Assembly: GCF_026151205.1 (NCBI RefSeq) | Contig: NC_087074.1 | Coordinates: 10,759,226-10,823,225 of the forward strand | Direction of reading: 5' to 3' | DNA length: 64,000 nt | From: Bolinopsis microptera | Taxonomy: Eukaryota > Ctenophora > Tentaculata > Lobata > Bolinopsidae | Shown here: piece after piece, positions 1 through 64,000 of the stretch | Layout: every line of letters begins with the position of its first letter | How positions within the stretch are numbered: position 1 is the first letter of the stretch | Notes under the pieces: model-generated | Told to the model about the DNA's origin: nothing | Seen by the model: the letters and a program-made list of their open reading frames with translations, nothing else | Database searches by the model: none | Translations under genes and position numbers: made by a program

Positions 1-128
1 GTCTAAGAGCGGCAATAATACGTAATAATTTGGCCCTTTATTGAATGAATTGTTGTACGAAAATCATTGAACTTACTTGATCATCAGTATGACAGATAAA
101 ACTGTCAGCCTAGATATGTTACGCTCAC

Positions 129-467
129 CCAGTGTTAGAATGGTAGCTTCGACTTCTACGTTGCTGGTTGCAGGAGAATCTGTGTATTGGCCAGACTGGA
201 CTGAGCACTTGTAGGTCACTGATGATAGACTAGTAAAATCAGGCAGCTTCGCAGCTTTGATGGTTAGTTCTGCTACCTGATTTCCGCTTCCATCTACTGA
301 TCCTCGGCTGAAACCATAGTTGTCGGTATCCCCTGTCAAAACTTCAGCACCATCATTATCCTTCCAAGTTACAGTAGCAGGGGTTCCACTAGGGTCGAGC
401 CCTCCGATATTGCAAGTCAATGTCTGGTCTACAGTGATGGTGATATCCTTGGGAGTCGAAGTAACAT
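129..467 (-). CDS. Gene A exon: Ig-like domain
   Basis: A 339-nt exon (113 codons, phase 1 at both ends) between an acceptor at 468-469 and a GTGAGC donor at 123-128. It encodes an Ig-like strand pattern with Cys in a TLTCNIGG context, then a WKD tryptophan, then the second Cys in a YKCSV context. It is closely related to the gene B Ig exons and above all to the broken exon at 36431-36611. Even the flanking intron matches (window positions 1-128 against about 36300-36430). Assignment to gene A rests on phase and order: the last VWC exon ends in phase 1 and this exon starts in phase 1. The connecting intron would be 1.8 kb. Confidence 0.75.
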
Positions 468-3400
468 CTGAATTGTTTGGTTCGTGGTAGAGGATATTTT
501 TATTATACATGACAGAAAATTCATACAGCCTAACAATATAATTTGCACTCCTTAAGGAATGCATGACTGCAAGTTGCAATATCAATAAAACGTTACTTTC
601 AGGATTTATAATAAATGATTTGACCAAAACCCATAATTGGGTTCTCGATATCATTTTGCATTTGCATACGGTCATTCAAACTAATATCATTTACTTTTGT
701 TTGGGAAAGAGAGACACTGGCTGTGGTCCACTCTACCCATAATTATGGGTTTTGGTCAAATATCATCTCTTATTGATTATAATGTCAGGGTACTTTACTA
801 AGTCGAAATGTAAACTCATAACTTCATTAATAACGAGGTAATTTCAATGATTTCGAAATTTAACCTTAAAAAACATTTTCTTGTGTTTAGGTAAGCAAAT
901 CTGTCGATCACTGACTGAATATGGCACTTTTTACTCATTCAAGTTGGCATTAAATTCATATATAATGCCATTTAAATGTCGTGGGAAAGCAAAATTTATT
1001 CGAATAACGAATGAGCAAAATTCTCACCTTACGCGTGCAAACTTTGAGCGGACGTTGCGTGCGCATATAATATTGAATCACGGCCGTAAATTTGTGCATA
1101 GCGGTATTTTATACATTGTTTGATAAGCGTGCAAAGTTTCAAAAAATTTCAAATAGAACTTGGATCACAACGGGACTCCAAAGTTGATAAAAATCGTGAA
1201 AACACCAATTTTCAATGATTTTAGCAATTTTCTATCAATTTGGGCTTGTCCTCACGTGTGCAACTTTTTGATTTACAACTTTAAAACTAGCCTATGACAC
1301 CATTTAGACCTTTAGGAAGCAAATTTGAGCTTTACAACTTAAGGGATGGCCCAACACCAGAGAATATTACATATATCTTTATGAAAGAGATTTCTAACTC
1401 AATTTTAATTTTTAACAGGTTTTTTAAGGCACCTGAATATGGCGATTATGGGTTTTTTACCGTATTTCGTATAACAGTGCTGGCGCGTATTTTGCGCAAC
1501 TTTCTTAAAAACCTCCACACAACTATTTCTTATTCTTGTCATATTTGACATTGAATTAGAATGTTTTAAACTTAAAATATGCATGCTGAACTACTTTCGG
1601 TGAGTCTTAATGCCTGAAAACAGTAAAGGGGGTATAATAGTAAAGGGGGTAAATAGTAAAGGGGGTATAATAGTAAAGGGGGTAAACAGTAAAGGGGATA
1701 TAATAGTAAAGGGGGTATAATAGTAAATGGGGTATAATAGTAAAGGGGGTATAATAGTTAACGGGTGATACTCGTAAAATATTTGTTCCATATATTGGAC
1801 CGTCGACGAGTCCAACTCGGTGCGCGTCCTGGTAGGTTGTAAACCTACAAGTATAATAGTTATACTGGGGTGGGAGATAAGTGCAAGTATTATGGAATAC
1901 TCGTGTATCTGTACACATATGGTACACACTTAAGCACTTCACTCCAAGGGTAGTCTAAATATTGCATATTTTTGTATGATTTTGTTGGGTGGTGTGTATT
2001 TGCGAATAGAGCTCAAACTTCGCATCTGAATTAGTGAACAAGCATATCGGAAAAATCAAGGCACAAGTATAATAGTAAAGGAGGTAAATAGTAAAGGGGG
2101 TAAATAGTATACCCCCAATAAAGGCAACGCTCGTGCTTGCCAGCACTGTGATAATATATACAATCTTTCACCCAACGTATTGCTTTATGGTGTCGATTAT
2201 TTTTTATTCTCATTGCTGTATATTGTATATGTACTATTTGTAAAAGTTTCAAATCAGTGGACTTACAACTTATAGATGAGCAGTAGGAGCAACACTCATC
2301 ATCATTCCTAGCCTCCAGCTGGTCTTCCTTACAATTAAGAGTTGGACACACTTTTTCTTGGCACGTCATCTCCCCTACATCTTGACAGGTACAGGTTTGG
2401 CACTCTGCTTTCTTTTCTATAGTTTCTCCGTTCTGTATATTGATAGGTTTTATAATAGGAATAAATTCTTATTTCTAAAAAGCAATTGGAAAAATGTTCC
2501 CAAGATATGTTATTTCTCGTGTCACTGAATGTCGTCATAGTCACTCACATCGTATATATGTCCCTCGTAGAGACACTTGCACCCACTAGCTTCCACACAA
2601 AGTCCATCCTGTAGGAACTGGCCTTCTGGACAGAAACACCCTGCAACAGTCCCGGTCTTCGACGGGTCCCTGTTGAGGCAAGTTGGTACTGGGGTGGCTC
2701 CGTCAGGTAGGTACACTGTTGGTTCAGGACAATCGTACGCTGAGGAAAAGATAAAAGTCAGCTCAGCTTTTTTAGATTTCTTATTCCAGAAATAGGCCCA
2801 GTTCCAAGCTCTGTCATAATATTATGTCGGAATAAATAAGTTCAACCGGAAAATTTTTGTAGAAAAATAAAAAAAGTTTTGGAACTTAGGAATTACTTTT
2901 AATTGCAAATATTATATCATCGTATGGTTTCCAATAATAACTTACGACAGAATGCGACATTTTCTCTCCAATGGGCGGCATCGAAGCCGTTATTTTGACA
3001 TTGCGTGGCGTACACGTCAAATTGAGGACAAGCACACGCCTGAAGAAAGATCATTACAGGTAAAACTGGAAGTGTTTTAGTATGGATATAGAAGGAACAT
3101 TGGACAGAATCATGCCACCAACAAAAAATGTTGAGACTTTTTGTTTCTTTAGGTCAAAACAACTGCCGGGTACTTTGCTTGGCTAAAAGTATACAGCTTA
3201 AAACGAATTCGATTAATGCATCAATGTGCTCTAACTTTTTCCAAATGACATTGACACACGTCCATCATACAGTCCTTCATGGGACCACCGTTTCTATCTC
3301 CAACCGGTACTGCGTCATTACATTGCTTGAACGGGTCATCTAGGAGAGATTGGTTTAATTAGTTGTTCTCTGAACTGTAATCGGGTTAAACAGGTCCAGT

Positions 3401-6400
3401 TCTTAAGTTCGGGAGAATAATTAGAGATTAAGACACAATTCACTGTCCTAATACCTTGTCCAGTGAAATATATGAAAATTATAATTGAGACTGATTACTC
3501 AGGAGAGCAGAACATATAGCCTCAGCTTCGTTGTGCAGGTTCCCGTTTTCCGTGCAAACATCTAGTTCGGGAGGAGGAGCAGGACAGTTCTCATCAGACT
3601 CCTGGTGCATTATTCCCAAGCTGTTTGCACTTCCTCCCGTCAGATCATCGTTAGGGTCACCGTTCCAGTTCCCACACATACCCTCCGTTATGGCAGCACA
3701 CGACCCGTGGAGCCACATTTCAGCGTTGATATAAGAACCACCGTTGGTAGCACGCAGACGCACGGACGGGTTTCTGTCCTTGTTGTGCAGCCTTATTTCA
3801 AGTTGACCATTGTTGATGATTTCAACCTTATCTCCGTTGTTGTAATGTTTAATGTAGGGAATTTGAACCTGGTAAGTTTATCATTTGCAGATTAATATAT
3901 TATGAGATTTGGGAAAGCCTGTTATTCACAATTTTGAATTTTGTACGAAAGTCTTGATTAATAATATTTTGGGACTAGGTGGCAACCCACAAATTTTGAT
4001 TTAACACTATAGCACTTGACATATTTTGTAGAAAATTGTAATAAATATTGAATTACTCACTGCGGTATCATCGACCTTTGACTGCCAACCCCTCTCAATG
4101 GAAAACTTGGTTCCCTTGAAAATCAACTTAATTTGTTCGGTGTATCTTGGTGCTCGATTATGAAGATCAACGTTCTTGAAATTTACCTGAAATAAGAATT
4201 GTGATAACAAATGTTGCAGTTTGTTATCTTCACAATTTGTTGCAGTATCTCAATAAATTATAACATGAAATTCGGGTGTGAGCAGATCAAAAGGGTAACT
4301 GGGATCGTAAATGCTATGTTTGAATGTTGTATAAGGAAACCACGAACTAATAAGGTCCTGTTAATTAATTTCTTGATAAAATTTGAAGCACATTTACTGA
4401 CCACAATTGTACCTAATCACAATTCAATGATAAAGAAGAAGCTAAACAATAAAACTTACAACAAAGTCGCCACAGCTGGCTGCCTGGTAAGTACATTTTC
4501 CATGAAAATCATAGTATTTTCCGTCAAACGACCTGTAGTGAGGATCACTAGAGCTGGAACAATAACCTGGTACTGAAATTAATTTGGTGAGCACTAATTT
4601 ACTGTAGTAATAAATCCTTATCAACATTTTACAATTGTAGTTTAATAACCTGCCAAGACGTTCGCCGAGTTGGACTCGTCGAAGGTTCGGAACAAATAGT
4701 TTACGAGTACCACCTGTTAAAATCAGCATAGCGTGTCTTTTAAGGATCTGTGTCGGGTCCTTTTCTATTTTTCATTTGTATTAAACTATTAACATTTACA
4801 GAATAATGTAGTTTCTTAAAATACATGAGGTCCTCGAAGCATTTGTACCATGTTTGCTGACGATACGAATATGTTAGTAGCGGCAGAAAACAAGGAACAG
4901 GCATAAGAATTGCAAATGGAATTTTTGTTGAAGGTGTATATCAAAATAATATGCGCCATAATCTTTTGCACTTAAATGTTGAAAAAATCTTGTTACATGT
5001 ACTTCTAGCCCACGAATTGTAAAAATGTAAATAAAAGGGAAAGTAGTGAGAGTCTAGAAATTGATGGTAGATCCCGATCGAACAAGTCACAAAAATGAAA
5101 TTTTTAAGTGTTAATATTTACGATATAAATTGTGTTGGATACCTCATATCAAGAAACTAATTAAGAAATTAAACAGTATTTAGGTGGTCGTATCTATCGA
5201 ATAAAAACGACTTATTTTTTATCATTTATGCCTTTTTACATTAACCATTACGCAACTAACGGAACGGAATTTTTGAAGTATATGAGTATATGGCAATACC
5301 CAGTGAAATAATTTATTTGGTTGTTATATTATTATTAATTGATTGATGATAAGTGATAAAATTGTTTTTTTTTTTTTCTAAAAGGAAACAAATTGTCATT
5401 TCTTACCAACCCAATATTCTACTCTCCGTTATCAGTTATAACCTACATTTAGTACACGTGGACTCGCAATCCTCAGGATTTGTCCATTTCTCAGTGCTTC
5501 CCGGACAGACCAGAGTTTCGTCGCCACACACACAGTTGATACCCGCCTCAAAGCAAGTACAAGTTTTTCCATCTTCTCCAGGCCACTGCTCTCCTCCAGA
5601 TTGGACTGTTCCATCTTCAGCTGTACAGTTTATAGATTTACAGTAGGAACAGCACTCATCATCATTCCTAGCCTCCAGCTGGTCTTCCTTACAATTAAGA
5701 GTTGGGCACACTTTTTCTTGACACGTCATCTCCCCTGCATCTTGACAGGTACAGGTTTGGCACTCTGCTTTCTTTTCTATAATTTCTCTGTTCTGCATAT
5801 TGATAAGGTTTATAATAATAGCATTAAATTCTTATTTCTAAAAAGAAATTGGAAAAAGGTTCCCAAGATGTGTTATTTCTCGTATCACTGAATGTCGTCA
5901 TAGTCACTCACATCGTATATATGTCCCTCGTAGAGACACTTGCACCCACTAGCTTCCACACAAAGTCCATCCTGTAGGAACTGGCCTTCTGGACAGAAAC
6001 ACCCTGCAACAGTCCCGGTCTTCGACGGGTCCCTGTTAAGGCAAGTTGGTACTGGGGTGGATCCGTCAGGTAGGTACACTGTTGGTTCAGGACAATCGTA
6101 CGCTGAGGAAAAGATAAGAGTCAGCTCAGTTTTTTTAGATTTCTTATTCCAGAAATAGGCCCAGTTCCAAGCCCAGTTCCAAGCTCTCATTGCAATTATA
6201 TCATCGTATGGTTTCCAATAATAACTTACGACAGAATGCGACATTTTCTCTCCAATGGGCGGCATCGAAGCCGTTATTTTGACATTGCGTGGCGTACACG
6301 TCAAACTGAGGACAAGCACACGCCTGAAGAAAGATCATTACAGGTAAATCTGGAAGTGTTTTAGTATGGATATAGAAGGAATATTGGACAGAATCATGCC

Positions 6401-9400
6401 ACCAACACAACATATTGAGACTATTTGTTTCTTTAGGTCAAAACAACTGCCGGGTACTTTGCTTGGCTAAAAGTATACAGCTTAAAACGAATTCGATTAA
6501 TGCATAAATGTGCTCTAACTTTTTCCAAATGACATTGACACACGTCCATCATACAGTCCTTCATGGGACCACCGTTTCTATCTCCAACCGGTACTGCGTC
6601 ATTACATTGCTTGAACGGGTCATCTAGGAGAGATTGGTTTAATTAGTTGTTCTCTGAACTGTAATCGGGTTAAACAGGTCCAGTTCTTAAGTTCGGGAAT
6701 ATTATCAGAGATTAAGACACAATTCACTGTCCTAATACCTTGTCCAGTGAATTTTATGATAATTATAATTGAGACTGCTTACTCAGGAAAGCAGAACATA
6801 TAGCCTCAGCTTCGTTGTGCAGGTTCCCGTTTTCCGTGCAAATATCTAGTTCGGGAGGAGGAGCAGGACAGTTCTCATCAGACTCCTGGTGCATTATTCC
6901 CAAGCTGTTTGCACTTCCTCCCGTCAGATCATCGTTAGGGTCCCCGTTCCAGTTCCCACACATACCCTCCGTTATGGCAGCACACGACCCGTGGAGCCAC
7001 ATTTCAGCGTTGATATAAGAATTAGCATTGGTAGCACGCAGACGCACGGACGGGTTTCTGTCGTTGTTGTGCAGCCTTATTTCAAGTTGACCATTGTTGA
7101 CGATTTCAACTCTATCTCCGTTGTTAAAATGTTTAATGTAGGGAATTTGCACCTGGTAAGTTTATCATTTGTGGATTAATATATTAAGAGATTTTGTAAA
7201 GTCTGTTATTCACAATTTTGTACCGAGGTCTTATATATTGATTAATAATAATAATATTTTGGGACTAGGTGGTATAAGCCCACAATCTTTGATTTAAAAC
7301 TATATTAATTATAGCTGACATGTGCAGAAATTGTAAAAGATATTGAATTACTCACTGCGATATCATCGACCTTTGACTGCCAACCCCTCTCAATGGAAAA
7401 CTTGGTTCCCTTGAAAATCAACTCAATTCGTTCAGTGTATCTTGGGGCTCGATTATAAAGATCAACGTTCTTGAAATTTACCTAAAATAATGATTGTGAT
7501 CATAAATGTTGCACTGACACTCGCAGTTTGCAAATTTTAGAATTTGTTGTAGTATCTGAATAAATTATAACATAATATTTGGGTGCAAACAGAAAAGGGG
7601 TAACGGGATCACGTAATACTATGTTTGATTGTTATAGAATGAAACCACGAATTAATAAGGTCCTGTTGATTGATTTCTTGAAGTCTTGATAACATTTGAA
7701 CTTTGAAGCACATCCACCGACCAAAATTATTGTACCTTATAATTACAATTCAATGATAAAGAAGAAGCTAAACAATAAAACTTACAACAAAGTCGCCACA
7801 GCTGGCTGCCTGGTAAGTACATTTTCCATGAAAATCATAGTATTTTCCGTCAAACGACCTGTAGTGAGGATCTCCGGAGCTGGAACAATAACCTGGTACT
7901 GAAATTAATTTGGTGAGCACTAATTTACTGTAGTAATAAATCCTTATCAACATTTTACAATTATTGTAGTTTAATAACCTGCCAAGACACTCGCCGAGTT
8001 GGACTCGTCGAAGGTTCGGAACAAATATTTTACGAGTACCACCTGTTAAAATCAGCATAGCGTGTCTTTTATGGATCTGTGTCGGGTCCTTTACTATTTC
8101 TCATTTATATTAAATTATTAACATTTACAGATGTAGTATCTTAAAATACATTAGGTCCTCGGAGCATTTGTACCATGTTTGCTGTCGATACGAATATCTT
8201 AGTAGCGGCTAAAACCAAGGAACAGGCATATGGAATTGCAAATGAAATTTTTGTTGAAGGTGTATATCAAAATAATTAATATGCGCCATAATCTTTTGCG
8301 TTAAAATGTTGAAAATTCTTGTTACATGTACTTTTAGCCCACGAAACGTAAAAATGTAAATAAAAGGGAAAGTAGTGAGAGTCTAGAAATTGATGGTAAC
8401 CCGATCGAACAAGTCACCGAAATGAAATTTGTAATTGTTAACAGTTGCGATAAACTGTGTTGGATACATCATATCATGAAACTAATTCAGAAATTAAACA
8501 GTATTTAGGTGGTCGTATCTATCGAATAAAAACGAATCTAAAAAAATCATTTATGCCTTTTGACATTAACCAGTATGCAACTAACGGAACGGAATTTTAA
8601 AAGTATATGAGTATATGGCACTATCCAGTGAAATAATTTATTTGGTTATTATATTATTATTAATTGATTGATGGTAAATGATAAAATTGTTTTGTTTTTT
8701 CGAAAAGGAAACAAATTGTCATTTCTTACCAACCCAATATTCTACTCTCCGTTATCAGTTATAACTTACATTTAATACACGTGGACTCGCAATCCTCAGG
8801 ATTTGTCCATTTCTCAGTGCTTCCCGGACAGACCAGAGTTTCGTCACCACACACACAGTTGATACCCGCCTCAAAACAAGTACAAGTTTTTCCATCTTCT
8901 CCAGGCCACTGCTCTCCTCCAGAGTAGACTGTTCCATCTTCAGCAGAACAGTTTATAGATTTACAGTAGGAACAGCACTCATCATCATTCCTAGCCTCCA
9001 GCTGGTCTTCCTTACAATTAAGAGTTGGGCACACTTTTTCTTGACACGTCATCTCCCCTGCATCTTGACAGGTACAGGTTTGGCACTCTGCTTTCTTTTC
9101 TATAGTTTCTCCGTTCTGCATATTGATAGGTTTTATGATAGGAATAAATTCTTATTTCTAAAAAGCAATTGGAAAAAGGTTCTCAAGATGTGTTATTTCT
9201 CGTGTCACTGAATGTCGTCATAGTCACTCACATCGTATATATGTCCCTCGTAGAGACACTTGCACCCACTAGCTTCCACACAAAGTCCATCCTGTAGGAA
9301 CTGGCCTTCTGGACAGAAACACCCTGCAACAGTCCCGGTCTTCGACGGGTCCCTGTTGAGGCAAGTTGGTACTGGGGTGGCTCCGTCAGGTAGGTACACT

Positions 9401-12400
9401 GTTGGTTCAGGACAGTCGTACGCTGAGGGAAAGATAAGAGTCAGTTCAGTTTTTGAAGATATCTAATTCCAGAAATAGGCCCAGTTCCAGGCCCCGTCAT
9501 AATATTATGTCGGAATAAATAAGTTCAACCGGAACATTTAACAGCATATTTTCCCTGAATTTTTGAAAAAGATTTTTGAAAAAAAAAGGTTTTGGAACTT
9601 AGAAATTACTTTTCATTGCAAATATATCATCGTCTGGTTTTCAATAATAACTTACGACAGAATGCTACATTTTCTCTCCAATGGGCGGCATCAAAGCCGT
9701 TATTTTGACATTGCGTGGCGTACACGTCAAATTGAGGACAAGCACACGCCTGAAGAAAGATCATTACAGGTAAATCTGGAAGTGTTTTAGTATGGATATA
9801 GAAGGAATATTGGACAGAATCATGCCACCAACACAACATATTGAGACTATTTGATTCTTTAAGTCAAAACAACTGCCGGGTACTTTGCTTGGCTAAAAGT
9901 ATACAGCTTAAAACGAATTCGATTAATGCATCAATGTGCTCTAACTTTTTCCAAATGACATTGACACACGTCCATCATACAGTCCTTCATGGGACCACCG
10001 TTTCTATCTCCAACCGGTACTGCGTCATTACATTGCTTGAACGGGTCATCTAGGAGAGATTGGTTTAATTAGTTGTTCTCTGAACTGTAATCGGGTTAAA
10101 CAGGTCCAGTTCTTAAGTTCGGGAATATTATCAGAGATTAAGACACAATTCACTGTCCTAATACCTTGTCCAGTGAATTTTATGAAAATTATAATTGCTT
10201 ACTCAGGAGAGCAGAACATAAAGCCTCAGCTTCGTTGTGCAGGTTCCCGTTTTCCGTGCAAACATCTAGTTCGGGAGGAGGAGCAGGACAGTTCTCATCA
10301 GACTCCTGGTGCATTATTCCCAAGCTGTTTGCACTTCCTCCCGTCAGATCATCGTTAGGGTCCCCGTTCCAGTTCCCACACATACCCTCCGTTGTGTTTG
10401 CACAAGATTCGTGGAGCCACATTTCAGCGTTGATATAAGAACCACCGTTGGTAGCACGCAGCCGCACGGACGGGTTTCTGTCCTTGTTGTGCAGCCTTAT
10501 TTCAAGTTGACCATTGTTGATGATTTCAACCGTATCTCCGTTGTTATAATGTTTAATGTAGGGAATTTGAACCTGGTAAGTTTATCATTTGCAGATTAAT
10601 ATATTATGAGATTTGGGAAAGCCTGTTATTCACAATTTTGAATTTTGTACGAAAGTCTTGATTAATAATATTTTGGTACTAAGTGGCAGCCCACAATATT
10701 TGATTTGACACTATAGCATTTGACATATTATGTAGAAAATTGTAAAAGATTTTAAATTACTCACTGCGATATCATCGACCTTTGACTGCCAACCCCTCTC
10801 AATGGAAAACTTGGTTCCCTTGAAAATCAACTTAATTTGTTCCGTGTATCTTGGTGCTCGATTATGAAGATCAACGTTCTTGAAATTTACCTGAAATAAG
10901 AATTGTGATAACAAATGTTGCAGTTTGTTATCTTCACAATTTGTTGCAGTATCTCAATAAATTATAACATGAAATTCGGGTGTGAGCAGATCAAAAGGGA
11001 TATTGGGATCGCATAATACTATGCTTGAATGTTTTATAAAGAAACATTTAAAGCACATTTACTGACCACAATTGTACCTAATCACAATTCAATGATAAAG
11101 AAGAAGCTAAACAATAAAACTTACAACAAAGTCGCCACAGCTGGCTGCCTGGTAAGTACATTTTCCATGAAAATCATAGTATTTTCCGTCAAACGACCTG
11201 TAGTGAGGATCTCCGGAGCTGGAACAATAACCTGAAATTAACTTGGTGAGAATTAACTTATTCTAGTAATAAATCCTCATCAGCATAGGTGTCCTTCAAG
11301 GATCCGTATCACGAATCACCGATCACAGCATTTATTTACACCTAGACAAGACTTCAAGAAACAGCGCCTACTGCAAATTATACTTTACAGTTTACACTTT
11401 ATTTGTGACTATAAACTACTTTAAAACAATTTTTTTGACATTAATCAAACATTTAGAAATTAAACTATTAAACAGGCCTGCTACTATTTAATAATACAGA
11501 CTGATTTCGTCAAAACTAATAAAAATTGATCGAATTACCTGGACAGCTATGGGTGTTGCAACTCAAAGATTCCGAAGATGTTCCCGAACAACTAGCACCT
11601 CCGTGAACAGGAGAAGGATTTGTACATGTTTTGCTTCTTGATTTTGTTCCTGTTCCACAAGATCTTGAGCAAGAAGACCATGAGCTGTATAAACTCCAAC
11701 CTCCGTTTACTGAATAGAATGTTTGGGTCATTAAATCACAATATCTTTCTTACAGTGACTGTCGTGTTTCAGCTAAACAATTTAAATGAAAACTTTACTT
11801 AGAAAAGAAACAAACCGTTGATGACACAGCCCACTTTGAATGGACTGGTTGTGCAAAATATATCTAGGACAGGTTTAGCGCTTATGTTTTTTGATAAAAT
11901 GAGGATATGATCAATAAAACATTTAACAGAGCTACTATTTTATTAACAGACCGATCTCGTTAAAACAAATAAAAACTGATCGAATTACCTGGACAGTTGT
12001 GAGTGTTGCAACTCTGACTCTCTGAAGATTCTCCCGAACAACTGCTTCCTCCATGAGCTGGAGAAGGGTTAGTACAAGTTTTGCTTCTTGTTCGGGTTCC
12101 TGTTCCACAAGATTTTGAGCAAGAAGACCATGAGCTGTATGAACTCCAACCTCCGTTTACTGAATAGAAATTTTGGGTCAATAAATCACAATATCTTTCT
12201 TACAGTCACTGTCATGTTTCAGCTAAACAATTTTGAATGAAAACTACACTTAGAAAAGAAACAAACAGTTGATGACACAGCCCACTTTGAATGGACTGGT
12301 TGTGCAAAAGATATTTTTGGGCTGACAGGTTCAGCGCTTTTCTTTTTTAAAATGAGGATATGATCAATAAATTATTTAACAGAGCTACTATTTTATTAAC

Positions 12401-13711
12401 AGACCCGATCTCGTTAAAACAAATAAAACTGATTGAATTACCTGGACAGCTTTGAGTGTTGCAACTCTGAGACTCCGAAGATGTTCCCGAACAACTAGCA
12501 CCACCGTGTGCAGGAGAAGGATTTGTACAAGTTCTGCTTCTTGTTTTCGTTCCCTCTCCGCAAGCCTTTGAGCATAAGCTCCATGATCCGTACGAACTCC
12601 AACCTCCGTTCACTGAAAAATAGAAATAGCTGGTGGATCATTCCATTCTATATTTATCCGGGTGAGTTTTGATTTAGCCATGGACACTATAACCATTTCA
12701 AGGTTTCATACTACTGACAACGTTTAGGGTAAGATCAGTTACAGATTACAAAATTTTATCAACCTTTGTTTTTTTTTATCGTGGCCTAATAATGATAATT
12801 TTACAAAAATGTAGCCGTAGAAAATTAATTCCTCATAGTCATAAAAAGATAAACATCCTAGTTAAAACCGGAACCTTCTGTGACCTTTACACTTTACAGC
12901 CGGAGATATATCTGCAAAATTATCGACTAACTAGCAATAAATTAAATTGCTAAACAAAAGGTAGTTGTTATCCATTAAAAAATTTGGTATTCAAGAATAC
13001 CAAATTATGAATACGACTTCATGTATTTAAATTACCTGGTTTACGAGCACAACCAGAGTTAACCTCCACCACGTTACCAGTTCTGGACTTACTTAGAATA
13101 CTTTCCCAGGTGATGAACCTGACATCATCAAATTTATATTCCACTTCAGAACATCTACCACCCTGATACATCTCTGCAACTTCTGTCCCGCTTAGCTCCC
13201 TTCCAAATATGTTCAACTTCATCAACTGTCCTCCAAATATTTCATAACTACTTAAGCTGCCACTATCGTGTCCTAGAAGAATGTAGCCCTCCTCTTCTAA
13301 TGGAGCTGAAGAAACTATTTTCGACCCAACCAGAATTCCGTTGTAGTATACCTTTAGTGTTGCAGAGCTTGTTGACCAACTCTGACATTGATGGGTCCAA
13401 GTGTTTAGCGGCACATTAACAGACACACTGTGAGAGTTGTGGTGGATGTAGTTATAGCTTCCAGCGTCAGATATGAGGATTTCGTACCCATGAGTACGTG
13501 TTGTGTAGGTTATCCAGGATCTGTATGTCCCAGTTTGCTGTTTCCTAACCCATGAGCATACAGTCAGAGCGTATTTGAGTCGGCTCATGTCAGGATAAAA
13601 CTTCACATGATCACCGAATGTGGTACCAAATTGAAGTGATTGTGCTGCTACAGTATGCCGGGCAAGTTGCTGGAATTGGAGAAGCAGAGCTGTCAGAAGG
13701 TGCCGAAACAT
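129..13711 (-). CDS. Gene A: large secreted multidomain protein (LamG/pentraxin, TSP1 x3, VWD-C8-TIL-VWC x3, Ig), 3' end off window
   Basis: A spliced gene whose exons can be placed by GT-AG sites and conserved domains. Order from the N-terminus: signal peptide and pentraxin/LamG-like domain (13036-13711), three TSP1 exons, three VWD-C8-TIL-VWC modules and an Ig exon (129-467). The coding pieces sum to 5,374 nt (about 1,790 residues) and each junction keeps phase 1. Module 2 totals 1,344 nt, module 1 1,338 and module 3 1,164, all divisible by three, which supports the boundaries. The domain set is that of secreted, disulfide-rich matrix, mucin or adhesion proteins such as SCO-spondin-like molecules (family knowledge). 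The initiator ATG follows a splice acceptor, so a non-coding 5' exon is expected upstream. The left window edge resembles the gene B intron beside its broken Ig exon, so more Ig and perhaps SRCR exons probably follow off-window. The exact ligand or function cannot be read from the sequence. Confidence 0.8.
1622..1760. repeat. G-rich minisatellite, about 12-17 bp period
   Basis: Roughly nine imperfect tandem copies of TAAAGGGGGTATAATAG or the shorter form TAAAGGGGGTAAATAG. The runs of four to five G on the + strand recur at a regular spacing and could in principle form G-quadruplexes on the non-template strand of gene A. Confidence 0.85.
2066..2110. repeat. Second short tract of the same minisatellite
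   Basis: Three copies of the GTAAAGGGGGTAAATA motif, separated from the main tract by about 300 bp of unique sequence in the same intron. Confidence 0.8.
2267..4572 (-). CDS. Gene A module 3: VWD-C8-TIL and truncated VWC exons
   Basis: Seven exons: 4460-4572, 4061-4186, 3499-3868, 3236-3339, 2946-3039, 2549-2739 and 2267-2432. The VWD domain shows the [19 protein letters not shown] signature and [14 protein letters not shown] near its end. The C8 exons carry CMMDVCQC and ACACPQF blocks. The TIL exon has [14 protein letters not shown]. The last exon is 166 nt instead of 346 nt: it keeps the first VWC-type domain but ends after a Ser-rich CSSIS and loses the second. Total 1,164 nt, in frame. 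Compared with module 2, the first VWD exon has CSSSSDPHY rather than CSSSGDPHY, so the conserved Gly of GDPHY is replaced by Ser here. This may weaken the Ca-binding or fold signature of this copy. Confidence 0.82.
5447..7898 (-). CDS. Gene A module 2: complete VWD-C8-TIL-VWC unit
   Basis: Seven exons: 7786-7898, 7356-7481, 6783-7152, 6520-6623, 6230-6323, 5912-6102 and 5447-5792, totalling 1,344 nt (448 codons). VWD spans the first three exons, with GDPHY near the start and GMCGNWNG in the third. C8 is split over two exons (CMMDVCQC, then ACACPQF...WRENVAFC). TIL has PTCLNRDP and CFCPEGQ. The last exon encodes two VWC-like Cys blocks ([10 protein letters not shown]; then [19 protein letters not shown]). 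Exon sizes are identical to module 1 except for the first exon (113 versus 107 nt). These are extracellular, disulfide-rich assembly domains by family knowledge. The C8 donor is GTTAGA, a weak but conserved site in all three modules. Confidence 0.85.
8770..11231 (-). CDS. Gene A module 1: VWD-C8-TIL-VWC unit nearest the N-terminus
   Basis: Seven exons: 11125-11231, 10765-10890, 10203-10572, 9946-10049, 9656-9749, 9232-9422 and 8770-9115, totalling 1,338 nt. The first exon is 6 nt shorter than in module 2 because the acceptor region lost GGTACT, moving the CAG acceptor two codons inward. Motifs are as in module 2. One local difference in the third exon replaces the SCAAITEG context before GMCGNWNG with SCANTTEG, which creates an N-T-T sequon. 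Introns as well as exons are highly similar to modules 2 and 3, so the repeats look recent or homogenised. Confidence 0.85.
11539..11709 (-). CDS. Gene A exon: TSP1 repeat 3
   Basis: A 171-nt phase 1-1 exon between a TTCAG acceptor and a GTAATTC donor. It encodes a thrombospondin type-1 repeat: the paired WS...WSSCSRSCG tryptophans and cysteines, then a K/R-S-R-S-K-T-C stretch, GGASC and a final CNTHSC. The W-x-x-W motif ([10 protein letters not shown]) is the usual C-mannosylation and glycosaminoglycan-contact region of this family. It is the TSP1 repeat next to the VWD modules. Confidence 0.85.
11989..12159 (-). CDS. Gene A exon: TSP1 repeat 2
   Basis: A 171-nt phase 1-1 exon with the same acceptor and donor sequences as its neighbours. 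It has all six expected cysteines, [10 protein letters not shown] at the start and CNTHNCPG at the end. The surrounding introns are also similar to those around repeats 1 and 3, which indicates tandem exon duplication. Confidence 0.85.
12442..12612 (-). CDS. Gene A exon: TSP1 repeat 1
   Basis: The first of three 171-nt phase 1-1 TSP1 exons after the LamG exon. It starts [19 protein letters not shown] and ends CNTQSCPG. The identical length, symmetrical phase and shared intron ends make these cassettes easy to duplicate or skip without frame loss. Confidence 0.85.
13036..13711 (-). CDS. Gene A first coding exon: signal peptide plus pentraxin/LamG-like domain
   Basis: The first coding exon (676 nt, ending in phase 1). 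An ATG at 13711 lies 7 nt after a TTTTAG acceptor, so an upstream 5' UTR exon is likely. Residues 1-23 form a hydrophobic leader (LLTALLLQF) followed by AQSLQFG. The following roughly 190 residues look like a concanavalin-type jellyroll of the LamG/pentraxin group: SWV in the first sheet, [20 protein letters not shown], then YILLGHD and [15 protein letters not shown] near the end. Binding sites typical of pentraxins cannot be confirmed by eye. It could bind carbohydrate or matrix; this is inference from the fold. Confidence 0.8.
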
Positions 13712-13996
13712 TCTATTTCTAAAATTAGATTTACTTAAGCATTATAAGAATACACTTACAGGACGTATGTGATAAATATGAACGTTGAAATTTTAAAATC
13801 GCCTTATCGGCTATAATTTGGTCGGTTAAGATGTTGACATTTGACTGGTAGCATAATTTAAACATCATGTTAAAGGCTACAGTTTCATGCCGAAATATGT
13901 TGCTGCTGAAACAGCTGCACACAAAAGTAATCCAAAGTTTCCAGGCCTTCACTTTCAGATCTTTTGTTTTGGGTGATTACTATTAGCCTACCTTAT

Positions 13997-14076
13997 CGGA
14001 CCTTATTTGGACGGACATTACTTGAACGCTGGAGGCCCTAGCGTTCACCTTATAATGTCCGTTCAAATAAAGTCCG
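13997..14076. mobile_element. Small fold-back/MITE-like palindrome
   Basis: An imperfect inverted repeat of about 36 bp per arm: CGGACCTTATTTGGACGGAC on the left, mirrored by GTCCGTTCAAATAAAGTCCG on the right, around a short GGAGGC loop. A further GTCCG copy follows. It sits exactly beside the broken edge of the pseudogene at 14092-14591, so it may mark the deletion breakpoint. No target duplication was recognised. Confidence 0.6.
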
Positions 14077-14091
14077 TTCAATTAATGTCCG

Positions 14092-14591
14092 TACAGAACA
14101 ACTGCTTCCTCCATGAGCCGGAGAAGGGTTAGTACATGTGTCACTGCATCATCAAAAAAGTAAAAGTCCTGTCCAAAATTGTTCCACTGATAATCAGATA
14201 AGCAGCTAAATGACTGTGACCTGCTAAAACTTCCAACTAGAATCTCATCACAATATAAAAAAAGTTCACTTGAAGTCTTTTGCATTCTCCAAACTCTTTG
14301 GTTGGAAGCTGGTACTGGAACATTCGATATTTGTTCAGTATAACACGGCTTTTGAAATTGAAATGTTGAGCTATAACTGTCAGTATTGAATTCCATGTGG
14401 GTAGGAACATTGCTACCGTGGATATCAAACTGCCTAACTCCTGACACTTTCATCTCTAGGTCATATAAGTCAAAGTCGACATCAAAAGTACTGTGTCCGG
14501 AAACTGTTTTCCATCCTACTGCAACTTTAAATCTAAAAACAAGTAAAACGATTACAATTCCTGTGCACTGCATTTCACATCTTGTCTTTTC
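14092..14591 (-). pseudogene. Broken copy of gene B first exon (FA-like domain) fused to a TSP1 fragment
   Basis: The initiator ATG at 14573 follows a TTTTTCAG acceptor and a hydrophobic leader ([12 protein letters not shown]), as in gene B. About 145 codons of the FA-like domain match gene B ([39 protein letters not shown]). At about 14135 the frame jumps at a shared GACACAT word from this domain into the middle of a TSP1 exon in a different frame. The open frame then runs into the fold-back repeat. The normal exon end, donor and the rest of the gene are missing, so this looks like a deletion-truncated duplicate of the gene B 5' end. The leader and domain are otherwise open. Confidence 0.75.
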
Positions 14592-15140
14592 CTGAAAAAA
14601 TATTATAGAACACTTTTTTAAATTTTTGTAGCAGAGATGTAACTTAAGAAACATAAAAAAATTCGCTTATTTTTACTTTTTTGCTTGATGCTACATATCC
14701 TAAAAATTTCATACAGTTTTGCTTTCATTTTTCACGCTGTTTTGAGGCCAAGTACATTGTAGTTGTAAAACGCATTACCTGATATGAAGGCACTATTGAT
14801 GAAATGCAGTTGTTATCACGAAAAGCGAAGCAACTATATGAGCATATTTCACAATTTAGACTGTTTCAACATACACATTCTGATTGAATATTGATTATAA
14901 TCAAGTGAAAAATACAAAATGATAACCCTGTAGCTGTGTCAATGTCATGTGGGGTTATTCGGATTTAGCTTTCAAAATTGCTGCCGTTCCCTGAGAAAAG
15001 GCAGTAAGTCACATCGATGTCATTTTAAGAAAATGGGACAAACGTGTTCGTTATTTTTTAGGTAATTTTACTCGCACAAACGGGGTTAATTTTTACATCT
15101 ATACGTAAATAAATTATTGTCATATGCCCTAAACATGCAG
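14592..15140. other. Intergenic stretch, nothing recognised
   Basis: AT-rich sequence similar to the region upstream of the gene B first exon (compare about 39212-39620), so it is the duplicated upstream flank. I see no coding, RNA or mobile feature in it. Confidence 0.5.
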
Positions 15141-16299
15141 CAAAGGGTGCAGCCAGGCTGCAAGCTTACGGCAGCCTCACTCTTGAAACTATCGCCTTCA
15201 GGAAGGGAACTATCAAAAATCATACCACTATCAACAAACAATTCATGGCAGATCTCATTATCCCACCTAGAGCAACGAGAGACCTAACAACACCAACCAT
15301 GATGCTGGGACGGCACTTCACCGTCACAACTCCTGGAGCTGATATAACACTGAATATAAAAATTCACTTCAAAACACCATTGACAACATTACCAGTGAAA
15401 CGATCACCTACTACACTGACGGGTCACTCACAGACTCAGGTAGCGGGGCTGGCTATATCATCACAACTGACAACAATATAACACCACCCTTGAAGAAAGA
15501 TCATTCAAGCTCCCTGATTATTGCACTGTTTACCAAACAGGGCTCACCGCCGCCATCATGTAAGCTTGCAAATATCTCTCTACCTATACCAACACACATA
15601 TCATCATATGGTCTGACAGTCTATCATCTATACAAGCTAATTGTGCGCATTCAACGCGGAGTAGAACTACAAGAGACTGTTACGACTCTCTTAATGCACT
15701 TGGATCCAACAACACACTAGAGATACGATGGATTGCAGCACACATCGGATTGTGGGGGCACGAAAAAGAAGTGGGCTGGCCAAGCTTGGTACAATCAGTG
15801 AATCCACTTTGAAGTGTCCAATTCCACAATCCTACATCAAACGTCAAATCGACAACTCGACAACAAAGTCAACAGACTGAATCTGGAATCAGGAAACTTG
15901 GTCAACTGATGGTCCCAGACACACCAAACTGACACTCGGCCACAAGCACGTCAACATCATAAAAAACCTCAACACTACACTCAGCAACAACAGACAAGAT
16001 TACAGAACTGCAGTTCACTTCATCACGGATACCTGCGGCTTAAACAAACACCTTCACACCATTTGCAAATCAAACACCAGTGCTTGTCCTATGTGCGGCG
16101 ACGGAGAGGAAACTGTCTCACACTTCCTTGGACAATGTCCGGCTATTGCCCAAATTAGAGGTCAATATTTCCAGGACTACTACCCCTCTGTCAATGACAT
16201 ATTCCACAACCAACACATCACCACGATTGTCAATTTCGCAAACCGCACCAAACGCTTAATTGTGCCGGAAGAGCTGGATCAGACCGGGGTGACTTAAAG
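15141..16299 (+). pseudogene. LINE 3' fragment with RNase H domain and Cys-rich tail
   Basis: A decayed non-LTR retrotransposon end. At 15408-15470 a frame encodes YYTDGSLTDSGSGAGY, the first catalytic block of a LINE-type RNase H. Further on come WSDSLSS and WIAAHIGLWGHEK, the later RNase H blocks. Frameshifts separate these pieces. The last open part (16091-16297) has CPMCGDGEETVSHFLGQC, a C-x2-C...H-x4-C knuckle typical of the C-terminus of RNase H-bearing LINE clades, and a stop codon at 16294-16296. The LTR element at 16300 inserted just after this stop, and the LINE tail resumes at 21073. The reverse transcriptase part is not in the window. Confidence 0.75.
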
Positions 16300-16429
16300 T
16301 TTTTATATACTGTATCTGACAAATGAAACCCACTGATTCTTGTACCAACTATGGTCATAGGAGACTAAGGAATATATACATTAGTAAATAAGTTACATAA
16401 TAATACACAATAAATTACCATATATAACA
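16300..16429 (-). repeat. 3' LTR of element 1
   Basis: A 130-bp LTR, read on the minus strand as TGTTATATATGG...GTATATAAAAA. The edge is set by the AAAG target duplication and by comparison with the other LTR, with which it is identical by eye. Confidence 0.9.
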
Positions 16430-16439
16430 CCTCCCCTTC
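16430..16439 (-). other. Polypurine tract of element 1
   Basis: On the minus strand AGAAGGGGAGG directly abuts the TG of the 3' LTR. This is the usual place and composition for the plus-strand primer of reverse transcription. Confidence 0.8.
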
Positions 16440-16688
16440 TATTTTCAAACCACTTGACATAAACAACAAAGATTAAATTATATACCTCGTGTTCATTTAC
16501 CTCGTGTTAAATTATATATTAAAATAAGCCGCGCACGTACAAAAGATTACTAACTGGCTAGTCTGTATTCTGAAAATAATTCCGCGCTCAACATAAAGTA
16601 AATACCAAATCATCAAAAACAATTATTTCACTGCCAGTGAACAATTATCATACTGGACTAAATATTTTAAAAACAACTCTCAAGTTCA

Positions 16689-19600
16689 TCATGCTGTTTT
16701 CTTGAAACCAGCAAGTAACTTATAATCAACTTTCGGCTTAGATCGAAGACTAACACGTAACGGTATAATATCATCTGTCACATTACGATTATCAACATTA
16801 ACTGGTGTACTGTTTACATTCTCTCTATTCGAAATATCAGAACTTCTCTTTTCATTTAGAAGTTTCTGTTCCTTGTCGGGGTGTAAAGATTTCAATTTCT
16901 GTTGATCCGATGGCTTTAATGCGTGCAGGTTAGAACGTAATGTTCTACCGTACATTAGAACTGCGGGTGGGGTATTTGTCACCGTATGAGGGCAGTTCCT
17001 GTAGGAGATTAGAAACTCTGCTAAACATTCGTCCAAATCCCTATTAGTTTCCCGCATCTTTTTCAGCGCTTTCTTGAATGTTCCGTTAAACCTTTCAACA
17101 ATCCCGTTTGTCTTAGGGCTGTAGATTGGAATAAACAGATGTTTGATCCTGTGTTTCTCGGTAAACTCGCTCATTTCCTGGTTCTTGAAATGTGTTCCAT
17201 TGTCAGAAACCAGTACACAAGGATATCCTGTTCTAGAAAATATCGTATGTAACGCTTTCACGGTAGCATGAGCTGTTGAACTGTTCATCCTGATAACTTC
17301 CGGCCATTTGCTGTAAGCATCTTGCAATACTAACCACATGCTGTTCATGAACGGTCCTGCATAATCCACATGAACCCGCTGCCATGGTCCGGTTGGTTGA
17401 TTCCAGGGATGATCAGCGACTCTAGGTTTTGAGTTACCATACTTTCCACAACTATCACATGTTTTACATGTGTTTTCAATATCCGCGTCTATTCTCGGCC
17501 AATACACATAGCTTCTAGCTATCGATTTCATACCACACATTCCAATGTGCGTGCTGTGTAAGATCTTCATGACATGACCTCTTAACTGTGCAGGTATCAC
17601 CACTCTCGTTCCCCAGGTAATACAGTTAAGTTCCAATGCTAACTCATCTCTTCTGTTCCAGAATGCTTGCATATCCCCCTCTGCTTTCAAGTTACTTGGC
17701 CATCCCTCATGAATGTAACCAAATACCTTACTCAAAACAAGGTCTTTTCTAGTTTCCCTCGCAATCAGCTCTGCGTCAATGTAAGCATCCTCCAGAGTAA
17801 CAGCAAATATCTCAGCTAGATCATCTTGAACTTCTGAAGTTTTCACAGATTTACTACACGGTAATCTGGATAAGAAATCACAGTTTGCATGTTGCTTTGT
17901 TGACCGGTACTCGATTGTATAATCATATTCTGATAGGAATAATGACCATCGGTTTACTCTACTTGAAGCCATCTGTGGAAGTCTGTTCTTTCCAAAGATA
18001 TAAGTGAGCGGTCTGTGGTCGGTGATCAGCTTAAACTTCCGTCCATACAAGTATATGTTGAACTTCTTGATCCCCCATACAATCGCTAACGCTTCTCTAT
18101 CAATTTGAGCATAATTTCGCTCTGCTGACGATAAAGTCCTAGAAGCATACTCTATTGGACGTGCCTCCCCTGAAGGTAGTACATGGCTCAGCACTGCGCC
18201 CAATCCAACACTAGATGCGTCTGTGTCGAGTTTTAGCTCCAACTCCGGCTGATAATAAGTCAAAACTCGATCTGATCCTAGCATCTCAATCAACTTGTCA
18301 AAAGACTTCTGTTCCGTCTTTGTCCACTTCCAAGACACATCTTTGCTCCTCAATCTATCTAGTGGTGCAACTACTGTTGATAGATCTGGTAGAAATCGTC
18401 GATAATAGTTAACTGCTCCAAGAAAACTGACTAGCTCCTCCGTGTTCGTTGGAACTTTAGATGCTTGTAAGTCTTTCACCTTACTCTGCACAGTTCTAAT
18501 ACCGTCCTTCGATATAACGTGACCCAAGTAAACAACTTGTTCTTTCTCGAACTGGCTCTTCTCACGGTTGCATTTAAACCCTTTCTTCTCCAAGATTTGT
18601 ATCACACGGTTCAAGTTTTCCAGGTGTTCCTGCTTTGTTCTCCCAGACACGATGATGTCATCAATCCGACATGCAGTCATCGGTATTCCCTTGAGAGCTT
18701 CATCCACTACTTCCTGAAAAATAGCACCCGAGCTTGATACGCCATAAGGTAAACGATTCCACCGGTAGAGTCCAAAAGGTGTGTTTAACGTCGTCAATGT
18801 CTTATCTGCTTCCCTCAGCTCGAGATTGTTGTACGCTTTGGCTATATCCACCACGGTAAACACAACACCTCCTCTGACTGCATGAAGACATTCCTCTAAC
18901 GAAGGAATAGGATACTGCTTCACTGCGAGACACTTGTTAACTGTTGACTTGTAATCACCACAGATCCTTATCTTTTGCTTTGTGGTAACCACAACAATGG
19001 GCGTTGCCCATTCAGAACTTTCCACACTCTTTAAGATTCCGTCTTCTACCATTCTTTGGAGTTCTTCTTTCACCTTGTCTTTTATAGCAAACGGTAACAT
19101 CCGAGCTTTCAACGATATAGGTGTAGCGTCGTCTTTGATCCTCAGTTGAGCTTTGAATCCTTCTACAAGTCCCAGACCACTAGTGAACACTTCACTCTGT
19201 TTCAACTGGTCCAGAGTTCTGAATAGAACTGTAGCTGCAGGTTGATTCTTTGTCTTTGTTCTTCTTTCTTTATCCTCGATGAGTCTTACATCGAGTCTCT
19301 GATCTCCCTTGGTATTCCTACCAAAGTCTTTGACTCCCTTAGCATCCTCGCTAGGGTCTTTAACACGAACAACAGACTTCTCGCTCACACTGCACAACAC
19401 ATCAGGCTGCTCAGTCTCACCATGCGACAAAACACTGTCACACTTTACGGACACACGTTCCTGCGACATCAACACAGACTTACGGTCCAAACTGACTGAC
19501 TCGTCCATGGTCTCACCATGCGACACCTCACTGCCACACTCAACAGACACACGATCCTGCAACACGGACTCACGGTCTAGACCAACTGACTCAACCTCTC

Positions 19601-20939
19601 GCACAACATACTGACACAAACTACTCTTACCCTCAGCGTTGAATCTTTCCAGTATCTCTTTCAACCAACTCTTACCCAGGAATGCTGTTATCCAGTTCCA
19701 TCCAAACAAAGCCGGAAAGTTCCCTTTGACAATCACTAAGTCTAAACCAGGGATTCTCTTTCCTTTGAATGTCACATTAACAGTAGCCTTTCCCTTAGCT
19801 TCCTCGGACTGACCGTTAGCTACTTTAAGAAGCTGATGATGCGGAGACAACACACAAGACAAACCTGACTGTACAAACCAACGTTCCGAACACAAAGCAA
19901 CACTGGAACCTGTGTCAAACTCCATAGATACATTGACAGACTTACGAACATCACCTAAATCTAACTTAACAGAAACTCTAGGTTTCGGATTAGAATCAAC
20001 TCGGTTAATAGAATCAACTATATGAATTGAATTAGGTTCCCAATTTGCAATATTACTATCGTTATCAAAATCAGTATCTACATGATCAACTTGTTGCACA
20101 TGATTTACACAATTCTTCTTAATGTGTCCCATGCTTTTGCATTTAAAACATCTCGTTTTGCAATCTTTAAATATGTGTCCCGGCAATTTGCACTTGTTGC
20201 AAATTATATTTGACTTAGGTTTACCAGGCTTCTTACCTTTACCTTGCTGCTTGCCAGAATAGTCCCCTGCTGGTTTCCTCCACTTGTTAACACGATTCAC
20301 ACCAGCTGCACCGGACGTAGACGGCGTCACCGCATCCTTACCAACAATCTGAGTCTCCCTCTTTGAACGCTCTTTAGTAACAATTTTCTCTACAGCAGTA
20401 ATAAAAGTGAGCGTTTCCCAGTCCTCAGCTAACAACATGTCCCGAAAATCATCGCAAAACAATCCAGAAATAAACTGTTCAAGACATCTTGTGTTGAACA
20501 CATTACCAGTGAAGTTACTCCGTTGCGCACAAGATTTTAATCTTGAAACATAAGCTTGCACTGATTCATTGTTTCCTTGCTTCATACGACTGAATGTAAA
20601 ACGTTCGGTTGGCACTGTTGGCTTTGGACAGAAATGATCTCTCACTAGCTGTTTCAGTTCTGTGTAGGGAATTTGCACTAACTGACGTGGATACACAACG
20701 TTTTTCATATCGGCATAGACTGATGGCTCCAACGCTGTCAAAAACTGTTTGCGTTTCTTCAGTTCACATGCATTATACAACCCTGTTTGAGTATTGAACG
20801 ATTCGTCATTTGCAAAATTCTCTCTTACCGGTAACTCCTCGATATAGTCTTCTCTGAGGCTCACCCATAACTCGAATTGTTCACTAAACTCATCAAAATC
20901 TGATCCGCCGTTGTAAGTCCGTTTATAGCTCGTCGCCAT
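16689..20939 (-). CDS. Gag-Pol polyprotein of Ty3/gypsy element 1
   Basis: A single frame of 1,416 codons starting at MATSYKR. The A of this ATG is the last LTR base; a longer in-frame reading would start inside the LTR and is less likely. Order: capsid-like N-terminus; two zinc knuckles (CNKCKLPGHIFKDC and CFKCKSMGHIKKNC, near residues 245-280); aspartic protease with FDTGSS; a low-complexity linker with repeated SVLDRESV-type phrases; reverse transcriptase with FTVVDIAKAY and the DD motif in RIDDIIV; RNase H (LDTDASSVGLGAVL); and integrase with the HHCC finger and D, D, E residues (HVDYAG, VSDNGTHF, GIVERFNG). The residue before I-D-D is Arg rather than the usual Tyr or Phe. No envelope gene follows. 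Fusing Gag and Pol without a frameshift means protein ratios must be set in another way. Confidence 0.93.
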   Translation of the reverse strand: MATSYKRTYNGGSDFDEFSEQFELWVSLREDYIEELPVRENFANDESFNTQTGLYNACELKKRKQFLTALEPSVYADMKNVVYPRQLVQIPYTELKQLVRDHFCPKPTVPTERFTFSRMKQGNNESVQAYVSRLKSCAQRSNFTGNVFNTRCLEQFISGLFCDDFRDMLLAEDWETLTFITAVEKIVTKERSKRETQIVGKDAVTPSTSGAAGVNRVNKWRKPAGDYSGKQQGKGKKPGKPKSNIICNKCKLPGHIFKDCKTRCFKCKSMGHIKKNCVNHVQQVDHVDTDFDNDSNIANWEPNSIHIVDSINRVDSNPKPRVSVKLDLGDVRKSVNVSMEFDTGSSVALCSERWFVQSGLSCVLSPHHQLLKVANGQSEEAKGKATVNVTFKGKRIPGLDLVIVKGNFPALFGWNWITAFLGKSWLKEILERFNAEGKSSLCQYVVREVESVGLDRESVLQDRVSVECGSEVSHGETMDESVSLDRKSVLMSQERVSVKCDSVLSHGETEQPDVLCSVSEKSVVRVKDPSEDAKGVKDFGRNTKGDQRLDVRLIEDKERRTKTKNQPAATVLFRTLDQLKQSEVFTSGLGLVEGFKAQLRIKDDATPISLKARMLPFAIKDKVKEELQRMVEDGILKSVESSEWATPIVVVTTKQKIRICGDYKSTVNKCLAVKQYPIPSLEECLHAVRGGVVFTVVDIAKAYNNLELREADKTLTTLNTPFGLYRWNRLPYGVSSSGAIFQEVVDEALKGIPMTACRIDDIIVSGRTKQEHLENLNRVIQILEKKGFKCNREKSQFEKEQVVYLGHVISKDGIRTVQSKVKDLQASKVPTNTEELVSFLGAVNYYRRFLPDLSTVVAPLDRLRSKDVSWKWTKTEQKSFDKLIEMLGSDRVLTYYQPELELKLDTDASSVGLGAVLSHVLPSGEARPIEYASRTLSSAERNYAQIDREALAIVWGIKKFNIYLYGRKFKLITDHRPLTYIFGKNRLPQMASSRVNRWSLFLSEYDYTIEYRSTKQHANCDFLSRLPCSKSVKTSEVQDDLAEIFAVTLEDAYIDAELIARETRKDLVLSKVFGYIHEGWPSNLKAEGDMQAFWNRRDELALELNCITWGTRVVIPAQLRGHVMKILHSTHIGMCGMKSIARSYVYWPRIDADIENTCKTCDSCGKYGNSKPRVADHPWNQPTGPWQRVHVDYAGPFMNSMWLVLQDAYSKWPEVIRMNSSTAHATVKALHTIFSRTGYPCVLVSDNGTHFKNQEMSEFTEKHRIKHLFIPIYSPKTNGIVERFNGTFKKALKKMRETNRDLDECLAEFLISYRNCPHTVTNTPPAVLMYGRTLRSNLHALKPSDQQKLKSLHPDKEQKLLNEKRSSDISNRENVNSTPVNVDNRNVTDDIIPLRVSLRSKPKVDYKLLAGFKKTA
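20928..20938 (-). other. Primer binding site of element 1
   Basis: TGGCGACGAGC follows the 5' LTR with no spacer, where the tRNA primer site is expected (a TGG start pairs with the tRNA CCA end). It overlaps the second and later bases of the gag start codon. The cognate tRNA was not identified. Confidence 0.65.
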
Positions 20940-21068
20940 TTTTATATACTGTATCTGACAAATGAAACCCACTGATTCTTGTACCAACTATGGTCATAGG
21001 AGACTAAGGAATATATACATTAGTAAATAAGTTACATAATAATACACAATAAATTACCATATATAACA
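20939..21068 (-). repeat. 5' LTR of element 1
   Basis: 130 bp, identical by eye to the 3' LTR. It contains a TATATAAAAA run at its very 3' end next to the primer site, so U5 must be very short or the promoter lies at the LTR/gag border. Confidence 0.9.
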
Positions 21069-21072
21069 AAAG

Positions 21073-21300
21073 TATTAACTCATATGCTGTCTCGTCTCGT
21101 TTTACTTTTCCAAACCCAGCTGGCACTTAAGCGTATCATTTTGACTCATGTCACTATTTACACCATCCTTCACCATTCACTCTGATTTCACCGGCAACCT
21201 TCCCCAGGGTTGCCACACCCCAGAGGTAGGCAGAGCATCTCAATGCTATCCTCTCGTGGGCTATCTTGGCCCAGCCTCTCTCTTTTTTTAAATGCCCTTA
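21073..21300 (+). pseudogene. Displaced 3' tail of the LINE interrupted by element 1
   Basis: This sequence resumes after the AAAG duplication and ends near a T/A-rich run (CTCTTTTTTTAAATGCCC). It most likely is the 3' UTR of the LINE fragment whose coding end stops at 16296. No frame with domains is present. Confidence 0.55.
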
Positions 21301-21601
21301 ACATGCTTAAAAGCATAGATTCACCAATACTGATCTATAAAAACCACTTTTCTCCAGAATAACTGAAATATTTTCCCATCCGCATTGGACTTACATCCTT
21401 TTATGAGGGAATTGCGGACTTTATACGAATCGATTTCAACTGATTCCTCTCTAGAAAGGCAGTAAGTCCATTTTTCATCAGATACATAATCATACAGTCA
21501 AACTCAACACAGAAAATACAACATTTATATATTTTTGATCATATCCTTGCAATATAATTATGTGGGCCTCCTGTGCATTGCATGCAAGTGTGTAATATTG
21601 A
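21301..21601. other. Intergenic, nothing recognised
   Basis: AT-rich DNA between the LINE tail and the first X block of the tandem duplication. No supported gene or element. Confidence 0.45.
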
Positions 21602-21732
21602 GCTTAATTTAAAGCTATTTGAATTTCGTTGTTCCTGCACTAGTGCACTTTGACTTATTATAGAGTTATAGTAATCATGCCAGCCAACTAACGATGAATG
21701 TAATCAAGGTTAATCAATAATCATCATCATAT

Positions 21733-22330
21733 TCATCTTGCCAGGACCCAAATGGGACAGTGTGGGCAGATCCAACGCACAGGAGGACTTATATAGTGCA
21801 AATAAACTGCTGCCAACTGCTGCTAACTGCTGCTGACTGCTGCTAACTGCTGCTAACTGTTAGCAGCAGTCAGCAGCAGTTAGCAGCAGTTAGCAGCAGT
21901 TAGCAGCAGTTAGCAGCAGTTAGCAGCAGTTTCTTTGCACTATAGTCCTCCAGCTCCTTAGCAGCAGTTAGCAGCAGTGAGCGGCAGTGAACAGCAGTTA
22001 GCAGCAGTCAGCAGCAGTCAGCAGCAGTTAGCAGCAGTCAGCAGCAGTCAGCAGCAGTTATAGCAGCAGTGAGCGGCAGTGAACAGCAGTTAGCAGCAGT
22101 TAGCAGCAGTCAGCAGCATTCAGCAGCAGTTAGCAGCAGTTAGCAGCAGTTAGCAGCAGTTAGCAGCAGTTAGCAGCAGTTTCTTTGCACTATAGTCCTC
22201 CAGTGAACGGTTACGAGAAACTTCTGTTATGAAACAAGCTGAAAAACTCATATAAGTACAGCACCGCGTACGATCTGTGAACATTACAGAGAGTGCCATG
22301 ATGAACCGCTAAATTATATATATGAGAACG
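21733..22330 (+). pseudogene. BUD13 3'-end fragment, copy 1, split by a fold-back element
   Basis: Positions 21733-21777 and 22206-22330 match the last BUD13 exon ([19 protein letters not shown] region) and its 3' flank. The copy has lost one T and a 16-bp block (GGCGATGAAGCAAGAG) relative to the intact exon at 60486-60661. It is split at the AAC GGT codons by the 428-bp fold-back element, so it cannot encode the BUD13 C-terminus. Confidence 0.88.
21778..22205. mobile_element. Fold-back minisatellite transposon, copy 1
   Basis: 428 bp with inverted ends (CACAGGAGGACT on the left, AGTCCTCCAGTG on the right, extended by an ATAGTGCAAA block) and a 4-bp AACG target duplication at 21774-21777 and 22206-22209. 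The interior is made almost wholly of 10-bp units TAGCAGCAGT (or CAGCAGCAGT). They first run in one orientation and then flip near 21859, so the DNA can form a long hairpin. A second internal copy of the right end (TTTGCACTATAGTCCTCCAG) lies near 21930-21952. No coding capacity. Confidence 0.88.
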
Positions 22331-24675
22331 GACCGAGTTTTATTTACAAATAGATAACTTATTTCAATTCAGAATGACGGATTCTTTATAATTTACTTTT
22401 AAATTAATTTTATTTATATCCTATATTTGTTTAAGAACCTCGTTCTTGACCATGAAGGATGGTGAATGAGATGAAAAGAGCATTTTTACTCGATGCCAGT
22501 GTGTCAGGATCATAATAATATGTCGCTTACCAGTGTTTCTGCCGTTAGTTGCAAACAGTCACATTTATTTTGAATATGTAACTGTAAAACCCTGTAACAG
22601 GTTTAAAACTTTGAAACAATTCCATAATTGTTTAATGATACTGATCATGATAGGTAAATTATTCACACGTGAACATAATCATGTGACAATGTTTCAGATG
22701 TTTGAGAGCGATCTTAGCGAGATGAAGAATATTGCAAGCTCTTATAATGTTTATACAACGTTTCATATTCCATTTCGAACCTTCGAAGGCATCCTAATTT
22801 TTTGTGTGCAAATCATCAGCATAAATCAATTCGGAATCTAATTGTAACTTTTAAGAGTGAATCGAAAAGATCCAAGTTTATGGTAGGAAGGGAAAAGAAA
22901 TATCCGCGGTATGTTTCACGGTATACTGTATCTAAAAAATGTTTCCAGAGACAGGGATTGTTCGCATATTACATAATCCGAATCGTATTTGATATTTTAT
23001 CACTAGCAGACGAAATAATTTTTTTAAGAAGACAGATTTTACCTTTTGACATTGTCACTTTATTTGCAGTTTTAAAAAGCTTAAAAATGTTTAAATTTGG
23101 AAGAAGCAAGTCAGTTCAGCTCTAGCTGGTCATTGTAAGAGTTATGAACAGTTTATAAATAGAAACAGCGGCAAAGAGAAGAAATTTTGTATTCGTCTTC
23201 GAACTATATAGAGGTCGTGGTTAATATCGTGGTTTTATGATTGACACTGTTCCACGAGTAACATCGTACGATTTAGGTCAGCTCCAAATAATATTAATGG
23301 AGTATAATATAGGCAAAAAAAGAAAGAAAAAAGCACAATATTTACTTCCCTGCTCATGAGTCATATGCGACAAATTTTCTGTTTAACTATTCAAGTTGAA
23401 TTATCAAAAGAATTAAAAAGGGTAACACTAACCATGCCAGATCAGCGGCTCTACAAAAATAAAAATTTGATTATTGATTCTTTAACGCAAAATAATTAAT
23501 TTGAAATTGAAATCTATAATATGCAGTGGACACTTGTATATTTTTTATTATCATGAATAGAACACTCCACATTCTAAACCCAAACAAAAATGTTACTACC
23601 TTTGATGCAATTACGTTTTTCAAGCCCTCTTTGACTTTGTTCCATATCCAATACTTAATGCACTTGATTTATTAAGAGATTACCACTCACTTACAACTTG
23701 ATAACGAATAATATGAATAATTAGATCAAATAAAACAATTAATATGATATTATTGTTATCATCAATAATATACTTATTATTTTACACACTAGTATAAAAT
23801 AGTTAAGAAGTTAATTTAATCATTTATGTCAGGGAATTTTAACATATTTCGTATCCCCCGTTCAATTTCGAGTCTAAGATCGTCAAACTAGCACAGAATC
23901 AGGCAAGTTAAAAATTATTTCAAAGGTATGAAATTGGATTTGCTTTTTGTAAAAAGTAATTATGCTTAAAATGTGCGCCTATTTTGATTTTTTATCCCTA
24001 GCAGACGAAATAATTTTTTAAGGACACAGATTTTACCTTTCGACATTTTCACTTTATTTGCAGTAAATAAAGTTTTAAAATGTTTCAACTTGCAAGAAGC
24101 AAGTCACTCAGTCAGTTCAGCTCTAGCTGGTCATGGTCACAGCTATGAACAGTTTATAAATAAAAACAGAGGCAAAAAGACTATCGTATTATTATTAAAC
24201 CATCAGGTAATGGTATCTTTCAAATTACATCATGTTTCATTTGTTGTCATTCAATCAATGCTAAAAGGTGTTCGAATAGTTACCATGTAAGAATAAATCA
24301 AAGCATTTTCTAGAGACAAAATTTAAATCAGGCGATCACGACTAACTACAAGTAAAGGCAAAGCCACAAAGTGGATACCTCAGCCCTGAAAATTTGCGAC
24401 GGTTACTATTTTAAAACTCGAAACCTTCCACTTTTGGAATTTTTTGTAGTGCACTGATCTGGTCATCTCATTGTCCTGGAGTCCCGGAAAAGCTGTAAAC
24501 TTTGTTGGCAGCTGACCAACTTCGGATGGATTGTGGGTTTAACTCAAAGCTTCCTTGAATTAAACCCCTGAATGTTAGCAAAATTAACAAAATACTAAAA
24601 AACGTTAGCAAAATTTAAAGCTTTTTTTCTTATGCATGCATAACATACTCGTGACTGCAGTTACGAGTATCTTAT

Positions 24676-25242
24676 TTAAGAAATTTTGTATTCGTCTTCG
24701 AACTATATAGAGGTCGTGGTTAATATCGTGGTTTTATGATTGACACTGTTCCACGAGTAACATCGTACGATTTAGGTCAGCTCCAAATAATATTAACGGA
24801 GTATAATATAGGCAAAAAAAGAAAGAAAAAAGCACAATATTTATTTCCCTGCTCATGAGTCATATGCGACAAATTTTCTGTTTAACTATTCAAGTTGAAT
24901 TATCAAAAGAATTAAAAAGGGTAACACTAACCATGCCAGATCAGCGGCTCTACAAAAATAAAAATTTGATTATTGATTCTTTAACGCAAAATAATTAATT
25001 TGAAATTGAAATCTATAATATGCAGTGGACACTTGTATATTTTTTATTATCATGAATAGAACACTCCACATTCTAAACCCAAACAAAAATGTTACTACCT
25101 TTGATGCAATTACGTTTTTCAAGCCCTCTTTGACTTTGTTCCATATCCAATACTTAATGCACTTGATTTATTAAGAGATTACCACTCACTTACAACTTGA
25201 TAACGAATAATATGAGTAAGGACAATTAATATTTTTTAAAAG
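24676..25242 (+). repeat. Extra Y block between duplication units
   Basis: About 540 bp nearly identical to block Y of unit 1, joined directly after block Z. It ends near 25215, where the sequence changes to a short unique linker before the next X block. Confidence 0.8.
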
Positions 25243-25372
25243 CTTAATTTAAAGCTATTTGAATTTCGTTGTTCCTGCACTAGTGCACTTTGACTTATTA
25301 TAGAGTTATAGTAATCATGCCAGCCAACTAACGATGAATGTAATCAAGGTTAATCAATAATCATCATCATAT

Positions 25373-25970
25373 TCATCTTGCCAGGACCCAAATGGGACAG
25401 TGTGGGCAGATCCAACGCACAGGAGGACTTATATAGTGCAAATAAACTGCTGCCAACTGCTGCTAACTGCTGCTGACTGCTGCTAACTGCTGCTAACTGT
25501 TAGCAGCAGTCAGCAGCAGTTAGCAGCAGTTAGCAGCAGTTAGCAGCAGTTAGCAGCAGTTAGCAGCAGTTTCTTTGCACTATAGTCCTCCAGCTCCTTA
25601 GCAGCAGTTAGCAGCAGTGAGCGGCAGTGAACAGCAGTTAGCAGCAGTCAGCAGCAGTCAGCAGCAGTTAGCAGCAGTCAGCAGCAGTCAGCAGCAGTTA
25701 TAGCAGCAGTGAGCGGCAGTGAACAGCAGTTAGCAGCAGTTAGCAGCAGTCAGCAGCATTCAGCAGCAGTTAGCAGCAGTTAGCAGCAGTTAGCAGCAGT
25801 TAGCAGCAGTTAGCAGCAGTTTCTTTGCACTATAGTCCTCCAGTGAACGGTTACGAGAAACTTCTGTTATGAAACAAGCTGAAAAACTCATATAAGTACA
25901 GCACCGCGTACGATCTGTGAACATTACAGAGAGTGCCATGATGAACCGCTAAATTATATATATGAGAACG
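25373..25970 (+). pseudogene. BUD13 3'-end fragment, copy 2
   Basis: The same truncated BUD13 exon fragment with the same deletions and the same fold-back insertion as copy 1. The insertion and decay therefore happened before the duplication. Confidence 0.88.
25418..25845. mobile_element. Fold-back minisatellite transposon, copy 2
   Basis: 428 bp, same length and by eye the same sequence as copy 1, with AACG at 25414-25417 and 25846-25849. It was carried by the tandem duplication and is not an independent insertion. Confidence 0.88.
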
Positions 25971-28236
25971 GACCGAGTTTTATTTACAAATAGATAACTT
26001 ATTTCAATTCAGAATCACGGATTCTTTTTAATCGTAAATGAATTTTATTTATATCCTATATTTGTTTTGGAACCTCGTCCTTGACCATGAAGGATGGTGA
26101 ATGAGATGAAAAGGGCATTTTTTACTCGATGCCAGTGTGTCAGGTGTCTGGGTCAGAAGTTTGCGATCATAATAATATGTCGCTTACCAATGTTTCTGCC
26201 GTTAGTTGCAAACAGTCACATTTATTTTGAATATGTAACAGCTGTAAAACCCTGTAACAGGTTTAAAACTTTGAAACAATTCCATAATTGTTTAATGATA
26301 CTGATCATGATAGGTAAATTATTCACACGTGAACATAATCATGTGACAATGTTTCAGATGTTTGAGAGCGATCTTAGCGAGATGAAGAATATTGCGAGCT
26401 CTTATAATGTTTATACAACGTTTCATAATTCATTTCGAACCTTCGAAGGCAGCCTAATTTTTTTTGTGCAAATCATCTGCATAAATCAATTCGGAATCTA
26501 ATTGTTACTTTTAAGAGTGATCGAAAATATTCAAGTTTATGGTAGGAAGGGGAAAGAAATATCCGCGGTATGTTTCACGGTATACCGTATCTAAAAAATG
26601 TTTCCAGAGACAGGGATTGTTCGCATATTACATAATCGTATTTGATATTTTATCACTAGCAGACGAAATAATTTTTTTAAGAAGACAGATTTTACCTTTC
26701 GACATTGTCACTTTATTTGCAGTAAAAAAAGCTTAAAAATGTTTAAATTTGGAAGAAGCAAGTCAGTTCAGCTCTAGCTGGTCATTGTAAGAGTTATGAA
26801 CAGTTTATAAATAGAAACAGCGGCAAAGAGAAGAAATTTTGTATTCGTCTTCGAACTATATAGAGGTCGTGGTTAATATCGTGGTTTTATGATTGACACT
26901 GTTCCACGAGTAACATCGTACGATTTAGGTCAGCTCCAAATAATATTAATGGAGTATAATATAAGCAAAAAAAGAAAGAAAAAAGCACAATATTTACTTC
27001 CCTGCTCATGAGTCATATGCGACAAATTTTCTGTTTAACTATTCAAGTTGAATTATCAAAAGAATTAAAAAGGGTAACACTAACCATGCCAGATCAGCGG
27101 CTCTACAAAAATAAAAATTTGATTATTGATTCTTTAACGCAAAATAATTAATTTGAAATTGAAATCTATAATATGCAGTGGACACTTGTATATTTTTTAT
27201 TATCATAAATAGAACACTCCACATTCTAAACCCAAACAAAAATGTTACTACCTTTGATGCAATTACGTTTTTCAAGCCCTCTTTGACTTTGTTCCATATC
27301 CAATACTTAATGCACTTGATTTATTAAGAGATTACCACTCACTTACAACTTGATAACGAATAATATGAATAATTAGATCAAATAAAACAATATTAACATA
27401 TTTCGTATCCCCCGTTCAATTTAACGAGTCTAAGATCGTAAAACTAGCACAGAATCAGGCAAGTTAAAAAATTATTTCAAAGGTATGAAATTGGATTTGC
27501 TTTTTGTAAAAAGTAATTATGCTTAAAATGTGCGCCTATTTTGATTTTTTATCCCTAGCAGACGAAATAATTTTTTAAGGACACAGATTTTACCTTTCGA
27601 CATTTTCACTTTATTTGCAGTAAATAAAGTTTTAAAATGTTTCAACTTGCAAGAAGCAAGTCACTCAGTCAGTTCAGCTCTAGCTGGTCATGGTCACAGT
27701 TATGAACAGTTTATAAATAAAAACAGAGGCAAAAAGATTATCGTATTATTATTAAACCATCAGGTAATGGTATCTTTCAAATTACATCATGTTTCATTTG
27801 TTGTCATTCAATCAATGCTAAAAGGTGTTCGAATAGTTACCATGTAAGAATAAATTAAAGCATTTTCTAGAGACAAAATTTAAATCAGGCGATCACGACT
27901 AACTACAAGTAAAGGCAAAGCCACAAAGTGGATACCTCAGCCCTGAAAATTTGCGACGGTTACTATTTTAAAACTCGAAACCTTCCACTTTTGGAATTTT
28001 TTGTAGTGCACTGATCTGGTCATCTCATTGTCCTGGAGTCCCGGAAAAGCTGTAAACTTTGTTGGCAGCTGACCAACTTCGGATGGATTGTGGGTTTAAC
28101 TCAAAGCTTCCTTGAATTAAACCCCTGAATGTTAGCAAAATTAACAAAATACTAAAAAACGTTAGCAAAATTTAAAGCTTTTTTTCTTATGCATGCATAA
28201 CATACTCGTGACTGCAGTTACGAGTATCTTATTTAA

Positions 28237-30075
28237 GAAATTTTGTATTCGTCTTCGAACTATATAGAGGTCGTGGTTAATATCGTGGTTTTATGATTGA
28301 CACTGTTCCACGAGTAACATCGTACGATTTAGGTCAGCTCCAAATAATATTAACGGAGTATAATATAGGCAAAAAAAGAAAGAAAAAAGCACAATATTTA
28401 TTTCCCTGCTCATGAGTCATATGCGACAAATTTTCTGTTTAACTATTCAAGTTGAATTATCAAAAGAATTAAAAAGGGTAACACTAACCATGCCAGATCA
28501 GCGGCTCTACAAAAATAAAAATTTGATTATTGATTCTTTAACGCAAAATAATTAATTTGAAATTGAAATCTATAATATGCAGTGGACACTTGTATATTTT
28601 TTATTATCATGAATAGAACACTCCACATTCTAAACCCAAACAAAAATGTTACTACCTTTGATGCAATTACGTTTTTCAAGCCCTCTTTGACTTTGTTCCA
28701 TATCCAATACTTAATGCACTTGATTTATTAAGAGATTACCACTCACTTACAACTTGATAACGAATAATATGAATAATTAGATCAAATAAAACAATTAATA
28801 TGATATTATTGTTATCATTAATAATATACTTATTATTTTACACACTAGTATAAAATAGTTAAGAAGTTAATTTAATCATTTATGTCAGGGAATTTTAACA
28901 TATTTCGTATCCCCCGTTCAATTTAACGAGTCTAAGATCGTAAAACTAGCACAGAATCAGGCAAGTTAAAAAATTATTTCAAAGGTATGAAATTGGATTT
29001 GCTTTTTGTAAAAAGTAATTATGCTTAAAATGTGCGCCTATTTTGATTTTTTATCCCTAGCAGACGAAATAATTTTTTAAGGACACAGATTTTACCTTTC
29101 GACATTTTCACTTTATTTGCAGTAAATAAAGTTTTAAAATGTTTCAACTTGCAAGAAGCAAGTCACTCAGTCAGTTCAGCTCTAGCTGGTCATGGTCACA
29201 GTTATGAACAGTTTATAAATAAAAACAGAGGCAAAAAGATTATCGTATTATTATTAAACCATCAGGTAATGGTATCTTTCAAATTACATCATGTTTCATT
29301 TGTTGTCATTCAATCAATGCTAAAAGGTGTTCGAATAGTTACCATGTAAGAATAAATTAAAGCATTTTCTAGAGACAAAATTTAAATCAGGCGATCACGA
29401 CTAACTACAAGTAAAGGCAAAGCCACAAAGTGGATACCTCAGCCCTGACAATTTGCGACGGTTACTATTTTAAAACTCGAAACCTTCCACTTTTGGAATT
29501 TTTTGTAGTGCACTGATCTGGTCATCTCATTGTCCTAGAGTCCCGGAAAAGCTGTAAACTTTGTTGGCAGCTGACCAACTTCGGATGGATTGTGGGTTAA
29601 ACTCAAAGCTTCCTTGAATTAAACCCCTGAATGTTAGCAAAAGTAACAAAATACTAAAAAACGTTAGCAAAATTTAAAGCTTTTTTTCTTATGCATGCAT
29701 AAGATACTCGTGACTGCAGTTAAGTTACGAGTATCTTATTTAAGAAATTTTGTATTCGTCTTCGAACTATATAGAGGTCGTGACTCGTGGTTAATATCGT
29801 GATTTTATGATTGACACTGTTCCACGAGTAACATCGTACGATTTGGGTCAGCTCCAAATAATATTAATGGAGTATAATTTAGGCAAAAAAGAAAGAAAAA
29901 AGCACAATATTTACTACCCTGCTCATATGCGACAAATTTTCTGTTTAACTTTCACGTTAAATTGTCGAAAGAATTAAAAAGGGTAACCATGTCAAAATTA
30001 GAAAAAATAGAAAAATTTGATTCTTGATTCTTTAAAATTAACGCAAAATAATTAATTTGAAATTAAAATTTATAA
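28237..30075 (+). repeat. Further Y-Z-Y blocks, ended by a LINE
   Basis: Y'' (about 28237-28870), Z'' (about 28871-29746, with the 66-codon frame at 29149-29349) and a more divergent Y''' (about 29747-30075) that stops at TTTATAAT where LINE sequence begins. A diverged continuation of Y (GCAGTGGACAC...CACTCCACATTC) can be seen near 32500-32570, so the LINE probably inserted into this Y copy. Confidence 0.75.
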
Positions 30076-32200
30076 TCCGATGAATTTCAACCCCCATGGT
30101 TTGACTCAGATGTCTTTGATTTATGTAGAAAAAAGGAGCGACTACATGACGAATGGAAACAGTCTTCTAATCCAAAAAAAAATTTAAAATTTTCCAAAGC
30201 TAGGAGGGATTTTTAAAATCTCGTTGATGCAAAATTGGACGCAAACTTTGAAGATGATGATAACAGAAATCTCATCAACAAAAAGTTCTGGTCTTTTGTG
30301 AAATCTAAATCAAACTCTAATCGCATTCCTGAAACAGTCAGCTACAATGGTTGCCTACGGTCCGATCCGCAGGGACAGTGTGAGTTATTCAATAAATATT
30401 TTAACGAACAGTTTACAGAGGGTAGTGATTATGATATAAATATCGACTTTTCCAGTGACCGTGATTTTCAGGTCAATTTCGACACTTGTAAAATCAAAGG
30501 TTTACTTGAAAATATTGATCCAAGTAAAGCGCAAGGGGCCGACAATATCCATGGAAGAATTTTAAAGTACTGTTCAGTGAGCCTGTCTAAGCCTCTTGCC
30601 ATCCTTTTTGAAGCCTCTTATAATTATAAAACCGGATGTATTCCAGCAGATTGGAAAATGGCAAACGTTGTTCCAGTTCATAAAAAAGGCTCTAAAATTG
30701 AAGTTAACAACTATAGGCCAATTTCTCTGACAAGCATTATTATGAAAATTTACGAAAAAGTAATCCGGGATGAATTGCTCAATCGATGTGAACATCTTAT
30801 CGATCAACGTCAACATGGTTTTAAATGTTAGTAGTCAGCTAGTAAATTTCTGTGACAGCTTAGCCCTATCTCTCAATGACAATGTTCGCACTGACATAAT
30901 ATACTTTGATTTCCAAAAAGCTTTTGATTCTGTCAACCACGACATAATTCTGTTGAAGCTCAAAGAACAATATAACATTGATGCATCTCTACTGAGATTC
31001 TTCAAGTGCTACCTTGAAAACAGATACCAAAGGGTTGTCATTGGAAATAAAATGTCTGCTCCCTGTCAGGTTAGATCAGGTGTCCCCCAGGGCTCAATTT
31101 TAGGGCCTACTTTATTTATACTTTTTCTTAATGACATTACAGAGGATTTGTCACCGGAAACAAATATAACCATGTATGCTGATGATACAAAAATATGGCG
31201 TAGAATCACATCCCAGGATGACCATTGGCTGCCATCGGGATATTAACAGTCTTCAAAATTGGGCTCATCATAATAAGATAGTGTTTCACCCCTCAAAAAG
31301 TCACGTTCTTTCTATTACCCGAGCATATTCTATGAATCGTAGTGTTAATTTTGTGTACTCAATGAATGAAACGGCTATCGAATACACAGTCATTGAAAAA
31401 GATCTTGGAGTTCATATCAATAGTAAGTTAGATTGGTCACATCACTGTGATATGATATACTCTGAGGCTAGTCAGAAGTTAGGCCTTCTAAAAAGAACAT
31501 GTTACTTCACCAAGAACACTAAAAAACGTCGGGCCTTCTATCTATCTCAGGTTAGAAGTCATTTCGAACACTGCACAATTGTCTGGCGGCCTCATTCAGA
31601 AACCTCGGTGGAGAAACTTGAATCGATACAAAAAAGAGGTATCAAGTGGATCCTTAATGATATTTACTTGAGCCTTAGGGACAAAAAAAGGTATTTCATA
31701 GCGTGTAAGGAACTAAATATCCTTCCACTCTCGGTAAGGTTTGATTACAAGGATATATTATATTTTCATAATATTTTTTATGACATGTCAGTTGTGACAT
31801 TTCCACCTTACTTACGACGTTTCATGGGAAGTAGGTTAAGGCGATCACATCTAGACGATCTCAGTATGATTAGTGACATTTCTCCTCAAGTTCCACAAAA
31901 CCTTACGTCAAGCCAGACCAGATGTTCAGGCATATCTAAGTCTTACTTTTACAGAGCACACATTCTTTGGAATAAACTCCCTTATGAATTAAGGGAAATC
32001 TCAAGGCCATCCGTGTTTAAAACCCATTTAATTAAGTACCTCTGGACAGTTCTAAACGACCATATAACATCTTCTGACAGTTCAACAATTTACCTAAACT
32101 TTCACGATGATCAGACACACAAACTATATATTATCGACATATAAATTGATAAAAAGTATAATTAATGAAATATGTTCAATAAAGCGTGTTTATAATTATG
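30076..32200 (+). pseudogene. Decayed non-LTR retrotransposon (Jockey/CR1-like reverse transcriptase)
   Basis: 5'-truncated LINE ORF2. The linker starts NPPWFDSDVF at about 30082, has an in-frame stop near 30214, and continues as a 198-codon frame from 30235. The reverse transcriptase blocks are all visible: KAQGADNIHGRIL, NNYRPISLTS, YFDFQKAFDSVNH, SGVPQGSILGP and MYADDTKIW. There is one frame break at about 30831 (after QRQHGFK) and another at about 31200-31246 just after YADD. The C-terminal part (to 32144) ends LWNKLPYELREIS, as in Jockey-superfamily elements without RNase H. The endonuclease is missing. It is not functional as it stands. The 3' end is not sharply defined. Confidence 0.85.
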
Positions 32201-33466
32201 ATTTATGGTACAATGTTATTTATCATATTTATATTTTAGGCTGTAACCTTTTTAGTTCAATGGAATAAACCTAGCATGCCTTGGTTGCAGCATCGCTTCA
32301 CTTATAGGTGCATATAGGGCCCGATGTAATTGCTATGATCAGTTTACTGGTCAACTGGTGTTTCGGTGTCCCTAATTTTGTTTACACTCGGTCACTTGTC
32401 AAGGCATGTAAGGTCATTCGGCGATATTTTCTTTGAAATAAAATGATGTATTTGTGTAACAATTTGAAAGTTTATTGATTTAAAAAAATATATATACAGT
32501 GGACACCTGAAGTTGAATGCTTGTCATTATCATACATAGATCACTCCACATTCTTACCCAAGTTCATACCAAAGATCAAATTTTTAAAGCTTTTCTTTGT
32601 TAGTGCGCATAGCGAAGTTTTTTATAAAAATTGACAATGACTAGTGTATGTCTTGATCCAAGCTTGTACAGCGTCCTGAACGGCAGATTTCATGGTGATC
32701 TGAACAAATTCCAACTGCTTCGATTTCATTTCAAGAAATTCCCCTGCACCTTGAAAACCTAATTTTGCGATCGAATATTAAACAATTCTTTAACTCTTTC
32801 ACTTCCCACATCAAATTTAAAGTTTATTTTACAAAGATGCTGATATCCTGGTACGCACAAAATATCTACTTTGGCAATATTTTCAGCTAAATTTCTATTT
32901 GATCTTCACAGTTTGAAGCTTTCGCTTTCGAATATTCATCCTGTTTATTTCAATATAATTTTGTCTCAATAAATAATATTTAGACATTAAACGGAGAATT
33001 GTTTGCTGCTCACTAATGTCATGAGTCTGATAAAAATAAGAATTGTGACGCGCCTAATTGTGATTCATTAGAATCTCATGATATCATGATCTCAGTTTAA
33101 AGACCTGAGTCAGAGCCTAGAGACCGGGGAGAGAAAGCCTTGTGCAAAATGATCTAGTACACTTTAGGTAGATATCTTCATATATAATAGCTATTGTGAA
33201 TAACGTAATTCTTGTATAATAGCTGTGCAATTTTAAAGTGTCTGACGGAAGGTGAGGCGGTCTAAAACGGCTGAAAAATGTCTAAAAGGTAGTGTAAGGA
33301 TCGCTTAAAGCGTTCAAGTTCTCCCTCTAGTAGAAAGTATCTACAATGAAAAATATGTCTGATTACTCCAATAGCTACTTTTCCTCTGGAATTTCAGCTC
33401 CTGAAAGGTTTTGATCACTGACAATGAAAGTCTTGACATAAATTGTTGTCACATTTATTTGAATCT
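32201..33466. other. Intergenic; diverged Y-like repeat, no gene seen
   Basis: Near 32480-32600 it resembles block Y (AGTGGACAC, CACTCCACATTC). The rest, up to the 3' end of gene B, shows no coding or structural feature I can support. It should contain the gene B polyadenylation region, since gene B reads leftward into it. Confidence 0.45.
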
Positions 33467-33966
33467 CTACGCAAATTTGAACTTCATATTTTTATTAGAA
33501 AGGGGGTTACCTATGTAATATGAGTCTGATGCTGTGTGGGTAATCGGGAAATAGATTGCGTTTGCTTCTCGTCCGTAATATGTAGCCCATGTGGTACTAA
33601 ATTCCGGATTGTCACATATTTCTGAGGAAGCAGCGACTTCTAAAATCATTTTTCCATTGCAGTATACTTTTATTGTTTTGCCACGCTTAGCGATCATCCA
33701 GGTCCTTTCCTGATCTTCAGGCAAACTTACTGGGAAACTTGTGTAGTACCGCATACACTCCCCTAATAGATATCTAACCGAATTGGTGGATACAAACCAG
33801 ATATAGAACGATCCAGCCTGGTATAGGTCTGTATCATAAAACCATATCTTAATTGTCTGTCTATTTCCCACAGAACTACTAGAATTAGTTGTCATATGCA
33901 GATGCAAAGTCTCCAAGTTAGCGCTGAGATATTTTTCTCGTATCACGGGACTCCAGGTATCATACT
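33467..33966 (-). CDS. Gene B exon: second FA-like domain (C-terminal)
   Basis: Begins after a TTTCAG acceptor with YDTWSPVI. The domain has the same pattern as the N-terminal one: [20 protein letters not shown] corresponds to the [20 protein letters not shown] region, then a Cys, then W...[11 protein letters not shown] and SDSYYIG. It resembles the farnesoic-acid-O-methyltransferase-like beta domain (Methyltransf_FA) found in many invertebrate secreted proteins. A GTAACC donor at 33505-33510 could end the exon at 33511; otherwise the frame stops at 33467. Confidence 0.65.
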
Positions 33967-36900
33967 CTGAAATACAGATTGTTATTAAGAAGTGAAATTT
34001 CTAAGCTCCCGCAAAACGTTAGACCTCAAATTAAGCCCCTTATCTTGGATGTGAAATGTAAGAGAGTCAGTAACTTCGCTAATTCAGTCAGTAATCATTC
34101 ATTAAATTCCTTAATAATTAAATTAGATCTGATAGTTTTAATACTTCAACAATACTTGTTTTTCTTTGTAGTAACCTCAACTATTGAAAAGATATGATGG
34201 TCCATAAAGTTCCGACTTATATATTTCATACGATCCTTGCCGACTATTTTATTCAGTAAATTTCTTATTCGGTACAGAATCTACTAATCTAATTTCATAT
34301 TAGAATTTCAGTAATCAGCTCACCAACTCCCTGGCACTGAAGAAATACATCTTTACTGTGCTCACAGTTGTGAGACCATGAATACGAACATGAACTCCAT
34401 TCTCTACTGTTACAAGACACATCATCCATAACAATGGGTCGATCATCTTGAATTTTCCATCTGTCACCAGAAGTCCAACTAATTTGACCACTGTACCCCA
34501 TCCTACGACAAATAACATTGGCAGAGTTGTTGCTGAAATTGTCGTTGCAAACTGTTCCTTCATTGACTATCAGTAACCCTCGTACTCCCACACCAACACT
34601 TCTGCCTTTCCAATCTATCAGACTAAAATCTGCATGAAATTTGTCGTTACTGAAAGTTTCACAAATCATGCGAATACTTCAAGTCTGCAACTGATCATTT
34701 TATAATCAATCAATAAGAACAGGGGTTCATTATGCCTTTTTAATAGCGGACGTGCTACATGGTTCTGAATGGTAAAACCTGAGAAGGGGCAAAAAATGCT
34801 TCACAGTTCAAAGCCATCAGAGTACTTTAAACACTTTGTATAGTGACTTTGAACTTATAACACATCATTTGAGCTAGCCTGATGGTATTCAGAGGGCATT
34901 AATGTAATGTACTGTGAGCTGGTCCCAAGTCCAGACGATATCATTCGTTGTAACTTTTCATTATAATAACCTTTTCTAGTCATTGACTACTGATTAGTAA
35001 TTACTCATGATTCAGAAATGAATTCTAATTTTATAATCCAGATTTTGAAGACAGGGAACGCTCACTTTATTATTACGGAAGGTGATCAAAGGTACTTTTA
35101 TCTGAGTTCAAACATTGATAGTCACTACACTATTGCAGTTGTATATTACCACAACGGAGAATATTAGCAAAAAGCAGTTTTATGTTCACTGCAACATATA
35201 AGAAAACTATAATCTAAAAGAGAATCACAAGATTGTGGACATGTTTGATCGAGTTCTCTGATCTACACAAATTGTCTTAAACTTTTGTAGAACATTATTC
35301 TTAAAGTTAATTAATTCACCTAGAACATTGACCACAACTCCGTGGGTAGATACAGGTGAGTTTGGGTACTGTGTTGATGTTACCGAGCATTTGTATGTGA
35401 ATGTTGACTGGTTAGCAAAAGCAACAAGCTTGGTAGCCTTGATGGTGAGTTCTGCCACCTGTATGCCGGTTCCATCAACTGTACCGTTGCTGATATCGTA
35501 GTTCGTAATATCCAAGACAGATACAGTCGTACCATCAGGAGCCTTCCAGACTACATTAACAGGGGTTCCACCTACGTTTAGTTCTCCTACTGTACAGGTC
35601 AACGTCTGATCCTTACTTATAGTAGTCACTGACTTAGTCACTGACGCTACAACTGAAACATTTACATGTTAATAAACGATTAGCTGATGTCATAGTTAAT
35701 CATTCAGTCTTTTAAAACCTTTGACGATGGGCGATGGCTATTATTGATTTAAATATCTCACCCTGGTCTAATGAAGAAAACTTAGTCAACGTTTTCAAGT
35801 TTATAAATGTTTTCTCTGTTTGAACTTAAACCGTGCTAATTAGAATAGTTCTAATAGTAATTTGATCCAATAGGGTACTTTTAATTACTTTGGAGGCTAG
35901 AGAGTGTCAACAAAAACAACAAAAACAACATAGAATACTTACTAAAGACTTTCAAAGTAACTTCAGTTTTCTGGTCAGTTGAAGCATGTTCAGCAGAAGT
36001 GAAAACACACGAGTAAGTGACATCATCGTTGTTCTTATCAGCAGGAATAGTCAAAGTGGTAGTTTGAGAAGGTCCTACCAACGATCCCACATCGACGATG
36101 TATCCTTGGTTCAGAGTCGTCACATCAACATCCCCAGACGTCGTCCATTTTACGGCACTGAGTGCCTGTGTCAATCCCACAACAATACACGAAATCGTTG
36201 CTTCAGTTCCATCAAGCTGTTCCTTGTTCACAGCAGTTACCACTGAAATTAATATTTGGTTAGAATAACTTGACTCACCAAGTGTGCCAACATCTTATTG
36301 TCTAAGAGCAGCAATCATACACAATAATTTGACCCATTATCGGATAAATTGTTGTATGAAAATCCTTTAACTTCCTAGATTAGCAGTAGTATGGCAGATA
36401 AAACTGTCAACCTAGATATTTTACGCTCACCCAGTGTTAGAATGGTAGCTTTGACATTTATGTCTCCGGATGCAGGAGAATCTGTGTATTGGCCAGACTT
36501 GACTGAGCACTTGTAGGTCACTGATGATAGACTAGTAAAATCAGCCAGCTTAGCAGCAAGTCAATGTCTGGTCTACAGCGGTGGTCAAATCCTTGGGAGT
36601 TGAGGCAACATCTGAAATATTTGGTTAGCAGGTAATGGTATTTACCATCGCGTCATAATTTGATTTTTATGACATGACCATCGAAAATGTGCTTTATTTC
36701 TGTAAATTTTCACAGTCTGATGACTGAATTAAGACCCAAGGTCAGCTAAAGAATTAGTGCTTGTGCCTAAATTTTGTTATCCAACATTTCTCCCGTTGCT
36801 TTTTGACTTCTAACAAAAATGGCATTTCTAATGAAAAAAAGTTATGTAAATATAGAAGTTAAAATGAAGGTCGAAGGGAAACATGAAAAGAAAGCAGTTC

Positions 36901-39211
36901 ACAGAGTTCACCGTTGAACCTTTAATCAAACAGATGTCCTCATCACACTACTGACACACATAATATCCACTTATATGAAATGGAAAACTTACTAAATGTT
37001 TTCAAGATGACGACTATTGTTTTGTTTACTCGATCAATACTAGCAGATGTGATCAAACAATGATAAATCGTATCGCGGTTGTTTTGAGAACCAGGAACAG
37101 TCAGAATCGTGGTCTGAGAACCGTCAGCTGTGTTATCAAATCCACCATCATAAACAATGTTTTGACCAGAAGATATAGCTACTTTGTTAGAAGTCGTCCA
37201 TTTCACACTATCCAGTTTTCTTGTCAGACCAGTAACAGTACAAGAAATCAACGCTCTTGTACCAGCCAGCTGTTCTTTATTGACCGCAGTCACAACTGAA
37301 ATAGAACATGAAATTGCAATCTCTGCCATCGAATGTTCATTTTCTACGATCAAATTTCACGTAATCGTTGTTTTTCAGCTAAATTTTGCGTTTCCACTTT
37401 GCATATGACTTCGTTATTAATTATTTACAAGTTAGCCTAAATATATTGAGACTCTTCTTATAACCCTGAGAAGACATTCCTAAACAACTGCTTCCTCCAT
37501 GTGCCGGAGAAGGATTCGAACATGTTCTGGTTCTTGTTTGTGTTCCTCCATCGCAAGATTTTGAGCAGGTTGACCATGAAGAATATGACCTCCAACCTCC
37601 GTTAACTGAACACAATTTTTACAGCGGAAAATACATTTATTTTTCTTACAGGCCAACGATATTGTAAGGATTTGTGACAATAGACATAGATGGTCCCCAA
37701 AAACCACCGTTCAATATTCGGCGTTTTTGTTTCCTTTACCTGGACAATTGTTAGTGTGGCAGTTCTGACTCTCTGAAGATGATCCAGAACAACTGCTTCC
37801 TCCATGAGATGGAGAAGGGTTAGTACAAGTTCTGCTTCTTGATCTTGTTCCTGTTCCACAAGATCTTGAACAGGTAGACCATGAGCCGTATGAACTCCAA
37901 CCTCCGTTAATTGCTGATCTGCTGTTTTCTGAACAATTTGTTGGGTCATTTTCTTTAAATATACATATCTTAAAATTTTTGTTATCGCTTTGGATTATCA
38001 ACGAAAAAAAGGTTTTGCAATCTATTGATCACTCACTTGAAGAAATTATTCGATAATGTGTCACTGCATCATCAAAAAAGTAAAAGTCCTGTCCAAAATT
38101 GTTCCACTGATAATCAGATAAGCAGCTGTTGTAATATGGTATTTAGAGATATCTTTTAGAATATCTTAGTTTTAGTATAACGTTTAAGGGACGTAGAATT
38201 TAGTATGTATTTCCGGGTATATAATAACCAATGTTTTTATATGTTCGTATTTGGGAGTTACACATTTTGAGTGTAAGTCGGTTGGCTGGCAGAACTACTG
38301 TCAGACTAACTGTCTGAAACGAGCCGTCCGCTCACTTTGCACCTGACTTACAGCCAGGCCTGTGGTTGGTCCTCGCGACCACAGCGTGACTGCTAGTGGA
38401 GTGCTCATTGGCGAGACGGCGTGTCACGTGGTACAAGCAAATGCGTTGTGCTGTCACGCAGTGTGGCGTGACGAAGTTTTGAGAGTATACCCGAAGAGCC
38501 GGAAGTGGAGAGCTCACTTCTTAGTTGCCCCTTAATCATTTTAAGGGATTCGATTGTCAATAGCCAGTTTAACTGAGTACTATTCTCTGTGACTAGACAC
38601 GTAGTGTGATCTATATTCACGGCAATCGCTTGGAGCGAACACTTGGAAGTTTTCTCTGTTGACGTTCACTTTGTATAACTTTCTCCTTTTAATTAATTAT
38701 CCTTTTTAATATACTCGTTTCATTTCTACTATACGGTACGCCCTGCCGTTTCGTGCTTCGTGACTAGAGCTTGACTAGCATACACTAAACACTAAGGAAC
38801 GCGGTTTTCTATACAGCTAAATGACCATGACCTGCTAAAACTTCCAACAAGAATCTCATCACAATACAAAAAAAGTTCACTTGAAGTCTTTTGCATTCTC
38901 CAAATTCTTTCATTGGAAGCTGGTACTGGGACATTCGATATTTGTTCTGTATTACACAAATTTTGAAATTGAAATGTTGAACTATAACTGTCAGTATTGA
39001 ATTCCATGAGGCCGCCACCAAAATTTCTACCGTGGATATCAAACTGCCTAACTCCTGACACTTTCATCTCTAAGTCATATAAGTCAAAGTCGACATCAAA
39101 AGTACTGTGTCCGGAAACTGTTGTCCATGCCACTGCGAAGTGAAATCTAAAAACATTAACAAGTAAAACGATTACAATTCCTGTGCACTGCATTTCACGT
39201 CTTGTGTTTTC
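33467..39211 (-). CDS. Gene B: secreted FA-like / TSP1 / Ig / SRCR protein, first exon split by an LTR
   Basis: A paralogue of gene A's Ig region. Exon order from the N-terminus: signal peptide and FA-like domain (38818-39193 plus 38037-38126, interrupted by an LTR at 38127-38813), TSP1 (37740-37928), TSP1 (37429-37605), Ig (36993-37295), a broken Ig exon (36431-36611), Ig (35943-36242), Ig (35320-35652), SRCR (34324-34629) and FA-like (33467-33966). Without the LTR the first exon is 466 nt and ends in phase 1. Every later intact exon except the last is a multiple of three in phase 1-1, so the ancestral frame was open. The architecture suggests a secreted recognition or adhesion protein; this is inference. 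As assembled, the gene is interrupted. Confidence 0.78.
34324..34629 (-). CDS. Gene B exon: SRCR domain
   Basis: Scavenger-receptor Cys-rich domain: [33 protein letters not shown], then WSSC...[12 protein letters not shown]. The acceptor at ATGCAG (34630-34631) gives a 306-nt phase 1-1 exon consistent with both neighbours. A stronger-looking acceptor 20 nt upstream would break the phase. Confidence 0.8.
35320..35652 (-). CDS. Gene B exon: Ig-like domain (third intact)
   Basis: A 333-nt phase 1-1 exon. It has DQTLTCTVG with the first Cys, VVWKAPDG with the tryptophan, [10 protein letters not shown], and [10 protein letters not shown] with the second Cys. It is close in sequence to the gene A Ig exon at 129-467. 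Confidence 0.8.
35943..36242 (-). CDS. Gene B exon: Ig-like domain (second intact)
   Basis: A 300-nt phase 1-1 exon starting [11 protein letters not shown]. The Ig cysteines lie in ISCIVVG and YSCVFTS, with a VKWTTSGD tryptophan between them. It is related to the exon at 36993-37295, which shares the VTAVNKEQL start. Confidence 0.8.
36431..36611 (-). pseudogene. Frameshifted Ig pseudo-exon inside gene B
   Basis: Aligned with the intact gene A Ig exon (129-467), this copy keeps both splice ends (TTCAG-type acceptor and GTGAGC donor) but lacks 158 nt between AGCAGC and AAGTCAATG. That removes the central strands and shifts the frame (181 nt, one more than a multiple of three). Skipping it leaves gene B in frame because the neighbours are phase 1-1. 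Confidence 0.85.
36993..37295 (-). CDS. Gene B exon: Ig-like domain (first intact)
   Basis: A 303-nt phase 1-1 exon with [26 protein letters not shown] and YHCLITS motifs, a normal Ig pattern. The downstream 36612-36992 intron shows nothing else recognisable. Confidence 0.8.
37429..37605 (-). CDS. Gene B exon: degenerate TSP1 repeat 2
   Basis: Starts [21 protein letters not shown] like the other TSP1 exons, but after [11 protein letters not shown] the usual [10 protein letters not shown] end is replaced by unrelated residues ending in RLTC. A GTAAAT donor at 37423-37428 gives a 177-nt phase 1-1 exon. It keeps five of the six usual cysteines plus a relocated one, so folding is uncertain. Confidence 0.6.
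37740..37928 (-). CDS. Gene B exon: TSP1 repeat 1
   Basis: A 189-nt phase 1-1 exon (18 nt longer than the gene A TSP1 exons because the acceptor lies upstream, adding ENSRSA). It has the intact TSP1 pattern [17 protein letters not shown]...CHTNNCPG. Confidence 0.8.
38037..38126 (-). CDS. Gene B first coding exon, 3' part (after the LTR)
   Basis: Encodes the end of the FA-like domain ([21 protein letters not shown]) up to a GTGAGT donor. It is separated from its 5' part (38818 onward) by a 687-bp LTR. The CAGC at 38123-38126 is one copy of the target duplication. Confidence 0.8.
38127..38813 (+). repeat. LTR of element 2 inside the gene B exon (copy 1)
   Basis: 687 bp, TGTTGTAATATGG...TTTTCTATA, flanked by CAGC on both sides (38123-38126, 38814-38817). 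It differs from the 3' LTR at 47681-48366 by only a few bases and one indel. There is no internal region on its right; host exon sequence follows, so it behaves as a solo LTR. Confidence 0.88.
38818..39211 (-). CDS. Gene B first coding exon, 5' part: signal peptide and FA-like domain (copy 1)
   Basis: ATG at 39193, 18 nt after a TTTTTCAG acceptor. A hydrophobic leader ([15 protein letters not shown]) precedes [20 protein letters not shown], the FA-like domain start, and the part ends at [18 protein letters not shown] second, nearly identical copy lies at 48371-48764. Either could be the true 5' end, but neither is contiguous with the exon remainder. Confidence 0.75.
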
Positions 39212-39758
39212 CTGAAAAAGATTATAAAACACTTTTTTTAAATTTTTGTGGCAGAGATGTAAGAAATTACAAAAGATTCACCTTATTTTTACTTTTTTGT
39301 TTGATGCTGCATATCCTAAAAATATCACATTGTTTTCAGTTTTGCTTTCATTTTTCATGCTGTTTTGAGACCAAGTAAGTTGTAGTTGTAAAGCGCATTA
39401 TATTATTACCTGGTATGATTTTGAAGGCACTGTATTATTGAATATTGATGAAATGCAGTTGTTTTCACGTAAAGTGAAGCAATTATATGTGCATATTTCA
39501 CAATTTAAACTTTTTCGACAAACACTATACACATTCTGATTGAATATTGATTATAATCAATTGAAAAATACAAAATGATAACCCTGTGTCAATGTCATGT
39601 GGGGTGATTCGGATTTAGCTTTCAAAAATACAATATGTTCATCGATTCAAGGTGGTTTCAACTGTCGGGTTTATTTGGCTTTTACTAAATCGCTCGCCCA
39701 AAAATTTCACGTGACTTTGGTTTTTTTGGTTTTGCAGCCGTACAAAACGGTTTGACAT

Positions 39759-39846
39759 AAACCCTAATCCCAACCCTAACCCTAACCATAACCCCGAAGC
39801 TATCCATAATCTTAACCACAACCCTAACCCTAACCCGAGCCCTAAA
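39759..39846. repeat. Interstitial telomere-like CCCTAA tract, copy 1
   Basis: A degenerate run of CCCTAA-type hexamers (TAACCCTAACC, CCATAACCCC, CTTAACCACAACCCTAA). It fits the metazoan telomere unit TTAGGG, on the minus strand, embedded upstream of gene B. Confidence 0.75.
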
Positions 39847-40224
39847 TAATCGAATACACGTTTTACTAGCCAAAAAGGGCCTTTTCACAAGAATTTTCTT
39901 AAAATTTGGGCGAGCGATTTAGTAGGAGCGACCAGTACCAACACGCAAGTTGCAACCCTTTAATGATAATATTAATAATAACTTACGTAATTCGTATCAG
40001 AATTACTTAAGAATTTCAGAAAATATAAATATGCCGATATGTGATATGGGTCAAACTTAGATTTCCTGAAAATTCTGTAAAACAAAGGGTGTGGCACGCC
40101 AAGGTCCCTTTTTTTATTTATTGTCGCCATAAAGTGAGAAGGAAGTAGGAATTGAGTTAGGAAGTAGGAATAACTCATATTGTGTTTGATTGATGATGTC
40201 AACCCTTCCAGATCGTTAAAACCC

Positions 40225-40322
40225 CTCCAGATATAGAAAACTGAGTTCTCTTGGTATTTAGTGTATGCTAGTCAAGCTCTAGTCACGTAGCACGAACGGC
40301 AGGGCGTACCGTAGGGTAGAAA
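40225..40322 (-). repeat. Inverted fragment of the element 2 LTR end plus primer site
   Basis: On the minus strand it reads through the last about 90 bp of the LTR and then CTATATCTGGAGG, the LTR end and the first bases of the primer site. It is placed head-to-head with the direct LTR fragment that follows. Confidence 0.8.
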
Positions 40323-40332
40323 GAAAACAAGT

Positions 40333-40452
40333 AAATTATCCTTTTTAATATACTCGTTTCATTTCTACTATACGGTACGCCCTGCCGTTTCGTGCTTCGT
40401 GACTAGAGCTTGACTAGCATACACTAAACACTAAGGAACGCGGTTTTCTATA
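40333..40452 (+). repeat. Truncated 5' LTR of element 2
   Basis: Only the last 120 bp of the LTR (from AATTATCCTTTTTAATATAC to TTTTCTATA), so the promoter part (U3) is missing and transcription of this copy is doubtful. Confidence 0.85.
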
Positions 40453-40949
40453 TCTGGAGGCCACTTTTAGTGTTGCTATTTTTGCTCGTGATCCTTCTAG
40501 TATCACCTATATTCAGTATAGTTTCGTTTAAGATCCTAACGTTTCTCATTTGATAAGCTAAGTTCGGTATACGTCGAAGTCCAGAAGAATTACGTGGAGA
40601 TTGTTCGAGATCTTTCAGTACTTCCTACTAGATTTGGTAAGTGTAGCTACCCATTTTGTGGTACCTGTATATTCCAGTTGAGTGCGATCGTTTTGACGAG
40701 CACCTAGTTTACAGCCGCTTGTAGACTTCAGTACGTTATTACCTAGATTGTTAGTGAGATTTGCGTAAGTTTTGCAACCTTACTTTCCGTACATCTACTC
40801 AGGAGTGATAGACGTAGAAGTTACAGTTCCAGTAAAGCACAGTAAAGTCTTGACTAGAAGATTTTCCAGCAACGTGAAGAGTACGCCTGTTCCAGTACTT
40901 ATCTACTCTATTTGTAAGTGTATTTTTACATTTAGATTCACTTTTTAGC
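40453..40949 (+). other. Element 2 leader with primer binding site
   Basis: TGGAGGCCAC at 40455-40464, 2 nt after the LTR end, fits a tRNA primer site (cognate tRNA not identified). The rest of the 500-nt leader to the gag ATG has no coding frame and is expected to hold packaging and translation signals. Confidence 0.6.
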
Positions 40950-42383
40950 ATGTGTGATAGTATTGCAGCTGAAATGGAGTGGGCGACGTTGATTTTAGAA
41001 AGGGGTAAGATTCAGTCTAGCATAGATGAAATAATGAAGGAGATAGATGGTTTAGATTCTGGTGCAGATAGCAATAGCATTTCCGAATTAGAAGATAAGT
41101 TGAAGGACTTACGTTCAGCTTTAGAAGGCCTGCAGGATAAGATTGATAATGCACGGCCTAAACCTGTTAGCACAGTTACTAACGCCCCTCCAGCTAGTTC
41201 TAGCAGTAGATTTCAAGAGAACGTACACGTTATGAATCCTGTTATTAAATCCGAGCAGGTTCAGTTTAGAAACGCGAACACCGAGGATGATTTTGGTAAC
41301 AGTATTATAACCCCATTGAATTGTTCAGTAGCTGGTCCACATTTGACAGGTGCCAGGCCTCCCAAGCCTCCTTATTTTGAAACTGGATCTAATTTCATCA
41401 AATTTGCCAGGCGATTCAAGGAGCATTTGATTCTATGTGGGCATAGTGGTGGTTCGGATGTTAGTACGTACATGTTGTCGTACATTCGTTGTGAATCCAC
41501 CTGGGAAACACTGCAGAAGGTCTCTCTCAGGCCGGACGAGAAATGTAATATCGATCTTCTCATTAAGCGATACTCAGAGGAGATGTTTCCTTCTACTCAA
41601 TCTTGGGCCTTTAGAACTGAGCTCATGTCATTGCGTCAGTTAGCTAGTGAGAACCTACAGCAGTTCATTGCACGCATTGAGGAGCTTGCTTTGAAGGCTG
41701 GGTATGACTGCGAGGCCAAGAAGGACGAGAGTTGTTTGCATGTTCTTGTTGTAGGAGCTCGTGACGTAGCTGTAAGGACTAAGCTTTATGAGTCCCAGTT
41801 GCATTCCTATAGAGAAGCAGTTAAACTTGCAATTCATACTGAGCGTATTACGTTAGCTGTTAGTGGGGAACCAGGGAGTTTCACTCAGGCCCAGGATACG
41901 ATCTTCGCTGTTAATAATTCTGGATTAGATGGCCAGAGAGCTAGGGTTCCAGCACCTGGGCAAACACGTGACAACTTGATGACGAGCACAAGCCAGGAGA
42001 GTTATCATCCTAAATGTCCTCCTTCCCAGTCGGAAGTTAACCAGCGCACTGGCCGTTCATGGACTCCTAATCTAGTTAGCAATAGTTTTAGGGGTGGCAT
42101 GAGAAATGATGATCGTAGAAACACGCCTGTTCAGTCACGTTATCAGCCAGCTCGAAATTACGTGGGTAATTCGAATAATCGGGGATCACGTAACGTTCGC
42201 CCTCAGTTAGAAGGTTGTTGGGAGTGTGGTGATAGAGGGCATTTTCAGAGAAACTGTCCGAGCAGATTTGCTGGTAATAGAGATAGATATCAAGACGGGG
42301 GGTCTTTATATCAGAGTGGTTATGGCCAACAGAGTGGGAACAGAGCATATAGACCTAACAATCAGGCGCCTTTAAACTTCTAA
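40950..42383 (+). CDS. Gag of element 2
   Basis: 477 codons. The N-terminal 70 residues form a probable coiled coil (ILERGKIQSSIDEIMKEID; ELEDKLKDLRSALEGL). Residues about 130-310 look like a Ty3/gypsy capsid (PPKPPYFETGSNFIKFARRF, LRQLASENLQQFIARIEELA). One zinc knuckle CWECGDRGHFQRNC lies near residue 425. The tail is rich in Asn, Gln and Arg. It ends in PFKLLNF-type context (PLNF) on the slippery site that leads to Pol. Confidence 0.9.
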   Translation: MCDSIAAEMEWATLILERGKIQSSIDEIMKEIDGLDSGADSNSISELEDKLKDLRSALEGLQDKIDNARPKPVSTVTNAPPASSSSRFQENVHVMNPVIKSEQVQFRNANTEDDFGNSIITPLNCSVAGPHLTGARPPKPPYFETGSNFIKFARRFKEHLILCGHSGGSDVSTYMLSYIRCESTWETLQKVSLRPDEKCNIDLLIKRYSEEMFPSTQSWAFRTELMSLRQLASENLQQFIARIEELALKAGYDCEAKKDESCLHVLVVGARDVAVRTKLYESQLHSYREAVKLAIHTERITLAVSGEPGSFTQAQDTIFAVNNSGLDGQRARVPAPGQTRDNLMTSTSQESYHPKCPPSQSEVNQRTGRSWTPNLVSNSFRGGMRNDDRRNTPVQSRYQPARNYVGNSNNRGSRNVRPQLEGCWECGDRGHFQRNCPSRFAGNRDRYQDGGSLYQSGYGQQSGNRAYRPNNQAPLNF

Positions 42384-42415
42384 AGGGCGGCCCTAGATTT
42401 AAGAGGAGGTCGCCC
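42371..42415 (+). promoter_or_regulatory. -1 programmed ribosomal frameshift signal between gag and pol
   Basis: TTTAAAC at 42371-42377 is a canonical X-XXY-YYZ heptamer in the gag frame (CCT TTA AAC). After a 7-nt spacer containing the gag stop, GGGCGGCC (42385-42392) pairs over all 8 positions (one G-U) with GGTCGCCC (42408-42415) around a 15-nt loop. A -1 slip here enters the pol frame, which is open across the junction. Confidence 0.9.
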
Positions 42416-45367
42416 GCGGTCAAAAACACACGTTACTATGAAGATTGTAACGAGATTGGTGGCAGTAAGGGAAACTGCATTTTGGTTGGAGGAAATTGTG
42501 CTGGTAGATCAGCAAATTTCTTTGTGGATACGGGATCGTCTATTTCTATAATTGCTGAATCGTTTGTCAGATTTATAGATAAATTTGAGAAGGTTGTGTC
42601 GTGTAATCTCAAGCTTAAGTCCTTTTCGGGTAATAACATAAAGACTTTCGGTCAGATTAAGCTTCCAGTGGTTATTGCCGGCAAATCTTTTGAACACACG
42701 TTTGTTGTTTCTGAATTTCATGAGGCAGAGGTTCTGATAGGCATGGATTTGATGTTTGATCAGGGGATCAATATTAATGCCAGGGATAGATTACTGTATA
42801 CTAACAAGGGTTCATCGTGTTTTAGAACACCTCCTAAACCCACTAAGCGCTGCATGAAGGTAGTATGCAATGAAACAGTAATTATACCACCTCTCTCGGG
42901 CACTCATATACAAGGCAAATTGTTGCGACCTAGAAGTCAACGTGATGACGTTTATGGCCAGTTAGAACCTCATATTAACACGGTTGTAGGTACTGGCATA
43001 TTCACAGCGCACTCCCTCATACGGTCTGAGGACAATATGGTCCCTGTTAGAGTCATGAATCCTACAGATAAGCCTGTGAAGATAAATAAGAGAACGTGGC
43101 TGGGTAAGATGAAGCCTGTAGAGTTTGGTGAGCGAGTCATGAGAGTGACCTGTGAAACAGTTAATGCGGTGTCATCGGATTGTTCAGTGCCAGAGTTAAG
43201 CCAGCTAGCTGATGAGGAGCCGCTAGTTAAGGAATGGGATAGGGAGAGTCTTTTCAAGCAGTTGAAGTTAGACGAGTTGAAGATTAGCGAGGAAGACAAG
43301 AATGATCTTCGAGAGACTGTGTGGGAGTATAGAACCGTTTTCTCGAGTGGAGAGCATGATTTAGGTTGTTGTAATTTCTTTGAGGCACATCTCCAGCTCA
43401 AGGATAACTATAAACCTAGATGGGTTCCATCGAGAAGGATTCCGTTCAAGCAGCAGCCGGAAATGGATAGACAGATTAGAGGTTTGCTTAGATCTGGTGT
43501 GGTTGAGGAATGCCCTGACCATTCTAATTTTAATTCTCCCCTTTTCCTGGTGCCATCAGGAGATCGCTCTAGATTGGTTGCGGATCTAAGAATGGTAAAT
43601 TTAGAGCTTCAGGATGATTTAATGGAGCTGCCGAATTTGAACCACATTTTAGACAAAGTGGGCGATAAAAATCTGTATTCAACAGTGGATTTGAGTAAAT
43701 CTTTTCACCAGGTTCCGTATACCAAGGAATCCAGGCATGTCACGGCGTTCATGCACAATCAGAAGAGGTATCAGTTTGCTAGAATGGTCATGGGCCTGAA
43801 ATCTAGTTCAGCTACGTTTACTAGAATGGTCATGCGGTTGATAAACGGTCTGGGTATATCAGATGCGTTAGCATTCTTCATAGATGATTTACTGATATTC
43901 ACGCGTGATGTAAAATCTCACATTCAGATACTGTCAGTACTCTTTGCTCGTCTTAAGTTGGGTAATCTCAAACTAACACCTCGTAAGTGCAGATTTTTAC
44001 GTGAGGAGGTTGAATATGTCGGTATTACTCTAACTAAGGAAGGAGTCAGGATGAACGACTCTCGTATAGAGCATATTAAGAGTCTAGAACCTCCCAGTAA
44101 TAGAGCTGAATTGCAATCAGTTCTAGGCATGTTGAATTATTCCAAGAAGTTCTGCAAGGGATATTCCGAGATAGCACGTCCTCTCTATGCGTTACTTCGT
44201 AAGAACAAGGTATTCGAGTGGACCGAGGATTGCCAGATTGCATTTCAGAAGTTACGTGACATGTTGATATCTAGTCCTGTCTTAGCATTTCCGGAGGTTA
44301 GTGATCCGGAAAATAGTTATGAGGTAACTTTGGATGGTTCTAAACACGCATTTGGTGGTACTTTGACTCAGTGGATCAAAGGTAAGAGGAGGGTAATTGC
44401 GTACTTTTCTCGTAAGGTTCCGGACCACAAGCGGATATGGCCGCAAACTCAGATTGAATTTGAGACTTTATATCAGACTCTGAAACATTTCTCGGTTTAC
44501 TTACGTGGCGTTAAAAACTTCACTGTTATCACAGATTGTCTGCCACTCTTGAATATTACGACAATATTTTCAAAGATGTCATCTTCTGTTATCAGGAAGC
44601 TTCAGGAGCTTGCTAACTATACTTTTACCATGAAGCATATCTCGGGGAAGAGTAACCAGATGTGTGATGGACTTAGTCGTTATAAGTACCAAGTTTATGG
44701 TAAATCTCGAGAAAATGTTGCGAGCATTGGTCATAGTTCCACTTTTAGTCTTGATGCTGCGTTAGAGGGAGTAAACCGGGTGAGACGTGAACATTATAGA
44801 TGTAAACACCCGATACTGTTTAAGAGGATGCAGGTACCGGTTAGCAGCGAGACTGTGGTTGATGATGATTGCAGTAATCTGGTTAAGGAATCTTGCAATG
44901 AGGTGAGTGTTGAGGACAGTATGATTCCGGGGTTCTTGTTTGATGAGAATAGTGAAGACCCTAGTGTTGTAAACATTGTTCAGATTACGCCTGAAGTTGA
45001 TAGCCGACATTGCAATTGTAATCTTACTCAGGCTGATACTACAGAGGAAGCATCAGTAGTTGCGGGAGCAGTTGATGTAGTGGAGAATGTTTCAGCGGTT
45101 ACTAGTGATGTAAGCTCACTAGAGAGAGGAGTAAAGTTTCTTAATCCTACCCATGAGCAGATTAAACAGGCTCAGAAGGAGGATGATATCTTAAACCAGG
45201 TCTATAGTTGGGTGATCAAGAGGAGAAACCTGTTGCCATTCAGGCGGGTAGAACTGCCACAGGAACTGTTGAGTTATTGGAAACAGTTTGATCTTATAAG
45301 TATCAAGGACGGGATACTTAGGAGACGTTGGACTGAAGTGAGAGATCCGGAGGGAGTAGAGAGTTGA
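42377..45367 (+). CDS. Pol of element 2: protease, reverse transcriptase, RNase H
   Basis: Read after a -1 shift at 42371-42377; there is no ATG near its start. Protease FVDTGSSISII lies near residue 50. The reverse transcriptase has YSTVDLSKSFHQVP, QFARMVMGLKSS and the catalytic FFIDDLLIF. RNase H is VTLDGSKHAFGGTL with the later TDCLPLL block; the usual DAS is DGS. A linker with variable acidic sequence follows, and the frame ends at a TGA at 45365-45367 just before the integrase. The integrase continues in the -1 frame, so this stop separates two parts of one polyprotein. Confidence 0.9.
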   Translation, partial: LLKGGPRFKRRSPAVKNTRYYEDCNEIGGSKGNCILVGGNCAGRSANFFVDTGSSISIIAESFVRFIDKFEKVVSCNLKLKSFSGNNIKTFGQIKLPVVIAGKSFEHTFVVSEFHEAEVLIGMDLMFDQGININARDRLLYTNKGSSCFRTPPKPTKRCMKVVCNETVIIPPLSGTHIQGKLLRPRSQRDDVYGQLEPHINTVVGTGIFTAHSLIRSEDNMVPVRVMNPTDKPVKINKRTWLGKMKPVEFGERVMRVTCETVNAVSSDCSVPELSQLADEEPLVKEWDRESLFKQLKLDELKISEEDKNDLRETVWEYRTVFSSGEHDLGCCNFFEAHLQLKDNYKPRWVPSRRIPFKQQPEMDRQIRGLLRSGVVEECPDHSNFNSPLFLVPSGDRSRLVADLRMVNLELQDDLMELPNLNHILDKVGDKNLYSTVDLSKSFHQVPYTKESRHVTAFMHNQKRYQFARMVMGLKSSSATFTRMVMRLINGLGISDALAFFIDDLLIFTRDVKSHIQILSVLFARLKLGNLKLTPRKCRFLREEVEYVGITLTKEGVRMNDSRIEHIKSLEPPSNRAELQSVLGMLNYSKKFCKGYSEIARPLYALLRKNKVFEWTEDCQIAFQKLRDMLISSPVLAFPEVSDPENSYEVTLDGSKHAFGGTLTQWIKGKRRVIAYFSRKVPDHKRIWPQTQIEFETLYQTLKHFSVYLRGVKNFTVITDCLPLLNITTIFSKMSSSVIRKLQELANYTFTMKHISGKSNQMCDGLSRYKYQVYGKSRENVASIGHSSTFSLDAALEGVNRVRREHYRCKHPILFKRMQVPVSSETVVDDDCSNLVKESCNEVSVEDSMIPGFLFDENSEDPSVVNIVQITPEVDSRHCNCNLTQADTTEEASVVAGAVDVVENVSAVTSDVSSLERGVKFLNPTHEQIKQAQKEDDILNQVYSWVIKRRNLLPFRRVELPQELLSYWKQFDLISIKDGILRRRWTEVRDPEGVES

Positions 45368-47106
45368 TCATAGTCCCCGAATCCTTGCATGAATCTGTCC
45401 TGGACATGGTGCATAACCAGGAGACTGCACATGCTGGAGTAGAAAATTGTCTTGAGGTCTGTAAACGACATTTCTACTGGCCGAAAATGGGTGAATGTTT
45501 CAAGTTATGGATCGCAGCATGTTGCAGGTGTGCAGCAAGTAAGCCACCTCAGGCATACAATAAGGCACCTCTCAAGCACATATTGTTCCACTCCTTTAAC
45601 TCAGCAATTTGTTTCGATCATATAGTTCCTGAGAAGGTTGGTGCTACACCTAGAGGATACAAGTATATTTTGACTATAACTGATTGTTGGTCAAATTATG
45701 TGGTAGCTATTCCTACTAAGACCCAGACAGCTAAGGAGAGCGTGTCATTGATTCGAAGGTTTTGGATTGATCGTTTTGGCCAGCCTAGATTCATGATGGC
45801 TGATAATCATCCAGGTTTTAGAGCTAATTATTTCGAGACCATAGCTCAAGCCCTAGATTGCAAATACATTCATGGCCAACCGTACGTTTCTCGAAGTACT
45901 GGAAGAGTTGAAAGAGCGAACCGTCGGTTGAATACTGCCCTGAGAACCAGCTTACCACCAGGACGATACCAGGACTGGGATCTTTGGTTATCTAGAGTAG
46001 TCTTTGTACTTAACTCATTGCGGAATCGGCACACAGGTTATTCTAGCAACAGGTTGGTGTTCGGTCGTGAGTTAAACACACCGTTAAGCCTGCTAGCTGA
46101 GAATCGTAAGGATTTCGAGCTAGAGCCTATGAAGGAGAATGAGTTTGATGTTGAAGCGTACGAGCTGTACAAGAATCTCAAGTTTATCACCAGGAAGGTA
46201 AGGGTCCAAGCTGAGCGTGATTTTTGCTATGCACAGAGATATCACGATAAGCACGTTAAGGGACCATTCTTTGAGGAAGGTGAGGAAGCTTTTGTTTTGA
46301 TAAATTGTCCAAAGCACAAGTTCGGTCCTCGTTGGGTTGGCCCGTATAAGATCTCTAAGAAGATAAATGATCACTTGTACTGTTTAGATTTACCTGATGG
46401 AGAGAAGAAGGTGTTTAACATTGGAAAGTTAAAGAGATATGTCAGGAACAAGTTTTCTGAGAAACTAGAGACTAGCTTTACATTGCCTAAAGTTGTTAGC
46501 AGTGAAGCTGAGTTAGAGACGGCCTCATCAAGGCGAGATGTAGTCTATTCCGATAGTGATAGTGAAGAGGAGACAGATTTTCAACTGAGAAGAGCACCAG
46601 TTGTAGCAAGGAGAAGAGAGGTTCATCCGAAGAAGTTTCGTCTGGAGAGGGATGGTGCAGCTAGCATTTATAAACAACCTAGTTTAAGTTCTACTCCTAG
46701 GGTTGTAAATAGTCCTGCACAACTAGATATGAATTCCACTAATCCTAGTTTTAGTACTGTAACACCTCTCACACATAACATTCCCTCAGGCGATAGTGTA
46801 GAAACAGTTGATAATTCTGCAGAATTCTTCACTCCAGCTAGAGAGAGATCGGCCGCTAGAAGATCATCGAGTCCAGTTGTTGGTGAAGGAACGATGGGTC
46901 ATAACAGTTCTATGTCATATGATACAGTGGGGCACGACATTGACACAACAGGATCGCTTTCTCCTGTGGATCTAAGAAGACAGAGCCCTCCGAGGGAGGA
47001 GCGTAGATATAACACTAGGAGACCTGAGGAGCGGAGACAACCCGACCGTTTGGGGTACGAGAAAGTTAGTGTGGTCAAGGATCTCTTGAGGTATTTGAAC
47101 CAGTAG
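45337..47106 (+). CDS. Integrase and C-terminal tail of element 2 (frame-shifted from Pol)
   Basis: This frame is open from 45337; no ATG precedes the domain, which begins IIVPESLHESVLDMVHNQ. The HHCC finger is H-x-H (VHNQETAHAG) and C-x2-C (CCRCAASK). Catalytic residues sit in FDHIVP, MMADNHPGF and STGRVERANRRL. The C-terminal part has a GPY/F-type module (GPRWVGPYKI). A 200-residue Ser/Arg-rich tail ends at 47106, with no envelope gene. Relative to Pol it lies in the -1 frame and I see no slippery heptamer. An AG duplication (GTAGAGAGTTG) could explain the shift as a mutation. Confidence 0.85.
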   Translation, partial: SERSGGSRELIIVPESLHESVLDMVHNQETAHAGVENCLEVCKRHFYWPKMGECFKLWIAACCRCAASKPPQAYNKAPLKHILFHSFNSAICFDHIVPEKVGATPRGYKYILTITDCWSNYVVAIPTKTQTAKESVSLIRRFWIDRFGQPRFMMADNHPGFRANYFETIAQALDCKYIHGQPYVSRSTGRVERANRRLNTALRTSLPPGRYQDWDLWLSRVVFVLNSLRNRHTGYSSNRLVFGRELNTPLSLLAENRKDFELEPMKENEFDVEAYELYKNLKFITRKVRVQAERDFCYAQRYHDKHVKGPFFEEGEEAFVLINCPKHKFGPRWVGPYKISKKINDHLYCLDLPDGEKKVFNIGKLKRYVRNKFSEKLETSFTLPKVVSSEAELETASSRRDVVYSDSDSEEETDFQLRRAPVVARRREVHPKKFRLERDGAASIYKQPSLSSTPRVVNSPAQLDMNSTNPSFSTVTPLTHNIPSGDSVETVDNSAEFFTPARERSAARRSSSPVVGEGTMGHNSSMSYDTVGHDIDTTGSLSPVDLRRQSPPREERRYNTRRPEERRQPDRLGYEKVSVVKDLLRYLNQ

Positions 47107-47680
47107 AAGACGGGAAGAAGCCCTGACAGGGAGTACACTTACTTTGGAATCTAGTCTCAGTACAGTAATATCTTACGCACTTAGCTAGAACTTTCCATTT
47201 AGTACTTAGCAGTGATTTAGTACCTTACTTAGGTATAACACGTGTATCTTTCAGAACAGTACTGATAGGGATATTAGGATCTTTACTCGCAACACGACTC
47301 GCTCAGGGCTGCTTTAGTGGCGGAAACGTAGAAACTTTCGAATTTATTTTGAATTCTTTGTTTGCTTGTCAAGGACGAATTAGAGATTCGATACATCTCT
47401 ATCAATTGATGAAGACTCAACACCAAGGACTATACAACTTGGTGCGAAAAGGAAGTATTGGAAAGTTTTGAAAGATTTTTGGAAGTCAATTTTAGTTTTA
47501 ATTTTAGTATTTTGAGGATTTAAATTTAATGCACAGGGTTAGGGCCGTGTTTTATATTTTGAAACTTGACCTATTTTTAAGTTTTGGACTTTTGATGCGT
47601 GGAAGCATTGAAATTTAAATTTTGAAAAGGGCGATTATTTTATTGTTTTGAAATATTCGAAAAAAATTTTTGGGTACAGA
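47107..47680 (+). other. Element 2 3' untranslated region
   Basis: 574 bp between the integrase stop and the 3' LTR. No frame. A clear polypurine tract directly at the LTR is lacking (the last bases are TTTTTGGGTACAGA); GAAAAGGGCG occurs about 50 bp upstream. Confidence 0.6.
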
Positions 47681-48366
47681 TGTTGTAATATGGTATTTAG
47701 AGATATCTTTTAAAATATCTTAGTTTTAGTATAACGTTTAAGGGACGTAGAATTTAGTATGTATTTCCGGGTATATAATAACCAATGTTTTTATATGTTC
47801 GTATTTGGGAGTTACACATTTTGAGTGTAAGTCGGTTGGCTGGCAGAACTACTGTCAGACTAACTGTCTGAAACGAGCCGTCCGCTCACTTTGCACCTGA
47901 CTTACAGCCAGGCCTGTGGTTGGTCCTCGCGACCACAGCGTGACTGCTAGTGGAGTGCTCATTGGCGAGACGGCGTGTCACGTGGTACAAGCAAATGCGT
48001 TGTGCTGTCACGCAGTGTGGCGTGACGAAGTTTTGAGAGTATACCCGAAGAGCCGGAAGTGGAGAGCTCACTTCTTAGTTGCCCCTTAATCATTTTAAGG
48101 GATTCGATTGTCAATAGCCAGTTTAACTGAGTACTATTCTCTGTGACTAGACACGTAGTGTGATCTATATTCACGGCAATCGCTTGGAGCGAACACTTGG
48201 AAGTTTTCTATGTTGACGTTCACTTTGTATAACTTTCTCCTTTTAATTAATTATCCTTTTTAATATACTCGTTTCATTTCTACTATACGGTACGCCCTGC
48301 CGTTCGTGCTTCGTGACTAGAGCTTGACTAGCATACACTAAACACTAAGGAACGCGGTTTTCTATA
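47681..48366 (+). repeat. 3' LTR of element 2
   Basis: 686 bp, nearly identical to the LTR at 38127-38813 (about two substitutions and one T deletion seen). It is followed by CAGC and the gene B exon. It ends in CTATA rather than the usual CA; the end is fixed by the primer-site side of the 5' remnant and by the target duplication. Confidence 0.88.
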
Positions 48367-48370
48367 CAGC

Positions 48371-48764
48371 TAAATGACCATGACCTGCTAAAACTTCCAA
48401 CAAGAATCTCATCACAATACAAAAAAAGTTCACTTGAAGTCTTTTGCATTCTCCAAATTCTTTCATTGGAAGCTGGTACTGGGACATTCGATATTTGTTC
48501 TGTATTACACAAATTTTGAAATTGAAATGTTGAACTATAACTGTCAGTATTGAATTCCATGAGGCCGCCACCAAAATTTCTACCGTGGATATCAAACTGC
48601 CTAACTCCTGACACTTTCATCTCTAAGTCATATAAGTCAAAGTCGACATCAAAAGTACTGTGTCCGGAAACTGTTGTCCATGCCACTGCGAAGTGAAATC
48701 TAAAAACATTAACAAGTAAAACGATTACAATTCCTGTGCACTGCATTTCACGTCTTGTGTTTTC
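48371..48764 (-). pseudogene. Gene B first exon, 5' part, copy 2 (cut by the 3' LTR)
   Basis: Same sequence as 38818-39211 by translation (ATG at 48746). On the minus strand it reads straight into the 3' LTR of element 2 instead of the rest of its exon, so it cannot complete the FA-like domain in this arrangement. Confidence 0.8.
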
Positions 48765-49311
48765 CTGAAAAAGATTATAAAACACTTTTTTTAAATTTTT
48801 GTGGCAGAGATGTAAGAAATTACAAAAGATTCACCTTATTTTTACTTTTTTGATTGATGCTGCATATCCTAAAAATATCACATTGTTTTCAGTTTTGCTT
48901 TCATTTTTCATGCTGTTTTGAGACCAAGTAAGTTGTAGTTGTAAAGCGCATTATATTATTACCTGGTATGATTTTGAAGGCACTGTATTATTGAATATTG
49001 ATGAAATGCAGTTGTTTTCACGTAAAGTGAAGCAATTATATGTGCATATTTCACAATTTAAACTTTTTCGACAAACACTATACACATTCTGATTGAATAT
49101 TGATTATAATCAATTGAAAAATACAAAATGATAACCCTGTGTCAATGTCATGTGGGGTGATTCGGATTTAGCTTTCAAAAATACAATATGTTCATCGATT
49201 CAAGGTGGTTTCAACTGTCGGGTTTATTTGGCTTTTACTAAATCGCTCGCCCAAAAATTTCACGTGACTTTGGTTTTTTTGGTTTTGCAGCCGTACAAAA
49301 CGGTTTGACAT

Positions 49312-49399
49312 AAACCCTAATCCCAACCCTAACCCTAACCATAACCCCGAAGCTATCCATAATCTTAACCACAACCCTAACCCTAACCCGAGCCCTAAA
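49312..49399. repeat. Interstitial telomere-like CCCTAA tract, copy 2
   Basis: The same degenerate telomeric tract as at 39759-39846, carried by the segmental duplication. Confidence 0.75.
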
Positions 49400-49770
49400 T
49401 AATCGAATACACGTTTTACTAGCCAAAAAGGGCCTTTTCACAAGAATTTTCTTAAAATTTGGGCGAGCGATTTAGTAGGAGCGACCAGTACCAACACGCA
49501 AGTTGAAGTTGCAACCCTTTAATGATAATATTAATAATAACTTACGTAATTCGTATCAGAATTACTTAAGAATTTCAGAAAATATAAATATGCCGATATG
49601 TGATATGGGTCAAACTTAGATTTCCTGAAAATTCTGTAAAACAAAGGGTGTGGCACGCCAAGGTCCCTTTTTTTATTTATTGTCGCCATAAAGTGAGAAG
49701 GAAGTAGGAATTGAGTTAGGAAGTAGGAATAACTCATATTGTGTTTGATTGATGATGTCAACCCTTCCAG

Positions 49771-49820
49771 ATCGTTGCTTTGCTGTTTGCGAATTAACAA
49801 TAACAGCAACCAGCAACGAT
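49771..49820. other. 17-bp-stem hairpin at the duplication breakpoint
   Basis: ATCGTTGCT TTGCTGTT at 49771-49787 pairs with AACAGCAA CC AGCAACGAT at 49802-49820, with one 2-nt bulge and a 14-nt loop. Copy 1 of the duplication stops inside the 5' arm, after ATCGTT. Confidence 0.85.
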
Positions 49821-49943
49821 CTCGATGCGAACTAGTAAGAATGCGATAGTTTGCGCTGCGGCCGGCGCGTCGAAGCGGCGAAGTCCTCCAATTCCAAATA
49901 CTGTGTATTAACAATTAAATTGTATCTTAACAATTAAACCATT

Positions 49944-50759
49944 CGCTGGAAACAAAATCTAAGTCGGGTGGTCACAACTTATAAATATTATTACAAGCAA
50001 AGCCACAAAGTGTGTTTTGAAAAATGAAACCTTCCTACTCCATACTCGAGCGATCCTACTCCTAGACCTATTTTTATCTACAGATCTAATTTTCCCGGAA
50101 AAGCTGCAAAAAATTTTTGCGGCCGACCAATTTTGAATAAATTGTGACTGTGAGTAAACCTCAAAGTTACCTTCAAATTCAATCAAACCCCTGAAAAAAT
50201 ATATCATATATATGATGTTAGATTTATAAGCCATGTGTTACTATAATAATGATATCAAAGTAACCAAACACGAAATTAAATACTCAAACATTTTAGCGAT
50301 ATTCAATGCTTATAGTTATACATACCCGTTGCACCATTCCCTCCGCACGCATTCGTCATACGTTTCAGTACTATCTCAGCTCCGTGAGATCAGAGAAGCG
50401 ACTCATAGACCAACATTAACAAGCTGGGTAATATTTAATGCACCATGAAGTCAGACTTCAGAGTCCATTCACGAGTATTTTATTAAAGAAATATTTGTAT
50501 TCTTAGTCTTATGTCATCGCTATAATTATATAAAGGATGATCGTGAAGTAAATTTAGAAGATTGAATCCACAAGGTGCAAGGATAAGGGATTGCAAATTC
50601 ACTGCCATTTACTACTGTAAATTAATTTGTCGTCATTTAACGACTAAAATCTTTTCACAAATGACTACTGACTACAGTAAATTTGGCATACGGTTACGTA
50701 ATATATGCGAACAATCCCTGTCTCTAGAAACATTTTTTTAGATACGGTATACCGTGAAA
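49944..50759. repeat. Diverged Z/Y-like sequence and BUD13-downstream flank
   Basis: About 49944-50230 resembles block Z (AGCAAAGCCACAAAGTG; GGAAAAGCTGCAAA) and 50465-50520 resembles the Z-Y junction (CACGAGTATTTTATTAAAG), both on the + strand. About 50690-50759 matches block X in inverted orientation and is the left half of the target of the palindromic element. No gene was recognised. Confidence 0.65.
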
Positions 50760-50765
50760 CATACC
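50760..50765. other. Target-site duplication CATACC, left
   Basis: CATACC precedes the AG terminus. The same six bases follow the CT terminus at 59847-59852. Related unoccupied sites contain a single copy. Confidence 0.9.
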
Positions 50766-51080
50766 AGTAGTATATATACATACACCTGGCCCCCAATCAC
50801 CTAGGTGTGAACTGCCCCCGGGGCCTCCCCGGGCCGAGCTGCCCCCGGGGAGCTGAGGGACTGCCCCGGGGAGCTGGGGAACTGCTCCGGGAACACCCTC
50901 CGTGAACCAGGGGCAATCGCAACAACAATCACCACAGCCCGGGAACTCACCCGGAACGGGCTCTCTGTGAGCCAGGTGTGAAATATCCTCGTAACGGGCT
51001 CCGGGGACCCTCGAGAGATCGTTCATTTGTTGTTGAGTTCGATTGTTTAGTTTCACACCTCTCGGACTGGAACAAGACAT
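50766..51080 (-). CDS. Left-arm Cys/Pro/Gly-rich frame reading outward through the terminus
   Basis: ATG at 51080 (MSCSSPRGVKLNNRTQQQMN). It continues through GCGDCCCDCPW (50911-50939) and repeated GAVPQLPG phrases encoded by the GC-rich terminal tandem sequence. No stop occurs before the element end, so the frame runs 14 codons into host DNA and stops at 50724. Function unknown. It may be spliced or spurious near the terminus, but the Cys motif recurs in another frame of the element. Confidence 0.4.
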
Positions 51081-51376
51081 CTCAGATGTAAGTATATTTT
51101 TATTTTGTAGCGAATATTCTGTTCACGGGGCACACAAAACTGTCCCGGGCCCTTGTTCCTAAGATCCGCAAGTCCGGTGTGATCTTTCTTAGAGCACGAG
51201 GACTTTTATTGCAATAAATCCCTCGGTGTGAACCCGACCCTCCCAGAGCAATAGGTCCCACAATTTGCAGCAAGTACTTGCTATATCAAAATCTACACAA
51301 TCATATTTCAACTTACCCTCCCGATCTCCGCGTGACCACTCCCGGAATTATTATGTTTATCATCATTTCATATGTG

Positions 51377-51730
51377 TTATCTTTGAAACAGCAATCTACG
51401 ACACGGCGAGATCTTGACCAATTTTTGTTTACACTTGATGTCTAGTAATGCTACATAGTATTTCACAAGTCCGTTTTTTATTTCCAACTTGAACTCAAGC
51501 TCCGGACACACAGAACTAGTAGCAACAATTGACGCTGCATTATTATATTTTTGAGGTGTGACAATTGTTTGAAGAGAGCTTTTCATAAATGTATCACAAG
51601 ACCATGATATGTTGAATATTGTCAAACCTGCCCCCCGTATTACGCCTGATTTACTTGAAATTCGTTTACCAATTTTGTAAATATGATTATTTGTTGTTAT
51701 TTCGAAGAGAAGTGACTGAAAAGGTGCCAA
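51377..51730 (-). CDS. Left-arm unknown frame, 117 codons, heading outward
   Basis: An open frame with no ATG at its start. A TTTTCAG acceptor-like site lies just inside its beginning, before SLLFEITTNN, so it could be a second exon. The composition is normal for protein (VCPELEFKLEIKNGLVKYYV; DIKCKQKLVKISPC). I recognise no family. It is conserved in both arms only because the arms are copies. Confidence 0.35.
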   Translation of the reverse strand: MAPFQSLLFEITTNNHIYKIGKRISSKSGVIRGAGLTIFNISWSCDTFMKSSLQTIVTPQKYNNAASIVATSSVCPELEFKLEIKNGLVKYYVALLDIKCKQKLVKISPCRRLLFQR

Positions 51731-52390
51731 TTTTTAATTCTGGGACTTGCAACAAAACGTTAGTTTGTCAGGTGAGTCAGTCATAATGTTAAACTTGAAG
51801 AGTAGCGCGGTTGAAACATGTATATAAAATTTTCAATTGTTGAGTATTCTACGTATTCCAACAACATCTTGTTTTTGTTCATTTTGCTAATTCCGGGAAG
51901 CATTAATTTTACGCTTCCATCATATTGTAAGATTTAAAATTGAGTAATTATAGGACTGTCAAATATTGCAACTAAATTTACAGGGGTCAATAACAGATAG
52001 TGATCCAATCACGTGACCGTTAATCCTTTCACGATACAGTATTACTCCTTACGGACATAAACCATGTAGTGGAACTCACAGCTAGGAGCTCTACGTTTGA
52101 GACTCTGGCTAGGGAGAACTATGATATCCACCTTCACGAGATGCATGCCACACCAGGTAATTACAGATTGAAGCAAATCCCAGTTACAGTTTTCAGTTCA
52201 TTCAACCGAATCCGTTTTCCCTTTTGAATTATATGATGATCATTTTGTAACAGTGCTGATTTTCATAAAACATCACGCAAAACATTCCAGGGTCTAGAAC
52301 TGGTGACGATGCAACAAGACTGAACAATATCAAAACAACATTCAAGCAAAATTGAGCGATGTTTGAGTAAATTGCTGAGCAGTCCCCAAG
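51731..52390. other. Left arm, intergenic between divergent frames
   Basis: 660 bp between the outward unknown frame and the inward zinc-finger gene. It probably holds promoters for both. A CACGTG-like TCACGTGA box lies near 52010. No other feature seen. Confidence 0.4.
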
Positions 52391-52399
52391 TATATAAAG
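52391..52399 (+). promoter_or_regulatory. TATA box of the left-arm zinc-finger gene
   Basis: TATATAAAG, with the TATAAAG core 39 nt before the ATG at 52432. The same spacing is found for the central membrane-protein gene. Confidence 0.65.
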
Positions 52400-52431
52400 A
52401 GAACAAGGTTGGAAATTCATTTCAATCAGAG

Positions 52432-53073
52432 ATGTCGGTGTTTTGTCCTCTCTGCGATAAACAATTCGCAAACAAGCAAAGTCTGTCCTCACACAAAAGT
52501 CGGTATCATCGGAAGAAGGGAGAATCACACACAAGTTCTATCAACCACCCACCGTCAAAAGCTTATGTGACTGATGAAAAAAGGGATAATCCTAAATATT
52601 CAGACGCTGATACAACAATATCTGAAGAAGATTATCAAGACAGTTCTAACTCTGAAGTAGCAAGTGTTGATGATGAGTCAAAAACAGAATCTGATCATAT
52701 GACAAGTAGAGATAAGCTAGACTCTGACTCCCTGTGGCAACAAAAATGTAAGCGGAAAGAAGTACCAATCAAACAAATAAACAAAAAGGTGAAGATGTCG
52801 AAATTTATCAAAACTTTAGACGTTCTGTCACAAAGAAAGTTATGTAAGGAGGAAGACAAACGTTTTGACTTTTTATCCTCTTACATAATGAAAAATGAAG
52901 TGTTTGAGACATTGAAGCAGCGACTCAATAACTCTAGGCAAGACATCGCCACCGTTTTAAGTTTGGAAGAACGAGCTCTATTGGATGCAGTAATTACAAC
53001 TACAAGTCTATCTGATGTCAACAAGCTAATGAACGAGAATAAAACAATCGTCAGTAAGATTCTTGAACTTTAA
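52432..53073 (+). CDS. Left-arm C2H2 zinc-finger protein, 213 aa
   Basis: Starts MSVFCPLCDKQF. One C2H2 finger at residues 4-26 (C-x2-C-x12-H-x4-H) is followed by basic RKKG. The middle (residues 45-115) is acidic and Ser/Asp-rich (SEEDYQDSSNSE), then comes a Lys-rich patch (KCKRKEVPIKQINKKVK) that could be a nuclear signal. The C-terminal 80 residues are probably helical (FIKTLDVLSQRKL; LSLEERALLDAV). I infer a nuclear DNA-binding or regulatory protein of the element. It does not match any core Polinton protein that I know. The only difference from the right-arm copy that I see is Gln versus Lys in NNSR(Q/K)DIA. Confidence 0.75.
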   Translation: MSVFCPLCDKQFANKQSLSSHKSRYHRKKGESHTSSINHPPSKAYVTDEKRDNPKYSDADTTISEEDYQDSSNSEVASVDDESKTESDHMTSRDKLDSDSLWQQKCKRKEVPIKQINKKVKMSKFIKTLDVLSQRKLCKEEDKRFDFLSSYIMKNEVFETLKQRLNNSRQDIATVLSLEERALLDAVITTTSLSDVNKLMNENKTIVSKILEL

Positions 53074-53845
53074 CCGTTGTTAACTATTGTTAAGTTTAAT
53101 AACGAACATATAGTTGTTGAATATTTTGGATCAAATTGACACTGTGTTGAATATTACAGTACACCTGTTACTGCTTGTTGTTGAAATTATAATTATATTT
53201 CTGGATTTAAAAGTATGATTGATATTGTACACAAGGTTGTACACAATTTTAAATAAACTGGTGGTGTTTTTGCGTTGATCTTTAATCCAGCACAAGAGCT
53301 GTAGTACCATCCGCAGGCCATCCACCTCTTTTGGGGTCAATCTCTTTTCATAGTTAGGTTTCGACTCTAGTAAACAAACCTATCCACTAATGATGATACA
53401 GATAAAATTACTAACCTGTTTAACAGCCCTAGGCCTACCCTACTGCCAGCTCAATACTGTATCTTTTTGGTGTAGGGTAATTGTATAGAACCATAGACAG
53501 TAACTTTTTGGTGTTGATCCAGCATGAGAGCTTAAGTGAACAACGAGGAGGTTCATGTAACCCTCTTCTTGTGATGACCACCGATGTAGTGTTGATGATC
53601 TCCTTTGTATGGTGATGATTCAAGAGGATCAGGTGTTCAATGTAATGAAATCTCTGTATACTACCCAGTACCCAACTGTTGGCGATCACTGCTTCTTGTG
53701 TGATCCTCATTCACACGACTGTTACAACTCCAAGTGACATGCAACAACACATTTGTAGGATGCTCTCAAGACACATGCTACTGCACTATTACATTGCTGA
53801 TAGGCGATTGTAAGGACGATTGTTCACGTAAATACGACGTCTGGG
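53074..53845. other. Left arm between the zinc-finger gene and the small Cys-rich frame
   Basis: Holds two antisense open frames (53131-53340, 53435-53710) that lack domains and promoters and that I do not accept as genes. Otherwise nothing recognised. Confidence 0.4.
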
Positions 53846-53926
53846 ATGACAGAAGAAGAGTGGACCCCTGTAGATCCATCTGGGGACCGTCATTGCTGTG
53901 GTGATTGTTGTTGTGATTATTTGTGA
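53846..53926 (+). CDS. Left-arm 26-codon Cys-rich micro-frame
   Basis: ATG at 53846 encodes MTEEEWTPVDPSGDRH, then CCGDCCCDYL and a stop. The CCGDCCC core matches, at DNA level over about 24 bp, the GCGDCCCDC motif of the outward terminal frame on the opposite strand. Short, so weak as a gene on its own. The shared motif and the identical mirror copy are the support. Confidence 0.4.
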   Translation: MTEEEWTPVDPSGDRHCCGDCCCDYL

Positions 53927-54565
53927 AAATGTGATCCTCCGATATGTAGTCCCTGCTCGCTCCTGCCTCTTGATACTGACTGTGATACCCCCCTGATCAG
54001 ATTGGCAAGCTTTTTATTCCTTTGGTATCATTAATTGCACGGTTTTTTCATTGCTACCTTTGGAAATGCTTATGGCCTCCAGAAATTTAAACATACTCAT
54101 GATTTTTATACAACAGTGGAATCATGAGTTTGGGTATTTTACTCCAAAAGGATAGATTATCAAGGATTTTCATAGATTTTCAGGATTATCAAGGATATCA
54201 AGATTATCAAGGATTTTCATAGATTTTATAGATATATCACAATCGAAAGAGTCATCAGAGATGACAGACTTTTCTGAGAAAGCAGTGTTTTGAAAATTTA
54301 GTTCGGACTTCCCTGACTTCCCAGGCTTCCACTGGCGGGCCCTGCGCGGAGAATGAGGGGGCGCAGAGGGGAAATCACGGGATGTCTGGGAAGTCTACTG
54401 TCATGCCTATCATTATTATCATTTGTCTATCATTATTATCATTCACCTATAATTATTATCATTTGTCTATCATTATTTGAAATTTTCAACCCATTTACAA
54501 TAACCAGGGATTCAATTAAACTTGCTCGGGATATGTTTACTTAATATGACATCGTTCCATAAGGG
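53927..54565. other. Inner left arm: short tandem repeats, no gene
   Basis: Contains ATCAAGGATTTTCATAGATT-type direct repeats (about 54168-54230) and four 18-bp CTATCATTATTATCATTTG-type repeats (about 54408-54475) just outside the unique centre. A GC-rich CGGGCCCTGCGCGGAGAATG block lies between them. The arm ends at 54486 and the rest is unique. Confidence 0.6.
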
Positions 54566-54573
54566 TATAAAAG
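54566..54573 (+). promoter_or_regulatory. TATA box of the central membrane-protein gene
   Basis: TATAAAAG 40 nt before the ATG at 54606, the same layout as for the zinc-finger gene. Confidence 0.65.
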
Positions 54574-54605
54574 CAATGAAGTCTTACCCCCTCCCCCATT
54601 CAAAC

Positions 54606-55163
54606 ATGAACTTTAATTTTTTATTTAGCGTAGTTTCTACACTGGCCTTCGTCATTGAATTTCCAGTTAATTCAAACAAAACACAAGACTACTTCTTTTT
54701 TGAGGGGGTCAACAAAACAGCACACCTGTACCGTGAAGACAAAACATTGTTTTTACATTTGAATCGCGATCATGGGAAGATGTTTTCACTCTTTAACGCG
54801 ACTATAGAGAGGGATAGCTTTCTATTCTCCTGGAAAGGATTCAAAATTGATGAAGTTGATATGTTGTTACAGAGATATAATGGAGAAATTCAACAAACTG
54901 AATTTGAACACTTCACATTTATTTCTCCAATAATCACTGCTATAGACATTGAACCTCCTGCCACTCCTGTTTACAATTTGGAGTCAGATGTAAATTATTT
55001 CTATTTTTTTATTTTAACGTTTACAGCAGGAGTATTGCTTGAATCTAAAACTAAGGGATTTAGCATATTTAAACAGCTTATTCAGTCATCCAATAATAAT
55101 GTGTATGTTAGTACAGAACTTGATTGTAAGCAGGTTCTCGAGATAAAAGAGGATAATCCTTAA
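54606..55163 (+). CDS. Central gene 1: predicted type I membrane glycoprotein, 185 aa
   Basis: The start MNFNFLFSVV is chosen because it begins a signal peptide (FLFSVVSTLAFVI) and lies 40 nt after a TATA box; earlier in-frame ATGs at 54546 and 54576 would precede or sit inside the promoter. The ectodomain of about 105 residues has N-glycosylation sequons NKT (twice) and NAT and no paired cysteines. Hydrophobic FYFFILTFTAGVLL near residues 128-142 is a likely membrane span, followed by a tail of about 40 residues. I recognise no family. A surface protein on a mobile element hints at a viral origin or a host-interaction role, but that is inference. It lies entirely in the single-copy centre. 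Confidence 0.65.
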   Translation: MNFNFLFSVVSTLAFVIEFPVNSNKTQDYFFFEGVNKTAHLYREDKTLFLHLNRDHGKMFSLFNATIERDSFLFSWKGFKIDEVDMLLQRYNGEIQQTEFEHFTFISPIITAIDIEPPATPVYNLESDVNYFYFFILTFTAGVLLESKTKGFSIFKQLIQSSNNNVYVSTELDCKQVLEIKEDNP

Positions 55164-55298
55164 ACTGAAATATTAACATTTTTCATGCGATCACCTAATT
55201 TTAAATAATTTTATTGATTTGAAAATTTAGTTTTGGATACACTACATCATGAAAAGTATTTGTCGGATATCACAACCATAATTAACGACAACAAATAT

Positions 55299-56009
55299 AT
55301 GCGGACACTGGACAGGGTCTTAAAGTGTTTACCAGTAACTTACCTAAAGAATAAGTATAACTCTATAACTATAAGCTCGATACAACAATGTTGGAACTCA
55401 TTTCTTGTTTTACATCGGCAACTACGTTTCAAAATGGCTTTCTTCAACTGTTACGGGTTTATATCAGAAGTTCGACCAGTAGAAAGAGGGTATACGAGGT
55501 TAACAGTTACTACAAATATACCGTTTAAAACAAAACATTTAAAGTTCAACGTTTGGGATTCATTACTTCTAAAGAAAACAACGATGGAACCTTTCAAGAT
55601 AGGCGAGGAGGTTGAAGTACAGTATTCCTTCAAGAATAACTTCCCTCAACTCATCAACATGATACCTGCTGAAATAGACAATTGTCCAGTGTGCTACTCT
55701 TCATTGGAAGCTATGAATGCACAGAGAATTGAGTGTTTGGGGTGTAGTGCTATATCAGAAGCTGAACATTCGAAGAGAGTTAATGCACAAATGAAACTTG
55801 TATCGTATACTTTAAAGAAGTACGAGAGCTCAAGGGGTTATAGACTTGAATTATATTTTGCTGATGGACATAAAACTTTTACACCAGTTATTTTTGAAAG
55901 CAACTTAGTGTTCAAAATCATCCCTGAATTAAAAGTTGGTGATAGTTATTTTGTTATTGGTTGGATAGCCAGTAATGGTCGTTTTCTAAATGTAGTTGAT
56001 ATTTATTAG
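55299..56009 (+). CDS. Central gene 2: OB-fold plus zinc-ribbon protein, possible ssDNA-binding (RPA-like)
   Basis: The frame is open from 55218, but the first ATG is 55299 (MRTLDRVLKC, 236 aa). A stronger ATG context is CAAAATGG at 55434 (MAFFNCYGFI). A TTTAG acceptor-like site at 55226-55230 leaves room for an upstream exon. From MAFFN on, the pattern is beta-rich: GFISEVRPVERGYTRLTV, LKFNVWDSLL, FKIGEEVEVQYSF, as in an OB fold. Then CPVC...CLGC gives a four-Cys zinc ribbon, followed by a second beta-rich part ending in VGDSYFVIGWI. This order recalls RPA large-subunit DNA-binding domains and other viral or transposon ssDNA-binding proteins. Such a role would fit replication of a long-hairpin DNA, but no homologue was checked. 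Confidence 0.6.
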   Translation: MRTLDRVLKCLPVTYLKNKYNSITISSIQQCWNSFLVLHRQLRFKMAFFNCYGFISEVRPVERGYTRLTVTTNIPFKTKHLKFNVWDSLLLKKTTMEPFKIGEEVEVQYSFKNNFPQLINMIPAEIDNCPVCYSSLEAMNAQRIECLGCSAISEAEHSKRVNAQMKLVSYTLKKYESSRGYRLELYFADGHKTFTPVIFESNLVFKIIPELKVGDSYFVIGWIASNGRFLNVVDIY

Positions 56010-56685
56010 TTTCCTTCCCTAGAGGGATAACAGAGTTTAAAGTAATTTTCACATATTACAATTTATAGTAACAGTTCGTTTTAATTGTTTATTCACTAAA
56101 TATTAAATAAGTGGTAATAATGATAAAAAATTTCAAATAATGATAGACAAATGATAATAATTATAGGTGAATGATAATAATGATAGACAAATGATAATAA
56201 TGATAGGCATGACAGTAGACTTCCCAGACATCCCGTGATTTCCCCTCTGCGCCCCCTCATTCTCCGCGCAGGGCCCGCCAGTGGAAGCCTGGGAAGTCAG
56301 GGAAGTCCGAACTAAATTTTCAAAACACTGCTTTCTCAGAAAAGTCTGTCATCTCTGATGACTCTTTCGATTGTGATATATCTATAAAATCTATGAAAAT
56401 CCTTGATAATCTTGATATCCTTGATAATCCTGAAAATCTATGAAAATCCTTGATAATCTATCCTTTTGGAGTAAAATACCCAAACTCATGATTCCACTGT
56501 TGTATAAAAATCATGAGTATGTTTAAATTTCTGGAGGCCATAAGCATTTCCAAAGGTAGCAATGAAAAACCGTGCAATTAATGATACCAAAGGAATAAAA
56601 AGCTTGCCAATCTGATCAGGGGGGTATCACAGTCAGTATCAAGAGGCAGGAGCGAGCAGGGACTACATATCGGAGGATCACATTT

Positions 56686-56766
56686 TCACAAATAATCACA
56701 ACAACAATCACCACAGCAATGACGGTCCCCAGATGGATCTACAGGGGTCCACTCTTCTTCTGTCAT
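56686..56766 (-). CDS. Right-arm copy of the 26-codon Cys-rich micro-frame
   Basis: Mirror of 53846-53926 with the same CCGDCCCDYL end. Confidence 0.4.
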   Translation of the reverse strand: MTEEEWTPVDPSGDRHCCGDCCCDYL

Positions 56767-57538
56767 CCCAGACGTCGTATTTACGTGAACAATCGTCCTT
56801 ACAATCGCCTATCAGCAATTTAACAGTGCAGTAGCATGTGTCTTGAGAGCATCCTACAAATGTGTTGTTGCATGTCACTTGGAGTTGTAACAGTCGTGTG
56901 AATGAGGATCACACAAGAAGCAGTGATCGCCAACAGTTGGGTACTGGGTAGTATACAGAGATTTCATTACATTGAACACCTGATCCTCTTGAATCATCAC
57001 CATACAAAGGAGATCATCAACACTACATCGGTGGTCATCACAAGAAGAGGGTTACATGAACCTCCTCGTTGTTCACTTAAGCTCTCATGCTGGATCAACA
57101 CCAAAAAGTTACTGTCTATGGTTCTATACAATTACCCTACACCAAAAAGATACAGTATTGAGCTGGCAGTAGGGTAGGCCTAGGGCTGTTAAACAGGTTA
57201 GTAATTTTATCTGTATCATCATTAGTGGATAGGTTTGTTTACTAGAGTCGAAACCTAACTATGAAAAGAGATTGACCCCAAAAGAGGTGGATGGCCTGCG
57301 GATGGTACTACAGCTCTTGTGCTGGATTAAAGATCAACGCAAAAACACCACCAGTTTATTTAAAATTGTGTACAACCTTGTGTACAATATCAATCATACT
57401 TTTAAATCCAGAAATATAATTATAATTTCAACAACAAGCAGTAACAGGTGTACTGTAATATTCAACACAGTGTCAATTTGATCCAAAATATTCAACAACT
57501 ATATGTTCGTTATTAAACTTAACAATAGTTAACAACGG

Positions 57539-58180
57539 TTAAAGTTCAAGAATCTTACTGACGATTGTTTTATTCTCGTTCATTAGCTTGTTGACATCAG
57601 ATAGACTTGTAGTTGTAATTACTGCATCCAATAGAGCTCGTTCTTCCAAACTTAAAACGGTGGCGATGTCTTTCCTAGAGTTATTGAGTCGCTGCTTCAA
57701 TGTCTCAAACACTTCATTTTTCATTATGTAAGAGGATAAAAAGTCAAAACGTTTGTCTTCCTCCTTACATAACTTTCTTTGTGACAGAACGTCTAAAGTT
57801 TTGATAAATTTCGACATCTTCACCTTTTTGTTTATTTGTTTGATTGGTACTTCTTTCCGCTTACATTTTTGTTGCCACAGGGAGTCAGAGTCTAGCTTAT
57901 CTCTACTTGTCATATGATCAGATTCTGTTTTTGACTCATCATCAACACTTGCTACTTCAGAGTTAGAACTGTCTTGATAATCTTCTTCAGATATTGTTGT
58001 ATCAGCGTCTGAATATTTAGGATTATCCCTTTTTTCATCAGTCACATAAGCTTTTGACGGTGGGTGGTTGATAGAACTTGTGTGTGATTCTCCCTTCTTC
58101 CGATGATACCGACTTTTGTGTGAGGACAGACTTTGCTTGTTTGCGAATTGTTTATCGCAGAGAGGACAAAACACCGACAT
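57539..58180 (-). CDS. Right-arm copy of the C2H2 zinc-finger gene
   Basis: Mirror of 52432-53073, ATG at 58180. Intact and differing by one visible residue (Lys for Gln). A TATATAAAG box lies at the mirrored position. Two intact copies per element imply doubled dosage. Confidence 0.75.
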   Translation of the reverse strand: MSVFCPLCDKQFANKQSLSSHKSRYHRKKGESHTSSINHPPSKAYVTDEKRDNPKYSDADTTISEEDYQDSSNSEVASVDDESKTESDHMTSRDKLDSDSLWQQKCKRKEVPIKQINKKVKMSKFIKTLDVLSQRKLCKEEDKRFDFLSSYIMKNEVFETLKQRLNNSRKDIATVLSLEERALLDAVITTTSLSDVNKLMNENKTIVSKILEL

Positions 58181-58881
58181 CTCTGATTGAAATGAATTTC
58201 CAACCTTGTTCTCTTTATATACTTGGGGACTGCTCAGCAATTTACTCAAACATCGCTCAATTTTGCTTGAATGTTGTTTTGATATTGTTCAGTCTTGTTG
58301 CATCGTCACCAGTTCTAGACCCTGGAATGTTTTGCGTGATGTTTTATGAAAATCAGCACTGTTACAAAATGATCATCATATAATTCAAAAGGGAAAACGG
58401 ATTCGGTTGAATGAACTGAAAACTGTAACTGGGATTTGCTTCAATCTGTAATTACCTGGTGTGGCATGCATCTCGTGAAGGTGGATATCATAGTTCTCCC
58501 TAGCCAGAGTCTCAAACGTAGAGCTCCTAGCTGTGAGTTCCACTACATGGTTTATGTCCGTAAGGAGTAATACTGTATCGCGAAAGGATTAACGGTCACG
58601 TGATTGGATCACTATCTGTTATTGACCCCTGTAAATTTAGTTGCAATATTTGACAGTCCTATAATTACTCAATTTTAAATCTTACAATATGATGGAAGCG
58701 TAAAATTAATGCTTCCCGGAATTAGCAAAATGAACAAAAACAAGATGTTGTTGGAATACGTAGAATACTCAACAATTGAAAATTTTATATACATGTTTCA
58801 ACCGCGCTACTCTTCAAGTTTAACATTATGACTGACTCACCTGACAAACTAACGTTTTGTTGCAAGTCCCAGAATTAAAAA

Positions 58882-59235
58882 TTGGCACCTTTTCAGTCAC
58901 TTCTCTTCGAAATAACAACAAATAATCATATTTACAAAATTGGTAAACGAATTTCAAGTAAATCAGGCGTAATACGGGGGGCAGGTTTGACAATATTCAA
59001 CATATCATGGTCTTGTGATACATTTATGAAAAGCTCTCTTCAAACAATTGTCACACCTCAAAAATATAATAATGCAGCGTCAATTGTTGCTACTAGTTCT
59101 GTGTGTCCGGAGCTTGAGTTCAAGTTGGAAATAAAAAACGGACTTGTGAAATACTATGTAGCATTACTAGACATCAAGTGTAAACAAAAATTGGTCAAGA
59201 TCTCGCCGTGTCGTAGATTGCTGTTTCAAAGATAA
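58882..59235 (+). CDS. Right-arm copy of the unknown 117-codon frame
   Basis: Mirror of 51377-51730, reading outward. No ATG; possible acceptor TTTTCAG at 58890-58896. Confidence 0.35.
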   Translation: MAPFQSLLFEITTNNHIYKIGKRISSKSGVIRGAGLTIFNISWSCDTFMKSSLQTIVTPQKYNNAASIVATSSVCPELEFKLEIKNGLVKYYVALLDIKCKQKLVKISPCRRLLFQR

Positions 59236-59531
59236 CACATATGAAATGATGATAAACATAATAATTCCGGGAGTGGTCACGCGGAGATCGGGAGGGTAAG
59301 TTGAAATATGATTGTGTAGATTTTGATATAGCAAGTACTTGCTGCAAATTGTGGGACCTATTGCTCTGGGAGGGTCGGGTTCACACCGAGGGATTTATTG
59401 CAATAAAAGTCCTCGTGCTCTAAGAAAGATCACACCGGACTTGCGGATCTTAGGAACAAGGGCCCGGAACAGTTTTGTGTGCCCCGTGAACAGAATATTC
59501 GCTACAAAATAAAAATATACTTACATCTGAG

Positions 59532-59846
59532 ATGTCTTGTTCCAGTCCGAGAGGTGTGAAACTAAACAATCGAACTCAACAACAAATGAACGATCTCTCG
59601 AGGGTCCCCGGAGCCCGTTACGAGGATATTTCACACCTGGCTCACAGAGAGCCCGTTCCGGGTGAGTTCCCGGGCTGTGGTGATTGTTGTTGCGATTGCC
59701 CCTGGTTCACGGAGGGTGTTCCCGGAGCAGTTCCCCAGCTCCCCGGGGCAGTCCCTCAGCTCCCCGGGGGCAGCTCGGCCCGGGGAGGCCCCGGGGGCAG
59801 TTCACACCTAGGTGATTGGGGGCCAGGTGTATGTATATATACTACT
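59532..59846 (+). CDS. Right-arm copy of the outward Cys/Pro/Gly-rich frame
   Basis: Mirror of 50766-51080. Here the frame leaves the element and stops at 59882 after a different host-encoded tail from the left copy. Confidence 0.4.
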
Positions 59847-59852
59847 CATACC
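59847..59852. other. Target-site duplication CATACC, right
   Basis: Follows the ACTACT terminus. Together with 50760-50765 it reconstructs a single CATACC in the interrupted flank. Confidence 0.9.
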
Positions 59853-60485
59853 GCTGACATTTCTTTACCCATCCTACCATAAACTTGGATCTTTTCGATC
59901 ACTCTTAAAAGTAACAATTAGATTCCAAATTAATTTATCCAGATTGTACACAAAAATTAGTATGTTTTCGAAGGTTCGAAATGAAATATGAAACGTTGTA
60001 TTATAAACATTATAAGAGCTCGCAATATTCTTCATCTCGCTAAGATCGCTCTCAAACATCTGAAACATTGTCACGTGATTATGTTCACGTGTGAATAATT
60101 TACCTATCATGATCAGTATCATTAAACAATTATGGAATCGTTTCAAACTTTTAAACCTGTTACAGGGTGTTACAGTTACATATTCAAAATAAATATGACC
60201 TTTTGCAACTAACGACAGAAACACTGGCAGGCGACATAATATCATGAGCGCAAATTTCTGACCCAGACATACTGGCATCGAGTAAAAAATGATCTTTTCA
60301 TCTCATTCACCATCCTTCATGGTCAAGGACGAGGTTCCAAACAAATATAGGATATAAATAAAATTCATTTACGATTAAAAAGAATCCGTGATCCTGAATT
60401 AAAACAAGTTATCTATTTGTAGATGAAACTCGGTCCCTTCTCATATATATAATTTAGCGGTTCATCATGGCACTCTCTGTAATGT
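59853..60485. other. BUD13 downstream flank, source sequence of block X
   Basis: In inverted orientation this matches block X of the 21-28 kb duplications (for example the ACGTGATTATGTTCACGTG palindromic region near 60073). An antisense open frame of 134 codons is present in related form in the duplicates but has no domain. No gene is called. It should contain the BUD13 3' UTR. Confidence 0.7.
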
Positions 60486-63096
60486 TCACAGATCGTACGC
60501 GGTGCTGTACTTATATGACTCTTGCTTCATCGCCAGTTTTTCAGCTTGTTTCATAAACAGAAGTTTCTCGTAACCGTTGGATCTGTCCACACCGTCCCAT
60601 TTGGGTCCTGGCAAGATGCCAAATCTGTTTGGGGGAGCAGGAGGACCGCTGTAATCCCCACCTAGAACAATGTTACGTTATGCGGAATGCAACAGATTAA
60701 GATATACCGGGTTTGAATTTCTTACATTTGTCCTCAATCTCCACAAAGTATGTAGCCTGGAGTTCAGACTGTTTTGCTTACGTTACTAACGAAGAACCGG
60801 ACCATTACCGGACATAAATCTAGAAGCTAGTTCTTGACTTACCACTGTCGCTACTGCTACTACTGCTCTCTGAACTATCACTGTCGTATTTCTTCTTCTT
60901 GCTCTTCTTACTTTTCTTCTTCTTTTTCTTCTTACTCTTCTTGCTCTTTTCTGGAAGGAAAATATTTTAACACTATGTTATAGACATAGTATGAATGTTC
61001 GGCAACTTGTGCGGGTTCATGTTATCTACATCCTGGTTGCACCATCCACAACTTTTGTAGTCATATAATTTACAGAGCAAACTATTAGTGAAATGAGAGT
61101 AATTGTAACAACTTACTCTTTTTCTTCTTTTCCATGAACTTGTTCATGGGATCCTCATCTCTTCCTTTCTGTTTCAAGAGCGAGTTTAAGTCCTGATCGT
61201 CATTGTATCGAGCCATTGGTTTGGTCATCTCGTATTGGTTGTCAGCTTTTTTGGCAGCTGCTTCTTTGGTCTGTACTAACCTAAAATAGAACATTGGTAA
61301 ACTATTTAAATTGCACTGGGGACTCGCTTATTTAAGATCGAGACAATTGAGAACAAAATTGGACCACACCCTTCGATACCGATCACAGTTTTAGCAACGA
61401 ACAACCAAGTAAATCATAACTTGATGTTACGACTCACTACTCAGTACTCACTGAGGACCGTTTACATATTACATAAATCTTCTTTTGTGAAAGGGAATGG
61501 GGTCTTAAGTCCGAACACTCACCCTTTGCTGTACATCATGAACTTCTCCAACTTTATCCTCTCCTCCTCGTTCTCAGCACTCTCCTTTGCTTCTTCTAAC
61601 ATTTTGTCTATTTTGTTACCTTGTTTGTCTCGTCGCACTGGAGCGTCTGGTACCTTAAACTCTCCTTCCTGTTAATGACATATTATTAGCAGTCTGCTGG
61701 TAGCAAATGGTTTAAATACCTGTTTTTGATCCTTTTTCGTGTAGTTTTATGAAAATTACCAAATGAGAGTAAAGGAAATAATAACCATTTCTCTGCGCTT
61801 CTTTTCAGCGAATTCTTTCATTTTTGCGAGTTTCTCCAGAAGTTGATTTGCAGATTGTAGTCCTCCTTTTCTGTCAGGAGACTCGTCGCTGTCTGATGAA
61901 TCTGAATCAGAGGACGACTCCTTTGCCTGAGAAGGGAAGGGTGATTAAAAATGTCGTAAAAGACAATTCGATGTTGGCTGAATGTTGACTTAAACTGGTT
62001 ATGGTTGTGACAGTCATGGTCGGGAGCAATTTTGAAAATCTGTGCTCCGGATAAGAATTAAATAGCGTTTTTAATAAAGTTTACCTTTTTCCTCTTTTTT
62101 GATTTCTTTTTTGATTTCTTTTCTTTCTTTGAAGATCGTGGATCTTCACTGAATTTTCTAGGAGCTTCTGTGAATGTTCGTTTTCGTGGGGGTGAAGCAT
62201 CTGGATTAAAGTGTATTATAAGTATGATAAGTGTAGTGCCTCGGCACAGAGTGGCTTAGGGTTACCGAAAAGGAGATAAGCACCTCAGACCATCCCAACT
62301 TGTGGGAGAGACCTGTCCTTGTATCTTTGTATCTTTTGTAAGTATGATCTTACATAAGCTAATAATTTCCTAGATGTAAAAAACGCGATCGATGAAGTAT
62401 AAAAGTCACTGAGGTACAAGGTACATAATAAAACAAGATACAACACCATTCTCACCTGAATCTGACCCGCTGGAACTTTCTGACGACTTCTTATTTAGTC
62501 TGGGAGGTGAGTTGTCGGAGTCTGAATCATGTCGACCTCGTCCGGAATTAACTGCAGCACTGATCAGAATTTGATTACCATGAATTTTGAATACGAAAAT
62601 ATTTGAGCAATATTGCTGGAGCCAATAATAACACAAAAAAGGTTGAAATGACTGCTGAAATAAGATAGTTTTGTTTACCCGTTGCCCCCCTGGTTGCTGC
62701 CTGTGGGAATGTTTGAGAATCCCACAGTTGTGAAGCTAGATGATGGTTTCTTCCACTTTGAATTTCCCGATCTTGCAACAGGGGCGATAAACTGAAAAGA
62801 TTCAAATTTGTTCAAAATATTATCAAGTTTATGTTCACATTCACAAAAACCGCGCAAGGTACGAGATTCAGATTTCAGACCCTGTGAATTAATCATTAAA
62901 AGCTGTGAGGACCTACCTGAGGTGCATCCTCCCCATACTCCTCATCTGCACGTGATCCTGCTTGTATCTGGTTCATGGACACCTCGTTATCAATTATTGT
63001 CATGTTGCCCCCTGTACTATGTCGAGCGTTTCGGGCCTTCTTGCGAGCTTGAGCCGACTCGGACATGTACTTGCGGAATATCTCCTCTTGAGACAT
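60486..63096 (-). CDS. BUD13: BUD13 homolog (RES splicing complex subunit), nine coding exons
   Basis: Exons 62917-63101 (ATG 63096), 62679-62791, 62456-62559, 62085-62200, 61786-61926, 61523-61668, 61117-61280, 60843-60950 and 60486-60661. The CDS is 1,248 nt, 415 aa, all in frame. Family marks in order: N-terminal [10 protein letters not shown]...[10 protein letters not shown]; the repeated [12 protein letters not shown] phrase; [27 protein letters not shown] and [10 protein letters not shown]; a Lys/Ser-rich insert; and the C-terminal [21 protein letters not shown] followed by [11 protein letters not shown]13 works in the nucleus with RBMX2/Snu17 and SNIP1/Pml1 in spliceosome activation (established for the family). 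The final exon and its 3' flank were the source of the decayed copies at 21.7 and 25.3 kb. One donor (exon 61786-61926, GTTATT) is non-consensus. Confidence 0.93.
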
Positions 63097-63452
63097 CGCC
63101 ACTGAAAAGGGCCCCAATTTTAATTACTAGGTAAGGAAATGAAGGGGAGAATGTTCGGCAGTCACAGACTTACAACAGCTTTATGCCGGGTTAGAACTAA
63201 AAGTTTTCATTTACCTTCCACAAGGTCGTGAGCGACACGATTTTTGAAACGGACGAATCCGAGTTAAACATGGGGACATAACATTTACCATTTCGTACCA
63301 TACGTTCATAACCTCATAACCATAACCTAGTACCATGACATTAAACATAAAGCGAGAACATAGCCATTCCATACACCATAACCTTAACATAGTAGCATTG
63401 CATTTCATAGCTTCATGGCCTAGACACGACATTTGGTCAATGTGAAACTTAC

Positions 63453-63483
63453 TCTTTAGTTCGGCCTTCCTTCTCAAACCATC
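63453..63483 (-). other. BUD13: Probable upstream exon of BUD13
   Basis: A 31-nt segment between a CATAG acceptor and a GTAAGT donor. Spliced to 63101 it gives ...AAAG A|TG GCG ATG TCT, creating an extra in-frame ATG two codons before the annotated start. Its own upstream exon is not visible. Confidence 0.45.
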
Positions 63484-64000
63484 CTATGAAAATATGATAA
63501 AGTTAGTATCACATAATTCAAAATTAAAGTTAGTCATCAAATTTGTAGCAGAGACTCTACTGCCGTGCAGAAAGAAATAAAATAAACAATGAAGTAAGAT
63601 AGGAGGCGCGCGTAAAGCCGCGCACAGTATAGATTAAACTGGCTAATTTAATTTGATTATGCGAGGAGTAGTGCGTGCAACGTTTACAGTATCCTTAAAT
63701 TGAGACTGCCCCAAAATATAACATCAATTTTCGTGGATGGAGCAACAAAAAAACTAGAAATGAAAACAACGCCAAACACTTCAATAAGGCTGCACCTAAA
63801 TGTACAGGATAATCTCACAAAAAGTTTAAATTACACCCAAAATATGATACAAATTCAACACATAAAAGAAATTAAAACATTAGCTTAGTTATTTAAAGCC
63901 GTTGTTTTAATCAAGATTTCAAGACTAAATGCAACCAATAAAATACAAATTACTTCAAAAATCTCTGTTAACCATGAGTTTATATTAGGCGAAACAATCA
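63484..64000. other. Upstream of BUD13, nothing firm
   Basis: A GC-rich GGCGCGCGTAAAGCCGCGCAC patch at 63605-63625 could be part of a promoter. A short + strand frame at 63700-63888 has no recognisable feature. Confidence 0.35.

What the first reader, a model, noticed from the sequence alone, without database searches (positions are those of the whole stretch)
50766..59846. A palindromic, Polinton-like satellite element with 3.7-kb inverted arms
Seen: AG...CT termini, exact 6-bp CATACC duplication, two 3.72-kb arms differing at about six sites, and a 1.64-kb single-copy centre. Known: Polintons/Mavericks make 6-bp duplications and have AG...CT inverted ends, but their inverted repeats are usually a few hundred bp to about 1 kb and they encode polymerase, integrase, protease, ATPase and capsid. 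None of these is visible here. Inference: a non-autonomous element that uses a Polinton-type integrase in trans, with a new gene set. The arms make up over 80 percent of its length.
Basis: partly seen in the sequence, partly recalled or inferred. Interest (0 to 1): 0.93.

Follow-up and report, generated by a model that had tools for sequence, protein, structure and literature searches.

The report
Mirror-image satellites of Polinton mobile elements
This is a real jumping element that reads almost the same on both strands; it appears to live off virus-like Polinton elements in the same animal genome, and it looks like a replication by-product that became a parasite of its parent.

Summary
Confirmed: 9,081 bp, two 3.72-kb arms 99.84% identical, ends (AGT)2//(ACT)2, CATACC duplication. 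It is not an assembly fold-back: four more copies with different flanks have their own 6-bp duplications, and unoccupied paralogous sites exist for the four window-family copies tested.

Polinton-type helpers share the genome; one on C11 shares 520 bp of terminus (92%). The gene set is not wholly new: the centre holds a membrane-protein-like gene, a predicted single-strand-binding protein and two truncated remnants, all related to Polinton genes. The arm zinc-finger gene occurs in a second family.

Main new result: palindromes recur. Among the listed arm/zinc-finger matches, close pairs are 19 inverted and 0 direct: five loci of this family and 13 others, and a long single-copy form exists. 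One element of a third family carries a polymerase-type ORF in each 6-kb arm. Arms agree within copies and differ between copies; one copy has the same 2.1-kb insert in both arms.

I read these as copy-back (snap-back) derivatives of a protein-primed element, with arms re-copied in the mobile phase. Parentage is strong. The copy-back step is inferred, and this family's direct parent was not found.

The parts
50760..50765 (.). left target-site duplication CATACC
   Evidence: single copy in the empty-site paralogs
50766..54486 (+). left arm, 3,721 bp
   Evidence: 99.84% identical to the right arm
50766..51290 (+). outer ~525 bp of the left arm: the terminal repeat proper, shared (85-92%) with elements at C11, C5 and C1
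52432..53073 (+). zinc-finger ORF, 213 aa, left arm (TATATAAA about 40 bp upstream, read by eye)
   Evidence: relatives in a second palindromic family and its long form
54479..54559 (+). remnant of the 3' end of a Polinton zinc-finger/coiled-coil ORF; starts 8 bases before the arm/centre junction
   Evidence: 63% over 27 aa to residues 423-449 of L027:2032-3381
54487..56126 (+). single-copy centre, 1,640 bp
54576..55163 (+). membrane-protein-like ORF, 195 aa (upstream ATG at 54546; conserved MNFNF start at 54606; hydrophobic stretches by eye)
   Evidence: 72% to the ORF of L027 that lies near integrase and ATPase ORFs; dN/dS 0.18-0.29 against the C2 copy
55221..55352 (+). remnant of the 3' end of a second Polinton ORF
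   Evidence: 39% over 46 aa to L028:2683-3081
55434..56009 (+). predicted single-stranded-DNA-binding protein, 191 aa, two OB folds and four conserved cysteines
   Evidence: 61% to L028:2060-2635; best model pLDDT 78.7, with SSB, LEF-3 and weaker RPA matches
56127..59846 (-). right arm, 3,720 bp
57539..58180 (-). zinc-finger ORF, 213 aa, right arm
59322..59846 (-). outer ~525 bp of the right arm: terminal repeat proper
59847..59852 (.). right target-site duplication CATACC
26265..26641 (-). unoccupied paralog of the insertion site
   Evidence: 91.4% to the joined flanks across the junction
22605..22969 (-). second unoccupied paralog of the insertion site
   Evidence: 92.1% to the joined flanks across the junction

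Best explanation
It is a non-autonomous palindromic derivative (satellite) of Polinton/Maverick elements. Shown: it inserts with Polinton-type ends and 6-bp duplications, no Polinton enzyme searched for matched it, it carries relatives of Polinton accessory genes and truncated Polinton ORF remnants, and Polintons that could act as helpers share its genome, one of them its terminus. Also shown: the two arms of a copy share a common state that differs between copies, so one arm is repeatedly copied to the other. Inferred: it arose when the protein-primed polymerase of a linear Polinton turned back on the displaced or nascent strand (copy-back, snap-back), giving end - arm - loop - arm - end with two good origins and a short loop. 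It is then replicated by a helper polymerase and inserted by a helper integrase. Because the displaced strand of a palindrome folds on itself, one arm is rewritten from the other in each replication cycle. In effect it is a defective-interfering genome that became a lasting transposon family, with its own predicted single-strand-binding protein. The family-level claim (non-autonomous Polinton derivative) I hold at about 0.93. The confidence below is for the whole statement, copy-back included.
For: Ends, duplications and empty sites. Terminal relatives with Polinton genes: C11 (L016/L017: polymerase, integrase, ATPase, protease-type and OB-type ORFs; 520 bp of terminus at 92%, one end) and C5 (L012: both ends, duplication CTCCCC, polymerase ORFs 95-97% like C11). 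Centre built from Polinton-type genes and remnants, one remnant lying across the arm/centre junction. Arms: within-copy differences 5, 2, 9 and 2 substitutions against 24-113 between copies outside the near-identical C3-C9 pair (4-7 there); 106 of 121 variable columns have both arms agreeing in all four copies. A 2.15-kb insert sits at the same site in both arms of the C1 copy. Recurrence: 19 inverted and 0 direct same-part pairs within 11 kb among the 49 listed matches; L025 and L026 read as palindromes with 6-bp duplications; a long form with one zinc finger, 134-bp terminal repeats, duplication GCCATC and polymerase-type ORFs; a palindrome with a polymerase-type ORF in each arm and duplication CTTGTT. 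Fold point of the spacerless palindrome L026 in a strong GGGAGGG/CCCTCCC hairpin. Polintons are described as encoding a protein-primed PolB (passage of PMC6431247).
Against: No non-palindromic element with the inner arm (about 525-3,721) of the window family was seen among the 40 scored candidates of 267, so its direct parent is missing. The long form of the second family has no integrase match in its span, and its polymerase identity rests on weak matches. The arm zinc finger shows no constraint inside the window family (dN/dS 1.15 on 11 changes). C3 and C9 alone would not show arm homogenisation. No replication intermediate has been seen; a junction of two truncated molecules gives the same anatomy. 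Pfam did not recognise the polymerase ORFs.
Confidence: 0.6

Rival explanations
1. Polinton satellite as above, but the palindrome was made by end-joining: two linear molecules of the same element, broken at 3.72 kb and 5.36 kb from the end, were joined tail to tail (or sister molecules fused after a break).
For: It gives the same anatomy, and the 1.64-kb centre would be the difference between the two break points. The arm/centre junction lies in a remnant of a former gene.
Against: It does not by itself explain why the arms keep a common state over the history of the family. L026 has no spacer and folds back at a strong hairpin, and L025 folds back inside repeated sequence; template switching predicts this more readily than joining of random ends. 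Only these two fold points were read besides the window family's.
Confidence: 0.25
2. The arms are homogenised by ordinary gene conversion in the chromosome, not in the mobile phase; copy-back is not needed after the first inverted duplication.
For: Gene conversion between close inverted repeats is well known (recalled).
Against: Between the near-identical copies C3 and C9, 7 columns differ in one arm only and 2 are fixed in both arms; between C3 and C2 it is 7 against 108. Young differences are thus mostly in one arm and old ones mostly in both. The one-arm and the two-arm insert of the C1 copy show the same split. The sample is four copies, so slow conversion is not excluded.
Confidence: 0.12
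3. It is a Polinton lineage of its own in which very long terminal repeats are simply the normal state, with no copy-back step.
For: Terminal repeats of Mavericks vary widely: 46-1,447 bp in intact vertebrate elements (passage of PMC8097293). No short-repeat parent of the window family was found.
Against: The terminus shared with the C11, C5 and C1 relatives ends near 520-525 bp. The long form of the second family has 134-bp repeats while the two palindromes read have arms of 2.5-3 kb. The window element, L025 and L026 match none of the enzyme queries.
Confidence: 0.1
4. Assembly fold-back artefact.
For: Long palindromes are a common artefact of long-read libraries (recalled); no reads were available here.
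Against: Five copies with different flanks and different 6-bp duplications; unoccupied sites for four of them. A fold-back would mirror the flanks too.
Confidence: 0.01

Closest known systems
Polinton/Maverick self-synthesising elements (vertebrate Mavericks, PMC8097293, passages seen)
   Same: 6-bp target duplications and the (AGT)2//(ACT)2 end motif; accessory genes of this element have relatives in Polinton pieces of the same genome
   Different: No match to polymerase, integrase, ATPase, protease or capsid-candidate queries; repeats of 3.72 kb against 46-1,447 bp (mean 402) reported for intact vertebrate elements; almost wholly palindromic
Non-autonomous Polintons (known from repeat libraries; recalled, none seen in print here)
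   Same: Termini and duplications of a Polinton, helper enzymes needed
   Different: Carries conserved genes in a palindrome, and the same architecture recurs in other families; C5 (L012) is an example of an ordinary shortened form with short repeats
Copy-back or snap-back defective genomes and symmetric recombinants of adenoviruses and parvoviruses (recalled; searches returned no paper)
   Same: One genome end duplicated in inverse order, short loop, replication by a helper
   Different: Here the products are inserted in a genome, two of their genes show constraint, and they transpose; the mechanism has not been observed
Virophages and Polinton-like viruses with a helper (Mavirus and others; listing and passages)
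   Same: Small element depending on a larger one
   Different: Those encode capsids; no capsid gene was recognised here

Membership tests
Polinton/Maverick (as a non-autonomous member) | 6-bp target-site duplication | tested here: met
   Five copies with five different 6-mers; single 6-mer in unoccupied sites of four
Polinton/Maverick (as a non-autonomous member) | Inverted repeats ending AG...CT, motif (AGT)2//(ACT)2 | tested here: met
   Ends AGTAGT/ACTACT; motif as given for Mavericks in a passage of PMC8097293
Polinton/Maverick (as a non-autonomous member) | Terminus shared with a polymerase- and integrase-bearing element of the genome | tested here: met
   C11 (L016/L017), 520 bp at 92% at one end, its other end not located; C5 (L012), both ends, polymerase ORFs but no integrase seen
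Polinton/Maverick (autonomous) | Encodes PolB and retroviral-type integrase | tested here: not met
   tblastn of polymerase ORFs of three elements and integrase ORFs of two, E up to 0.01: none
Polinton/Maverick (autonomous) | Encodes packaging ATPase, adenovirus-type protease, capsid proteins | tested here: not met
   No match to ATPase, protease or the 418-aa capsid candidate of this genome's Polinton pieces; that the 418-aa ORF is a capsid was not established
Copy-back defective genome | Palindrome of one genome end with a short loop, derived from a known parent | tested here: inconclusive
   Consistent for the second family (L025 against L029, block identities about 80-88%); the direct parent of the window family was not found
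Copy-back defective genome | Produced and amplified during helper replication | not testable with these tools
   Needs extrachromosomal DNA

The most novel reading that the evidence does not exclude
Polinton-type elements of this animal keep turning themselves into palindromes by snap-back during protein-primed replication. The palindromes are stable mobile families: some carry accessory genes only, and one carries the polymerase in both arms, with a domain weakly resembling the branch-resolving endonuclease VII. Palindrome formation, arm rewriting and re-insertion would then be a normal second life cycle, and the genome would hold a long record of defective-interfering genomes of a DNA element.
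Probability: 0.45. Interest if true: 0.87.

Novelty: new variant of a known kind. Interest (0 to 1): 0.72.

Why it matters
How Polintons replicate has been predicted from their genes but, as far as I recall, not observed. Palindromes that recur at many loci, inverted rather than direct for the zinc-finger query, with arms that stay matched, are the kind of trace that strand-displacement replication with fold-back would leave. They turn an assumption into something that can be tested by sequencing unintegrated DNA. They also suggest a route by which a virus-like element produces its own parasites.

Tried and rejected
Assembly fold-back was rejected on five copies with separate flanks and on empty sites. 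'New gene set' was rejected. Joined flanks of L025 and L026 showed no unbroken empty site in the sequences held; they were not searched genome-wide, and C1's flanks were not tested. An encapsidated relative: a scan of IMG/VR with the OB-fold alignment gave 33 pattern matches and no relative. Protein database: 12, 4 and 9 hits for the OB, membrane-like and zinc-finger proteins, none with a name or Pfam domain. The membrane-like protein could not be modelled (pLDDT 31.7). Sequence searches of the PDB gave only 2 weak hits for the polymerase ORF (E 0.48 and 1.4) and 3 for the OB alignment (E 0.29-0.98). Pfam did not recognise the polymerase ORFs; phage records held no match. Organism: a COX1 search of the assembly found none; pentaxin, laminin-G and VWD matches above cut-off and an Ig match below it in window ORFs point to an animal, no closer. 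Literature on palindromic Polintons (listings only, part of the papers found): searches (15 of 44 listed; 20 of 26; 2 of 2; 40 of 1,615; 15 of 18; 8 of 24): no listed title or abstract start describes them. (adenovirus defective genomes) found no paper, one (passages seen), two on Polinton with endonuclease VII (listing only). Passages, not whole texts, were seen of PMC6431247, PMC4642659, PMC8097293, PMC12368964, PMC11575299 and PMC12721341. The original Polinton paper is not held. C11's left end was looked for at a guessed spot and remains unlocated. A first count of inverted zinc-finger pairs (17) used 43 of the 49 matches and a 6-kb limit; a first count of polymerase pairs (4) used 21 of 59; one search repeats both with all matches and counts direct pairs too.
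Full report
OBSERVATION. The window's own comparison shows two inverted arms, 50766-54486 and 56127-59846, 99.84% identical with 5 mismatches and 1 gap in 3,721 columns. CATACC stands outside both ends, and the ends are AGTAGT...ACTACT. The centre is 1,640 bp.

IT IS A REAL INSERTION. The genome is 264.65 Mb in 232 contigs, and the terminal 301 bp gives 33 matches. Nearly complete copies lie at C9 (L009:226-9296, 99.7%), C8 (L010:207-9213, 98.4-98.7%) and C2 (L011:208-9667; terminal blocks 85%, a main block of 8.8 kb at 96%). Copies with insertions or losses lie at C1 (L014/L015) and C7 (L020). Duplications at the window and at C9, C8, C2 and C1 are CATACC, CATCTC, AACGAC, CTCAAT and ACGTGA. 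Joined flanks of the window copy align across the junction to two unoccupied paralogs in the same window. Joined flanks of C8, C2 and C9 (151 bases each) match 40 scored places each: C8 at 98-99% and C2 at 87-99%, all over the full 151 bases; C9 at 99-100%, 39 of 40 over the full length. All four insertions tested lie in repeated DNA. C1's flanks were not tested. Flanks of two second-family elements gave no unbroken match in the sequences held.

WHAT IT ENCODES. Each arm has a 213-aa ORF with an N-terminal C2H2 finger (matches below Pfam's cut-offs). The centre has a 195-aa ORF with hydrophobic stretches near both ends (by eye) and a 191-aa ORF. The best of five models of the latter (pLDDT 78.7, pTM 0.46; the others 36-70.5) matches Thermus SSB (3.5e-5), baculovirus LEF-3 (9.1e-5) and more weakly RPA (7e-3). 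Other OB-fold proteins, such as HIN domains and an editosome protein, also match, and whole-chain TM-scores are low. Four cysteines are invariant in the window protein, L028's and 11 of the 12 database relatives; the twelfth, P0012, was left out. ORFs of all three genes are open in the window, C9, C8 and C2 copies, though in one C2 arm the zinc-finger ORF is 208 aa with 204 aligned. In C1 they are broken, and in C7 only part of the zinc finger was found. dN/dS against the C2 copy is 0.18-0.29 for the membrane-like gene and 0.13-0.19 for the OB gene, but 1.15 for the zinc finger on 11 changes. Between the window family and the second family the zinc finger has 0.34-0.39.

WHAT IT LACKS. tblastn of 21 ORFs of this genome's Polinton-type elements against the element matched only the membrane-like gene (72%), the OB gene (61%), the zinc finger (68-69%), a zinc-finger start (43% over 28 aa) and two remnants. 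One remnant is the last 27 residues of the 449-aa zinc-finger/coiled-coil ORF of L027, lying across the arm/centre junction. The other is 46 residues of an ORF of L028. No polymerase, integrase, ATPase, protease or capsid-candidate query matched; the polymerase-type ORF of L031 did not match either. So the centre looks like a deleted piece of a Polinton.

HELPERS IN THE GENOME. L027 has an integrase with chromodomain (Chromo 1.5e-8, above cut-off; rve 2.2e-4, below) beside an ATPase-type ORF (matches below cut-off). L028 has an adenovirus-type protease (Peptidase_C5, 1.1e-5, above cut-off). The integrase query gave 40 matches, and 16 of the 18 best (60-100% identity) have no stop inside. C11 (L016/L017) has polymerase ORFs (one PHROGs DNA-polymerase match, 2e-6 over about 95 residues; 59 matches in the genome with 52 of 187 candidates scored). 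It also has an rve integrase match (8.6e-6, below cut-off), relatives of the L027 ATPase (44%), the L028 protease (27-31%) and the L028 capsid candidate (31%), and an OB-type ORF (21%). It shares the right terminal 520 bp of the satellite at 92%; its left end was not located. C5 (L012, 7.1 kb) has both ends, duplication CTCCCC and polymerase ORFs 95-97% like C11. It is an ordinary shortened form with short repeats.

PALINDROMES RECUR. The inner-arm query gave 49 matches (40 of 267 candidates scored, so counts are lower bounds). Among them 19 same-part pairs within 11 kb are inverted and none is direct: 5 loci of the window family, one with two pairs, and 13 others, which I group as a second family. 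Of these 13, 7 are bounded by inverted pairs of that family's termini, 3 have one such terminus within about 6 kb and 3 have none among the listed matches. I read two. L025 (C2) has arms with no difference in 2,546 bp and duplication CGTAGG. L026 (C21) is a 6,119-bp palindrome without spacer, with 13 substitutions and 32 gap columns in 3,075, duplication AATTTG, and a fold point that forms a strong hairpin (z -14.8). Neither matched any enzyme query.

THE LONG FORM. C13 (L029/L030, 14.4 kb) has duplication GCCATC, 134-bp terminal repeats at 94%, one zinc finger and long ORFs of polymerase type. The polymerase assignment is by a chain of weak matches: 25% (1e-7) to the L031 ORF, which is 32% (8e-136) like C11's. 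A 238-aa piece of it has an endonuclease match (PHROGs 4.6e-6). Relatives of that piece lie 6-12 kb from integrase relatives at five loci on C1, C2, C9 and C10. It recurs at 93-99% identity at C12, C4 and C7, inside elements with the same termini and one listed zinc finger; stops are present in the C4 and C7 copies. No integrase match falls in these four spans. L025's arm follows the zinc-finger end of C13 in blocks of about 80-88%.

A THIRD FAMILY. The polymerase query of C11 gave 59 matches, with 6 inverted same-part pairs at 6 loci and 8 direct ones, all on C6 between 15.34 and 15.83 Mb. I read one inverted pair, C9 (L031/L032). Its arms reach at least 6,056 columns at 99.75%, its ends are AGTAGT/ACTACT, its duplication is CTTGTT, and a 1,261-aa polymerase-type ORF (stop to stop) is open in both arms with 1 residue different. 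The ORF carries a weak endonuclease VII match (Pfam 5.1e-4, below cut-off; PHROGs 9.9e-4). Recalled polymerase motifs A and B were found in it; the recalled DTDS pattern was found only in C11's ORF. The middle of this element was not fetched.

ARMS ARE COPIED FROM EACH OTHER. In four copies (eight arms) the two arms of a copy (C3, C9, C8, C2) differ by 5, 2, 9 and 2 substitutions and 1, 1, 1 and 2 indels. Arms of different copies differ by 24-113 substitutions, except C3-C9 at 4-7. In 106 of 121 variable columns both arms agree in all four copies. Of the 18 within-copy substitutions, 14 have one state private to a single arm, 2 lie in an insertion private to C8 and 2 are states shared with other copies. 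Fixed against one-arm differences are 2/7 for C3-C9, 19/12 for C3-C8, 108/7 for C3-C2, 20/9 for C9-C8, 109/4 for C9-C2 and 95/8 for C8-C2. The C1 copy has a 2.15-kb insert (reverse-transcriptase and GIY-YIG-like ORFs by eye, no tool test) at the same place in both arms, with 6 substitutions and 31 gap columns in 2,163, and a 4.1-kb LINE-like insert (by eye) in the left arm only. So an old insertion reached both arms and another did not.

MECHANISM. Parentage and dependence follow from sequence. That the palindrome arose by copy-back, that helper polymerase and integrase act in trans, and that rewriting happens in the mobile phase are inferences. The main rival for the first step is end-joining of truncated molecules. 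For the last step it is slow gene conversion in the chromosome.

NOVELTY. In a published survey, intact vertebrate Mavericks have repeats of 46-1,447 bp, mean 402 (passages of PMC8097293). Six searches of the held library showed no listed title or abstract start describing palindromic Polintons (only part of the hits was listed, and subscription papers are mostly not held). Non-autonomous Polintons as such are known (recalled). I rate it a new variant of a known kind.

Noticed in passing
C9:6594451-6608817 (L031:1952 to L032:6318): Palindromic element with a 1,261-aa polymerase-type ORF open in each arm and a weak endonuclease VII-like match inside the ORF; duplication CTTGTT.
   Followed up: partly
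C13:3767549-3781938 (L029, L030): Long element of the second family with 134-bp terminal repeats, one zinc finger and polymerase-type ORFs but no integrase match in its span.
   Followed up: partly
L014:6308-8462 and L015:4062-6205: The same 2.15-kb retroelement-like insert in both arms of the C1 copy, at the same site in the zinc-finger gene.
   Followed up: yes
window 38123-40217 and 47677-49776: 2.1-kb direct repeats, 99.5% identical, flanking ORFs with aspartyl protease (below cut-off), reverse transcriptase, RNase H and integrase domains (42359-47103); each repeat contains a 161-aa ORF with a relative near 14085-14666. No TG...CA ends, so an LTR element and a duplication with an insertion both remain possible.
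   Followed up: partly
window 16692-20987: 1,432-aa open Gag-Pol ORF (gag, reverse transcriptase, RNase H, integrase) on the minus strand.
   Followed up: partly
window 2264-12617 and 21601-30076: Clusters of direct repeats of about 0.2-3.3 kb at 83-99% identity. Window ORFs elsewhere have pentaxin/laminin-G, VWD and Ig-type matches, suggesting animal multigene families.
   Followed up: no
window 40224-40460: 237-bp imperfect palindrome (86%) that begins 7 bases after the left 2.1-kb repeat ends.
   Followed up: no
insertion sites of the window, C9, C8 and C2 copies: All four tested insertions lie in repeated DNA with unoccupied paralogs, which may reflect a target preference.
   Followed up: partly
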